From Ligustrum vulgare (Eukaryota > Streptophyta > Magnoliopsida > Lamiales > Oleaceae): DNA of 64,000 bases. Numbering within the stretch: position 1 is the stretch's first letter; each line of letters opens with the position of its first letter. Shown one piece after another: positions 1 to 64,000 of this stretch. A program made the position numbers and the translations under genes. The notes under the pieces are model-generated. The model made no database searches and had not been told where the DNA came from. It was given only the letters and a program-made list of their open reading frames with translations. The DNA lies in assembly GCA_963555705.1 (NCBI GenBank), contig OY743184.1:22232859-22296858 (forward strand), written 5' to 3'.

Positions 1-461
1 AGATGATCCATTGATTTACTTTCACAAAGGTTTAATGCAATTGGTGTGTTTTTAATCGACATAGAGATATAGTAGGTTAATTCTACTAATTAGGGTTGGT
101 TTCACTCGAGTAAAGTAATTGACTAAACTTGGAAAATCGGATCTAACATATTTAGTAAATCACATTTAAAATTGCATGTTGAGAATTCAATTAGGTGATG
201 GTCAAGTGGAATCAAGAATCCCAACACTCCTTTATCATCCAATTATCACCATTTTCTGCTTATTTAGTTACTATTGTGAATTTAATTTAAGTACTTGAAC
301 ATTTCCAAAACCAAACTTTATTGTGTGTGTTTATTGTTGAAATTGACTAAATTGGAGTGTAATTGAAATAGATAATCCTTGTGGGATCGATAAACCGGAC
401 TCATTTAGTCCACTATTACTTGTATGCGATACGTGCACTTACGGTGTGTTTATAGCGAACA
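1..461 (+). mobile_element. Athila-type LTR, 3' part (cut by window edge)
   Basis: The stretch resembles the last 250 bases of the LTR at 5362-7504: both have a 'gggattcccaac'-like segment, then 'gataatccggactc'-like text, 'cacttattactt'-like text, and end in GAACA. It therefore looks like the 3' end of a related Athila-family LTR. No primer-binding site follows it, so it may be a solo or rearranged LTR. The 5' end lies outside the window. Confidence 0.5.
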
Positions 462-714
462 AGGTGCATACCATTTTCTCTTCAGGAATGTTTAGTATTT
501 TGGAATCGGACGGATGAAGCCAAAACTGTCCACACTGATAGTCAACATTTTCATCAAAAACAAACTCAGTAGAATACTATATGTATAGAAAGAACTATAT
601 TCCAGCGGGAGTGGTTCAATATGGAGAAGAAACAAAAATATTGTCATAGAACGATGTGCAATATTCTTAGAAATCTCTAATGGATTTATTTAGTCAAACG
701 AGGCCAAACGTAGT

Positions 715-966
715 GGTCTTCAAAGAGAAAGTCATTGGCAAAAATCTAAAAAAAAAAAAAAGAAGAAGAAGAATAAGAAGAAGAAGAAGAAGAAGTCGTG
801 AAGAATTCAAAGAGAAGCGAAGAACATGTCGCAGCTTCGGTGGTCTTCAAAGAGAAAGTCATTGGCAAAAATCTAAAAAAAAAAAAAAAGAAGAAGAAGA
901 AGTCATGAAGAATTCAAAGAGAAGAGAAGAACATGTCGCAACTTCGGCGACAAAAGCCAAACTTAT
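715..966 (+). repeat. Tandem duplication with purine tracts, about 127-bp period
   Basis: The segment from 715 ('ggtcttcaaagagaaagtc') recurs at 842, and each copy contains an A-run followed by GAA repeats. The copies differ mainly in tract length. It translates to a Lys/Arg/Glu-rich stretch that is low complexity and not a recognisable gene. Confidence 0.75.
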
Positions 967-1329
967 GTCTTATCTGAGTGGAATTTAGAGTACAAAAAGA
1001 AAGTCTAGGTTTCGACATTGAGAGGAAAGCTAGCTGCACACAGCATGGAACAATGCATCAAACGAGAAGTTAATGAAGTTGACTATCTCAGGGAAAACGA
1101 GTAGAACGAAAATATTAAAAACTTAGGGAGTAGATTGGACGTGATTGAGAAAAAGGGTTTTCCAAGACACACGATTCTTTGAAGAAGATCAACATTGGAG
1201 ATGAAGGATAAAATTGTCCAACATTTGTGAGTTAACTACTAAACAAAGAGGTGAGCCTAAAGCTCATATCAATTTTTAAAAAATATAGAGACTTCTTTGC
1301 ATGATAATATGGGAAAATGTATGGGTTAA

Positions 1330-4274
1330 ATATGGGATTATTCGAACATAGATTACCTACTAAGACTAATTACAAAACCCACAAGCAACCCTCAAGAAGG
1401 TTTGCATCAAACATTCCTTCTGAAATACAGAAAGAGATTGAGCATCTTTCAAAAATCAAGTTTATTAGAATGACCATGTATGTTGAATGACTTTCCAATA
1501 TAGTCCATGTTATAAAGAAAAATGACAAAATAAAAGTGTGCATAAACTTCAAGAATCTGAATCTTGCAACGCACAAAGGCGAATATCCTATACACACAAC
1601 AAATTATCTAGTTGATTCAACTGCAGGTCATGAGATTTATTCAATTGTGAATGGATACTCTAGATACAAAAATATACATATATTTTTGAATATTATATTC
1701 ATAAAACAACATTTAGGTGTCCAAGTTCTTTTGAATGTTATGAATTGGTAGTAATGTCATTCGACCTGAAGAATGTTGGAGCTCCTTACCAAAAGGCAAT
1801 GAATTTAATATCTTACGACATGATTAACAAATTTACCGAAATGCGTGTAGATGACATAGTGGTCAAGTTAATGAAAATAAGAGATCATTTTGCCTAATTA
1901 AGACATTTATTTGAACGGTTGAGACAACACAAGTTGAATTTGAATCTTCTAAAATATGCTTTTGGGGTTAACATTTGATTTTTTTTAGGATTTTTAGTGC
2001 ATCCAAGAGGAACTGAAATTGAAATAAATAAATAAAAAAGGAAGTTCAAATTTATTTTAGAAGCCAATCCACCTAAGCAATAAAAAGGAACTACAAAGGT
2101 TCTTGGGTCAAATTAAATTCGTAAGGAGGTTTATTTCCAATTGTATGGGTCAAAGAAAAATCTTTTCACCACTCCTAAGGCTAAAAAATAACATGAGTTT
2201 GTCTAGAATGTGGAACATCAAGAGGCTTTTGATAGCCCGTCTATCAAGACCACAAGTTGCAATCTCTCCTCTACCGAGATGACCAACGAAACTGTATATA
2301 TTAGATGAAGAACGATCTATTGCAGGAATGATCTCTCGAGAATATCACATGGGGGAATCTTGGTTTATAGTTATTGAAGTGTGATGTAATTGTTCTCCTA
2401 TAGAGAAATTAAGTTTGACTCTATATTTTACGTGTACGAAATTAAGGTTCTATCTGCATCATGTGACTGTGTAGTTTCATAGATAAATTTAGTAAAGTAC
2501 ATGTTTTCTCTCCTAATATTACATCAAATGCTTGATTTTTTGTATTCATCTTTATCTAAATTCGACATTCAACATGTGCCTCAAAAGACTATAAAGAATC
2601 AAGCATTGGTCGAAACTTGACTAATCACCTGTGCATAGATATCCCTAAGGAGGTAAAAAATTACGATATAATTTCATGTACCATGTACTTTTATGGCTCA
2701 AAATGGACAAAGGGGCCATAATTGGTGTTGTTTTATTAAGTCCATTGAGACCAGAATTACAATTCTATTTTACTTTAAGGGATTTTTGCACCCACGATCA
2801 AGCTGAATATGAAGCTTTGATAATGAGTTTATAGCTATTAACAATAATTCAGTGACGACGTTATATGAAATTCCCCAGGAACAACTTGATAGATTTGATC
2901 AAGTATAGATTCATTTCCTAGAATGCATAATCACATGGCCAATGACTTGGCCTAAATAGTTTCAGGATATACACATGTTTCCTTGGAGCATCCTATATGT
3001 AATAACAGAATAATCAAATCCGCTACACAACGAAGGGAAACCAAGTCAAACATCATGTGTATAGAGGATGGAGAGGTAATAAATTAGTAAGGGGATTAAA
3101 GACATTCTGAGAAAACCTAATGACAAGGCAGAAAGAAAGTTAAAGTTGCGCACCCTGAATTTTGTATTATTGAACAATGTACTATAAAAAATGTCCGATG
3201 ACATGTTTTTGAACTGTGTTAGTGTGTCTGAAGCTAGAGTCATCATGGATAAAGTGCATGACGATATATATAGAGAGAGCGCATCATGGTGGAAATAAGA
3301 TAAGATGGTTGATAATTAGAAAGGGCTATATTTGGCCGAAAATGGGCGAGGCATGTGCTCAATAAGCGAAAAGTTATTTAGCATGTCAAGAAATATGGGT
3401 CAATCCAAAGAGCTCTAATAAGGAACATATCCCAGATTATTAAGCATTGGCCATTTAGAGATAGGAGTTTGGATTTGACAAGGAAAAAATTATCCACTCT
3501 CATCCAAGCAAAATACTTATCATAGTAGCCATAGATTTCTTTACTTAGTCGGTGGAAGCTATCCTCCTTAAAGAGATTTCACAAGAAATTGTTATCATTG
3601 TAATTAGAGATCACATGATATACGGGTTTGGAATCCGCCAAACCTTGATGATGGATCATCAAACTCCATTAAATGGCGAAAGAGTTAAATAATTGATGAA
3701 AATCAGAATAATCAAACAAAGTTCTTAGAAATATTATTAGAAAAATAATTGATGAAAATCTCATATTGGTGACATGAACGTTAAAATCAATCTTTATGGA
3801 TCCATAGAACATTATCTCGCACAAGTACCAAAAGTTACGCCATTTCAATTAGCATACGGTGAAGAAGTAGTTTTTCCTATGGAAATTAATATCCAATCCA
3901 CCAGAGTGGCTTTGCAGAATAATTAGAGCCAAGAAACTTATATTGAAGCCTTTGTTCAAAGTCTTTTAGATCTAAACGAAACGAAGTTAGATGTCCTAAA
4001 TAAACTAGAAGTCCAAAAACTAAAGATGACCAATTGTTATAACAATAAAGTCGTAGCTGAGTTTTTTTATCGGGGTGAATTAGTGTGGAAAGCTATATTG
4101 CCTTTTGATAGAAAGGATTCTAAGTATGGAAAGGGATCGCCAAATTGGGAAGGATCATATGAAATAAAGGTTGTATTACCTAATAAGGCTTACCGCTTAG
4201 ATGATTTAGATGGAAAGTTGCATGTTAGAGTAATTAATGGGAAGTATTTGAAGAAATATTTTCATTCCATTTGA
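1330..4274 (+). pseudogene. Decayed Ty3/gypsy (Tat-like) pol polyprotein
   Basis: Reverse-transcriptase text is readable near 1536-1690 (VCINFKNLNLATHKGEYP, then HEIYSIVNGYSRY) and at 1760-1960 (a K-N-V-G-A-P-Y-Q stretch followed by a degraded version of the family's YVDD active site, read as MRVDD). RNase H-like text follows at about 2690-2830. The integrase C-terminal part is clearest at 4026-4274 (SPNWEGSYEIK, NGKYLKKYF). Many stops and frame changes separate these blocks, so it makes no polyprotein. The wording is closest to the Tat/Ogre branch of Ty3/gypsy, which is family knowledge rather than a search result. Its LTRs are not recognised with certainty; the LTR end at 1-461 is Athila-like and may belong to another insertion. 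Confidence 0.82.
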
Positions 4275-5356
4275 GAAAGCGAAGAAATAATTACTAAATA
4301 GGATGAACAGATCTCAACAAAAATTATAAAGACTTGGAATAAAAAAAGGTCCCATTTATTGAATTCATTGTGTTTATAAGAAAGCATGTAGGATGAAAGC
4401 ATCCCATGAAAGAAAATCTAAAAACTATTCAGATGTCTCCAGCGGAATATGCATATATGCCATTGTAATCTCCCAATCCTCACGTAGTTAGGTGTTTGCA
4501 GATGGATGTTAGCCTTGACTGCCCTGGGTCAACCTGGTTTTGTTCCTTGTACCTGGCTATCTTAGCATTTGACTCGCACATCCTCTTGGGCAACATTAAG
4601 CTTCTTTCTGTCCTTGTGCATCTTGTATTATTCAATTTACTTCTGGATTTCATGTGTTGTACCTCAAGACTCATCATAATAGGATCTTTGGTTAGGAATT
4701 CTTCAGCCAGATCACTCAGAGAGGGCTTAACAAACTCTGTCTCAATCTATAATTCTTCTTTCTCCGCCACATTTGACTGAAGATTGTTGTTTTCGCGTCT
4801 TCAGCTATTTAGACCTTGCAATGATAAAGGTAACTTCATCTTTGACATCTAGGAGCTCAAACCTATACCAACTAGAATTTGTAGGGTGGGCGAAGACAGG
4901 AACTGCATAAGGATGATCGAAGTGCTATCTAACTTCTCCATGTTCTTGGGTAAAGCAGTCCGATACACATCCAAGTCAAAAAAAAGATGTGTACGCAAGT
5001 ACAATATCCTTCAGCCCATGTATCTCTGGCTGAGTAGGTGCTTGATCTGTTGAGAAAGATCGGCTCCCAAACAAAAAATAAGTCCGTAGATTAAAAGTAT
5101 AGAATTTAAGCTTAAAAGTATAGAATTTTTTTAGTTTATCTGTAGATTATTTTATTAATAAAATGTGGCAGAAAATGAGTTTAGCAAAAAAAAAAATGAT
5201 GTTTTGAATAAGTGGAGAGAAAATGTGTGTGGTTAAAAGGTGAAGAGAAAATATGTGTGGTTAAAACGTAATTTGAGAAATTATGTTGTTTATAGATTGA
5301 TTTATAAATTGTAATTATTGCATTAAAAACAGAAACTTATATTTATCTAATTTATG
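4275..5356. other. Gene-free stretch after the gypsy pol remnant
   Basis: No gene is supported here. The minus strand at 4480-4677 can be read as a charged peptide, possibly a remnant of the antisense or extra ORFs that some Tat-type elements carry 3' of pol, but nothing in it is diagnostic. The rest is AT-rich with short A-runs. Confidence 0.35.
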
Positions 5357-5361
5357 CAATG

Positions 5362-7504
5362 TGATAAGTGTATTTTATACACTTATTTGTATGTCTAAAT
5401 TAGAATTAATTATTGTCGTTTTAGAATAATTTCTATTTAATTAGTGTTTACTTGTTTACATTTCAGAAAATATCTCAAAAGATGAAGAATGAAGCAATTA
5501 ATGAGAAAAATTGCACACAATCGGATGCTAATTGAAGCTTATTTGAGCAATTGAGGAGGTGATGACAACAACCGGTAATCGTGCAAGATGCCAAAGTGAA
5601 TAAATCAAGAGTTGGAGAACCTAATTGAATAAGTTGGGAGTTGGAATGAGTTAATTGAGAAGATTTAGAAGTTTGGGAACTATAATATTCAAATTGGAAG
5701 TTGAGGACTTGAGGTCCAAATAAAAGAGAAGGACCAACTTATACAGATTTAAAGTTGAAAATTGCACTGAAAGTTTGTACTGCGAGCCCGCGTGACTTCT
5801 CGTTGAATGGTCAGAACTAGGGATGACAATAATACACATGGACCCGATACCCGTTGGAGACCCGACATAAATGGGTGGGGATTACCCGACTAAATGGGTT
5901 TGTGGGTAGGGTATGGAGGTAAACTTTAAAACCAGACATGGGTATGGGTCGGGTGTGAGTTTTACTACAATATTCATACCCGACCCGCATACTCATTAAT
6001 TTCCTTAAAAAATTATAAAATTTAAAACAAAAGTGATTGTGTAAACCAATAATGAATAAATTAAACATATAATTCAAATATCTATTGAAATTGTTAATGT
6101 CTAAACCTTAATATGTTTAAATTATTGACTTTGTTAACGTCTAAAAAAACTATTCAAATTCACTTGTTTAGTTTCAACATATTATTACAAGTTTTTTTCA
6201 AGCCAAATTCAAGTGAAGCCCAATATTTAACTGATTCAAGTTAATCCGGAGCACCTATAACCTATTTACAGCCTAAAAAAATAATTAAAAAATAAATAAT
6301 TAGTAATGAGTTTGAAATGGGTATAGAAGCAAACCCGCCTCCTACCCGCACCCGACCCGCAATTCTTAAATGGGTATATGGGTAAAATATGGAGGTTATA
6401 AATCTTTAGTGTGTAGGGTATGAGTTTGGCAAACCCGACCCATTGCCATCTCTAGTCAGAACCAAAATATTTTGCCTGCAAGCCTTCGAGAGTTTTGCCT
6501 GCGAGCCCACATAGGCTTCCAGCTGGGTCGTAAATCTGGGCTTTTGCGCGATTTTTGTCTGGTTTTCTCCTCTTTTCACCTAGGTTTATCTATTACCTAT
6601 ATATACAACTTATGAGGCACAAAATTAGGGCCTTTACCTCCCCTAAGAACGAGCCATAATTCAGAATTCAACATCAAATTCTTGGAGAATCAAGCATCGC
6701 AAAGGGGCGTGAATTGAAGATAATTGAAGAATCGATACTTGGTGCAAGCGTTCCTTTCTTTATATTTTTTCAATGAACGTTTATTATTGTTGTTTTTGTT
6801 CTTTATTAATGATGTGTAACTAATCTCTATATTGGGATGAACGATGTAGCCTAGTTTTACTATTTTAATTCCAAATTCCATGTTTTAATGATTTCGTTGC
6901 ATGTATTGATTTATTTATTGTTCTTAATGCTTGAATTGCTTGATCACCAATTCATGATATATTGAGAAGTGAGTTAATAACTTAGAACACAGTAATAAAT
7001 TCGGTAATTGGATAAGAGATAGAGATATACTTTTGTTATTATTGCGATCATGTGTGAATTCTTGTGTGTTACACATTTAGATAAGGAATATTCAGACCCT
7101 CTGTAGAGATACATAGTCGACTTATTTAGGTAAAGTTGATTTAAACCCGAGAGAGGAATTTCAATATACATTAGTGAATTCGACCGAATGCATATTTAGG
7201 AAATAAAATTGGAATTGGAGTTGATTTAATTAGTTAGGTGAAATCGGGATTCCCAACTATTTTACAATCATTTTTAAAAAAAAAAAAGCAATCTCGCAAT
7301 TTTTAATTCTTTAGTTAATTTTCTTCAGCTAGTCTTAAACGTCACAATTGTTTCATTCGTTCAAACAGGGTTAAGAGCTAACATATTTCGATACTTAATA
7401 GCAATCTCTATGAGAACGATAATCCGGACTCTTAGGTCCACTTATTACTTTTCACAATCCGTACACTTGCGGGGATATCTCGCGTTGCGAGATATCAGTG
7501 AACA
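5362..7504 (+). repeat. 5' LTR of the Athila-like element
   Basis: The LTR is 2143 bp, inflated by a 637-bp hAT-type insertion at 5818-6454. It aligns with 11550-12982 on both sides of that insertion. The right copy also lacks roughly 100 bp between short 'gcgagc' repeats, which fits a slippage deletion. Confidence 0.87.
5818..6454. mobile_element. hAT-type non-autonomous element (637 bp)
   Basis: The ends are imperfect inverted repeats (TAGGGATGACAAT on the left, ATTGCCATCTCTA on the right). They are flanked by a perfect 8-bp duplication GTCAGAAC at 5810-5817 and 6455-6462. An 8-bp duplication with such termini is typical of hAT elements. It has no transposase ORF, and the interior is rich in 'gacccg' and 'gggta' runs. 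The sister LTR at 11550-12982 lacks the insertion, which shows the empty site. Confidence 0.9.
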
Positions 7505-7510
7505 AGTTTT

Positions 7511-7528
7511 TTGCGCCATTGCCTGGGA
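7511..7528 (+). other. Primer-binding site (tRNA-Asp-like)
   Basis: Six bases after the LTR end the sequence reads TTGCGCCATTGCCTGGGA. This is close to the tRNA-Asp-complementary site of Athila elements, with a few substitutions expected in an old copy. Confidence 0.72.
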
Positions 7529-7693
7529 CTGTTAATTAATATCGATACCAATTAGTTCTTACTTTAGTTTGAACTTTATTTTTAGTTTTATTTCTTAGTT
7601 TTTGTTTGGGAAATATTTTAAAAAAAAAACTGTGAATTGTTTCCTTTTCAGAGATTGAACGAAATTTCAAATAGTTGGAGGAAACACAGTAAG

Positions 7694-8470
7694 ATGGCAG
7701 CAAACGGTTATCAATGGCATTTTGATCGAACAACAATTCAGATGTATCTGATGTGTGATTTCTATTGGGAAAGTCATGTTGTATTTGATTTCTCTATTGC
7801 ACCTAAGGATGCTAAATGGAAGGCTGATTGTTGTGGGAATTATTATACGGTAGAGCAGGGTTGTCCACCAGTACATGCAGTTCAAGCTGAAATTGAAGAT
7901 TTTGACAATCAAGATTTGATAAATCAGGAAGTGCAAAATCAACAAGCTGAAATTAAGAAGTTGATGGAGTAGATGACAATATGCAAGTTAGAGAGTCAAC
8001 CATTGCAATTACCAGAAATCCAAGTGCAAAGATCAGAGGAGTCAAACAAATTGGTTGAAACAACTGAAGAAAAAGAAGAAGAACTTGAAAGAGTTGATCA
8101 ACCAGAAGAAAATAGCTGCCATAAAGATATCTTTGTCCAAATGTCAACAATTCAAATTCCGAACATCAAGCTTAACGAAACTTCAATAAAAAAGGAGGAG
8201 TTGATCATAGAATAGCAAATAAACAAGGAGACACTTAAGAGTGCCGACTTTACAATGCAATCCTCTAACTTTAATCACTGGGGAAAAATTGATTTCATCA
8301 TTGGCACTGAAGAGATGATTGAAGTATATATATTGAAGTTCGAATCGAGTGAAGAAGTCAACATACTCAACATGGGAAAGGTAAAATTTTGGATCATGAA
8401 TGCAAATTGGAGTACGTTCAAACGACACAAACAAAGAAGGTCATTAAAAGCCTTATTTAGAGTTCCATGA
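7694..8470 (+). pseudogene. Unknown retroelement-borne reading frame with two in-frame TAG stops
   Basis: One frame runs from an ATG at 7694 (MAANGYQWHFDRTTIQ) to a stop ending at 8470. It is interrupted only by TAG at 7970-7972 and TAG at 8213-8215. The first part has several Cys and Tyr/Trp residues, then comes a Gln/Glu-rich, probably coiled-coil stretch (NQEVQNQQAEIKKLME), then an acidic Glu/Lys-rich segment. I do not recognise the family; its place just after the primer site is where gag normally sits. It may be a highly diverged gag or a captured gene fragment. The persistence of a single frame over 777 bp suggests it coded recently or that the stops are few by chance. Confidence 0.5.
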
Positions 8471-10660
8471 AGAAAAGAGCAAAAAGTTGGGCTTTAGACT
8501 ATAAACAGAGTGCTGGAGGCAGTTCAACTTTTCTTCCCTTTTATTTATTATGCTATAAGTATTTATTTCATTACTTGTTCTTAGATATTTGCATGATATG
8601 TTACATGTTTTAAGTGTTTTGCATGTTAGCATGTTAAGACAATTTTGCTTATGACACTATTTTGCATGTTTAGGCATGTTTATCATTTTGCATATTTTGA
8701 TTAGGCTAGGCTTTAATTTATCATCCCTAACTCACACACACATTGGTTTAGATCATGAAGATATTGTTGGGTAGGTCATAACATAGATCATGAAGTGATT
8801 AGGGGGTTAAAAACGAGGTTGAAATTCAAAATAAAAAGGAAAACTACCTTCTGCCGGAATGCCGCGCGACTACGCGACATTTTCCCTGCGCGGTCGCGCA
8901 AGTAATTTCTAGGCTGAACGGCAGAATTATATATTTCTCTTCATTCTTTCACTTTTAAACTTCATAAACTCATTTTCTCTCCCCAAATCACTCTATATTC
9001 GATCTTTCATATTTTATGCATGTCATCAACTCTTGATTGCATCGAATACTTGCTTTAAACACATCAAAATCCAATCAAAGGTATGAATTTTTCACCTCAT
9101 TTAAAGATTCATTCAAATTTTTGCGATCTCCTATGAATTTTGTGAAATTTGAAGTGTGAGGATTGAAATATGGGTATAGGTTAGTCATTCAAATTTTTTG
9201 AGATTTCCTATGAATTTAAAGATTCATTCAAATTTTTGAGATCTCCTATGAATTTTGTGAAATTTGAAGTGTGAGGATTGAAATATTGGTATAGATTAGG
9301 CATTGATGTATGAGGTTTGTGCTTATATTAGGAGAAAATTTTGGGTCAATCCATGTTTCCAACTCTATGCATACCCTTTGATATCAACAATGCACTTCAA
9401 GTGTTTGATGAAATGCTACAAAGACATTTTTGTTTGAATTTGAGAAATTTGTCTGAGCATATATCTTCATTACATGTTTATCATTGATTGTGTGTGATTT
9501 TTTCATGGTTTGGACATTTACATTGCATGAAATTCATAAAAACCAATCTAGCATCAAGGCAGCCCCATTGCAAGGTCACTGGAAGCCATTGCACCTGAAA
9601 ACTGCTTCACGTCACCTATTTCTCCAAAGTATTTCATGACCATATTGAACTCCAAATGACTTGAATTTTTAATATGTTGTAGACCATGCTGTGAACTTTA
9701 ACATATCAAAAGATGACTTGGGAAAATTTGTGTTTTCTAGGCGATGTCAGGGCTTGAATATGTGTGGTCGACCATTTTTAAAAATTCATGAAATTGCTTT
9801 AACTTTAGTTTGGGGGTGCGGTATTTAGATTCCTTAGTTTCTTATTGATGTTTTTTTTATATCTGATGTCACTTATCTTTTGTATGTAAGGTAAACACTA
9901 ATCAAAACACGCCTAACTAAGTTGGGCAAAGCAAGAATAGGGTCAAATTCATCCAAATGCATTTCAAAAGGAAGCTTCAAGGAAACAAAACATCTCCATT
10001 ACACTTGGGAAGTTCTCGTTCTCTCTCCTTTGTCTCGTTTTACATTGTTGAATCTTTTTGTCAAACATTGAGGGCAATGTTTCTTTCTAATTTGGGGGTG
10101 GGAAATCTCATTACTTCCATGTTCATGCTATCCATTCTATGTTTTCATTCAATTTTTATTGGGATAAAAAAAATTTGAAAAAGAAAGAAAAAAAGTAAAA
10201 AAAATTTGGTGACATGTTTATTGTCTAGGATGTAGTATGAATCAAATCATGCTTTAGCTTGGATTGTGGACAATATGAAAACTTGAAATTATTTTGAACT
10301 AGTTATCACTTGCTAGATTTCATCACCATTACGTACATATCCATTATTGGATAAATACTTGTGTATGAATTTGTTTAACACGTGTGGGGCAAGTTTTATG
10401 CACCTTGAACGTAGGAATGACTATTAATCCCTAAACTTAGATCTAGAGACATCACAAGCTTTAAAACTCAGAATCTAAACTTGCTCAAGAGCAGTTTAGG
10501 GGTGGGAAGAAGTAGTGAAGGTAGGCTTGAACTTTTAAGGGTCTGTAGTTCCTGAAATGTGTCATTGGTTGAAGAGGTCTTGGTCAATGGGTATAAACCA
10601 TTGCCAACATAAAAACAGAAAAATGTTGAAGGCCTTATTCTGTTCTTCAAAAGTCTTTTT
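8471..10660 (+). other. Non-coding interior of the Athila-like element
   Basis: No gene is supported. A GC-rich inverted-repeat-like patch lies at 8862-8905 (runs such as CGCGCGACTACGCGAC). A roughly 113-bp near-duplicate occurs at about 9110-9190 and 9220-9300 around 'gaagtgtgaggattgaaat'. Poly-A with 'gaaagaaa' runs lies at 10160-10200, which resembles the long 3' non-coding region of Athila elements. Confidence 0.5.
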
Positions 10661-10661
10661 A

Positions 10662-10940
10662 ACTCGAATAATTAAGTCTAGGGGGTCTTTCGAACCTAGT
10701 GCCCTAAAGTTATCTGACTTGGGAGTCATCGACCTAAAGCTCGCTACAGGGGTCAATTAGAAAGCAAGTACAGAGAGTGGACTTACACATAAGACAATGA
10801 AACATCTTTAACTTTTCTATTTAAGCCTTTATGACTCGAGTAATTAAGTCTGAGTGGTCTTTCAAACCTGGTAACCTAAAGTTGTCTAGCTCGGGAGTCA
10901 CTGACTGAAAGCTCGCTACAGGAGTCATATAGAAAGCAAG
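10662..10940 (+). repeat. 171-bp spaced duplicate in Athila-like 3' region
   Basis: A block containing 'taattaagtct', 'ggtctttcraacct' and 'aaagctcgctacag' occurs at about 10662-10770 and again at about 10833-10940, with a 171-bp offset. The copies are diverged. Confidence 0.7.
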
Positions 10941-11534
10941 TATGAAAAATTATGTACAAAGATGGTAAAAGACATGGATATAAAACGAAAAAGTAGTCCA
11001 AATAAATATATATATATATTATTTTAGTATAGGCTTGTTGATTGAGACTTTGGATACTAAAGGTATGGATTAGGGAACCGCTTACCATTGATAATTTGGG
11101 CGGATTTAACTAATTCTGACCACCTGGTGTGGAAAAATGCAAATTTTTTATATTTAGAAACTACATGAATAGAAGGAACCTTGGGATTCGAGAGAAAAAT
11201 AGTAAGTTGTGATCATCCATGAGCGATGCAAGGAAAATCATTAGATTCATTAGGGTGACCACATGGGATTTGGGCTTAATTGTGCATAACAAGCGACACA
11301 GTGTTAGGTATATCATTTGCATGAGTAGGAGTTTTGTTCACACACACACTTGAAAATTTGACATGAGATAACTAGAAATTATTTTACTATGTTGTTCATA
11401 ACTCTTGCACAAAGCGTGAACCGTTTTGGACTATTGAGGCAGTTGGTATACATGTTGATAAAACAAAAATAATTTATTTCTGTTATTTTAATTTATTAGT
11501 TTAGTTTACATTGTTCAAGGACGAACAATAATTC

Positions 11535-11549
11535 TAGTTTGGGGGTATT
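11535..11549 (+). other. Polypurine tract
   Basis: The sequence AGTTTGGGGGTATT lies directly before the TGATAAG start of the right LTR, the expected place for plus-strand priming. Confidence 0.75.
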
Positions 11550-12982
11550 TGATAAGTGTATTTTATAAACTTATTTGTATGTCTAAATTAGAATTAATTA
11601 TTGTCGTTTTAGAATAATTTCTATTTAATTAGTGTTTATTTGTTTACATTTCAGAAAATATCCCCAAAGATTAAGAATGAAGCAATTAATGGGAAAATTT
11701 GCACAATTGGATGCTAATTGGATCTTATTTGAGCAATTGAGGAGGTGATGACAACAACCGGTAATCATGCAAGATGCCAAAGTGAATAAATCAAGAGTTG
11801 GAGAATCTAATTGAAGAAGTTGAGAGTTGGAATGAGCTAATTGATAAGATTTAGAAGTTTGGGGACCATAATATTCAAATTGGAAGTTGAGGACTTGAGG
11901 TGCAAATAAAAGAGAAGGACCAACTTATACAGATTTAAAGTTGAAAATTGCACTGAAAGTTTGTACTGCGAGCTCGCCCAGACTTCCGGTTGGGTCGGAA
12001 ATTTGGGCTTTTGCGTGATTCTGGTCAGGTTTTCTCCTCTTTTCACCTAAGTTTCTCCAATCCCTGTATATACAACTTATGAGGCACGGAATTAGGACAT
12101 TTTCCTCTCCTAAGAACGAGCCATAATTCAGAATTCAACATCAAATTCTTGGGGAATCAAGCATCGCAAAGGGGCGTGAATTGAAGATAATTGAAGAATC
12201 GATAGTTGGTGCAAGTGTTCTTTTCTTTATTTTATTTTTTTCAATGAACGTTTATTATTGTTGTTTTTGTTCTTTATTAATGATTTGTAACTAATCTTTA
12301 TGTTGGGATGAACGATGTAACATAGTTTTACTATTTTAATTCTAAATTTCATGTTTTAATGATCTCGTTGCATGTACTGCTTTATTGTTGTTCTTAATGC
12401 TTGAATTGTTTGATCACCCATTCATGATATATTGAGTTATTTCCATAATCGGAAAGGTGAGTTAATAACTTAGAACATGGTAATAAATCCGGTAATTGGA
12501 CAAGAGATAGAGATATACTTTTGTTATTATTGCGGTCGTGTATGAATTCTTGTGTGTTACGCATCTAGTTAACGAATATTCGGACCCTCTGTAGAGATAC
12601 ATGGTTGACTTATTTAGGTAGAATTGATTTAAACTCGAGAGAGGAATTTCAATATACATTAATGAATTCGACCGAGTGCATATTTAGGAAATAAAATTGG
12701 AATTGGAGTTGATTTAATTGGTTAGGTGAAATCGGGATTCCCAACTATTTTACAATCGTTTTTAAAACAAAAGCAATCTCACAATTTTTAATTCTTTAGT
12801 TAATTTTCTTTAGCTAGTCTTAAACATCACAATTGTTTCATTCATTCAAATAGGGTTAAGAGCTAACATATTTCGATACTTAATAACAGTCTCTGTGGAA
12901 ACGATAATCCGAACTCTTAGGCCCACTTATTACTTTTCACGATTCGTACACTTGTAGGGATGTCGCGAGATATCAGTGAACA
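11550..12982 (+). repeat. 3' LTR of the Athila-like element
   Basis: It is a 1433-bp partner of 5362-7504 with the same start and the same GAACA end, and is directly followed by the target duplication CAATG. Point differences along the pair indicate an insertion much older than the element at 13312-29813. Confidence 0.88.
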
Positions 12983-12987
12983 CAATG

Positions 12988-13306
12988 TCTATTTCATTTT
13001 GATATTCATCATTCAAAATATAATTTATAGCACATTCTACAAAAATTTCACAAAACCACATTATTTGAAATGACGGTCGCAAACAGGGGACTAATAATAA
13101 CACGAAACATTATTTTTCTCTTGGAATTTATAATTTTCTATTATATTATCAATATTTTTTTGAATACAAATAATTTTTTCGATTTAAGTATATTATTACA
13201 AATTCAATCGCAGTCTCAAATATTTTTAGGTTACATATTATTTACTGGTCACAAATTACAAATTTATTGATCACAATCCATCTTAATCCCCACCCACTCC
13301 ACCAAT
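12988..13306. other. Gene-free spacer
   Basis: AT-rich sequence with no recognisable gene or repeat. Its right end ('accaatcccgc') joins the sequence after 29818 once the large LTR array is removed. Confidence 0.4.
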
Positions 13307-13311
13307 CCCGC

Positions 13312-16300
13312 TGTAGCGCCCCGAGTTCCGTATACCCGATTCACTACGTCATTTTCTGTCTAAATTTTTCGAATAATATTTTTGCGGAAGAAATAATTGA
13401 AATTCATTGTTGGCAACATTAAATAAACTGTAATGGCCGCTAAAATTGAAAACATTTATGAAACCATTTGAAATAGTAAATCGAACCATTAATATTGTAA
13501 AGAAATTGCCAATATCATAATTTCTCAAATAAATGAACTTCTCTAAATTATTCGATTGTTTGGAAAATACGGAAATCATTAATGTCAAACTTTCAACCGT
13601 TCAACGATTATTGCCACCATCATTCATCGCTCGCCACCGTCTCCGAAATCTGCAAAACTGTTAAAAAGTAGGGTGAGTATTTCATGGGGGAAATACTCAG
13701 TAGACTCATCGCATATTAATTTAATTTATAAGATGATTAAACACATAAATCCCGGCTCTTTATAAAACGGGCATTGATAGAGCTTCTTTATAAAACTGCT
13801 CTTGATAAAACTCATATTGTGCATTACAGCACTGGACATATTTTGCAAATCATAGGCTCTTTGAAAATAGCTCTTTGAAAACAGCTCTTTGAAAACCATA
13901 TACTTATAAAAACATTTTAATTATGCCAAGCATAATTTCTTTTGAAAGCATAACATAAGATAGGATTGAAATCCTCATAAACATAAATAGACACAAGAAC
14001 TTTACCGAACTTAGGTGGCAAGAATTCTTATGCAGTAAAATCATAATAACAGTAAGTTTTCATCATAACGTAGGATAATATCGAAATCCTCATAAACATA
14101 AGAATTTTACCGAACTTAGGTGGCAAGAATTCTTATGTAGTAAGTATACCAAGCATAATTTTCTGAAATTCATAGGGATCAATTGCATCATAACATAAGA
14201 TAGGATCGAAATCCTCGTAAACATATGCGACAGGAATTTTACCGAACTTAGGTGGTAAATCCTCATAAACATATGGAAAGATAGGAATTTTACCGAACTT
14301 CGTGGCAATTCCTCATAAACATAGGAGACACAAGAATGTTACCGAACTTAGGTGGCAAGAATTCTTATGTGTAGCGCTACTAAAACTCCGGTCCCCTTAA
14401 CATATCATAACTTATCATATGGGACCCAAAACAATCTTGGTAGATTGATTTCATAGCAATGATCCAAAAAAACATTTTCGTGAAGCATAGGGTATACTTA
14501 CTTTTCGTAAAAACATAAAGTATATTTTCTTTTCATAAAAACATACTTACTTTTCATAACAACATAAGGTATATTTACCTTTCATAAAAACATACTTGTT
14601 TTTCTTAAAAATTGACTTTCACAAGTCACTTGACATTCATATGAAATCATAATTTAAATCAATTAATAAGTGCGAGTCTACCTCAAATCCGACGAGTGCA
14701 AAGTTGAGCGGGAATGACTTCAATTTCTTTAAATTCTCCGTACGCTTCGTCTTAGCCAATAAGTCACTTTAGTATATCGAATATATAGTTCAAAATGATA
14801 AATTATAATTTGAGGACTAAAATTGATGTTTTGAAAGTTGAGGGATTAAAATGAATACTTCTGAAAGTTCAGGGACTAAAATGAATATTTTCAAAAGTTG
14901 GGATTTAACATGAATATTTTGAAAGTTGAGGGATTAAAATGAATACTTTTGAAACTTGAGCTTAAAATCAAATAAAGTAAATCAGCAAGGACTGAAATGA
15001 TAAGTTTAAAAGCTGAAAGGACTGAAATAAAACCTTTTTTAAAACTTGGGGACTGATTTGAAAGGCTTTAAAACTTCAGGGACTGACGCGCAAATTTTGA
15101 AAGTTATTAAAATATATTATATCAAAACCTTTACTCTCTCTCTCATTCACTCTCTCACGACTGTCTCTCGAAATCGAACCAGAGAGAAGAAAGTTGCGAT
15201 CCACGTCGCTGGCGGCAATTTGCCGGTGAAATGCCGTGGTCGAGCGGCGGCGGTCAGAGTATGGTGCGAGTGTGAGGAAAATAGAGATGTTTTGGGTGGT
15301 TGGACGTGCAAAACCGAGGCAAATAACGAGGTTGTTGTTTGGTGATTGCCCGACGATACTCCATTCAAAATAGGTTAGTGACTGAGGTGTGTATCTGGGT
15401 TTCACTAAATTCTTGTTTTGGTTTTGATTTGGGTTCGATTTGAGCTGGTTGGAGGTGGCTGATTCGAAAATGGGTGATGAGTTGGTGGTGGTTGAAATGG
15501 TGAAGAAGGTAGCGATGGCATTGGGTGTTGACTCGTGGCTGCAAGCGGCGGCTGTAGTGTTTGGCAGCTAGTTGATGGTCGGCGAACTGGTGGTGAAAGG
15601 GCCGTAAATGGTTCGACAGTGGTGATGTTCATGATTTTGGCGTTGGCAGTGTTGTGGTTGAAAAATTGAGATGGCTATGGTGTATGAAATTTGATTTCTT
15701 GTGGTGCAGTGTTAAATTGGATGATGGAGATTCTGCAGTGAGGTTTGGATTGTGATTTCAGACAGTTGGCAGTGAATTTCCGGTGGTGATAAATTCTTAG
15801 TAGTGAATTGGTGATGGAGGTGATGATCATGCAGAGAGTTGAGATTTGCAGGCGTGCTGGGAATTGAAAATGACAAAGAAGGCTGGTGGTTAGACTGATG
15901 ATTCCAAACATGAAGGTGGGATGAAGGTATCTTTAAAGGAGAAAAGAAAGGAAAAGAAGAAGATTAATGGAGAATAAAAATCATTATGTTTAGTAGACAC
16001 ATGGGGTAGGATTGAATTGTGATAGCTTTGATTAATTGGTAGTGGTGTTCTTTGTTAGGTATAATAATAATAATGATGATAGTTTGTATGTGCAGGACGG
16101 AAGAATGCAAATTGAGTTTGATGTGGGTGAAGATATTGATTATTCAAATGATGGTGATATAGTGGATTGAAAGTGTGATAGGTGGAGTTGGTGAGGATGT
16201 GATGAGCATGATGAAGAACATATAAAATTAGAGGAAGAGATGTAGATAGTTAGGTATTAAGAAAAGTGGGAAAACATGGGGAATAATTAGTTGGTTTGTT

Positions 16301-16635
16301 GATGATGATGTTTTTGGACTGAAAATACATTTGAGAATAAATAGATTTTGAGATAAAATCGAATTACGTATTTGGACTTGAAATAATTTGAATAAGGAAA
16401 ATTGAGATATTTTAATAAATTTGGAATTCAAAATGATTTTGAAAATAATACTTTGAATAAATAATTAAAATAACATAATTTTAGAAATTCGAATTTTAAT
16501 TTAAAATCGAACAAATTCGATATTTCTTGACTTGGCTAGACGAATTCGTCGCGGCATTAATTTCAAAACAATAGCGACTCAATTTTCTAAATATTAAAAT
16601 AATTATTTATTGCATAAAAATTCTGGGTCGCTATA
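13312..16635 (-). repeat. LTR copy 1 (3' LTR in element orientation)
   Basis: On the plus strand it starts TGTAGCGCCCC and ends GGGTCGCTATA, so the termini are imperfect inverted repeats TGTAGCG/CGCTATA, and one end is TA rather than the usual CA. Within it, 13970-14370 carries about six copies of a 'ttaccgaacttaggtggcaa' motif. The part at 14810-15090 carries repeated 'gggactaaaatgaat' and 'gaaagttgaggg' phrases. The GT-rich strip at 15400-15860 gives several long but meaningless reading frames that recur in all three LTRs. Confidence 0.92.
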
Positions 16636-16648
16636 ATCTTACCCCCTT
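16636..16648 (-). other. Polypurine tract, internal copy 1
   Basis: Read on the minus strand it is AAGGGGGTAAGAT, directly abutting the LTR start. The inverted motif 'ttcgaggacgaaat' just upstream in element orientation is a familiar 3' signature of chromovirus-type gypsy elements. Confidence 0.85.
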
Positions 16649-17100
16649 AAAATAATTTCGTCCTCGAAATTAAACTTACTTAATCTTATGATTTCTGAAT
16701 ACTTAATCAGAATCTCTTCTTCTTCTTCTCTTATGTAGCATCATCGCTACCATATTTAACCCAAAATTCAGTAAACAAATATCTTCCAAATAACTAAGAT
16801 TCTTTACTTAAATGTTACCACATTTCATGCAAAGTATTTCTTTCACTTATACATACTTATAAATTCTGATTCAATACGGTCCTTATTTCTCTTTCACGTA
16901 TTCCCGTATCATCTCACTATACCTTGATTATTATTATTAAAACAAAATATCAGTACTCATAATCCAAGAAAATATTCCAAATCTCCAATCAAATCTCCTT
17001 TATCGATAAAATTTAACAGCGCATTACTTCTTGTCTCCTCTTTTCATTAAAATAATCCTGCGCTTTCTTGCTGGTCACAACATCACGCGGATTCACTCAG
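16649..17100. other. Retroelement 3' untranslated region next to the cargo genes
   Basis: AT-rich, with no reading frame of note. The homology with the second cassette at 44-46 kb begins only near 17080 ('cacgcgga'), so the cargo boundary lies there. Confidence 0.5.
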
Positions 17101-17111
17101 ATCCTTTGCGC

Positions 17112-17121
17112 TTTTAAATAG
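17112..17121 (+). promoter_or_regulatory. TATA-like box upstream of the NABP-like gene, copy 1
   Basis: TTTTAAATAG lies 33 bp before the ATG. The same element (TTTAAATAG, minus strand 45993-46001) is kept upstream of the broken homologue, and a third case lies upstream of LOG. This supports, but does not prove, a private promoter for the cargo on the strand opposite to the retroelement. Confidence 0.5.
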
Positions 17122-17153
17122 TTCATGCTGAGAAGAGGTTGAATCATCAAACA

Positions 17154-17705
17154 ATGGATATCATTCTTTCTAACATTCGCAAGTATTATTCCAGTCTTCC
17201 TATGAATGATCTGAGAAAGATCTATAAAATAAGGCTCGAAAGATTGAGGTTGCTGATGGCTCATGGTGTTCCAGAAGATGTTCGCTGGTTGATAGAAGCA
17301 AAGGTTCGACTATCTGGTGAATTACCATCAACATTTCCAAAGCACATGCCTGGTTTAGGCAAAAGCACTTTTGCAAAGAAACGAAGAGCAAAAAGACTGG
17401 GTGGTTGCTACAAATGTGCTCGTTGGAACTGTAATACTCGTTGCAAATCAGTAGGATATTCTTCTACTAATCGGGATGATAAAATCGAATTCATAAAGGG
17501 TGGACTGAGTAAAGAGTCTTTGGATGATATTCGACTGACTCTTGAGACGCACCCAAGTGGTTATGTACAACGTGAACTTCTCTCCTTATACGCTCAGTTT
17601 AACGAGGACAAAAATCGTTATAGTCTCCAAAATATAATATCGAAAGATCCTGTTTGCCAGTCTGTTTTACAAAATGAGGCTTCTGGCAGTTCAGCAATGA
17701 TATAA
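17154..17705 (+). CDS. Viral NABP-like basic Cys-rich protein, copy 1
   Basis: The gene encodes 183 residues from ATG 17154. A longer frame back to 17139 would need a TTG start, and the broken homologue at 45408-45961 starts at the same ATG. The N-terminal 65 residues are predicted helical (LRKIYKIRLERLRLLM, then VRWLIEAKVRL). Next comes a basic run (GKSTFAKKRRAKRLGG) and then a cysteine cluster C-x2-C-x4-C-x3-C at residues 85, 88, 93 and 97. The C-terminal third is helical with one more Cys. A basic arm before a compact Cys finger, with the K-S-T-F-A-K-x-R-R wording, resembles the nucleic-acid-binding proteins of carlaviruses and vitiviruses (Pfam Viral_NABP), which are usually 10-15 kDa; this one is longer. 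I infer RNA or DNA binding. It has no introns. LOG follows 343 bp downstream on the same strand. A plant zinc-knuckle protein of another family is the alternative. Confidence 0.7.
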   Translation: MDIILSNIRKYYSSLPMNDLRKIYKIRLERLRLLMAHGVPEDVRWLIEAKVRLSGELPSTFPKHMPGLGKSTFAKKRRAKRLGGCYKCARWNCNTRCKSVGYSSTNRDDKIEFIKGGLSKESLDDIRLTLETHPSGYVQRELLSLYAQFNEDKNRYSLQNIISKDPVCQSVLQNEASGSSAMI

Positions 17706-17760
17706 GGTAAATCTTTTGATATGCTTTTAAAATATTTTGCTGTTTTCTTTAACGCGTTTT

Positions 17761-17848
17761 GGAAATAAAAAAAATATTTTTCCTTTCTCGAGTTTTGATA
17801 AAGCTGGAAATAAATATATTTTCCTTTTTCTCGAGGTTTGATAAAGCT
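17761..17848 (+). repeat. Two 43-45-bp tandem repeats between the cargo genes, copy 1
   Basis: Units 17761-17805 and 17806-17848 both run from 'gaaataaa' through CTCGAG to 'gataaagct', and the start of a third unit follows. The equivalent gap in the broken cassette has its own short tandem repeat ('ttacttttgactaaatgac' at about 45196-45240). The gap between the two genes therefore tolerates repeat expansion. Confidence 0.8.
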
Positions 17849-17964
17849 GAAAATAAATCACCGAAAGGTGATATCTTTGATAAAATAGTCAAAAGTTGGC
17901 TGATTTTGTCAAAAAGTGAATCTTTACTTTTTCAGAATCAATCAAAAACAGTAAATTTTTCCGG

Positions 17965-17974
17965 CTTTAAATAG
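17965..17974 (+). promoter_or_regulatory. TATA-like box upstream of LOG, copy 1
   Basis: CTTTAAATAG lies 75 bp before the LOG ATG, a normal distance for a plant TATA box with a leader of some 40 nt. It nearly repeats the element in front of the NABP-like gene, so each gene may have its own start site. Confidence 0.5.
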
Positions 17975-18048
17975 CCAAACATATTTCATAGTTCAGGCAT
18001 CCCAAAATCACATCTTCTTCGTAAGTTTTCCCTTCTTTACTATCAAAG

Positions 18049-18702
18049 ATGGAAGCACCAAAACTTCGACAGATCAAAACTATTTGTGTATTTTGTGGAT
18101 CAAAAGTAGGGAAAGGCTTTGGTTATCTAGAAGCGGCTGTAGATCTTGGAAAGAAACTGGGGGAAAAAGGTATCACTCTTGTATATGGGGGTGGTAGCAG
18201 TGGTCTAATGGGTTGTGTTTCCCAATCTGCTCTTGCAGAGAAATCAAAAGTAATCGGTGTCATACCTGTCCCTTTGGTAGATGTTGCAGGAAAAACACGA
18301 GGGCATGAAGTTCAAACCTTATCCATCCATGAACGCATAACTTGTATGTTATATGGTTCTGATGCCTTTATAGCCCTGCCCGGAGGTTTTGGTACCTTAG
18401 AAGAAATCTTTAACATTACCTCGTGGGCTCAACTAGATCTCCATACTAAGCCTATTGGGCTTCTGAATGTTAACAATTTCTTTGATGGTTTGTTAACCTT
18501 TCTTGATTATGCTGTGGAACAGGGATTCATCTCTCCATTTTCCAGAAGGCTTCTTATTTCTGCTCCTACTATTGATGAACTACTGGATAAGCTGCAGTCA
18601 TATATCTCAATACAAGATCCAGCAGGAGTTAAAATAGATTGGTCGCAAGGAAGGGGAATCAAGCGAAAATGGAGTCCGGTTAATGTAAATTTAACTCTTT
18701 GA
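18049..18702 (+). CDS. LOG: LOG cytokinin riboside 5'-monophosphate phosphoribohydrolase, copy 1
   Basis: The 217-residue product has the full length of plant LOG proteins, which hydrolyse cytokinin nucleotides to the free active base plus ribose 5-phosphate, usually in cytosol and nucleus. Visible family marks are TICVFCGS (residues 11-18), YGGGSSGLMG (46-55), the HER segment (94-96) and the catalytic PGGFGTLEE (111-119), followed by TSWAQL and PIGLLNV. The usual Lys after HxR is Ile here (97), which could change activity. The gene is intronless, whereas plant LOG genes are normally split into several exons; a processed cDNA or viral origin would explain this. It lies inside an LTR retrotransposon, antisense to it, 343 bp after the NABP-like gene. 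The enzyme class is firm; activity and origin are not. Confidence 0.95.
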   Translation: MEAPKLRQIKTICVFCGSKVGKGFGYLEAAVDLGKKLGEKGITLVYGGGSSGLMGCVSQSALAEKSKVIGVIPVPLVDVAGKTRGHEVQTLSIHERITCMLYGSDAFIALPGGFGTLEEIFNITSWAQLDLHTKPIGLLNVNNFFDGLLTFLDYAVEQGFISPFSRRLLISAPTIDELLDKLQSYISIQDPAGVKIDWSQGRGIKRKWSPVNVNLTL

Positions 18703-18712
18703 ATCTTAGAAT

Positions 18713-18926
18713 AGGTGGGGGTAGAGTACGGAGTATTCTCACTCTCGAGACACCCCTCCATTTACTAGGATTTCCTTAATGTTTAAATCTTGTGTGTACT
18801 TCAAAGATTCCAGGTGGTAGATTACGGAGTATTCTTACTCTCGAAACACACCTCTTTGAAGGTTTCTTTATTTCCCAAAAAAAAATCAGAGGTGGTAGGA
18901 TACGGCTACTCCGGAAACACATCTCT
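18713..18926 (+). repeat. Three stem-loop repeats in the LOG 3' region, copy 1
   Basis: Imperfect repeats at 18713-18758, 18812-18854 and 18888-18926 share AGGTGG, then TACGG, then CTACTC or a TATTCTYACTC variant, then ACACMYCT. The first two can form an inner stem (GAGTA or GATTA with YACTC) and an outer AGGTG/CACCT-type stem. Two such repeats also follow the broken LOG at 44242-44400. They may act in 3'-end formation or as recombination leftovers. Confidence 0.65.
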
Positions 18927-18989
18927 CATTCTGAGGATCTTTCCATGTTTTTCTCTTATGCTTTCGTGTGTTTCATGTATTTCCTTTCC

Positions 18990-19885
18990 AGTGTGACTCT
19001 TGTGTGTTCTCCTTATGAGAAAATAATAAAATCTCTGCTATCATCTACTAAATCTCGTTTGTGATGTAAATGATCTTGCATGTCTAACCTTAATTCCTTT
19101 AGTGGATGCTTATCATATTATGCTCTTAATTCCAAATGATAAAATTCTGGATAGAGTCTCCCTTGTAATTTGGACTTATCCAAACCATAAGCATACTTCA
19201 TAACTCACAATAATAAATAACTCCAATTTGATCACAACGATCTAAAAATATTGAAAACGATTCCAACACTTCAATATCATCAAAATATCCATAATTCAAT
19301 TCATAATTCCTCAACATAGAAATTTCAAATCATATTTTTCAATATCACAATATCACTTCCTTCGATACCTTAATGGCTCAAAAGATAACTCATACTTATA
19401 AATATATGCCATAAATCATGTTCCCAAAATTTATTCTCAAGGCCAAACTTCATAATAAATTTCTCTTCAAAATAGAGGAAATAATTCACTTACTCAACAT
19501 AATATCCATTACTTAATTTTCAATAAAATCATATTATTCCCATTATGCTCAATACTCGTTTTCTTTCTAAAAAAAAAATTTCTCATAATCATACATTAAA
19601 GTATATAAGTTATGACAAAGCATAACAACATTATTATTTTCGAAGAAATACATTCTTATTTCTCATAAATCATAAGTATCCGAAATACTCTTCATTCTTT
19701 CTCATAAATCAGTAAAATGAGTATTCGAAATACTGAAATAACTTTAAACATCATAAACTTCTTTACCTCGGAGTTGGTGGAACGAATGATGGCAGTGGCA
19801 ATCTTCATCAATAATATTTTATAATGGAAAATATTTCTTGAAAATTCTTTTTGAAAATTTTTCCAGTCTACAGAAACGCAGACTA
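18990..19885. other. Non-coding remainder of internal region, copy 1
   Basis: AT-rich sequence between the cargo and the primer site with no meaningful reading frame. 'aataataaaatc' at about 19022 could serve as a polyadenylation signal for LOG. Confidence 0.45.
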
Positions 19886-19897
19886 GCTCTGATACCA
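19886..19897 (-). other. Primer-binding site for tRNA-iMet, internal copy 1
   Basis: On the minus strand it reads TGGTATCAGAGC, the exact complement of the 3' end of plant initiator methionine tRNA, three bases after the LTR end. It fixes the element's orientation as minus. Confidence 0.93.
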
Positions 19898-19900
19898 ACT

Positions 19901-22900
19901 TGTAGCGCCCCGAGTTCCGTATACCCGATTCACTACGTCATTTTCTGTCTAAATTTTTCGAATAATATTTTTGCGGAAGAAATAATTGAAATTCATTGTT
20001 GGCAACATTAAATAAACTGTAATGGCCGCTAAAATTGAAAACATTTATGAAACCATTTGAAATAGTAAATCGAACCATTAATATTGTAAAGAAATTGCCA
20101 ATATCATAATTTCTCAAATAAATGAACTTCTCTAAATTATTCGATTGTTTGGAAAATACGGAAATCATTAATGTCAAACTTTCAACCGTTCAACGATTAT
20201 TGCCACCATCATTCATCGCTCGCCACCGTCTCCGAAATCTGCAAAACTGTTAAAAAGTAGGGTGAGTATTTCATGGGGGAAATACTCAGTAGACTCATCG
20301 CATATTAATTTAATTTATAAGATGATTAAACACATAAATCCCGGCTCTTTATAAAACGGGCATTGATAGAGCTTCTTTATAAAACTGCTCTTGATAAAAC
20401 TCATATTGTGCATTACAGCACTGGACATATTTTGCAAATCATAGGCTCTTTGAAAATAGCTCTTTGAAAACAGCTCTTTGAAAACCATATACTTATAAAA
20501 ACATTTTAATTATGCCAAGCATAATTTCTTTTGAAAGCATAACATAAGATAGGATTGAAATCCTCATAAACATAAATAGACACAAGAACTTTACCGAACT
20601 TAGGTGGCAAGAATTCTTATGCAGTAAAATCATAATAACAGTAAGTTTTCATCATAACGTAGGATAATATCGAAATCCTCATAAACATAAGAATTTTACC
20701 GAACTTAGGTGGCAAGAATTCTTATGTAGTAAGTATACCAAGCATAATTTTCTGAAATTCATAGGGATCAATTGCATCATAACATAAGATAGGATCGAAA
20801 TCCTCGTAAACATATGCGACAGGAATTTTACCGAACTTAGGTGGTAAATCCTCATAAACATATGGAAAGATAGGAATTTTACCGAACTTCGTGGCAATTC
20901 CTCATAAACATAGGAGACACAAGAATGTTACCGAACTTAGGTGGCAAGAATTCTTATGTGTAGCGCTACTAAAACTCCGGTCCCCTTAACATATCATAAC
21001 TTATCATATGGGACCCAAAACAATCTTGGTAGATTGATTTCATAGCAATGATCCAAAAAAACATTTTCGTGAAGCATAGGGTATACTTACTTTTCGTAAA
21101 AACATAAAGTATATTTTCTTTTCATAAAAACATACTTACTTTTCATAACAACATAAGGTATATTTACCTTTCATAAAAACATACTTGTTTTTCTTAAAAA
21201 TTGACTTTCACAAGTCACTTGACATTCATATGAAATCATAATTTAAATCAATTAATAAGTGCGAGTCTACCTCAAATCCGACGAGTGCAAAGTTGAGCGG
21301 GAATGACTTCAATTTCTTTAAATTCTCCGTACGCTTCGTCTTAGCCAATAAGTCACTTTAGTATATCGAATATATAGTTCAAAATGATAAATTATAATTT
21401 GAGGACTAAAATTGATGTTTTGAAAGTTGAGGGATTAAAATGAATACTTCTGAAAGTTCAGGGACTAAAATGAATATTTTCAAAAGTTGGGATTTAACAT
21501 GAATATTTTGAAAGTTGAGGGATTAAAATGAATACTTTTGAAACTTGAGCTTAAAATCAAATAAAGTAAATCAGCAAGGACTGAAATGATAAGTTTAAAA
21601 GCTGAAAGGACTGAAATAAAACCTTTTTTAAAACTTGGGGACTGATTTGAAAGGCTTTAAAACTTCAGGGACTGACGCGCAAATTTTGAAAGTTATTAAA
21701 ATATATTATATCAAAACCTTTACTCTCTCTCTCATTCACTCTCTCACGACTGTCTCTCGAAATCGAACCAGAGAGAAGAAAGTTGCGATCCACGTCGCTG
21801 GCGGCAATTTGCCGGTGAAATGCCGTGGTCGAGCGGCGGCGGTCAGAGTATGGTGCGAGTGTGAGGAAAATAGAGATGTTTTGGGTGGTTGGACGTGCAA
21901 AACCGAGGCAAATAACGAGGTTGTTGTTTGGTGATTGCCCGACGATACTCCATTCAAAATAGGTTAGTGACTGAGGTGTGTATCTGGGTTTCACTAAATT
22001 CTTGTTTTGGTTTTGATTTGGGTTCGATTTGAGCTGGTTGGAGGTGGCTGATTCGAAAATGGGTGATGAGTTGGTGGTGGTTGAAATGGTGAAGAAGGTA
22101 GCGATGGCATTGGGTGTTGACTCGTGGCTGCAAGCGGCGGCTGTAGTGTTTGGCAGCTAGTTGATGGTCGGCGAACTGGTGGTGAAAGGGCCGTAAATGG
22201 TTCGACAGTGGTGATGTTCATGATTTTGGCGTTGGCAGTGTTGTGGTTGAAAAATTGAGATGGCTATGGTGTATGAAATTTGATTTCTTGTGGTGCAGTG
22301 TTAAATTGGATGATGGAGATTCTGCAGTGAGGTTTGGATTGTGATTTCAGACAGTTGGCAGTGAATTTCCGGTGGTGATAAATTCTTAGTAGTGAATTGG
22401 TGATGGAGGTGATGATCATGCAGAGAGTTGAGATTTGCAGGCGTGCTGGGAATTGAAAATGACAAAGAAGGCTGGTGGTTAGACTGATGATTCCAAACAT
22501 GAAGGTGGGATGAAGGTATCTTTAAAGGAGAAAAGAAAGGAAAAGAAGAAGATTAATGGAGAATAAAAATCATTATGTTTAGTAGACACATGGGGTAGGA
22601 TTGAATTGTGATAGCTTTGATTAATTGGTAGTGGTGTTCTTTGTTAGGTATAATAATAATAATGATGATAGTTTGTATGTGCAGGACGGAAGAATGCAAA
22701 TTGAGTTTGATGTGGGTGAAGATATTGATTATTCAAATGATGGTGATATAGTGGATTGAAAGTGTGATAGGTGGAGTTGGTGAGGATGTGATGAGCATGA
22801 TGAAGAACATATAAAATTAGAGGAAGAGATGTAGATAGTTAGGTATTAAGAAAAGTGGGAAAACATGGGGAATAATTAGTTGGTTTGTTGATGATGATGT

Positions 22901-23224
22901 TTTTGGACTGAAAATACATTTGAGAATAAATAGATTTTGAGATAAAATCGAATTACGTATTTGGACTTGAAATAATTTGAATAAGGAAAATTGAGATATT
23001 TTAATAAATTTGGAATTCAAAATGATTTTGAAAATAATACTTTGAATAAATAATTAAAATAACATAATTTTAGAAATTCGAATTTTAATTTAAAATCGAA
23101 CAAATTCGATATTTCTTGACTTGGCTAGACGAATTCGTCGCGGCATTAATTTCAAAACAATAGCGACTCAATTTTCTAAATATTAAAATAATTATTTATT
23201 GCATAAAAATTCTGGGTCGCTATA
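19901..23224 (-). repeat. LTR copy 2 (shared middle LTR)
   Basis: It repeats 13312-16635 with an exact 6589-bp shift; I found no difference at any place compared. It is bordered on both sides by element interior rather than by target duplications, so it serves both internal regions. Confidence 0.92.
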
Positions 23225-23237
23225 ATCTTACCCCCTT
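23225..23237 (-). other. Polypurine tract, internal copy 2
   Basis: It is the same AAGGGGGTAAGAT (minus strand) as at 16636-16648. Confidence 0.85.
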
Positions 23238-23700
23238 AAAATAATTTCGTCCTCGAAATTAAACTTACTTAATCTTATGATTTCTGAATACTTAATCAGA
23301 ATCTCTTCTTCTTCTTCTCTTATGTAGCATCATCGCTACCATATTTAACCCAAAATTCAGTAAACAAATATCTTCCAAATAACTAAGATTCTTTACTTAA
23401 ATGTTACCACATTTCATGCAAAGTATTTCTTTCACTTATACATACTTATAAATTCTGATTCAATACGGTCCTTATTTCTCTTTCACGTATTCCCGTATCA
23501 TCTCACTATACCTTGATTATTATTATTAAAACAAAATATCAGTACTCATAATCCAAGAAAATATTCCAAATCTCCAATCAAATCTCCTTTATCGATAAAA
23601 TTTAACAGCGCATTACTTCTTGTCTCCTCTTTTCATTAAAATAATCCTGCGCTTTCTTGCTGGTCACAACATCACGCGGATTCACTCAGATCCTTTGCGC

Positions 23701-23710
23701 TTTTAAATAG
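23701..23710 (+). promoter_or_regulatory. TATA-like box upstream of the NABP-like gene, copy 2
   Basis: It is identical to 17112-17121 and lies 33 bp before the ATG of the second copy. Confidence 0.5.
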
Positions 23711-23742
23711 TTCATGCTGAGAAGAGGTTGAATCATCAAACA

Positions 23743-24294
23743 ATGGATATCATTCTTTCTAACATTCGCAAGTATTATTCCAGTCTTCCTATGAATGATC
23801 TGAGAAAGATCTATAAAATAAGGCTCGAAAGATTGAGGTTGCTGATGGCTCATGGTGTTCCAGAAGATGTTCGCTGGTTGATAGAAGCAAAGGTTCGACT
23901 ATCTGGTGAATTACCATCAACATTTCCAAAGCACATGCCTGGTTTAGGCAAAAGCACTTTTGCAAAGAAACGAAGAGCAAAAAGACTGGGTGGTTGCTAC
24001 AAATGTGCTCGTTGGAACTGTAATACTCGTTGCAAATCAGTAGGATATTCTTCTACTAATCGGGATGATAAAATCGAATTCATAAAGGGTGGACTGAGTA
24101 AAGAGTCTTTGGATGATATTCGACTGACTCTTGAGACGCACCCAAGTGGTTATGTACAACGTGAACTTCTCTCCTTATACGCTCAGTTTAACGAGGACAA
24201 AAATCGTTATAGTCTCCAAAATATAATATCGAAAGATCCTGTTTGCCAGTCTGTTTTACAAAATGAGGCTTCTGGCAGTTCAGCAATGATATAA
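23743..24294 (+). CDS. Viral NABP-like basic Cys-rich protein, copy 2
   Basis: This is the second 183-residue copy, identical in translation to 17154-17705, with the same basic arm and the Cys cluster at residues 85-97. No substitution separates the copies, so selection cannot be judged from this pair. It starts at the ATG at 23743; the TTG start further upstream is not used, for the reason given for copy 1. Confidence 0.7.
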   Translation: MDIILSNIRKYYSSLPMNDLRKIYKIRLERLRLLMAHGVPEDVRWLIEAKVRLSGELPSTFPKHMPGLGKSTFAKKRRAKRLGGCYKCARWNCNTRCKSVGYSSTNRDDKIEFIKGGLSKESLDDIRLTLETHPSGYVQRELLSLYAQFNEDKNRYSLQNIISKDPVCQSVLQNEASGSSAMI

Positions 24295-24349
24295 GGTAAA
24301 TCTTTTGATATGCTTTTAAAATATTTTGCTGTTTTCTTTAACGCGTTTT

Positions 24350-24437
24350 GGAAATAAAAAAAATATTTTTCCTTTCTCGAGTTTTGATAAAGCTGGAAAT
24401 AAATATATTTTCCTTTTTCTCGAGGTTTGATAAAGCT
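24350..24437 (+). repeat. 43-45-bp tandem repeats between the cargo genes, copy 2
   Basis: It is the same two-unit repeat as 17761-17848. Confidence 0.8.
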
Positions 24438-24553
24438 GAAAATAAATCACCGAAAGGTGATATCTTTGATAAAATAGTCAAAAGTTGGCTGATTTTGTCA
24501 AAAAGTGAATCTTTACTTTTTCAGAATCAATCAAAAACAGTAAATTTTTCCGG

Positions 24554-24563
24554 CTTTAAATAG
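24554..24563 (+). promoter_or_regulatory. TATA-like box upstream of LOG, copy 2
   Basis: It is the same CTTTAAATAG as at 17965-17974, 75 bp before the ATG. Confidence 0.5.
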
Positions 24564-24637
24564 CCAAACATATTTCATAGTTCAGGCATCCCAAAATCAC
24601 ATCTTCTTCGTAAGTTTTCCCTTCTTTACTATCAAAG

Positions 24638-25291
24638 ATGGAAGCACCAAAACTTCGACAGATCAAAACTATTTGTGTATTTTGTGGATCAAAAGTAGGG
24701 AAAGGCTTTGGTTATCTAGAAGCGGCTGTAGATCTTGGAAAGAAACTGGGGGAAAAAGGTATCACTCTTGTATATGGGGGTGGTAGCAGTGGTCTAATGG
24801 GTTGTGTTTCCCAATCTGCTCTTGCAGAGAAATCAAAAGTAATCGGTGTCATACCTGTCCCTTTGGTAGATGTTGCAGGAAAAACACGAGGGCATGAAGT
24901 TCAAACCTTATCCATCCATGAACGCATAACTTGTATGTTATATGGTTCTGATGCCTTTATAGCCCTGCCCGGAGGTTTTGGTACCTTAGAAGAAATCTTT
25001 AACATTACCTCGTGGGCTCAACTAGATCTCCATACTAAGCCTATTGGGCTTCTGAATGTTAACAATTTCTTTGATGGTTTGTTAACCTTTCTTGATTATG
25101 CTGTGGAACAGGGATTCATCTCTCCATTTTCCAGAAGGCTTCTTATTTCTGCTCCTACTATTGATGAACTACTGGATAAGCTGCAGTCATATATCTCAAT
25201 ACAAGATCCAGCAGGAGTTAAAATAGATTGGTCGCAAGGAAGGGGAATCAAGCGAAAATGGAGTCCGGTTAATGTAAATTTAACTCTTTGA
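24638..25291 (+). CDS. LOG: LOG cytokinin riboside 5'-monophosphate phosphoribohydrolase, copy 2
   Basis: This 217-residue copy is identical in translation to 18049-18702, including PGGFGTLEE and the Ile in place of the usual Lys after HER. Doubling of the element has doubled the gene dose if the cassette is transcribed. It is intronless and antisense to the element, like copy 1. Confidence 0.95.
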   Translation: MEAPKLRQIKTICVFCGSKVGKGFGYLEAAVDLGKKLGEKGITLVYGGGSSGLMGCVSQSALAEKSKVIGVIPVPLVDVAGKTRGHEVQTLSIHERITCMLYGSDAFIALPGGFGTLEEIFNITSWAQLDLHTKPIGLLNVNNFFDGLLTFLDYAVEQGFISPFSRRLLISAPTIDELLDKLQSYISIQDPAGVKIDWSQGRGIKRKWSPVNVNLTL

Positions 25292-25301
25292 ATCTTAGAA
25301 T

Positions 25302-25515
25302 AGGTGGGGGTAGAGTACGGAGTATTCTCACTCTCGAGACACCCCTCCATTTACTAGGATTTCCTTAATGTTTAAATCTTGTGTGTACTTCAAAGATTCC
25401 AGGTGGTAGATTACGGAGTATTCTTACTCTCGAAACACACCTCTTTGAAGGTTTCTTTATTTCCCAAAAAAAAATCAGAGGTGGTAGGATACGGCTACTC
25501 CGGAAACACATCTCT
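25302..25515 (+). repeat. Three stem-loop repeats in the LOG 3' region, copy 2
   Basis: It is the same three repeats as 18713-18926. Confidence 0.65.
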
Positions 25516-25578
25516 CATTCTGAGGATCTTTCCATGTTTTTCTCTTATGCTTTCGTGTGTTTCATGTATTTCCTTTCC

Positions 25579-26474
25579 AGTGTGACTCTTGTGTGTTCTC
25601 CTTATGAGAAAATAATAAAATCTCTGCTATCATCTACTAAATCTCGTTTGTGATGTAAATGATCTTGCATGTCTAACCTTAATTCCTTTAGTGGATGCTT
25701 ATCATATTATGCTCTTAATTCCAAATGATAAAATTCTGGATAGAGTCTCCCTTGTAATTTGGACTTATCCAAACCATAAGCATACTTCATAACTCACAAT
25801 AATAAATAACTCCAATTTGATCACAACGATCTAAAAATATTGAAAACGATTCCAACACTTCAATATCATCAAAATATCCATAATTCAATTCATAATTCCT
25901 CAACATAGAAATTTCAAATCATATTTTTCAATATCACAATATCACTTCCTTCGATACCTTAATGGCTCAAAAGATAACTCATACTTATAAATATATGCCA
26001 TAAATCATGTTCCCAAAATTTATTCTCAAGGCCAAACTTCATAATAAATTTCTCTTCAAAATAGAGGAAATAATTCACTTACTCAACATAATATCCATTA
26101 CTTAATTTTCAATAAAATCATATTATTCCCATTATGCTCAATACTCGTTTTCTTTCTAAAAAAAAAATTTCTCATAATCATACATTAAAGTATATAAGTT
26201 ATGACAAAGCATAACAACATTATTATTTTCGAAGAAATACATTCTTATTTCTCATAAATCATAAGTATCCGAAATACTCTTCATTCTTTCTCATAAATCA
26301 GTAAAATGAGTATTCGAAATACTGAAATAACTTTAAACATCATAAACTTCTTTACCTCGGAGTTGGTGGAACGAATGATGGCAGTGGCAATCTTCATCAA
26401 TAATATTTTATAATGGAAAATATTTCTTGAAAATTCTTTTTGAAAATTTTTCCAGTCTACAGAAACGCAGACTA
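25579..26474. other. Non-coding remainder of internal region, copy 2
   Basis: It is the same as 18990-19885; no gene is seen. Confidence 0.45.
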
Positions 26475-26486
26475 GCTCTGATACCA
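26475..26486 (-). other. Primer-binding site for tRNA-iMet, internal copy 2
   Basis: It is TGGTATCAGAGC on the minus strand, three bases from the third LTR. This site, next to the outermost right LTR, would prime reverse transcription of the full transcript. Confidence 0.93.
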
Positions 26487-26489
26487 ACT

Positions 26490-29400
26490 TGTAGCGCCCC
26501 GAGTTCCGTATACCCGATTCACTACGTCATTTTCTGTCTAAATTTTTCGAATAATATTTTTGCGGAAGAAATAATTGAAATTCATTGTTGGCAACATTAA
26601 ATAAACTGTAATGGCCGCTAAAATTGAAAACATTTATGAAACCATTTGAAATAGTAAATCGAACCATTAATATTGTAAAGAAATTGCCAATATCATAATT
26701 TCTCAAATAAATGAACTTCTCTAAATTATTCGATTGTTTGGAAAATACGGAAATCATTAATGTCAAACTTTCAACCGTTCAACGATTATTGCCACCATCA
26801 TTCATCGCTCGCCACCGTCTCCGAAATCTGCAAAACTGTTAAAAAGTAGGGTGAGTATTTCATGGGGGAAATACTCAGTAGACTCATCGCATATTAATTT
26901 AATTTATAAGATGATTAAACACATAAATCCCGGCTCTTTATAAAACGGGCATTGATAGAGCTTCTTTATAAAACTGCTCTTGATAAAACTCATATTGTGC
27001 ATTACAGCACTGGACATATTTTGCAAATCATAGGCTCTTTGAAAATAGCTCTTTGAAAACAGCTCTTTGAAAACCATATACTTATAAAAACATTTTAATT
27101 ATGCCAAGCATAATTTCTTTTGAAAGCATAACATAAGATAGGATTGAAATCCTCATAAACATAAATAGACACAAGAACTTTACCGAACTTAGGTGGCAAG
27201 AATTCTTATGCAGTAAAATCATAATAACAGTAAGTTTTCATCATAACGTAGGATAATATCGAAATCCTCATAAACATAAGAATTTTACCGAACTTAGGTG
27301 GCAAGAATTCTTATGTAGTAAGTATACCAAGCATAATTTTCTGAAATTCATAGGGATCAATTGCATCATAACATAAGATAGGATCGAAATCCTCGTAAAC
27401 ATATGCGACAGGAATTTTACCGAACTTAGGTGGTAAATCCTCATAAACATATGGAAAGATAGGAATTTTACCGAACTTCGTGGCAATTCCTCATAAACAT
27501 AGGAGACACAAGAATGTTACCGAACTTAGGTGGCAAGAATTCTTATGTGTAGCGCTACTAAAACTCCGGTCCCCTTAACATATCATAACTTATCATATGG
27601 GACCCAAAACAATCTTGGTAGATTGATTTCATAGCAATGATCCAAAAAAACATTTTCGTGAAGCATAGGGTATACTTACTTTTCGTAAAAACATAAAGTA
27701 TATTTTCTTTTCATAAAAACATACTTACTTTTCATAACAACATAAGGTATATTTACCTTTCATAAAAACATACTTGTTTTTCTTAAAAATTGACTTTCAC
27801 AAGTCACTTGACATTCATATGAAATCATAATTTAAATCAATTAATAAGTGCGAGTCTACCTCAAATCCGACGAGTGCAAAGTTGAGCGGGAATGACTTCA
27901 ATTTCTTTAAATTCTCCGTACGCTTCGTCTTAGCCAATAAGTCACTTTAGTATATCGAATATATAGTTCAAAATGATAAATTATAATTTGAGGACTAAAA
28001 TTGATGTTTTGAAAGTTGAGGGATTAAAATGAATACTTCTGAAAGTTCAGGGACTAAAATGAATATTTTCAAAAGTTGGGATTTAACATGAATATTTTGA
28101 AAGTTGAGGGATTAAAATGAATACTTTTGAAACTTGAGCTTAAAATCAAATAAAGTAAATCAGCAAGGACTGAAATGATAAGTTTAAAAGCTGAAAGGAC
28201 TGAAATAAAACCTTTTTTAAAACTTGGGGACTGATTTGAAAGGCTTTAAAACTTCAGGGACTGACGCGCAAATTTTGAAAGTTATTAAAATATATTATAT
28301 CAAAACCTTTACTCTCTCTCTCATTCACTCTCTCACGACTGTCTCTCGAAATCGAACCAGAGAGAAGAAAGTTGCGATCCACGTCGCTGGCGGCAATTTG
28401 CCGGTGAAATGCCGTGGTCGAGCGGCGGCGGTCAGAGTATGGTGCGAGTGTGAGGAAAATAGAGATGTTTTGGGTGGTTGGACGTGCAAAACCGAGGCAA
28501 ATAACGAGGTTGTTGTTTGGTGATTGCCCGACGATACTCCATTCAAAATAGGTTAGTGACTGAGGTGTGTATCTGGGTTTCACTAAATTCTTGTTTTGGT
28601 TTTGATTTGGGTTCGATTTGAGCTGGTTGGAGGTGGCTGATTCGAAAATGGGTGATGAGTTGGTGGTGGTTGAAATGGTGAAGAAGGTAGCGATGGCATT
28701 GGGTGTTGACTCGTGGCTGCAAGCGGCGGCTGTAGTGTTTGGCAGCTAGTTGATGGTCGGCGAACTGGTGGTGAAAGGGCCGTAAATGGTTCGACAGTGG
28801 TGATGTTCATGATTTTGGCGTTGGCAGTGTTGTGGTTGAAAAATTGAGATGGCTATGGTGTATGAAATTTGATTTCTTGTGGTGCAGTGTTAAATTGGAT
28901 GATGGAGATTCTGCAGTGAGGTTTGGATTGTGATTTCAGACAGTTGGCAGTGAATTTCCGGTGGTGATAAATTCTTAGTAGTGAATTGGTGATGGAGGTG
29001 ATGATCATGCAGAGAGTTGAGATTTGCAGGCGTGCTGGGAATTGAAAATGACAAAGAAGGCTGGTGGTTAGACTGATGATTCCAAACATGAAGGTGGGAT
29101 GAAGGTATCTTTAAAGGAGAAAAGAAAGGAAAAGAAGAAGATTAATGGAGAATAAAAATCATTATGTTTAGTAGACACATGGGGTAGGATTGAATTGTGA
29201 TAGCTTTGATTAATTGGTAGTGGTGTTCTTTGTTAGGTATAATAATAATAATGATGATAGTTTGTATGTGCAGGACGGAAGAATGCAAATTGAGTTTGAT
29301 GTGGGTGAAGATATTGATTATTCAAATGATGGTGATATAGTGGATTGAAAGTGTGATAGGTGGAGTTGGTGAGGATGTGATGAGCATGATGAAGAACATA

Positions 29401-29813
29401 TAAAATTAGAGGAAGAGATGTAGATAGTTAGGTATTAAGAAAAGTGGGAAAACATGGGGAATAATTAGTTGGTTTGTTGATGATGATGTTTTTGGACTGA
29501 AAATACATTTGAGAATAAATAGATTTTGAGATAAAATCGAATTACGTATTTGGACTTGAAATAATTTGAATAAGGAAAATTGAGATATTTTAATAAATTT
29601 GGAATTCAAAATGATTTTGAAAATAATACTTTGAATAAATAATTAAAATAACATAATTTTAGAAATTCGAATTTTAATTTAAAATCGAACAAATTCGATA
29701 TTTCTTGACTTGGCTAGACGAATTCGTCGCGGCATTAATTTCAAAACAATAGCGACTCAATTTTCTAAATATTAAAATAATTATTTATTGCATAAAAATT
29801 CTGGGTCGCTATA
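26490..29813 (-). repeat. LTR copy 3 (5' LTR in element orientation)
   Basis: The third copy of the 3324-bp LTR ends GGGTCGCTATA and is directly followed by the target duplication CCCGC. Confidence 0.92.
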
Positions 29814-29883
29814 CCCGCCTCCGCCCCACACCAACCACCATCGACTACCAACTACTCCCAGCTCCACCACCACCACCACCACC

Positions 29884-30448
29884 AAATCCCAGTTTGTTTT
29901 TTATTCTTAAAGCTCTCTTCCTGGGTCTAGCCCAGGAATGGTAGTTGCTTGAATCCAGATTGTGAGTGACAAGCATGGCTCCTATGCCATCATTGCTTCT
30001 AATAAAATAAGGACTGCTGGGATTGGTTGGATCATGAACTGGAGCTGCTACTGATTCATTTTGAGTAGTGTAAATGAATTTGCTCTGTGCTTGGAGAGGA
30101 AGGTGGAGTTTTCTCTCCGGTTTCTTCCATGTTTTAGGCTCTGATACCATATAAGATTTTGAACATGATATGGATAAAAGAAATAACAAAGATTGACTAG
30201 AAAATACAGAATGCTCATATATACTGTGAAAAAGGAATCTAAACTAACAGCTAAGAAAGAGAAGAGAATATATCCATTAATCTACACCCTAGATCTCCAA
30301 CCATCTCAACCAAGTGGAGATGCCTTCTTTCTTTCTAGATCCTTCTGAATCAACTAATGACATGTAGCTAATTCATGTTGGCGTGATGATGTTTTACTGC
30401 TGACTGGATTGCAGCTCTTCTCTTGATCTTGTTCATCAATCTTTGACA
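29884..30448 (-). mobile_element. 5' end of a Ty1/copia element (LTR, primer site, gag start)
   Basis: On the minus strand a putative LTR starts TGTCAAAGATTG near 30448 and ends around 30155. The iMet primer site TGGTATCAGAGC follows at 30138-30149. Then comes the copia gag N-terminus, readable as NPSSPYFIRSNDGIGAMLV, then SSNYHSWARPRKRALRIKNK. The gag is cut off at a CCA/GGT repeat near 29884, so only about 90 codons are left. Exact LTR limits are uncertain. Confidence 0.75.
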
Positions 30449-31370
30449 ACCACCATCTCCATCACCACAACCACCTAGCCAACTTCCCCACCATCACAAG
30501 AACAACTGCCATCTAAACGCCAACAACAACACAAACACAAACACAAACACCAACAACTAACAGTAGCGAGACTAGAGCGTTGTCATGGCAGGCGTGCAGC
30601 GGTGGCCTACTGCTAGCGGCTAGATCGTCGTTGGATCTCGCTGTTATCGCTACTAGCGGTGAGATGACTGCTGGATTTCGTCGCTCTCATAGCCAACGAC
30701 GATCTCGTCACTAGATCTAAAAAAATGACGGTGATGAAGCCGCTGCTACCCCTTGAAGCAGTGGACATATGGTAGAGACAGGTAGGAAGAGAAGGTAGAA
30801 CATGAATTATGGTTTGATTTCAAATGTGTTGGGTATGTGGATTAATTTAATATTATAATGTTATTATTTAATATAAAAATTGGAATTATCACCTAATTTT
30901 AGATTAAAAAGTGTTAAATCTAATTTTTTAATCGTGTAATTAAGTTGAAGGCCCTATGTAATTTTCCCATTTTAATATTGAGTCATTGTTTGGTTTTCAT
31001 TCTTTTTTTCTCATTTTTCTGTAGTACTCAGTCTCAACCATCTATTAAAAGTCAAGCCCACAATATTTGACTTTTTAACCAAATTTCAACCGTCCATTCT
31101 TCTAAAAATCACTATTCATTTCAAAAAATCTCATTTTAACTAAAATCAAACACGCCCTGAATCTTTTTCCAACCTGTTCTACCGAAATGGCATTACTCTT
31201 AAAATTACATTTCTTATAATAACATAATAAATACAAGCCCACTAAGAATTTTGGATGAATACGATTTTAAGAGGCCTTACCAAGGGTTTACTATGAGCAT
31301 GTTTGGTAAAAGATGTGTTGGATAAATTTTTAAGGGGATAATTGCACCCTATATACTATTTTAAATTACT
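30449..31370. other. Gene-free stretch, CAA/CCA-rich then AT-rich
   Basis: 30449-30560 is rich in ACC and CAA triplets, and 30550-30780 is GC-richer with a 'ctagatcgtcgttggatctcg'-like patch and its partial inverted echo, but no frame is convincing. 30973-31160 resembles a small MITE body. Confidence 0.35.
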
Positions 31371-32468
31371 TAGTGATGGCAATAGTTCAGTTTGGGATCA
31401 GTTCATCCAAAATCATAACTGAACCATCAGTTTTTTGCCCATACCATAACTGTCCATAATTGCTTAAGTCGGATCGGTGCAATTTCGATGTGTGTTTCAG
31501 TTCGGTGCGGTTAATAACCTCTTAAATATAAATTAATTTTTGCAAGTCCAACTGAAAAATCAATTTATTAAAAAAATAAAAAAATAACAATACTAAGCAA
31601 ATTTCGCAAACAATATCTCAAAATCAAATGCGAAATGCAAACAATATCTTCTCAAATTCAAAATTCGAATTTAGCAAATAATATTACGAGCATAACAATA
31701 TTATTATAATACAGTACGATTATACAAAGACAAAATAAATTATTTACTAAATCTTAACACTTGAAAACAACAAACATTTTGTTTCTAGATCATTATACTT
31801 CATTCTTCCCCGCAACAAGTATTGTTAGTAGCATATGTTAATGTTGATTCTTATACAATAAGAATGTGAGTATAGTAATAATATAACAACATTACTTTAA
31901 TTCACAATAGTTCTAACTAAATATTCAAACAGAAATTGCACCTCGTCTTCAACATCCACCTCACTAAACTTTGCACAAGCTCCAAAGCATAATGAATGAG
32001 CAAAATTTTTTACACACAATGGAGAAATAGTCTGGAATATTGGAAGTGAAAGTGATGAGTTAAAAAAAAAAAAAAAAAAAACCTTGACTACGACTTGTGT
32101 GTGGGGGCCTATGGAGAACTGTCATCTATCGAAATGGAGAGTGATCGAGGGAGTGGAGATGAATGAATAAGATATTCATATAACTATAGACCTATGGTTA
32201 ATGGATTTGGATCAAGCTTTGATCATTTGTGCTGGGTTAATTGACTTTTAAATAGAGACTCTAATTTTGAACTTTTTATATTTTAAGTATAGCCCAAAAT
32301 CATTTCTTTAATCGAGTATTCGGTTCGGGGCGAGGTCCAGACACAATTACCATACCCACCCCCACAAAAAATTGGGTCATTAAATTTGCATACCATACCT
32401 GCTCCAATGCCTCTTTCGATTCGATTCACCGCTGTTTTCGGTTCAGACGGTTTAAATTGCCATCCCTA
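31371..32468. mobile_element. hAT-like non-autonomous element (1098 bp)
   Basis: The termini are TAGTGATGGCAAT on the left and ATTGCCATCCCTA on the right, inverted and matching the ends of the element at 5818-6454. The 8-bp flanks (AAATTACT and AATCCACT) agree at only five positions, so it is old or the target duplication has decayed. It has no transposase and contains a run of 18-20 A near 32060. Confidence 0.65.
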
Positions 32469-33380
32469 AATCCACTCAACTCAAGAATACTTGCCACTGA
32501 AATATACGGTCTTCACCTTCGCCTTCCTCCAATTGGTGCCATCTTCGTCTTTCCATGGAAAACATTTTCTCACCTCCACCCAAAGAAAATAAATTCAAGA
32601 ATTTCAAGGAAAATCCTCACTTTTTGTCTTTGGATGGAAAATAATTTTCATGAAAAATTTATCAATCAAACACGTGAAGATGGAATTTGACTAGAAAATA
32701 TTTTCTTTTCCATCATTTCTTATGCAATCAAACACACCCTAAAGAAACTATAGAAAAAGTGGTGTATTCAAGAGGCCGCAATGGGGGGAGTAGCTTGTGG
32801 TACTTTAAAAGTATCATAAGAATCATATTATGATACTTATCTATGAACGTAAATTTCAATTGTGCCACAAATATTTGAGTAGTATCATAAAAATTTGAGA
32901 TATACCAAATTGTGATACTTAACACAAATTTTGGTAAACAATTTTATTTTAAAGTATTTTTTAAGTATTAATCAATGATACTTTTAAAGGAAGTACGATT
33001 CAAACAAGTATTTATGTAAATTGCTAATTTTTGAATGTATGGTTGAAAATTTATTAAAAATTGTGTAAGATGGTGAATCTTGTCGAAATGATTGGTAATA
33101 ATTAAACTTGAGAAAAAAATTGGAAAATTTCACTTACCATGCTCTAATTTTAAACGAGTCCCATATATACCAAGATATATTGCGCAAGCAAGTAAATGAA
33201 ACAGAGATCAGAACATGAAAGATTGAAGCTTTGATTCAGTTCATACATTTAGTACTTCCTGCTTGTATTAATTGTTTTTTGCTGATAACACCCAGTAACA
33301 AAATTCAGTAAAGTAACCACACAAACTTAACATTCTAAGCATTCATTGAAGCAATCGAACAACTTTCATGAATAAGGTTA
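32469..33380. other. Gene-free stretch with 3' flank of the SPIRAL1-like gene
   Basis: AT-rich; short repeats of 'aagtatcata' type occur at 32800-32990. The last 150-200 bases should hold the 3' untranslated region of the gene at 33381-34622. Confidence 0.4.
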
Positions 33381-34622
33381 TCATTTGCTGCCATCACCAA
33401 ATAAGTAACCCAAGGAAGAGCCACCACCAGGTGCGGCATGGACTTTGGTCGAAGGGCGTTCCTGTAATCGTATGATAAGAATTACTCGTCAGATAAGTAG
33501 AAAAGATCATGGAATAACATGTCTCCCAAATCAAAGAATTGCTAGGAGCAGAGTTTAGATTGAATAATGCATATATATGGGGAACGAAAAGGTGTATTGA
33601 TCTATAGGCTTGTGAAATATTGTCCTCAATCTCCCCAGTCTCACCCCCCCCCCCCCCCCCGGCCACGCCCCTTTTTTTACAAGAAAAATGAGTACAAAAG
33701 GAGAAGGTGAAGGAAAAGAGACCGTAAGCATGTTTGTCTAAGCTAAAAAGTTAATTTATATGTGAATAAGTTTTAAAAATAAAGCAATTAAAAAAAAAAG
33801 GTTTTAAAAATAACAACAGATTTTTTAGTGGTGAAAGTTGAAAATAAGTTACTTTATCGGCAAGGTAAGAGTTACTTTCAACACAAGTAACTTTCAAAAT
33901 GCTCATACGAACTAATTCTAACAGGTATGTGGTTTTGTTCAGTGCTTGTAAAGCATGCATGTACGCAAACAGTAAAGACCACGTGCATCTAAAGCGAGAT
34001 TAATGAAATCATATCATCATATGTAAAACCAGAGCAGCCCCATACCACATGAAGTCCAAATTTCCATATTGTGCATAGGGTTTGCTTTTGTATTTACATA
34101 AACAACAGAACCCTCGACTTCACAAACAAACTATTAAGTACACTATAATGTGTGAGACATTTCAACTTCTAATATGCCAACCAAATGCGTATCTCATTCA
34201 GGCATCTCATTCGTGGGAACCAAACAATATATCACTACTTGAAGCATACTCATGACCCGAGGCCAAGGGACCAAGTAATTGTGCTCAAGACTATTATGTT
34301 TAGAGAGACTAATCTCCTCTCTATTTGCATTAAATTTCACTTATAGGACTCGGTATGGAAGAAGTATGAAAATATTATATCAACAGTACGATACCGTTAG
34401 AAAGTTGCCACAATTCTGTCCATCTGCTCGAATGTAGTTGTTCGTGGCATTACCAGGTATGCCTGCAGGAGTCTGCTTACTGTTATCTACAGATTGGGAA
34501 GTAACAGAAGGCTTAGGAGAAGGCCCATTGTTTGAACCCTTGGGAGCATTAGGGGCTTCTGCACCTCCAAAAAGATATCCCAAAGAACTCTGTCCCCCAC
34601 CAGCACTGACTCCACGACCCAT
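33381..34622 (-). CDS. SP1L: SPIRAL1-like microtubule protein (two coding exons)
   Basis: Exon 1 is 34395-34622 and exon 2 is 33381-33461, joined across a GT-AG intron (33462-34394; acceptor ATTACAG). Together they give 102 residues, the usual size for the family. The N-terminus MGRGVSAGGGQSSLGYLFGG and the C-terminus APGGGSSLGYLFG carry the two near-identical ends typical of SPIRAL1 proteins, with NYIRADGQNCGNF and RPSTKVHAA between. SPIRAL1 family proteins bind cortical microtubules and guide anisotropic cell growth. The splice keeps frame exactly (Thr-76 to Glu-77). A non-coding leader exon at about 37014-37110 (donor AGAAAAAG/GTAC) and an acceptor at 34660-34661 are inferred. This is the only clear ordinary host gene here. 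Confidence 0.93.
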
Positions 34623-34944
34623 TCTCTCTTATTATTAATCAAGGAGAATTCAAATTAATCTTGCAGAAAATGAAGATAATGGAAAAATCTCCATTTACTA
34701 GCATAATATTTAAATCATACACAGAAACAATGGGAAAAGTTCTAAATGCCACAAAGAATTTGCTGCTGCATAAACAGGTCGAATTTGAAATCTTACAAAG
34801 CATTCACCAAATGAATATAATGATCCTATGGAGTTGGACGGGCAAGATAAGTAATACACTCTACTAGCAAACCACACTCTGCACACACTATCCAGAAGGA
34901 TTTTATGCAGCAAAAACAATGATGTAGATGCATATATGTATATG

Positions 34945-35334
34945 CTAAGTTGCACGGACACCGACACGCGATACGAATATGACACGACACAGACACGTCG
35001 ACACGTGATTTTTAAAAAAAGTTAGGACACGACACGTTGGGAACACGTAAATTATTATTTTTTAATTTATTAATATTTTAGTCTTATTTACAAACAACAC
35101 ATTGTATATTTATTGAATTAAAATGAAGATATCAAACAAAAACAAACTTGTAAGTTAGATTTATCATTTTTTTTAATTAGATTTATCATTTTTTTTAATT
35201 GCATGCATTTCGCCCCTTTCCCTTTTTCATTTAGATGTATATGGTGTAACTCCGACACGTGTCGGAGAGTGTTGGTGTTGGACACGTGTCCGACACGACA
35301 CGCTGGCTCCCGACAGAGTGTCGGTGCAACCTAG
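34945..35334. mobile_element. MITE with GACACG-rich interior (390 bp)
   Basis: Inverted ends CTAAGTTGCACGGACAC and GTGTCGGTGCAACCTAG are flanked by a perfect 8-bp duplication TGTATATG (34937-34944, 35335-35342). The interior is packed with GACACG/CGTGTC motifs near both ends. The 8-bp duplication points to a hAT-type origin. It lies within the inferred leader intron of the SPIRAL1-like gene. Confidence 0.88.
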
Positions 35335-35853
35335 TGTATATGTATAACATACAGAAAAATCATAGTTGGTGCAGAACAACCAGCTGCATTATCTATAAAG
35401 TTCCACATTATTATGAACAACAAATTTTTCTTGCCTGATAGATGATGATGATGATATGAAGAGGTATTTGCACAGTGTACGGTCGAAGTCCCATTAGCCT
35501 CTTGGCCTATGGCATGTTCCCATGAAAGCAACAAATTTATTTAATCTAATGAAGTTGATTTCTATTAATTAACATTTTTCTCCTTGTGTCATTTTTCACT
35601 CTTTCCGGGGGAACATGTAGGTTGGGTGTTTGCCTATAACTTTTTCTCACAAACTCTTGCAATTTCTCACAAACACATATTTTTAAGCTAATAACTATTT
35701 TACAATAACCATGTATCAATTTGGATAGTGGAACCCTAAGGTCCAATCAGATCCTTGAAATGAATCCAGAGAAAACATGAGGTAAAACTTTATACAGACA
35801 ATTTCCTAGAGATATTACAGATTATCCATTTAATCACTTTCACTTTACCCCTT

Positions 35854-36012
35854 TTTGGTGTAGAATAAAATAAGATTTTTTTACTAGATTTTGATAAAAT
35901 TTTGATGAGATGTGTTGTTGAAAAGTTGTAGTTCTCATAAAATGCGCAGTTCAAATTAATTGTTGACTTTGACTTAAAATTAAAATCAGAATATGATCAG
36001 AACCAAACAGAG
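35854..36012 (+). repeat. Dispersed repeat, copy A (partner at 55171-55324)
   Basis: It aligns over some 150 bases with 55171-55324, sharing 'agattttgata', 'ttgatgaga', 'cccataaaatg'-like and 'gttgactttxacttaaaat' blocks in the same order. It is probably a short MITE; I could not define its ends. Confidence 0.6.
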
Positions 36013-37110
36013 GCTTTATATGAAACCGAACTACATTCAAAAAAATTTAAAGGTGATTTTACTTTGTTAGGAGGTAAAAAGACAGCTGACAAAGAACGGA
36101 CATACTTTTATTTCCTTTTCTAGAAGTCAAGACTCGTAATCTATGAGAAGCTTTTTAATTCTAACAAATATATCTATTACCAAATACACAAACCATATTT
36201 CAAAAATAAACTTTCACTTTTCTCTCATTTAGAAAATTTTTCATGTCTGAGAATGAGCATTTATTTGATGACCTAAACCAGGCTTCAAAACAAAGCGCAT
36301 TTATACCAAGTTTTAATTGCCAATAAAATAAATAGATCCAAGATTCTACCATAATATTTTGCTCCTCCTTCAAAATGTCAAATGCAAAATCGCCAAGAAA
36401 TCCTATTTCCAGAGATAATAAAAATAAACAAATCCAGATTCGACCATAAAATATTGCTCCTTCAAATGTGCAACCAACATCGCCAAGAAACTCAGTTTTC
36501 AGAAATAATACATTTTGCAGGCCAACAAATACACAGATCCAAGATTCGAAGATTCAACCATGACATCGTGCTTCTTCAAACGTCGAAATCATAATGGCAT
36601 AGAAATTTTTTTCAGAAAATAATACGCAGCGTCATCTCATTAACGCGATAATAATTGATCCATGAATGTATCGAGAAATACCTTCTTATCATATGGGGAA
36701 ATTCTAATTTACACACAAACAAAAACGTTTTAATGCATAAAAAATTAACCCATTTTATAAACTGAAATATGCCTCGGCGAGATCTGACGAATTAGATTGA
36801 TTGAATATCAATATAACATTCCAATGAAGCATAATCGTTAAAGAGACAAATGAACAAAGTTGTAGTAAGAAAAAAAATCATATATGCGACAATGAATCAC
36901 GTCAATTCGATAAACGGATCATTACATTCATAGCATCATTGTTAAAAATAATCTGAGAACAATCGAAATCTTTTGAATCTGACCATAAATGAAAAAATTT
37001 CTGCAGTTTGTACCTTTTTCTGCTCTGGATTAAATCCAAAGGACGAAATGTATTAAAGCAAGAGAATTCTACTTATTAGAGAGAAGGGAAAGGGAATTTA
37101 AAATGATTTC

Positions 37111-37841
37111 AATTGTGGGATAAAAAGGAGCGTCTGGAAGGAGGTTAAAGATTTCAGCAGAGGTCCCCAATCTATTAATGTTGTTGTAAGTTTGTCTCTA
37201 ATATTTATCATTTGACAAACAAATCCAGATCCCGCTGCTCAGTCCACGAATAACTAACTCATCATAGGCAAGCGAGTCCGAGAGCAATCGAGGTGAAAGA
37301 AAAATTCAGAGAAGGAAATAATATTGCTTGGGGTGAGGCAAGTCAGGATCTAGAATTACTTCATTGACTTAGGTTTGATAAACTTGTTTATATCTGTATT
37401 TAAAATCGAAAATCGATTCGAACTGATACAGATAATAAGTTAATGGTCAAAATGTCCAATCAAGTCGAACTGATATCAACTAAAAAATAAAAAAAATATT
37501 TTAAAAATCACAAAATTTTCTAAAAAATAAGATATTTTACAAATAAACCAACATTTATTCATTTAGAAAAATAAAATCATATACAAAAATAACTTAAAAT
37601 TACTAAAGGAAAGTAAAAACGACCCCCGGGGAAAAAAAAATCGAAAATCGGGTTTTTTGCCCGATTTTTTTGGCTGGTTTTTGGGACAGACCAGATCAGT
37701 TCCCAATTTTTTCGATCGAACCGACCAGTCCGATTTGATTTTCTAAACATTAGTTTATATAAACAATATTTTTTCCTCAAAGCGAAACTACGATATATAA
37801 ACGTAGTAGACTAGAAAAAATATAGGGGGTGGAGGGGGGAG
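37111..37841. other. Gene-free stretch upstream of the SPIRAL1-like gene
   Basis: It should contain the gene's promoter (minus strand). 37330-37745 carries 'atcgaaaatcgg' and 'gaccgaccagtccg'-type phrases like those in hAT-derived repeats, but clear ends are lacking. Confidence 0.35.
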
Positions 37842-37846
37842 GCCTC

Positions 37847-39600
37847 TGTTGACCTATGGTCAATTTGACCTTATTGTTTTGATCATAACAAACAAGAATT
37901 TATTGTGTTGCTAACAAGTGTGCTTCAAGTGTTTCATGTAATGATAAATATTCAAAACACTCAATGTTCAAATCGTCTCTCAAAGATATAAATCAAAATT
38001 ATGTGATCGAGCACATGAGACGCAAAGAAGATCATGAAAGAATTGAAGATATTCAAAGATCAAAATTGAGGTTGAAAAGCACGACATGAAGATCAAGAAT
38101 TCAAGCATACAAGATTAGAGTTGATTTAACATATGTAAAGGTATAACACTCTCAATCTTTAGCGATGAAATTCAACGAGCTCGAAAATGATTTTTATGCA
38201 TCAAGAAACTTACATGAAAATTCGTCACTTGCATAAAATATTTTTATCTAAGTCAAGAATGTCTTTCAAAGGTTATTTGATCTTAAATTATGATTATACT
38301 ATGTTAAACCACTTTGAAAAACAAGTTAGAAACCTAAAAATCGAGCATTTTCATGTTTTTCGAAAGTCAACTTTCGGTCAACCGAAAGTCAACTTTCGGT
38401 CGACCGAACTTTTGGTCAACCGAAAGTTCAACGGTTGAATGTGTAACGGCTATATGCAAGATTCGGTCGACCGAAACTTCAAAATTGGTCAACCGAAAGT
38501 TGCTGAATTTGAATTTCTTGATCTATAAATAGCCATCTCATTCACATTCAAAAACAACAAAATAGAAAAGATTTTTGTGAAAATTCATTGTTCTTACTTG
38601 GTTTATATTCATCTATTTTTATTACAAAACTTTGATTGATCTAAACTTTGTTTTATCAAATCATCAAAGATTTTGGAAGAAAGTTTTGTGAAGATTATTG
38701 GTTTTATATTGTTTAAACTTCTTCAACATCTTCACATTATATTGGAATTGAAGTGTAAGTCTCTCTTTGTTCTAAACTTGTTTTAATCTTTTAAAAGAGA
38801 GAAATTCCAATTAAGGAACTTTGATTATTTGTGCTACATTTTTCATTATCATTTGATTCATCAAAGTTCCATTGCCTAAACACTTTGAGCTTAACTCATT
38901 GTTAATTATTCAAGTGTGGCATCTCTTGGTACTTAATTTGATTCAACATTTTAACAAGAGATTATTTGAAAAACTTTGTTTGATTGCATTGAACTTTTCA
39001 TTATCATTTGCATCAAAGTTTTTCTCTAACACTCGAGCTTAATTCATTGCTATCTATTGAAGTGTTAGCCTAACTCTCTCGGTACTTAATTTGAGTATAT
39101 CATTTGTCAAGAGAGTTATTTCAATTGTAAATTCAATTCATTATATCTTGTGATTTCGAGAGCCTTGTGAAAACTCGATTGTAAAGGATAGGCGCTCCTT
39201 GTTGTAAGTCGCCTAAGGATTTGGTACTCCTTGTTGTAAGTTACCAATAATAGTAGATTTGGCCTTGCTCGTGACGGAGAGCTCGGTAACGGGGGACGTA
39301 GATCACGTTGGTTGATTGAACCTCCATAAATCGCGTTTGCACTTTCTTATCCCTTTTACTTACTTACATTGCACTTACTCTATTCTATCAATTTATATTG
39401 TGCAACACTATATCTAAGTGCTATACTTGCCTTATCAATTAAGTTTACACATATATAGCACACTACATTGATAGTTTAGTTACTTGTAACACTAAGTGCT
39501 CATACTTGTACCCATTGGTTTTTAAGTTTGAGATTATTTATCGAAAAAGTTTTATAAACCAATTCACCCCCCTCTTGGTTAGTTTACTCTTGGGCTAACA
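37847..39600 (+). mobile_element. Solo LTR, 1754 bp, family S (plus orientation)
   Basis: It starts TGTTGACCTATGGTC and ends TTGGGCTAACA, with a perfect 5-bp duplication GCCTC on both sides (37842-37846, 39601-39605) and no internal element, so it is a recombination product. 38360-38500 has repeated 'ggtcaaccgaaagt' and 'ggtcgaccgaa' motifs. The partner at 50348-52009 belongs to the same family. It resembles copia Sirevirus-type LTRs (inference). Confidence 0.9.
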
Positions 39601-39655
39601 GCCTCTTCTCATGGTCCCCCCCCCCTCCCGAATTTTTTTCTTAAGCCAACAATAA

Positions 39656-40143
39656 GGCTACGTTTGATAGCGATTGTGGAATTTGTGTAGAAAGAAAATG
39701 AATTTTAAGGAATTGAAAGTTTGATTGATTTAATTTTCTAGTTAAAAAAAGTCCTCACTTTTTTCAACTTTTGTTATTTGATTGACATTATTTTTCATGT
39801 AAAATACAACAAAATTTAGCTATTTTAATTAAAAAATTCATTTTTTAACACATTTGTATTTAGTAATAATAATGTTAATTTTTGGGGGGAAAAAATCAAT
39901 TAACAATAATAAAAAAGATCAAATATGACGAAAATGGTACAAGATTTTACCTGAAAAATAAAACATCCTACCTGACTAAGAAAAAAAATTAAATGAAAAG
40001 AAGGAAAACTGGCGCGTGAAGGAAGAGCAAGGAAAAAATCTTACCTGGAAAGAAAAAAAAAAAAAGCAATCAAACACTACAAATCTAGAATTTGACTGGG
40101 AAAATGCATTTTCCAAGGAAAAAAGATGGAATCAACCGCAGCC
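39656..40143. mobile_element. Tourist/Harbinger-like MITE (488 bp)
   Basis: The ends GGCTACGTTTGATAGC and GGAATCAACCGCAGCC are imperfect inverted repeats flanked by the trinucleotide TAA on both sides, as expected for PIF/Harbinger elements. It has no coding capacity. Confidence 0.6.
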
Positions 40144-40146
40144 TAA

Positions 40147-41274
40147 TAATAAATTAGACTTCAAATTCATAAATATAACAAAATATTGAAGATTGTGTAT
40201 TCCCAAATGAAATATGTATTGTGACTTTTCAATTTTATTGTATTCATTCATTAGTTTTAAGAAAGTACAATTCAATTAATACTTTTAAAAACTTTTAAAG
40301 ATTTTTAAAAATTTAAAAAGTTTAAGAGGATTCAATTAATACTTTTTAAGACTCACTAAAGGTATCAATGTATTCAATTACAACTTTTTAAAAGTCTTTA
40401 AGTGGTATTTAAAATCTTCTGACTTTTAAAAACTTTTATTTATGAAAGTCTATAGGGTGCTGACTTTTAAATAGATGGTACAAAAATAGAGTTTTAAAAA
40501 TTGACTCTTGTTCATCTCAAAATTTTGGGAGATGTTGGCAATATATATATATAAATATATATTCTTATAAAATTCTCTTTCTTCTTCTTATTTATGAATC
40601 TTGGGGCTATATTAAAAACTTATTATTTTTTCTTCTACATGTTTTATTTGTTTTTTTTCCTCTTTTATCTCTCTTTTATTGTTAACATAATGTGATAAAA
40701 TTTATAGATAAGTTACACATTAATTAGGAACCAAACATCAAGAAGATTGCTGTCGAAAAGAAACTGGGTCCGGATTAGCAGAAATGTGTGTCAAATCTAG
40801 AATTGGATTCAATTTTTTTACTAAATCTAGAAAATACTGAAAAGAATAAAAGATCAATTTGTAACAAAAAAATAATATTTGTTTTTAAGTTTTTAATATA
40901 TTGATAAGATAATTATTTCTTGAATGCCTAGTATTAATAATACTAAACATATGAATATTTCTTTTCTTTTTTTATATAAAAAAATACTTGAAATATTATA
41001 TTAATAAATATATTTTTATATTTTTGTTATTTTACTTATCTAATTAATTTGATTAATTTTTTTTTTAACCTTTTAAAAATATTTTCGAGGTAGGGTGTAA
41101 GGGGATGAAGATGTGGAAATTTTTATTTAAATGAAAGTCTTCAAAAGTCTTATAAATTCTACAAAAGTCTATAAAAGTTTTAAATGGAAGTTCATAAAAG
41201 TCTACGAAAGACTTCCACTAATTCCATATAATTCTATGAAGGTCCACGAAATTCACAAAAGTCTTCACTTAAAA
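40147..41274. other. Gene-free AT-rich stretch with 'aaagtct' repeats
   Basis: 40240-40480 and 41130-41275 are dense in 'acttttaaaaactttt' and 'aaaagtct' phrases, which looks like simple-sequence drift. No gene is seen. Confidence 0.4.
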
Positions 41275-41287
41275 AAGTCTTCAAGAG

Positions 41288-41395
41288 AAGGCCAAGGGTT
41301 GCCCCAAGTGGTTAAGAAACCACCCTTACCAGGACTTGGTCCTGAGTTCGAGTCTCCCTCCCCACCCCTAAGTTCCCAAATTTGTATTAAAAAAA
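41288..41395 (+). mobile_element. tRNA-derived SINE (about 108 bp)
   Basis: A body with a possible A-box region (AAGTGGTTAAG) and a B-box (GAGTTCGAGTC) ends in TTGTATTAAAAAAAAA. It is flanked by a perfect 13-bp duplication AAGTCTTCAAGAG (41275-41287 and 41396-41408). This is the mark of target-primed reverse transcription of a Pol III transcript. It is short for a plant SINE, so it may be 5'-truncated or a compact family. Confidence 0.88.
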
Positions 41396-41408
41396 AAGTC
41401 TTCAAGAG

Positions 41409-41871
41409 TCTCAATGAATACATCTCCCTTAGTTTACATTATCAATTTGTTCAATATTTAGTCTTAAATTTTGGACATACTTTAATATTTATGTTTGATA
41501 CTTCTGTTGAAACTTCACCTTAATATGACATGTTTTAGCATATTTAAAAAGTTCACCGCTTATTTTTTTTTTCTCATAAATGGGTTTGATGAATTTGAGT
41601 GAATTATTGTTAAATTTGATTTGAGTATATTTTTTTAATATTATTATGTTTTTCTTGTGTAAAAACTTTTTCTCCAGTTAACTTGTATCCCAGTGGAATT
41701 CATTCCTGGCTCCATCACTGCTCAATCCAATATTTACTGACCGGATGCAAATTTTGATTGTTCTGCTTTTTGTTTTAAGTCTCTCTCTTATTTATTTATT
41801 ATTGAAAAGATTAAGGACTTGTGCTACAACTTTTTTTTATCAAAAAAAGGAGCAAAGATATCTAAAATCGA
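41409..41871. other. Gene-free spacer
   Basis: AT-rich; no gene or repeat recognised. Confidence 0.4.
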
Positions 41872-41876
41872 GTTGG

Positions 41877-42076
41877 TGTTATAAAATATATATTTTATGT
41901 ATAATGTGATTGATCATTATACCTCTATAAACTTTACATATTATGATTGTGTCATTGTCCATCCCTATTAATAAGGGCCTAATTCTCATTCATAAATACA
42001 CCTAATGAGAAGCACTTCTCTCATTCTCTCCATTTCTCTATCTATTTTTTGTACTAGTTTTGAAAGTTTTATAACA
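41877..42076 (+). repeat. 5' LTR of the copia-like element
   Basis: This 200-bp LTR pairs with 48213-48411. It has a TATA-like 'ccctattaataagg' region and the common 'ctcattcataaatacac' segment. Its 3' three-quarters is included in the 229-bp tandem array that follows. Confidence 0.88.
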
Positions 42077-42616
42077 CTTATTAGCACAAGTCTCTAGCCA
42101 ATTCAGTAATATCACGGGAGTATACTCTATAGTTGCATCTAAATGATGAACTTCTGTAAACTTTACATATTATGATTGTGTCATTGTTCATCCCTATTAA
42201 TAAGGGCCTAATTCTCATTCATAAATACACCTAATGAGAAGCACTTCTCTCATTCTCTCCATTTCTCTATCTATTTTTTGTACTAGCTTTGAAAGTTTTA
42301 TAACACTTATTAGCACAAGTCTCTAGCCAATTCAGTAATATCACGGGAGTATACTCTATAGTTGCATCTAAATGATGAACTTCTGTAAACTTTACATATT
42401 ATGATTGTGTCATTGTTCATCCCTATTAATAAGAGCCTAATTCTCATTCATAAATACACCTAATGAGAAGCACTTCTCTCATTCTCTCCATTTCTCTATC
42501 TATTTTTTGTACTAGTTTTGAAAGTTTTATAACACTTATTAACACAAGTCTCTAGCCAATTCAGTAATATCACGGGAGTATGCTCTATAGTTGCATCTAA
42601 ATGATGAACCTCTGTA
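41930..42616 (+). repeat. 229-bp tandem array, three copies, spanning the LTR edge
   Basis: Units start near 41930, 42159 and 42388 ('aaactttacatattatgattg'). Each holds the 3' part of the LTR plus about 80 bases of leader ending 'gatgaacttctgt'. The units differ by only a few bases. A weak relic of an iMet primer site ('tgtatcagaaatcag') follows the last unit near 42615. Confidence 0.9.
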
Positions 42617-44230
42617 TCAGAAATCAGATTATTCTTAATCATTGTTTTCCTTTCCTAGATCTAATGTTTTTGGCCTTAGAAAGACCCCATATATCGTAGA
42701 TCTGAAAAGTTCAAGAAAGATGAAAACTTTACAAACTACAAATCACTGTAAGATTCAAAAAGTTTTCATAAGAGGACATAAACGAGATCTTGATGTTGTG
42801 CAATAAGAAAAATTGGGGAATTGTACAATCCAAAACTTTGAACACAGATCTACTCTAAACCGGACATCGTATGAATGATCGGAGACCAGATCCAGAACCA
42901 CGATGACGAGACGAATCCCTGGCCCCAGCGCGTGTCACAATCTGACCTACCACTGCGACAGCGCGTGAAGCCCATGCGCAGACATCAACTCGGCTCATGT
43001 GGGTGCGTGAAACGGAATCCGACGATAGTCTCAAAAGACAGATTGTTCGTCTTGACATTCCTAATTTTTCTATGGTCTTACTTTTCTATTCGGTGTATTT
43101 TTTGGTGGTCGAATGTGGCAATTTATCGGGATTTTGAACTTCGGACCAAAAGTAAGTTTGTTCTAAGGTAAATTTCAAACCCATTGACGATTTCGATTTA
43201 TTCATATGATCAATATATTAAAATATGGACTATTTTCTCCTTGATAATACGTTAAAGTATATTAATCGTGATTTAACATTTTTGATCAATCATGATTACT
43301 AATCTTATGATAAGTGCTAACCAAATATATATTCTCAATTATTTAGCATTACTATGTGATTCATAAGATAAATTAAAAGTTTAAACAAGGTAAGAGTAAA
43401 ATAATTATTACCATGCCGTGATCTATTGAGTTATTATAGACTGGATTTATATCTTGACCAAATATGACTCATTATCGTAACTGACTGCACTATTGTGAAT
43501 ACTTTGACGTGATCTATTGAGTTATTATAGACTGAATTTATATCTTGACCAAATATGACTCATTATCGTAACTGACTGGACTATTATGAATACTTTGACT
43601 AGATTTGGAGATACGACTCGCTCACTTATGAAAGATAATTATTTCATTATGTTGACACCACCTATATGGTTGATTTTATCATTTTTAAATATACATATTA
43701 CGTTACCAACTATTATGAATACTTTGATATTATTATTATTTGATATTTCGACAAATGGTACTAGAAGATACCATTACCAAAAGTTAGATGATGTTTTATA
43801 AAATGGTTCCAAAAGTTACCATTACCAAAAAGTTGTTGGATATTGATGAAAATATTTTATGAAACAGTACTAGAAGTTACCATTATCTGTATTGAAAAGA
43901 CAGATGAAAATAAATTATCTAATAAGAAAAATATTGATGTATGATAAGATAATATCACATGATAGCACGTATATGGCTAATGTGAGAATGATCTAATCAG
44001 TGCTACGAGACAAATATTATATGATTGAAATAAACAGATTTGAGAAATATCTGGAAAAGTCATTGCACAAGCACATGTGTACTCCAAAAGAAGTATATAT
44101 TTACTCCAGAAGAAGTACAATTCGTCATATAAACATAGTAAAAGGATCTTATTTTTGCTCTTGAAGAAGTACAAAGAGTCATACTGAAACATGTCAAGCA
44201 AAAAGATACATGCAAAAACACAAAAAAAGG
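42617..44230 (+). other. Leader/interior of the copia-like element, no gene
   Basis: A 91-bp direct duplication lies at 43418-43599 ('gtgatctattgagttattatag'). Phrases like 'agttaccattaccaaaa' recur at 43770-43890. 42860-43170 is GC-richer and can be read as a short peptide, but I do not recognise it. Confidence 0.5.
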
Positions 44231-44241
44231 GATATATTTAT

Positions 44242-44400
44242 AAAATCCTCAAAATTAGAGGTATGTCTCAAGAGTAAGAATACTCAGTACTCTTCCACCC
44301 CTTCTTTTTGAGGTTCACAAGGTTATGTTTAAACATTTATAAAATCCTCAAAATTAGAGGTATGTCTTAAGAGTAAGAATACTCCGTACTCTACCACCCT
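44242..44400 (-). repeat. Two repeats in the 3' region of the broken LOG
   Basis: Blocks at about 44242-44301 and 44340-44400, read on the minus strand, match the repeats behind the intact LOG: GGTGG, TACGGAGTATTCTTACTC (degraded in one block), then ACATACCTC. Each also contains CCTCAAAATTAGAGG, which can fold on itself. Confidence 0.65.
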
Positions 44401-44416
44401 CAATCTTTTTTGAGGT

Positions 44417-45068
44417 TCACAAGGTTAAATTTACATTAACCAGACTCCATTTTTGCTTGATTCCTCTTCCTTGCGACCAATATATAACTCCCGCTGGATC
44501 TTGTATTGGAATATATGATTATGACTTATCCAGCAGTTCCTTGATAGTAGGAGCAAAACTGAGGATCCTCCTAGAAAATAGAGAGATGAATCCATGTTCC
44601 ATAGCATAATCAAGAAATGTTAGTAAACCATCAAAGAAATTGTTTATACTTAAAAGCCCAATGAGTTTTGGTATGGAGATTCAACTGAGCCCATTAGGTA
44701 ATATTAAAGATTTCTTCTAAAGTACAAAAACCTCTGGACAGGGCTATGAAGGCATCAGAACCATATAGCATGCAAGTTATGCGTTCATGGATTGATAATG
44801 TCTGTACTTCATGCTCTCGTGATTTGCCTGCGATATTTGCCAAAGGAATAGGTATAACGCCTATCACTTTCACTTTCTCTATTTGAGTAGATTGAGAAAC
44901 GCAACCCATCAATACACTGCTACCTCCTCCATACACTAGATTGATACATTTATCTCCCAACTTCTTCCCTAGAAGCACTGCTGCTTCTAGATACCCAAAG
45001 TCTTTCCCAATTTTTTATCCAAAAAATATACAAATAGTTTTGATATGTCAAAGTTTTGATCCTTCCAT
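44417..45068 (-). pseudogene. Broken LOG homologue
   Basis: It aligns over its full length with the 217-codon LOG at 18049-18702; its own span is 652 bp against 654. Read against the intact copy, stops replace codons 7, 18 and 125, with further damage near codon 183 and a net 2-bp loss. The catalytic PGGFGTLEE has become SRGFCTLEE. The middle (residues 32-124) is still well preserved, including YGGGSSVLMG and IHERITCMLYGSDAFIAL. It keeps the Ile after HER seen in the intact copy, so both descend from one source that already had it. It lies 340 bp after the NABP-like remnant. Confidence 0.92.
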
Positions 45069-45407
45069 CTTTTGAGAGTATAAGGAAGGATAACTTATGA
45101 GAAAATTTTATTTTAGGATGCATGAAACTGTTAAAATATTTGGATTTTTAAAATCGAAAATCTTCACTATTCACCGCTCATCTTTTGAAAAAGTGACTAT
45201 TTACTTTTGACTAAATGACTATTTACTTTTGACTAAATGACACTACTTTTGATTATATCCCTGGCATCAATTTAATGCTCCATGATTGACACTCTTTGTT
45301 GGTGATCACTCAGTAACAGTCTATTAATACGCGAAAAATGAAAATATAAAATACTTTGTTAAAATATATATGTATACATATTAAACATTATACTGATTTA
45401 TCTTGTA

Positions 45408-45961
45408 TCAATGTTGAGTAGCCAAAATATCATTGTTTATAACAGATTGACAAACAGGATTTTTTGATATTACATTCTTGAGACTATAACGGTCTTTCTC
45501 ATCTCTGAATTGAGCCCATAAAGATAGTAGTTCATGCTGCACATACCTATATGAGTGCATCTCAAGAGTCAAGAGACAGTTGAATATCATCCAAAGACTC
45601 CTTACTCAGTCCACCCTTAATGAAATATATTTTATCATCTCGATTTCTTGATGAATAACCTACTGATTTACAATGGGTATCACATGTCCATCGAGCACAT
45701 TTGTAACAACCTTTTAATCTTTTTTCTCTTAACTTCTTTGCAAAAGTACTCTTACCTAAACCAGACATGTGCTTAGAAAATGAATCTGGTAATTCACTAG
45801 CTAATCGAGCTTTTGCTTCGATCAACCAACGAACATCTTCTGGGATACCTTGATCCATCAACAACCTCAATCTTTCAAGTCGAACTTGGTAAATATTTTT
45901 CAAAAATATCCACTGGAAGATTAGAATAGTATTTGCGAATATTTGATAATATAACATCCAT
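45408..45961 (-). pseudogene. Broken NABP-like homologue
   Basis: It covers the whole length of the gene at 17154-17705 with the same ATG start (45961). Two frame breaks disable it: one near 45895-45905 after the first 20 codons, and one near 45570-45590 before the C-terminal third. The basic arm and Cys cluster (GCYKCARWTCDTHCKSVG) survive intact, and most changes elsewhere are conservative. Its upstream region keeps the TTTAAATAG box (45993-46001) and a 'cacgcgga' block at about 46030. Confidence 0.9.
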
Positions 45962-46089
45962 CTTGATGGATCTAATCTTCTTCCCGAACGATCTATTTAA
46001 ATGCATTATTTAACACGCAAAAGAGCAGTGGCTCCGCGTGTCATTGATTCCACCAAGAAAAGGGGAAAGATTTGTAGACAAAATGGAGA

Positions 46090-47200
46090 CAAGAATTATT
46101 TTCTTGGGATTTGTTTCCAAACCTTTTTAGATATAATAAATCAAGGTATACTGATTTATATTATGTATAAATTTGTACAAGTAAATATTGTATTGAAACA
46201 GAAGTTCATCTATATTGTATTGAACCAGAATTTCTATAATGAATGGTTAGATAATCCCAATTAAAAGCTTCAAATTATTTGCTATGAGAATAACATGTAT
46301 AGAAATTGTTTTTCATACAACAATATTCTATATATTTCAATATGATGAATCGGGGATTAACTTGTGAAGCTTTATGATTTCTAAGATATATATATATATA
46401 TGCATGCACTCCAACAAAATACACGGAGATATATGATTGAGATTATATCCATACTCATGAAATGACACGTGTTGCGGCATTTTTAGCCAATTGATATAAA
46501 TATTTGTGAATATTATGGAGAAATTAAACAATAACACTCCAAAACGTGATCATGCCTGAAGCACAATGACAATCGATTCCAAAAAGCAAATGCCTCTTGA
46601 ATAATTGAGATGAAATAGAATCGATAAATAAGTCGACTACATACATTACACAACTCTCTTGTGAAAATGAGGTTGATGAAATATAAAACACCTTGGCCAA
46701 ATCTAAAATCCCAATGTAGGGATTATTGTTATAGGAACTGAAGTCCAAACACTTAAATGTGTAAAAAGTTATTTGTGCAAATAAAAAATATTACATAAAA
46801 GATGACTCGTTGCACACAAAACTTTTCTAAGAACTGGCATAATATATGTTGGATGAGACTATAATCTAAATCACTTTGATATACCAATGAGTGAGAACAA
46901 AATGAATGATTCTCATATCGGTACTTTGGGAGTATTCTTTGATCTACCAGTTGATCGCGGTACGTTGAGATTTCAAGTAAAAATGATTATAGATTATATG
47001 TCGAAATTGATAGCTATTTCAATGATTGATTATACTTATGCAATGATTTATAAGATGCAAGAACGTACATGTATAATCATTGAAAAATTCAATATACCCG
47101 AAGTAGTATCACTACATAATGATACAAATGACCCCATGATATAATATGTTAAAATTAGAGTGTGCTATTATTGTAAATTATATTTGATAACTGGGCAATT
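46090..47200 (+). other. Interior of the copia-like element 3' of the cassette
   Basis: No gag-pol motif can be named. 46887-47144 is a short open stretch that I do not recognise. Likely a decayed pol or unrelated filler. Confidence 0.4.
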
Positions 47201-47202
47201 GA

Positions 47203-47340
47203 TTATTCACCAGAAGTGAATTCGAAAATGAATATCTAATTATTCACCAGAAGTGAATTCTAGAAATTGGAAATAGATAATGTTTAATTATTCATCAGAA
47301 GTGAATTCTAGATATGCTATTCACTAGAAGTGAATCAATT
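47203..47340 (+). repeat. Four 'TTCACCAGAAGTGAA' hairpin repeats
   Basis: Copies near 47203, 47244, 47291 and 47318 share TTCAC(C/T)AGAAGTGAA(T)TC, and each can form a TTCAC/GTGAA stem. Spacing is 30-47 bp. Confidence 0.8.
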
Positions 47341-47510
47341 CTAGATTTGAAAAATGCAATCGATCAATTAATGAAACATTACTTGATATAGCATGTTATA
47401 TCATCATAAATGAGCTATAAACGATTTATATAAAGTTCATCATAAATGATATGTTTAATGAAAAGATTCGAGATTTCATCAATATACTTGTGATATTCCA
47501 TGAAGCGATG

Positions 47511-48183
47511 TACTCTTTTCCCTTAGCTGATGCATTGTCCCACAGGGTTTTCCTAGCAAGGTTTTTAATGAGGCAGTAGTTATGACGTATTGATGGGAAT
47601 AATGTACTCTTTTTCTCTTCGTTAAAGTTTTATCCCACTAGGTTTTCCTAGCAAGGTTTTTGAGACATTATCATAGGCTATAATTCAACAACAATGCCTT
47701 TTGATTATACTGGAATGATAGCGACAAATGAAGAAAGTCATAGCCATCTTATGAAGAATGTAATGACATCGGCTACAGACAAAGAGACTACCATACATAT
47801 ACATATTCCATACGAAAATGTTCCAAAGGGTCATGAATTCTCGACTGCACACTTCAGGGGGAGAATCATGTTGTACTCTTTTTCCTTCATCTAGGTTTTG
47901 TCCTATAACGTTTTCCTGGAAATGTTTATTGAGGCAGCGAGTGTACTCTTTTTCCTTCGTTCTGGTTTATCCTATTGGATTTTACTGACAAGGTTTTAAC
48001 GAAGGGGTACTTCAGAATTCCAAGCTTCAGTACATGATTTGTTCTACTTATAATTTGATGTCTTTTCAAACAGTAGACTTAATGATTCACGATGACCTAC
48101 ATCAGGGGAGCAACTGTACTCTTTTTCCTTCGCTTAAGTTTTATCCCACTGAGTTTTCTTAGCAAGGTTTTAACGAGGCAGAC
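47511..48183 (+). repeat. Five copies of the copia 3' 'gtactctttttcc' block
   Basis: Blocks of about 67 bp start near 47511, 47604, 47872, 47941 and 48116. Each reads 'gtactctttttccttcg', then a 'ttttatcccac' phrase, then 'agcaaggttttaacgaggcag'. Such blocks are common between the pol end and the 3' LTR in plant Ty1/copia elements. Confidence 0.85.
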
Positions 48184-48201
48184 AATTACGTAATGGGTCA
48201 T

Positions 48202-48212
48202 TCAAGGGGGAG
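48202..48212 (+). other. Polypurine tract of the copia-like element
   Basis: TCAAGGGGGAG directly precedes the TGTTATAAAA start of the right LTR. Confidence 0.88.
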
Positions 48213-48411
48213 TGTTATAAAATATATATTTTATGTATAAAGTGAATGACTATTATACCCCTGTAAACTTTACATATTACGATTGTGCCTTTATCCACCC
48301 TTATAAATAGGGGCCTAATTCTCATTCATAAATACACCTAAAGAGAAGCACTTCCCTCATCTCTCCATTTGTCTATCTATTTCTTGTACCAGTTTTGATA
48401 GTTTTACGACA
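48213..48411 (+). repeat. 3' LTR of the copia-like element
   Basis: This 199-bp LTR has visible differences from 41877-42076 along its length, so the insertion is old. It is followed at once by the target duplication GTTGG. Confidence 0.88.
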
Positions 48412-48598
48412 GTTGGCACTTTTTTATTTTTGTGGTTGGCTTTGGATTGATAGAATGAGCAATCGTGATTACTAAATTATTCCCAATGCTAATGTGAATT
48501 ATGAATCACATATATGGACCTAGACGCTTATAATAGTTTATGTTTTAAAATAAAATAAAAATACTAGAAATGAGTTCTTTACCATGAACATATATCAT

Positions 48599-49186
48599 TG
48601 ATGATATAAAGGTAGTGAGTGCCATGATGCGTAGCCTGGTGGTACGGCGCACGCCTAGGGCATTAGCTTAGGATGCACACCTGTTGGAGACCCAGGCCAA
48701 AAGGTGCACACCTAGGACGTACACTTGGAGAATTGGCCCGTTGAAACTCCAAGCTTGGGGAGGATTCGCCCACCTATATCGTTGTATAGTCCACATCGTT
48801 GATCCTATCAGTTGTTGTTGGAATAATAGTAAATACACTCTCACGCAGACCTATGATCACATGATTGGCAATTGAGACAGACGATTTTGAAATCCTGATA
48901 CCCCCACTAACTCCGAATAATGTGGAAGTGGAATTATACCCGCAACAACGGCACTCAAGTTGGCGAAACGTGTCCTTGGGATACTCTTATAAATAGAGAT
49001 AGACCCTCAGGTATTTTAAGACAGATATATCTTTTGAGCACTGTTATTTTGCTTAAATATATTTTTCCCTATCCTTTTACTAATTCTCACACCAGAGTGA
49101 ACAATGGGGGAAAGCCCCGCTATTTTTTGCAGGTTGCAACCATCCTTGCCACTGTAGAAGGAGGACAAAAAATTCAATTATCATCA
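48599..49186 (+). repeat. Tat-like gypsy 5' LTR (plus orientation)
   Basis: It starts TGATGATATAAAGG and ends ATCATCA, and shares most of its length with the inverted copy at 54530-55099 ('cttttgagcactgttattttgctt', 'gcaggttgcaacc' and others, with changes). A primer site follows directly. Confidence 0.75.
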
Positions 49187-49206
49187 ATTGGCGTTGTCGG
49201 TGGGAA
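49187..49206 (+). other. Primer-binding site, Tat-like
   Basis: ATTGGCGTTGTCGGTGGGAA follows the LTR. It resembles the GGCGCCGTCTGTGGGAA type used in Tat-lineage gypsy elements, with a few changes. Confidence 0.65.
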
Positions 49207-49210
49207 TTGA

Positions 49211-50250
49211 ACAAAAAGTTATGGCTAGGGTAGAGGCCCTAGTTGCAAAATTTTCTTTCCCAAACTCTGTAACTACCCAATTAGAGCTCTAAATGTTCCA
49301 CCTGTGGGCCTACCACCATTAGTAGCTCTACCATTGGTCCACGGTTCCCTTTCGGTGGTGCACCTGCCTACAGTTCAAGGTTTTTTCTTAGAACCTCCAT
49401 CACGGAGACTGTTATCAAATTTTGGTGCTAGAAGAAGACCCCTTTGCTCCAGGGGCAATGGATTTTCTGATGCTCGAGGGAATTCGAGCAACAGAAAATG
49501 GAGAAGTATGACGGGTCTACTAACGTCTTTGACCGTCTGAGATCTACGACCTAATGAGATTGAGATCAATTTTAGATGTGGTCATGTGTAGAACTTTCTT
49601 GCCAACACTTAGGTACGAGACAAGGGATTGAACTTCCACCCTTCTCCCAAAATCGATTAGGATGTTTGACGGCTTCTCTAAACTATTTACTGCATACTTT
49701 ACTAACAGCAAGTGATCCAAGAAGACTGCAATAGATTTGATACAGTTGACTCAAGGCAAGGAAGAGTTACTAAAAGACTATATTGCTCTCTTCAACAAGG
49801 CCACTTTTGACATCAAATATCTAAAATGTCGTCTATGGTAACCGCCACGATGAATGGCAACCACATCCATCCTCTAGAAATGTTGATTTATAAGAACCAA
49901 CCGGATTTGAAGCATGAGCCACTCAGGAGAGGCGATAAGTATGTGATCGTCGAGGAGGCATTCTATATTATGAAAAGTATGAAGGAACGCCAAGAGTCGG
50001 AATCTGCCAAAATGAAGACTCGTGAAGAACTAATCAATGGTACGAGAAAACATGGGCAAAAAAAAAAAAAAAAGATCAGTAGGGACAGAAGACCGAGTTT
50101 TGAAAATAGGGACTTGACTTGATGCAACTGAGAAGAAAGAGGTTGTGGTATGCCTATCAAACAACATCGATGTATTTTCCTGGAAGCTCAAGATATAAGA
50201 GGTATCAACCCAACGATTGTAGCAGACTTCTAGAGATAGCAATCATCTTC
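49211..50250 (+). pseudogene. Decayed gypsy gag and a scrap of pol
   Basis: Gag text is readable at 49700-49810: an LIQLTQGKEELLKDYIALFN stretch typical of the retrotransposon gag domain, then a frame change and continuing gag-like sequence to 50110. 50110-50220 gives VVCLSNNIDVFSWK, which matches the segment before reverse transcriptase in gypsy pol. Everything between is missing, so the element is internally deleted. Confidence 0.7.
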
Positions 50251-50347
50251 ATATTAGCATGTAATTTTTCTTAGCAACAGTAGTTGTATTAGGTCGTTAT
50301 TCACTTAATTCTTCAAATTGATTGAAATGCTAAAGTGATAAGCGACG

Positions 50348-52009
50348 TGTTAGCTCAAGAGTAAACTAACCAAGAGGGGGGGTGAAATGATTTATAAAAT
50401 TTTTTTTGATAAATAATCTCAAACTTAAAAATCAATGGGTACAAGTATGAGCACTTAGTGATGTAAGTAACTTAACTATCAATGTAGTGTGCTATAAATG
50501 TGTAAACTTAATTGATAAAGCAAGTATAGCACTTAGATATAGTGTTTCACAATATAAATTGATAGAATAAAGTAAGTGCAATGTAAGTAAGTAAAAGGGA
50601 TAAGAGAATGCAAATGCAATTTATGGAGGTTCAATCAACCAACGTGATATACGTCCCCCGTTACCGAGCTCTCCGTCACGAGCAAGGCCAAATCCACTAT
50701 ATTGGTAACTTACAACAAGGAGTACCAAATCCTTTGGCGACTTACAACAAGGAGCACCTATCATTAACCAACAATCGAGTTTTCACAAGGCTCTCGAAAC
50801 CACAAGATATAATGAATTGAATTTACAATTGAAATAACTCTCTTGACAAATGATATACTCAAATTAAGTACCGAGAGAGTTAGGCTAACACTCCAATAGA
50901 TAGCAATGAATTAAGCTCGAGTGTTAGAGAAAAACTTTGATGCAAATGATAATGAAAAGTTCAATGCAATCAAACAAAGTTTTTCAAATAATCTCTTGTT
51001 AAAATATTGAATCAAATTAAGTACCAAGAGATGCCACACTTGAATAATTAACAATGAGTTAAGCTCAAAGTGTTTAGGCAATGGAACTTTGATGAATCAA
51101 AAGATAATGAAAAATGTAACATAAATAATCAAAGTTCCTTAATTGGAATTTCTCTCTTTTAAAAGATTAAAACAAGTTTAGAACAAAGAGAGACTTACAC
51201 TTCAATTCCAATATAGTGTGAAGATGTTGAAGAAGTTTAAACAATATAAAACCAAGAATCTTCACAAAACTTTCTTCCAAAAACTTTGATGATTTGATAA
51301 AACAAAGTTTAGATCAATCAAAGTTTTATAATAATAATAGATGAATATAAACCAAGTAAGAACAATGAATTTTCACAAGAAAGTTTCTATAAAATCTTTT
51401 CTATGTTTTTTTAAATGAATGCAAGAGAGAAGGCTATTTATAGAGCAAATTTCGCACATACTGTCTTTTGCGGTCGACCTATCCTGTCATGCGGTCGACC
51501 TCAATATAGCCGTTGCGAGAAAATAGCCGTTGGAGTTCAAAAATAGACAGTGCGGTCGACTTGAAAAAATTTGCGGTCGACCTATTGATTTTGCGGTCGT
51601 CCTGAAAAATCAGGATTTCAAGATTTTGATTTTTCAAGGTTTTCTGATCAAAGTTGATTTTGAAAAAGATATTTTGATGGTTTTAAAAATGTTACTTGAG
51701 CTTTATGAAGTGCATTGTCAACTATTGATGCATTAACCTTACATAAGATTGAAAAGCAATTTGTAAATGATCAATTCTTTGTAGGCTTCATTGCTTGGTC
51801 TTCATGCTTTCCGACTTGAAATTTGATCTCGAATATCTTCGATTATTTCTTGATCTTCTTTGCGTCTCATGTGCTTGATCACATAGTTTTGATTTGAACA
51901 TTGAATGTTTTGAATTATATGAAGCACTTGAAGCACACTTGTTAGCAACACAATATGTTCTTGTTTGTTATGATCAAAACAATAAGGTCAAGTTGACCAT
52001 ATGTCAACA
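50348..52009 (-). mobile_element. Solo LTR, 1662 bp, family S (minus orientation)
   Basis: It starts TGTTAGCTCAAGAG and ends TATGTCAACA on the plus strand, the reverse complement of the solo LTR at 37847-39600 over nearly all its length. The flanking 5-mers are CGACG and CAACG (one mismatch). 51470-51600 holds five 'gcggtcgacct' motifs, whereas its partner has 'ggtcgaccgaa' versions. It is inserted in the decayed Tat-like element. Confidence 0.88.
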
Positions 52010-52181
52010 CAACGAAGGTGCTAAGGAGTGCTTAGCCTAGCTGGGAAGCCCTGGTGCACCTACTAAACTCAACCATTGGCATTTTTTTCTTATCATGACT
52101 ACTGGTACAAAAAACATATTCTGCCAAACAAGCAATTTGGAATTACACTTCACAAAAAAAATAAAAAGTCTTCTACAAGGT

Positions 52182-52915
52182 GATGAGCCTCCAATCATGT
52201 GACTAGTCTTCAATGAGGCGATGAGCCTCCAATCATGCGACAAGCCTTCAATTAGGCGATGGGCCTCCAACAAGGCAACAAGCCTTCAACGAGGTGATGA
52301 GCCTCCAATAAGGAGATAAGAGCCTCCAATAAGGTGACGAGACTTCAACAAGGTGATGAACCTCCAATAAGGCGAAAAGCCTTTAAAGAGGCAATGAGCC
52401 TCCAATAAAACAACAAGAATTCGAGGTAACAAGCATTCAATGAGGAAACAAGCCTTCAACTAGGTGATGATCCTCCAATAAGGTGATGAGCATCCAATAA
52501 ACAAGTAAGTCTTCGCTGAGGTGATGAGCCTCCAATTAGGCGACGGGACTTCAACGACGCAGTGAGCCTCCAATAACGTGATGAGACTGTAATGAGACAA
52601 CGAGCCTCCAATAAGGCAAAAAGCCTTGAAAGAGGCAATGAGCCTCTCATAAAGCAACAATACTTCAACGTGGTGATGAGTCTCCAATAAGGAGACAAGA
52701 CTTCAACGAGGTGATGATCCTCCAAGAAGGTGATGAGTCTCCAATAAGGTGACAAGCCTTCAACGAGGCGATGATCCTCCAATAAGGCGATGAGACTTAA
52801 ACGAGGCGATGAACCTCCAATAAAGCGACAAGCCTTCAATGAGGTGATGAGCCTTAAAAGTCAAGGAAAATAGCTTTTAATGAGGCAATGAGCCTCGATA
52901 GGATAAGGAAAAGAG
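52182..52915 (+). repeat. Minisatellite, 36-38-bp units (about 20)
   Basis: Units combine 'gatgagcctccaataaggc' with 'gacaagccttcaacgaggt', heavily mutated and with alternating half-units. Frames on the minus strand give repeats such as LLEDHRLVEGLSPYWRLITF, which simply reflect the unit length (12 codons). Confidence 0.88.
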
Positions 52916-53062
52916 TTTTCAACATGGTGATAGAGGCAAAATTAATCCCGCATCCTCAACCTCAAGCCTTAGTAAAAAAACATCGGGAGAGCAAGGTTGG
53001 TGCGTGCCCTGAGCCAATCGAAGCTCGCCTCGCCTTAGGAAAGACACGGTATAAGAGAGGTC

Positions 53063-53907
53063 TAGGGGTGGACAAAAAAATCGGAACCGAATCGAGAAAA
53101 TCGGAACCGTTTGGTTTAAAAAAAATAAAATAGGAAATCGGTTTTGGAACCGAGAACCGATTGGTTTTCGGTTCGGTTCTCAGTTCCGCTTTTAGAACCA
53201 AAAACCGAAGTTAGAACCGGTCTTTGATCCTTGTTTATTTTTTTTATGGTCTTAATTGGTTGTTCTAAAACAAAAAATCAAAAGAATTTGTAATTTTTTT
53301 GAGTAAAGTGAAAATTATTAATTTCTTTTTATGAAATTTATTACGTCTCTACCTCATTATACCTCATCGTAACCTTTAACTTCACACTTGGACTGAAATT
53401 CTTAGTAAATGAAAATCAAATTAGACTAATTTATTAATAAGCAAGTTGTAAATGACCACGATGGAGTTAATTAAATATTTAAATACAAATATAAAAAATT
53501 AATAATAATGCATTTAAAACTCATGATTCATCCCACGAGTTTACTATATTGCAATGCTCGAAAAACCTTCTAGACCATTTGTTTCCTATTTTTGTTTATG
53601 AATATCTTCTGTTTCATGGAGAATTCTATACTATCTTTGGGGTGAAAGAATTTTCAAAATCCTTGATCTTTGTATATTCGGTAAAAGTGTATTTCAGGTT
53701 ATTGGCTCACTTCCCGAGGCCTGATGCTCCTCGATAAGGCTCTCGAAAAATAATTATTATTGTAGAACCGAATTAGAACCGAAACTGAATGGTTTGGTTC
53801 TTGAGATTCAATGAAACAGAATGGTTCCATTTTACAAGAACCGAAAAAGTATGGTTCGGTTCCGGTTCTTGAGATACTCGAACCGAACCACCCGACGCCC
53901 ACCCCTA
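53063..53907. mobile_element. hAT-type non-autonomous element (845 bp)
   Basis: The ends TAGGGGTGGACAAA and GACGCCCACCCCTA are inverted. They are flanked by GAGAGGTC (53055-53062) and GAGAGGCC (53908-53915), an 8-bp duplication with one change. Subterminal 'gaaccg' and 'cggttc' repeats fill both ends. No transposase is present. Confidence 0.88.
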
Positions 53908-53940
53908 GAGAGGCCTCTCCTCTAGGAAAAAAAATTTGTC

Positions 53941-54330
53941 AATGTCTCTTCCATTCCAAAAAAAGAAAAGAAAAAAAGGAACTTCCATGCTACTAAGTCT
54001 AAACAAGGCCACCATCATTCCACAAAAAAGGAGAGACGACTTTGATGCAACTAGATAAGGCCACTGTCATTTCACCAAGAAGGGAGAGGCAACTTCCATG
54101 CTACTAAATCTGGACAAGGCCAATATCATTTCACAAAAAGGAGAGGCAACTTCCATGCCACTAAGTCTAGGAAAGTCCATTGTCATTCTACAAAAAATGG
54201 GAGAGGCAACTTTCATGCCACTAAGTTTAGACAAGGCTATTGCCATTCCACCAAAAAGGGAGAGACAATTTCCATTCTACTTAATCTAGGCAAGGCCACT
54301 GCCATTCCACATAAAAACGGAACGGAAGCC
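53941..54330 (+). repeat. Minisatellite, 57-60-bp units (about six)
   Basis: Units share 'gagaggcaacttccatgcya', 'ctaagtctaga', 'caaggccat' and 'tcattccaca'. Anchors at about 54086, 54143, 54203 and 54262 show the period. Confidence 0.85.
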
Positions 54331-54529
54331 AAGCTACCATCCTGCCACCACCAAGCGAAAATATATTTATATGGTGAAATTTTTTATCGATCACATGTGA
54401 TTCGTACAACATCATATATAACTTACGATCGATCACGTTTTATTCGTAAGGGGCTGGAGGTGCAGTAGAGGTCTTAGTTCTTCTAATTCTAGCCATAACT
54501 TTTTTTCGACTCCCACGGATAGCTCCAAT

Positions 54530-55099
54530 TGACGATAGTCGAATTTTACCTTCTCCTTGTATGGTAGCAGGGTTGGTTGCAACCTGCAAAAAAGTGGCGG
54601 GGGTTTGTCTCTCATTGTCCACTCCAACGTGAGAATCAGTAAGAGTTATTTAAGCAAAGTAACAATGCTCAAAAGATCTATCTATCTTAAAATACCTGAG
54701 GGGGTGTCTCTATTTATAGGAATAGCATAGGGACATGTGTTCCTCACCTAAGTGGTGGGTTTTTATTCCACGACCCCCATTATCCAGAGGTAATGAGGTA
54801 TCACGATTTCGAAACTGTGTTCTCAACTATCAATCGTGTAAACATGGGTATGTGTGAGGGTGTCTTTTCATTATTCCAACAATTATCAGGATCAACGAGA
54901 TGGACTACACAATGATCTAGGAGGGCAAATCCTCCCCGAGCTTGGAGCTTCAATGGCCAGGCACTCTAGGCGTGCATCCCAATCATGCGCCTTCTAGACT
55001 AGGGAGCCCCAACAGGCATACATCCTAAGTGAACGCTCTAGGTGTGCACCCCACCACCGGACCACTACATCACGACACTCGCTACCCTTTATATCATCA
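54530..55099 (-). repeat. Tat-like gypsy LTR (minus orientation)
   Basis: It is the inverted relative of 48599-49186 with the same TGATGATATAAAGG start (ending at 55099). Its inner end is followed on the minus strand by a degraded primer site (54511-54529) and the first gag codons (MARIRRTKT, about 54496 down). The rest of this element is gone: the minisatellite at 53941-54330 follows within 200 bases. Confidence 0.75.
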
Positions 55100-55170
55100 A
55101 GCATGAGTATCTTGTGTACTGAAATCAAAGTAAAAAAAATTAAACAATTAAAAAATTAACTTTAGTCCCT

Positions 55171-55324
55171 TCTTGGTATAGATAAAAATTATATTTTTAA
55201 CAGATTTTGATAACTGTTGATGAGATTCATGGTTTAAAAATTTTTGTATCCCATAAAATGTGTGATTATGATTAAATGTTGACTTTTACTTAAAATCTAA
55301 ATTTCAAATTGTACCAAACATGGG
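55171..55324 (+). repeat. Dispersed repeat, copy B (partner at 35854-36012)
   Basis: The same block order as copy A, with scattered differences; ends not defined. Confidence 0.6.
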
Positions 55325-55667
55325 CTTAATCAAACATTTTATGAGGCTCAAATTCCTCAACCACACATACCTTCAACTTCAATCAAAATCTACATTTCCA
55401 TATAATTAATTGCCTCGGTCGATCGCTATTCTCTTGTTTTTAACTAGAATATTTGTTATTTTCGAGGTAAAATGTGTGGTTGAATTTTTTTTAAAAAAAA
55501 TTGTGTGGTTGAAAAGTAGTATTTTAAATTATTTTGTTTATAAACATTGCTTTAAACAATGTTGTTGAACCAAGGCTAAACTGTAATTAACATAGTTATA
55601 TTTGATGTAGGAATGTAACTACTTTTCTAAAAAATTTAGTTTATGTAGCCTACAATAATGCAAACCA

Positions 55668-55795
55668 CTGATCTAGTGCATGTTCACGGGCACACTATTG
55701 TGCCCGTGAAGGGAAAAAAAATCATGCTCTCTATGGGTCGGGGGGCAAGTGCCCTGACGAGCACCATATTGTGTCGGTCGACGGCACTAGATCAG
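55668..55795. mobile_element. Short MITE (128 bp)
   Basis: It has inverted ends CTGATCTAGTGC and GCACTAGATCAG, with an inner hairpin TTCACGGGCACAC/GTGCCCGTGAA at about 55682-55710. The solo LTR at 55797 is inserted at its right edge. 'caataatgc' occurs both left of it (55653-55661) and right of the LTR (about 56753), a possible 9-bp target duplication of the MITE. Confidence 0.6.
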
Positions 55796-55796
55796 G

Positions 55797-56744
55797 TGAT
55801 ATGATCCGGATCAGGCATCAGAGGGCGAAGTCGAGCCATCGGAAATATGACAATGATCTACGTGCATAACGGAGCAAGTTCTATGTTGGGGTCGAGCCGA
55901 GAAGAGGAATGGATCAAGCCGAGCCGAGTTATCGAAGTAATTGGTGCAGAAAAGGCATTACGGCCGTAATTGAAATCCTTCACGGCCGTAACTCATTTAA
56001 TCACGGCTGTAAAAGCTATTATCACGACCGTAATCAACTATCGAGGGAAAAGGCAGAATTTCAGCAGAACCAGGCTTACGGCCGTAAGTCTGAAAGTTAC
56101 GGCCGTAACTATTGAAGCAGTTTTGGACCCGAGAGGCCTTTACGGCCGTAACGTTATTCTTCACGGACGTAAATGAGGAGCGGGCCAGATTTTGTGGAAT
56201 TTTATAATTATTTTATTATCTTTTTGGTTTTTAGGTTATTTTCCTATTTTAGAATTTTAGTCTAATTAGAATTCTATTTTGAGTAAATTAGCAACTAGGT
56301 TATTTTGCTTATATATATTCTTTTCCATGATTGTAAAAAAACAGTTTAGTTTGAGTTTTGAGATTAATAAAGTTGAGAGAGCTTTCTCCAATTAAAAGGT
56401 TGAGGAGTCCCTTTTGTGTTCTTCGAGAACAAATCCAACTTATCAAATATTGTGAAATATTTGTGGCGTTGAACTTATCAAATATTCGCGAGAATATTTG
56501 TGGCGTTTCCAATTTAGAATCTTATCAAGGAAATTGACAAGTCCTTGTGGTGTTTCGAAAACCTTGGATCTCGATTCCGCATCGTCAATTTCTTGCGTCG
56601 TGAATCTTGGGTCAATGTCCTATCGTCAATTTTATCTTTCCAGTATTTTAATTCTTGTTTATTTTTCGAGTCAAATTTGATCTAGATCTTTCCTAGGTTT
56701 TAAATTTCGTTTTTCCGCGTTTTCGACGAGATTCCCTCTCATCA
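55797..56744 (+). mobile_element. Solo LTR with ACGGCCGT palindrome cluster (948 bp)
   Basis: It starts TGATATGATCC, ends CTCTCATCA, and has a perfect 5-bp duplication TCAGG (55792-55796, 56745-56749). A TATA-like 'ttatatatattc' at about 56310 and 'aataaag' at about 56368 suit promoter and polyadenylation in plus orientation. Eight copies or variants of TTACGGCCGTAA lie at 55967-56172. Confidence 0.85.
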
Positions 56745-56749
56745 TCAGG

Positions 56750-57105
56750 CCTCCAATAATGCATTCTTGGGGTAATAGCTTTTGTCCATTTGTTCCTTCG
56801 TGTCTAAGTAGTTGCGTAGGATAAAAAGGATTTGGCTTGTCCAACACAAGCATCACTGATTTGTTCACAACCAAGGATCTCTCAAATTGATGGGCCTTCC
56901 CTCGGTGATCATCTTGTGCCATGCTAAGCTGATTAGCATGATCCAAGATGATATCTTTGAGTATTATTCTGATGTTCTAATCGTTTTGTGCGTATTACGT
57001 TAACCAATAATGTTGATTACCATTGAAGCTAACTCTCTTTCTATAGCATTAGGGCAATGTTAATATGAAATGTTGATGCAAGGAGATATAAATATCATGT
57101 ACTTA
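56750..57105. other. Unassigned flank
   Basis: On the minus strand 56750-56946 stays open and reads as HANQLSMAQDDHRGKAHQFE onward to LLPQECIIGG. It could be a gene or transposon exon fragment, but I do not recognise it. Confidence 0.3.
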
Positions 57106-57523
57106 GAGCATCTCCAATGTACTATATGCATTGAAAGAAATTTGGTGACACGCAACAAATAGACGAGATTTGTTAAAAATGTTTCTCCAATGCACTACAT
57201 GAATTACAATGTTAAGCTAATGTGACGTAAAAAATAGACATCGTGAGATCCTCCATTTACATCTAACGCTTCGTGAAACATGATGACTCAACATTTCTTA
57301 AATTTTATAATTATTTTGTGAATTAGTTATTAGTTTTGAATTTAAAAAATGTCAATCCCTTTCATCAAATTTAAAAAAATGCCAATCCATGCTCATCTAT
57401 TTTTTAATTTTGTAAATTTATATATTTTTTAATTATTTTGTGAATTAATTATTAATTATTAATTTTAAAAAATCCCAACCCCTTTCATCATATTTTTAAA
57501 AAAAATGTCAATCCAAGTGCAAA

Positions 57524-57587
<64 letters not shown>

Positions 57588-58061
57588 GTTTTATAATTAT
57601 TTATTGAATGAGTTATTAATTTTAATTATTTTAGTTATTTTGTGAATGAGTTTTAATTTTTAATCGGTACTAGAAAATTTTCATTGATATTTGCCTTTGT
57701 TTGGTATAAGTTTTTTCTTTATAAACAATGAATATGTTATTTTTGAGATAAAACATTTCATTTCAAAATGATTAAAAAAACATATTGTTTATAAACATAA
57801 ATAAATTCACCAAAATAACTATAATTTATCATAGTCAAATTATTAATTTCAAATTTCTACTTATTATTTTAATTATTTTGTGAATGAGTTATTAGTTGTA
57901 AATTAAACAAAAAATGCCACATATTCAACATTATTTAAATGTAAAAGGAACTATTGAAGAGTAAATTTTAGATAAATCTGTCTATTTATCCTTGTGATCT
58001 AAAATTCTATATATTTCATTGTCACGTTAGTCCTAATCTACGTATTACATTGAAAATGCTC
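57106..58061. mobile_element. MITE-like element with TA microsatellite
   Basis: Imperfect inverted ends GAGCATCTCCAATGTA and TACATTGAAAATGCTC bound a 956-bp AT-rich body. The GAGCATCTCCAATG terminus is a common plant MITE end. I see no clear target duplication. Confidence 0.5.
57526..57584. repeat. (TA)29 microsatellite
   Basis: An uninterrupted TA run of about 59 bases inside the MITE-like element. Confidence 0.95.
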
Positions 58062-58134
58062 ACGGTAATGTGTTGCTTAAAATGTTAGTCTCCATGTTGC
58101 CTATTTCTCATCAAATTGAATAGTCTTTTTTATT

Positions 58135-59517
58135 CACTAGTACAAAATTCGCCAAAAAAAAATAACAATATTCGCGTCGGATTTACAAAAACTGACGCCT
58201 ATAAAAGAGCGGTAACACTTTTGTAAATATAAGACAAAGTATACGCGTTGGTTGCTAACAGAAACCGAAGAGTATAGTTAAAGGCCTAGTAAAACGCGTC
58301 GGTTGTAAGAACAACAGATGCGTATAGGTTGACTATATGAGTCGGTTCAACCGGCGCATATACATTGAGTAAAGACGTCGGTTGTCAAACAACAGACGTG
58401 TTTAGATAAATTTTAAACTATATGCGTCTTCGCGTCGGTTGTATAAACAACCGACGCGTATAGCTCGATCAGTACGTAGCTCAAAAAACGTAGAACCTTC
58501 ACTTTCTCTCTTTTCTTCCCTCTCATTTCATCTCCTCTCTCAACCAACCCAACCCAACCCAACCACGCAGCCGCCCAGCCTTCTCTCTCAACCACAACTC
58601 GCCACCATCTCCTATCTCAAGTCCGACCGTCGCCTTCCCTCCTCTCTCCAACTGATAGCCGAGCTCCACTCATTTTGCCACCGTCGCCACCACCGCCTCC
58701 TCCTCTCCCTTCCCCTCACTTTGTAAGCCTTCATTCTTACATATTTAATATTTAGTTTAATTTTGATTTTTAAAAAAATTTATGGTGTTATTATGTCTTT
58801 GTGTGTGTGTGTGTGTGTATAAATATGTGTGTAATATATATGTTTATATTTAGTATATATGTATTGTCTATATCAATATATGTGTATAATATACATGTAA
58901 ATATGTTATTTATTTATTTATGTGTGTGTGTGTGTGTGTGAGATTCAATTTTTTTTTTTTTGTGTCAATTGATTTAAATAAGCTTTTTATTAGTTTAGTT
59001 TCAATATTAATCTCAGATTTTTGATTTTGAGTTAGTAGATGTATATAATACAATTTTTGAATTGTTGGAGTTTTATTGAAATTTTAGAATGTTATTTTTT
59101 AATTAAAGAACAATTGATTATAGACATTTGATGTTGAGGAGTTGAGCATTGGTTTTGGATTAATTTCGGAGTAGTAGATGATGTTGAAATTTGATTGGAG
59201 TTGTGTTTGAGTTTTAGATATATTGAGGTTGAGTGTTTTGGTTTTAGTCCAATTTATAGGGAAGATTTTGTAGAAATTTATGTATGATTTTATAAATAAA
59301 ATATGAAGATTATAATTTAAAATTCTCGTATTTGATTTCAATTATTAATAAATAGTTGACTTAAAATTCTGTCATAAAAATTTTTTCACTCAAAAATTAA
59401 TAATTTTTTTAATTATATCTTCACATATAGGTCTTTAGATATAGATGGATTTTGGATGTATGACAGACGTAACATCCATGAATATGTAAAAGGGGTTCAA
59501 GAGTGAAAATTTAAAGT
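58135..59517 (+). mobile_element. CACTA (En/Spm) transposon, 5' end and first exons
   Basis: It begins CACTAGTACAAAATTCGCC. Subterminal repeats of 'gcgtcggttgt' and its inverse 'acaaccgacgcg' fill 58170-58460, as in CACTA elements. A leader or first exon (58480-58723) ends at a GT donor. At 59448-59511 the frame DGFWMYDRRNIHEYVKGVQE matches the opening of the transposase-associated domain of plant CACTA proteins. The element is then cut by the LTR starting at 59518, so no transposase is complete. Confidence 0.82.
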
Positions 59518-60822
59518 TGTCTAAATTTTACCAACAGACTGTCATAGATAAGTCTGGACAGTAACCAGTTAACAGTAAAACGTTAAGATATGTTTTAGGG
59601 CAATACCAGATGAATCTTGCTATTACAGATTCGTGTGGATAGTAAAACGTAAATGGACAAAATAAATTGTGCAGAATTGTAAATAGAGAATAACACGATA
59701 ATTTGAACTTAACGTGGGAAAAACCCTAACAGGGAAAATCCACGGCCCGCATCCTGCGGACAAAAATCAATCACTATATAAGGAATGAGTTTATATAGAT
59801 CAATCTAAACTACAGGATAAATCTACGCATAGACTTTATCAAACATCCAAGAAATAGGTCACTCCCTGATCCTTCTATGGCATGTAATATGAGCTGGCAT
59901 CCCACCACTTTTCTGTAGCTTTCTTTGAATCTGCAACGATCTTCAACAACACGAACTCCCGTTCGATTTTGATCCAAACCTCCCGTTTGATCTTCATGCT
60001 GAAATTCTCTCCTTCTCTAAGTGATTGAATCCTCCTACCGGAGTACCAAAGTCACAACACAATTGAAGCCTTTGATATTTGTGCACCACACGAAAAATTG
60101 GCTTCAAGACTTCTTAATGAAGTGGACGTGTATTTTAGAAGCACCACACGGATTTTGTGTTTTTCATGTCTTCAGAAAAACATCCCGTTTTTCTTCTATT
60201 TAAAGTGCAATTAGGTTACTTGAATTCCAAGTTTCCTTATTGAACAAGATCTCTAATACCTGCAAAATACAGTAGAGATAATTAGAAAAATGTAAGATAA
60301 TTATTCTTAAATAGATCTTACCATAAAATAAGATAATGATAAATCTTGAAATATTTTACCATTTACCAATCAAGTGATAAACTTTGATACCAATCAACCA
60401 TATTTTCGGCCCTATCAAGATTCTTCATAATCAAGATTCTCGACCACATAATCTTACCATATGCAAAGATAAGATTGAAATATTCTCGACCATATCAAGA
60501 AGAAACTTATCATATCTAAGGATAAACTTGAGTGTCAAGAATAATCACAAAATATATCATCAAGAAATTTACCAAAATCACAAGATATCAAGATCAAGAT
60601 TTCGAGATTATGATCCTGGTCAAATCAATATTTCTTGATCATTATCTTTCCAACAATAACATGATTTTCGAAAATAAGAGATATATTTTTCTCCAAAAGT
60701 ATTTGCATAATTTAAATCAACTTAATAAATTACTAAATACACGTATGTAGTAAATAAATTAAGTTTTCTTAAAATCACACATTTGTGGAAAAATAGGAAA
60801 TGCCAATAATATAAAATTAACA
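59518..60822 (-). repeat. Sirevirus-like 3' LTR (left limit tentative)
   Basis: On the minus strand it starts TGTTAATTTTATATT right after a polypurine tract. The end (plus-strand TGTCTAAATTTT at 59518) is chosen because it mirrors the start and because CACTA coding text stops there. The second LTR is not in the window, so a target duplication cannot be checked. Confidence 0.65.
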
Positions 60823-61035
60823 ATCTCCCCCCTTTAGCTTTTTCTATTTTTCCGAAACCAATCATCTTTTCATAAACACATGAAATCAACAAGCTCCCCC
60901 TATCAAAAATCTCCCCCTCAAGATATGCATCATGATAAACACAATCAACTAATGCATGTAAAGGAAATCAACACATAGAGAGCATAAATCAAATAGATGA
61001 TATGACATGCAAATGCTACTCCCCCTTTTCGGAGA
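60823..61035 (-). other. Multiple polypurine tracts
   Basis: On the minus strand AAAGGGGGGAGAT abuts the LTR (60823-60835), with further GGGGGAG tracts at about 60893-60918 and 61018-61030. Several such tracts before the 3' LTR are a known mark of Sireviruses. Confidence 0.75.
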
Positions 61036-61199
61036 AAGAGGAGAAGCCATAAGGTTCGAAAAACCTGCAAGCAAAATCCACAACCTAAATTCGATCACAA
61101 GAACAGTAGTTTAAAGCAAAACATAAGAAAAATATTTCAAAAGCATTGAAAATGATCAGATGGGACTGGCTGGGTGGAGATCAGGCTCAGGTCTTTTTT

Positions 61200-62932
61200 T
61201 GCTTCTTTAAGGCAGGGAGCTACTTGGCTGCAACCTTTCTCTTCTCTTTGGCTTCCACAGGAGCCACATCTCTCGAAGACCCTCTAAGCAGCTGATCTAG
61301 TGTGTCTTCAAGTCGTTTGACACACATCCTGAGGTCAGATATGTCAGCCTTCAACCCAGCATTCTCTGCTTTCAGCTAGTCTATCCTGGCATTCTTACCA
61401 GCTGAATCCTCATTCCCAGCAGTCTCATCCATAACCTATTTCTTGTGACCCGTCTGCACTTCTAGAGTTTTTCTGCATTTGGCCTTGCACTTTGGGAGTG
61501 ATCACCAGATCATCCTCTAGCGTCTGCACATCCTGATCACTAAGAAACTGTGAAATGACCCAAGGATAAACCAGTAAATAAATATTCCCCTGTCGAGGGC
61601 CACTCCCCGAGACCCTACCAATGATTGAATTCCAGATTCGTGCAGCCAGGTCAATGTTTCTTTTAGTCTCCAGGAGAAACAAGGTTTTGGAAGACTCTCT
61701 CTTAAAACTCGAGTCATGGATGAGTTGGTCAAAATTTGCCTTCACAATTTTGTGAAGAATTTGGTATTTCTTGGACATCTCCGACCTAGGCAATTGTTTT
61801 AACCCCTTCACTGGCCACTTGATCTTACCCCCTGACAACTCCGTCACAATTTCATCATTAGTGGCTTCCATAGATTCATCCTCATTAGCCACATCCTCAT
61901 TCAATCCTAACCACTTTCTTAGTTCCTTTGCAGAAATCTTAATCATTTGTCCCCTAACAAATAGTGAAGTGGTAAACAGACATTTTTTGGAGTTAAAGTC
62001 AATAGGGATATTTGCATAAAATTCTTTAACCAAGGTCTCATTGATCTCCCCCTTACATTCAGTCAACTTCTTCAACCCAAAGTGTGATACAATATCATCT
62101 ACTTCAAAATCATCAAATTCGCCTACAGTCACTCTAGATTCATAATGTAGCCGTTTACCCAAAATGTGCTTTTGGAAATCAGAGTATGCCACAAACGACC
62201 AAAATTTAAAATTAAATGGGGTAAACATACCTCTAGCAGTTTGCATAGTGGTGCAGATGAATGAAGATATATCAAATTTGGATCTCACTGGACCCGCAGC
62301 TGTGTCACCCTTTTTCTTCTTCAAATTTGCAGTGACTACTGCCTTTTGTTTTCCCTTTCTATCTGGAATAACAACCTCTTTCTCAGTCTCTTCTTCTGGC
62401 TGCTCAGACTCGTCTACATCCTTATATTTCTCTGACTCTTCTGGTGGTGCTTCGTCCTCAGATTCTTCTACTTCCTTGTCTTCTTCAAATTTTTCATCCT
62501 CCCCAGACTCTTCTGCTCCTCTGGTTTTTCCTTTTCATCACCAGATTCTGTTTCACTAGATTCATCGCTACCTTCTTCTTCCGCATCCTTTGCCCTTTTC
62601 TTAGTTGCAAGTTTACTTGCTCCCTGCACCTCACTGCGAATATCCAAGGGAGAAAGATGACTTTGGCCAAGATTACCTGATATGGGTGCCAAATTTATGC
62701 CCATGGTTTGTGGAATGATAGGCATGCTCCAGCCTATTTGGGCCATGAGAAGAGCAGGTGTTGGAGTAGTACTGGCGGTAGAGAGCGAGGTCGGCGTTGG
62801 GCTGGTGCCGGCGGGTAGTGCAGGTACAATGGCCACGGTGCTTGGAGTTCCCATCTCAGATGGGTTTGGTGGAGACGATGCTCCGCCTCCTCTGGTGACT
62901 CTCCTCCTTCCGGCTTGTTTGCTTCTGGCCAT
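61200..62932 (-). pseudogene. Frameshifted envelope-like / plant transposon-protein ORF
   Basis: From ATG 62932 (MARSKQAGRRRVTRGGG) the product opens with a Pro/Thr/Ser-rich region, then an acidic Glu/Ser-rich stretch in which one frame change (about 62510) shifts reading. A conserved globular part follows at 61425-62324, with FWSFVAYSDFQKHILGKRLH, VKEFYANIPIDF, LFVRGQ and a LRKWLGLNED segment, as in the 'putative plant transposon protein' domain found in retroelement envelope-like ORFs. A second break near 61427 precedes a coiled-coil tail (LKAENAGLKADISDLRM) and a basic end near 61210. Its place just before multiple polypurine tracts and an LTR fits the extra ORF of Sireviruses. Confidence 0.75.
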
Positions 62933-64000
62933 GTCTGGACGGTTTTTTATTTTTTTTTTTAATTTCAGAGAGAAAGGGAGATGGAAGGTAGGGTTTTGAT
63001 GAGAGAATTTGGGGTTTTAACACTTTGGGACGTGAGTTTTTATGAAGAAGTGTGAGGGTTTTTGGGTTTAAGAGGAATTTTCATAAAAAAGCAATTAGAG
63101 TTTATTATGGTAACTGGAGAATCCTGATTATTGCCAACTTCTTTCCTTAAAAATAGATAAACATAGAAACAGAATATGCTGAGAATTAGGAAACAAATAA
63201 ATTACCAAAAATTGGCTCCACAATCAACTGACTTGTTCTGCAAGATTTGCACATATTAGCCCATGATATACTGCCTTAAAAATAAAGATTTTCAAAATAA
63301 AATCTAAAATTCGTGAACAAGAAAAATCTAAAATCTGGATATCTGAGACACGTCTGAGCACCTGTTGGCATCTGTAGAGTCAGATACATCTGACAATATA
63401 CAATCCTCCACGTACATAAATAAGTTGATTAATGTGCGTGTGTGATCCGAGCAACCCTTAGTCATCCACATACTGTCAAAAATCATACGATTGCCTTGAC
63501 TTATCGATTTGTCACCGTAATGCTCAATAAGACCGATCAAAATCTATAAGAAGTGCATTTTCTCAAATCCGGCTTACCGACTTTTTCTATATTATGGCAA
63601 TGTCTTTTGGAGGTGGAAACGGCTTCACACAATCCCCAGAAGTTATCTTAAAGTATGTTCTCCTTTAGATTAGAATACGGGTATGAACTTGGCTTGGATT
63701 GGTAGATTTATACAATTCCCAGAAGTTATCTTACTAGATTTTCCCATTTCTTCTATAATATTTCCGCATTTACCTCAAATCATTATATTTTGAAACTAAA
63801 GGGTATGAACTTGGCTTGAATATGTAGCCTTCTTTTCCACTAGCCCTGCCATTGGATAATAAGAATATGCGTGCAAATGCAATAAGAAAGATTCAGATCA
63901 TAGGTCTACACACAGAATATGAAATCTCATCCAGTAACAACCATATGACTTAGACAGCAGTGACTTATCCTTTAGATTGTCCAGATTTGAGTGCTAGTTA
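62933..64000. other. Gene-free end of the window
   Basis: No pol sequence was recognised. 'cccagaagttatctta' occurs at about 63632 and 63719, and 'tatgaacttggcttg' at about 63680 and 63804, a weak local duplication. Confidence 0.4.

What the first reader, a model, noticed from the sequence alone, without database searches (positions are those of the whole stretch)
16636..19900. An LTR retrotransposon interior replaced by an intact NABP-like plus LOG gene pair
Between a canonical iMet primer site and a polypurine tract there is no gag or pol, only two complete intronless genes on the opposite strand. A mobile element carrying a full-length cytokinin-activating enzyme with its own TATA-like box could spread a growth-regulating gene through the genome. 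Plant retroelements usually capture gene fragments, so a complete, undamaged pair is notable.
Basis: partly seen in the sequence, partly recalled or inferred. Interest (0 to 1): 0.95.

Follow-up and report, generated by a model that had tools for sequence, protein, structure and literature searches.

The report
Mobile element carrying remodelled LOG gene
A very abundant plant retrotransposon without replication genes of its own carries two intact genes, one like a plant-virus nucleic-acid-binding protein and one derived from a cytokinin enzyme; the copies that spread appear to keep the second protein unchanged, so the element seems to need it, though its altered pocket and tail suggest a job other than ordinary cytokinin activation.

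Summary
13312-29813 is LTR-interior-LTR-interior-LTR (unit 6589 bp, copies identical) inside a 5-bp CCCGC duplication, with an iMet primer site and polypurine tract on the minus strand and no gag or pol. Each interior carries an intact NABP-like ORF (183 aa) and LOG-like ORF (217 aa) on the plus strand. In the window's own genome (1.385 Gb) exact 27-mers of LOG and NABP occur 3,894 and 3,453 times, the primer-site/LTR junction 1,978 times. In 46 LOG copies, variants shared between copies are 20 synonymous: 0 nonsynonymous; single-copy variants are 19: 28 including 5 stops (Fisher p=1.4e-6): the protein is held by selection in lineages that spread and decays after insertion. Element-type LOGs form one clade among those sampled, keep the catalytic Arg and Glu, but mostly lack the Lys and Glu of the adenine/prenyl pocket and carry a basic-plus-LxLxL tail (LxLxL in 92 of 120; 0 of 120 LOG3-like host LOGs). 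'Cytokinin-activating' is therefore unproven; a nuclear regulatory role is my preferred, inferred, reading. LOG-like ORFs in plant Gypsy elements are already in print; my searches found no report of the NABP pairing, the tail or the pocket change.

The parts
13307..13311 (.). left target-site duplication CCCGC
   Evidence: same 5 bases at 29814-29818
13312..16635 (-). LTR copy 1 (3324 bp)
   Evidence: 100% identical to the other two LTRs
16636..19900 (-). interior of unit 1, no gag or pol
16637..16649 (-). polypurine tract (minus strand TAAGGGGGTAAGA)
   Evidence: read from the sequence
17113..17121 (+). TATA-like box TTTAAATAG, 41 bases before the NABP ATG (promoter function inferred)
   Evidence: unchanged in 17 of 18 other copies
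17154..17705 (+). NABP-like ORF, 183 aa
   Evidence: Pfam Viral_NABP 30.6 bits (cut-off 23) and Carla_C4 26.8 (20.9)
17406..17444 (+). Cys cluster CYKCARWNCNTRC of NABP, preceded by a basic stretch (KKRRAKR)
17966..17974 (+). TATA-like box TTTAAATAG, 83 bases before the LOG ATG (promoter function inferred)
   Evidence: unchanged in 18 of 18 other copies
18049..18702 (+). LOG-like ORF, 217 aa
   Evidence: Pfam PF03641 116 bits; PDB 2a33 (At2g37210) E=1.6e-57
18379..18405 (+). catalytic motif PGGFGTLEE of LOG
18649..18699 (+). C-terminal tail of LOG, predicted disordered: basic cluster then VNVNLTL (degenerate LxLxL)
19886..19897 (-). primer-binding site for initiator tRNA-Met (TGGTATCAGAGC on the minus strand; tRNA identity recalled)
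19901..23224 (-). LTR copy 2, shared by both units
23225..26489 (-). interior of unit 2, identical to unit 1
23743..24294 (+). NABP-like ORF, second copy
24638..25291 (+). LOG-like ORF, second copy
26490..29813 (-). LTR copy 3
29814..29818 (.). right target-site duplication CCCGC
44257..46004 (-). old, decayed copy of the same NABP-LOG pair (77-79% nucleotide identity, stops and frame breaks)

Best explanation
This is a young tandem insertion of a non-autonomous LTR retrotransposon family with thousands of copies, whose interior carries an antisense two-gene module under selection. SHOWN here: LTR, TSD, PBS and PPT anatomy; no gag-pol in this copy; thousands of copies; both ORFs intact in the window and in most sampled copies; no shared amino-acid change in LOG among 46 sampled copies; a conserved TATA-like box before each ORF; element-type LOGs monophyletic among those sampled, with the catalytic core kept, the base/prenyl pocket changed in nearly all and a basic + LxLxL tail in most. 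INFERRED: the element is moved in trans by a gag-pol partner. The two proteins are made from their own promoters and act in the nucleus: NABP as a carlavirus-CRP-like nucleic-acid binder (silencing suppression or gene regulation), the LOG-derived protein as an enzyme of changed specificity and/or a recruiter of TOPLESS-type corepressors through its tail, making the host cell more permissive for the element.
For: Structure. Copy number: 3,894 LOG 27-mers, 3,453 NABP 27-mers, 1,978 PBS junctions, reversed controls 0. Pairing: 83 of the first 100 LOG 27-mers on contig C1 have the NABP 27-mer upstream on the same strand. Selection: LOG shared variants 20 syn: 0 nonsyn, singletons 19 syn: 23 nonsyn: 5 stop, n=46, Fisher p=1.4e-6; divergence at LOG codon positions 1/2/3 0.0061/0.0003/0.0302 and NABP 0.014/0.009/0.040 in 18 copies; pN/pS 0.061 for LOG (n=20) and 0.171 for NABP (n=19). 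Spread: named relatives in Orobanche, Populus, Acer, Xanthoceras (NABP) and Reevesia, Diplodiscus, Diospyros, Populus, Xanthoceras, Primulina, Parasponia (LOG). Clade of 76 of 76, support 100. LxLxL in the last 14 residues 92 of 120 against 0 of 120; basic cluster 105 of 120 against 1 of 120; tail disordered in the model. Pocket: K100 kept in 5 of 115, E125 in 4 of 115, against 114 of 114 each in LOG3-like host LOGs; R99 108 of 115, E122 113 of 115. NABP family: 55 of 58 aligned sequences match Viral_NABP and 52 of 58 Carla_C4 at E up to 0.01.
Against: No transcript, small-RNA or protein data. The window's own tail is VNVNLTL, not a strict LxLxL. Cargo-less members exist (15 of 24 selected PBS sites), so the module is not needed in cis for transposition. 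No gag-pol partner was found. NABP is only moderately constrained: its shared variants (13 syn: 12 nonsyn) are less pure than its singletons (13: 3), and the two classes do not differ (p=1.0). Noncoding interior is not uniformly more diverged than the genes: 0.014-0.041 in five stretches, 0.089 only upstream of NABP, against 0.012 for LOG and 0.021 for NABP. The NABP model is poor (mean pLDDT 68, pTM 0.33), so fold-level kinship with viral CRPs is untested. The host control set holds only the 120 best matches to AtLOG3. Genomic context of relatives in other species could not be read. Wheat LOGs with the same critical residues differ in product (PMC11593424, passages), so residues predict activity only roughly.
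Confidence: 0.55

Rival explanations
1. The LOG is an ordinary cytokinin-activating enzyme; the element spreads by raising active cytokinin in meristem or germline precursor cells, with NABP as helper.
For: PGGxGTxxE motif, catalytic Arg and Glu and Trp129 kept; confident LOG fold model, mean pLDDT 86.7; extreme conservation of the protein.
Against: Lys100 and Glu125 (and Met96 in the window copy) of the proposed adenine/prenyl site (PMC4979012, passages read) are replaced; K100 and E125 are changed in 110 and 111 of 115 element-type LOGs though invariant in 114 of 114 LOG3-like host LOGs; the added tail is not needed for such a role.
Confidence: 0.2
2. The pair is a host-benefit gene family dispersed by the element: selection acts at the level of the plant (dosage of a LOG-like activity), not of the element.
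For: Very many intact copies; purifying selection.
Against: Singletons do not clearly depart from neutral (p=0.06) and 5 of 46 copies have a stop, so individual inserted copies seem not to be maintained; constraint lies in the lineages that transpose. The old copy in the window is decayed.
Confidence: 0.1
3. Neutral passenger: the cargo looks intact only because the whole family is a recent burst from one source.
For: Copies are young (window LTRs identical; the 38 other best-scored interior matches 94-97% alike).
Against: Copies differ by enough synonymous changes to test this, and shared changes are 20:0 where about 29% synonymous is expected with an assumed ts:tv weight of 4 (binomial p=1.9e-11); related ORFs occur in other eudicots at about 50-80% (NABP) and 48-63% identity, one at 93% (LOG).
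Confidence: 0.05
4. Assembly chimera or collapsed repeat produced the tandem array.
For: Units are 100% identical, the case that assemblers find hardest.
Against: Tandem arrays of differing unit length recur (8 arrays holding 18 of the first 100 LOG sites on C1; arrays of 4 and 5 units on C22, C9, C23), and the 3 arrays whose two edges I resolved, of 5 tried, have matching 5-bp duplications. The gene pair itself does not depend on the array.
Confidence: 0.08

Closest known systems
LOG/YgdH-bearing plant Ty3/gypsy elements (Citrus, poplar: PMC9289625; two Athila-like elements with LOGL4 similarity in Steinbauerova et al. 2011, the latter recalled, paper not held)
   Same: LOG-type extra ORF carried by a plant LTR retrotransposon
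   Different: here no gag-pol, paired with an NABP-like gene, thousands of copies, selection measured, tail and pocket changes described; lineage untestable without pol
Retand / Grande / RIRE2 elements with antisense ORFs (PMC11963269)
   Same: antisense accessory genes with suspected regulatory role and DNA-binding domain
   Different: their proteins carry TRP28 and other domains, and the words cytokinin, YgdH and NABP do not occur in the main text; Retand LTRs are 315-1,194 bp and the elements were found by their RT
LARD/TRIM non-autonomous elements, e.g. Cassandra tandem arrays (PMC7215508)
   Same: no gag-pol; LTR-interior tandem arrays
   Different: those lack protein-coding capacity (Cassandra, abstract); this one carries two selected genes
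Carlavirus cysteine-rich protein (Viral_NABP, Carla_C4)
   Same: basic stretch next to a Cys cluster; matches both Pfam models above cut-off
   Different: found in a retroelement, not an RNA virus; silencing suppression untested; direction of any transfer unknown
Plant LOG cytokinin riboside 5'-monophosphate phosphoribohydrolase
   Same: fold, PGGxGTxxE motif, catalytic Arg/Glu
   Different: intronless, changed adenine/prenyl pocket, basic + LxLxL-type tail

Membership tests
LTR retrotransposon | direct LTRs, 5-bp TSD, PBS, PPT | tested here: met
LTR retrotransposon | encodes gag and pol (autonomous) | tested here: not met
   no such ORF in the interior; in 24 sampled PBS sites (2.5 kb each) the 10 scanned open frames of 100 aa or more give only LOG or NABP Pfam matches or none; so this copy is non-autonomous
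LARD (large retrotransposon derivative) | long LTRs, no gag-pol, mobilised in trans | tested here: inconclusive
   first two met; trans-mobilisation inferred, no partner identified (inconclusive)
LARD (large retrotransposon derivative) | non-coding interior (as recalled) | tested here: not met
   two ORFs under purifying selection
Athila or Tat lineage | placement by reverse transcriptase phylogeny | not testable with these tools
   no pol in the element
LOG phosphoribohydrolase | PGGxGTxxE motif and catalytic Arg99/Glu122 | tested here: met
   window has both; 108 and 113 of 115 relatives
LOG phosphoribohydrolase | adenine/prenyl site residues Met96, His97, Lys100, Glu125, Trp129 | tested here: not met
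   window: Ile, His, Ile, Asn, Trp; element-type relatives keep them in 98, 68, 5, 4 and 114 of 115
LOG phosphoribohydrolase | converts cytokinin riboside monophosphates to bases | not testable with these tools
   needs an enzyme assay
Viral_NABP / carlavirus CRP | profile match above curated cut-off | tested here: met
   30.6 bits against 23; 26.8 against 20.9
Viral_NABP / carlavirus CRP | basic NLS next to zinc-finger-like Cys motif | tested here: met
   KKRRAKRLGGCYKCARWNCNTRC; a Cys motif of this type in 109 of 120 relatives; zinc binding and nuclear import untested
Viral_NABP / carlavirus CRP | RNA-silencing suppression | not testable with these tools
   none
EAR-motif (TOPLESS-recruiting) proteins | strict LxLxL | tested here: not met
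   window tail VNVNLTL; but 92 of 120 relatives strict
EAR-motif (TOPLESS-recruiting) proteins | binding to TPL/TPR | not testable with these tools
   none

The most novel reading that the evidence does not exclude
A plant retrotransposon lineage captured one LOG gene long ago and rebuilt it stepwise (basic tail, then LxLxL tail, then changed base pocket) into a nuclear factor that recruits host corepressors and/or consumes a different nucleotide, and keeps it beside a virus-type nucleic-acid-binding protein as a counter-defence module, the retrotransposon equivalent of a plant virus's pathogenicity genes.
Probability: 0.35. Interest if true: 0.9.

Novelty: new variant of a known kind. Interest (0 to 1): 0.74.

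Why it matters
Here a pair of complete genes, with relatives in several groups of eudicots, has multiplied to thousands of copies in one genome, with evidence that selection acts on the copies that transpose. That makes a long-standing question testable: what accessory proteins of plant LTR elements do. The family may also confuse gene annotation: some element-type relatives carry names such as LOGL10 or LOG3-like in databases, so surveys of LOG families may be counting transposon proteins whose pocket suggests another substrate.

Tried and rejected
Viral contigs: one scan of IMG/VR with the NABP protein, which finds close relatives only, gave 7 pattern matches and no relative. Gag-pol partner: the gag profile over the genome returned 150 scored of 27,688 candidates; none of the 10 hits on C1 lies within 20 kb of a PBS junction listed, by inspection, which settles nothing. 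RNA structure of the repeated stretch after LOG: z = -0.62, rejected. Rfam at gathering threshold on 13312-19950: no match. NABP profile against PDB: none. NABP AlphaFold model too poor to use. The idea of a fresh, single capture was rejected; that of a neutral burst.

Novelty statements rest on: LTR retrotransposon + LONELY GUY + antisense (1 paper), YgdH + retrotransposon (1, the same), LOGL4 + retrotransposon (0), at least 3 of carlavirus / nucleic acid binding / retrotransposon / gypsy (116, 20 listed, none by title about this), EAR motif + LxLxL + TOPLESS + retrotransposon (5, none by title about element proteins), LONELY GUY + EAR motif (18, 10 listed, none by title about a LOG tail). 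Most subscription papers are not held.
Full report
WHAT IS THERE. The stretch 13312-29813 is a tandem LTR-interior-LTR-interior-LTR structure. The unit is 6589 bp, the LTR 3324 bp, the interior 3265 bp; the 6589-bp shift gives 0 mismatches from 13312 to 23224 and identity stops exactly at the outer LTR ends. Both outer sides carry CCCGC; 5-bp duplications flank 93.4% of plant LTR elements in one survey, and tRNA-Met is its commonest primer, 39% (PMC6317226, passages). On the minus strand each interior starts with a primer site for initiator tRNA-Met (19886, 26475) and ends with a polypurine tract. There is no gag or pol; the only ATG-started ORFs of 120 aa or more in the interiors are two on the plus strand: an NABP-like protein of 183 aa, above the curated cut-offs of Pfam Viral_NABP and Carla_C4, and a LOG-like protein of 217 aa, best matched in the PDB by Arabidopsis At2g37210, LOG3. 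An old decayed copy of the pair lies at 44257-46004 on the other strand.

A FAMILY, NOT AN EVENT. In the window's own genome (1.385 Gb, 51 contigs), the best 40 scored interior matches are on many contigs; the 38 other than the window's own two are 94-97% identical over most or all of the interior. Exact 27-mers from the LOG catalytic motif and the NABP Cys cluster occur 3,894 and 3,453 times, the 25-base primer-site/LTR junction 1,978 times, reversed controls 0. On contig C1 up to 46.4 Mb, 24 of 31 such junctions have the LOG 27-mer in place, and 83 of 100 LOG 27-mers have the NABP 27-mer just upstream on the same strand.

CARGO-LESS MEMBERS. I fetched 2.5 kb at 24 junctions on C1, picked by eye from those without a 100% LOG at the expected place in the capped list. 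8 carry a full LOG, 1 the 3' part, 15 none. In 13 of those 15 the segment between 16979-17049 and 19039-19083 is replaced by several hundred bases of other sequence, so the module of about 17050-19038 (two TATA-like boxes, two ORFs, trailing sequence) behaves as a cassette. A scan of the 10 open frames of 100 aa or more left in these 24 after setting aside the plain LOG and NABP frames gave only LOG or NABP domains or nothing, so no gag or pol was seen in the first 2.5 kb; a partner elsewhere, or further in, is not excluded. The cassette is not needed in cis for movement.

SELECTION. Among 46 full LOG copies (the window, 18 chosen by DNA similarity, 8 at C1 junctions, 19 chosen by NABP similarity; L024 and L063 dropped as partial, L001 and L002 as the window's own), variants found in two or more copies are 20 synonymous, 0 nonsynonymous, 0 stop; variants in one copy are 19, 23 and 5. 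The two differ with Fisher p=1.4e-6, and the shared class departs from the neutral expectation (29% synonymous, assuming transitions weigh 4) with p=1.9e-11, while singletons do not clearly depart (p=0.06). This is what is expected if copies decay after insertion but only copies with an unchanged LOG protein give rise to new ones. Against 18 copies, divergence at LOG codon positions 1, 2, 3 is 0.0061, 0.0003, 0.0302 and at NABP 0.014, 0.009, 0.040; whole LOG 0.012, NABP 0.021; noncoding stretches range from 0.014 (5' leader of NABP, 41 bases), 0.016, 0.021, 0.026 and 0.041 to 0.089 upstream of NABP. So the codon pattern, not a general coding/noncoding contrast, carries the argument. NABP is less constrained: pN/pS 0.171 in the 19 copies not chosen by NABP, against 0.061 for LOG (20 copies; three more, L012, L013 and L029, were lost to an alignment-end filter that relaxed). 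NABP's shared and singleton classes do not differ in the expected direction (13:12 and 13:3; 18:13 and 16:11, where 20 of 39 copies were chosen by NABP identity). Both TATA-like boxes are unchanged in 17 and 18 of 18 copies.

SPREAD ACROSS PLANTS. NABP has 352 relatives at E up to 0.001 (120 listed), named ones from Orobanche, Populus, Xanthoceras and Acer; three Orobanche gene models carry NABP and LOG domains in one prediction (P0019, P0021, P0025), so the pair is adjacent there too. Of the 62 NABP and 42 LOG rows whose contig lengths I compared (of 120 and 120), five NABP/LOG pairs have exactly equal lengths, which suggests linkage; the chance rate was not computed. LOG has 7,230 relatives (120 listed); among the listed, named ones Reevesia is by far the commonest, with dozens of loci on many chromosomes, and Diplodiscus, Diospyros, Populus, Xanthoceras, Primulina and Parasponia occur. 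I call the 120 'element-type'; their genomic context could not be read here, and some may be host genes. In a tree with 38 host-type LOGs, AtLOG8 and a bacterial LOG, the window and 75 element-type sequences (70 at random plus hand-picked ones) form one clade with support 100. Host sampling was limited to the best matches of AtLOG3 and AtLOG8, so which host LOG was captured is open.

THE LOG HAS BEEN REBUILT. Using the residue roles in PMC4979012 (passages read), the element-type LOGs (115 of 120 after a length filter) keep catalytic Arg99 (108), Glu122 (113), the PGG-GT loop and Trp129 (114), Met96 in 98 and His97 in 68, but Lys100 in 5 and Glu125 in 4; all of these are invariant in the 114 host-type LOGs (of 120) except one loop glycine (111). 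The two change together: 4 of the 5 Lys-keepers keep Glu, and no other sequence does. Most also end in a basic cluster followed by LxLxL: strict LxLxL in the last 14 residues in 92 of 120, basic cluster in the last 32 in 105 of 120, both in 88; in the 120 host-type LOGs the numbers are 0, 1 and 0. In the tree three Xanthoceras sequences branch first, with the basic tail but no LxLxL and the pocket intact; P0161 is next, with LxLxL and the pocket intact; then comes a clade of 72 (support 100) in which Lys is changed (P0189, which keeps Lys, was not in the tree). In the window protein the tail reads KRKWSPVNVNLTL, a weakened form, and residues 201-217 are predicted disordered (pLDDT under 50) while the core is confident. 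LxLxL is the EAR corepressor-binding motif; that LxLxL-type EAR proteins bind TOPLESS is stated in PMC10942257 (passages read). That the tail here does so is inference.

NABP. 55 of 58 aligned sequences match Viral_NABP and 52 of 58 Carla_C4 at E up to 0.01. Carlavirus CRPs have an arginine-rich NLS next to a zinc finger and are described as silencing suppressors and pathogenicity determinants (PMC8742542, passages read). The element protein has KKRRAKR next to Cx2Cx4Cx3C. Whether virus or element had it first is unknown.

TANDEM ARRAYS. 8 arrays hold 18 of the first 100 LOG sites on C1, against 1 opposite-strand neighbour pair in the same distance range; arrays of 4 and 5 units occur on C22, C9 and C23. 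Of five arrays looked at, three had both edges resolved (window CCCGC, C22 CCTTA, C23 AAATA) and all three have matching 5-bp duplications; for C9 and a C1 array the left edge was missed. This fits one insertion followed by unequal exchange between LTRs, or integration of a concatemer; similar arrays are known for Cassandra (PMC7215508, abstract read).

KNOWN AND NEW. A YgdH/LOG domain in Citrus and poplar Gypsy consensuses is in print (PMC9289625, passages read), citing Steinbauerova et al. 2011, which I recall as reporting two Athila-like elements with LOGL4 similarity (paper not held). Antisense accessory ORFs are known from Retand, Grande and RIRE2 (PMC11963269, outline, parts 1-2 of 5 and passages read; PMC7264820, passages). 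In the searches listed under Tried and rejected I found no report of the NABP partner, of selection on such a LOG, of the pocket change or of the tail. Hence 'new variant of a known kind'.

SOURCE. Hits were seen on contigs C1 to C23, of chromosome size where a length was shown, in a genome of 1.385 Gb; with many of the closest named NABP relatives in Orobanche this suggests an asterid, possibly the olive family. That is a guess from recall of chromosome numbers.

Noticed in passing
window 13312-29813; G000 C22:1306427-1326777, C23:10311292-10338627, C9:10258304-10285519: Head-to-tail arrays of 2 to 5 units sharing LTRs recur in this family; the three whose edges were both read sit inside a single 5-bp target duplication.
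   Followed up: partly
L023, L025, L026, L028, L030, L034-L036, L038-L042: Cargo-less members in which the NABP-LOG cassette is replaced by several hundred bases of unidentified sequence at nearly the same breakpoints.
   Followed up: partly
window 38518-39600 and 50348-51448: Inverted arms about 94% alike flank the decayed NABP-LOG copy at 44-46 kb; may be two opposite insertions of another repeat.
   Followed up: no
window 41924-42616: Three tandem copies of a 229-bp unit (98%), with a related stretch near 48212.
   Followed up: no
window 29848-30243 (-): Copia-type gag fragment (Retrotran_gag_3) directly beside the array, with its own iMet primer-site match at 30138: the array may have landed in a copia element.
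   Followed up: no
window 61428-62534 (-): 369-aa open frame matching Pfam Transposase_32, putative plant transposon protein.
   Followed up: no
window 18703-18945: Imperfect repeats of about 42 bases follow LOG and recur in the decayed copy; the stretch shows no significant fold (z -0.62).
   Followed up: partly
P0125, P0180, P0217, P0176: Public annotations name element-type proteins 'LOGL10' or 'LOG3-like', so LOG gene surveys may include transposon genes.
   Followed up: no
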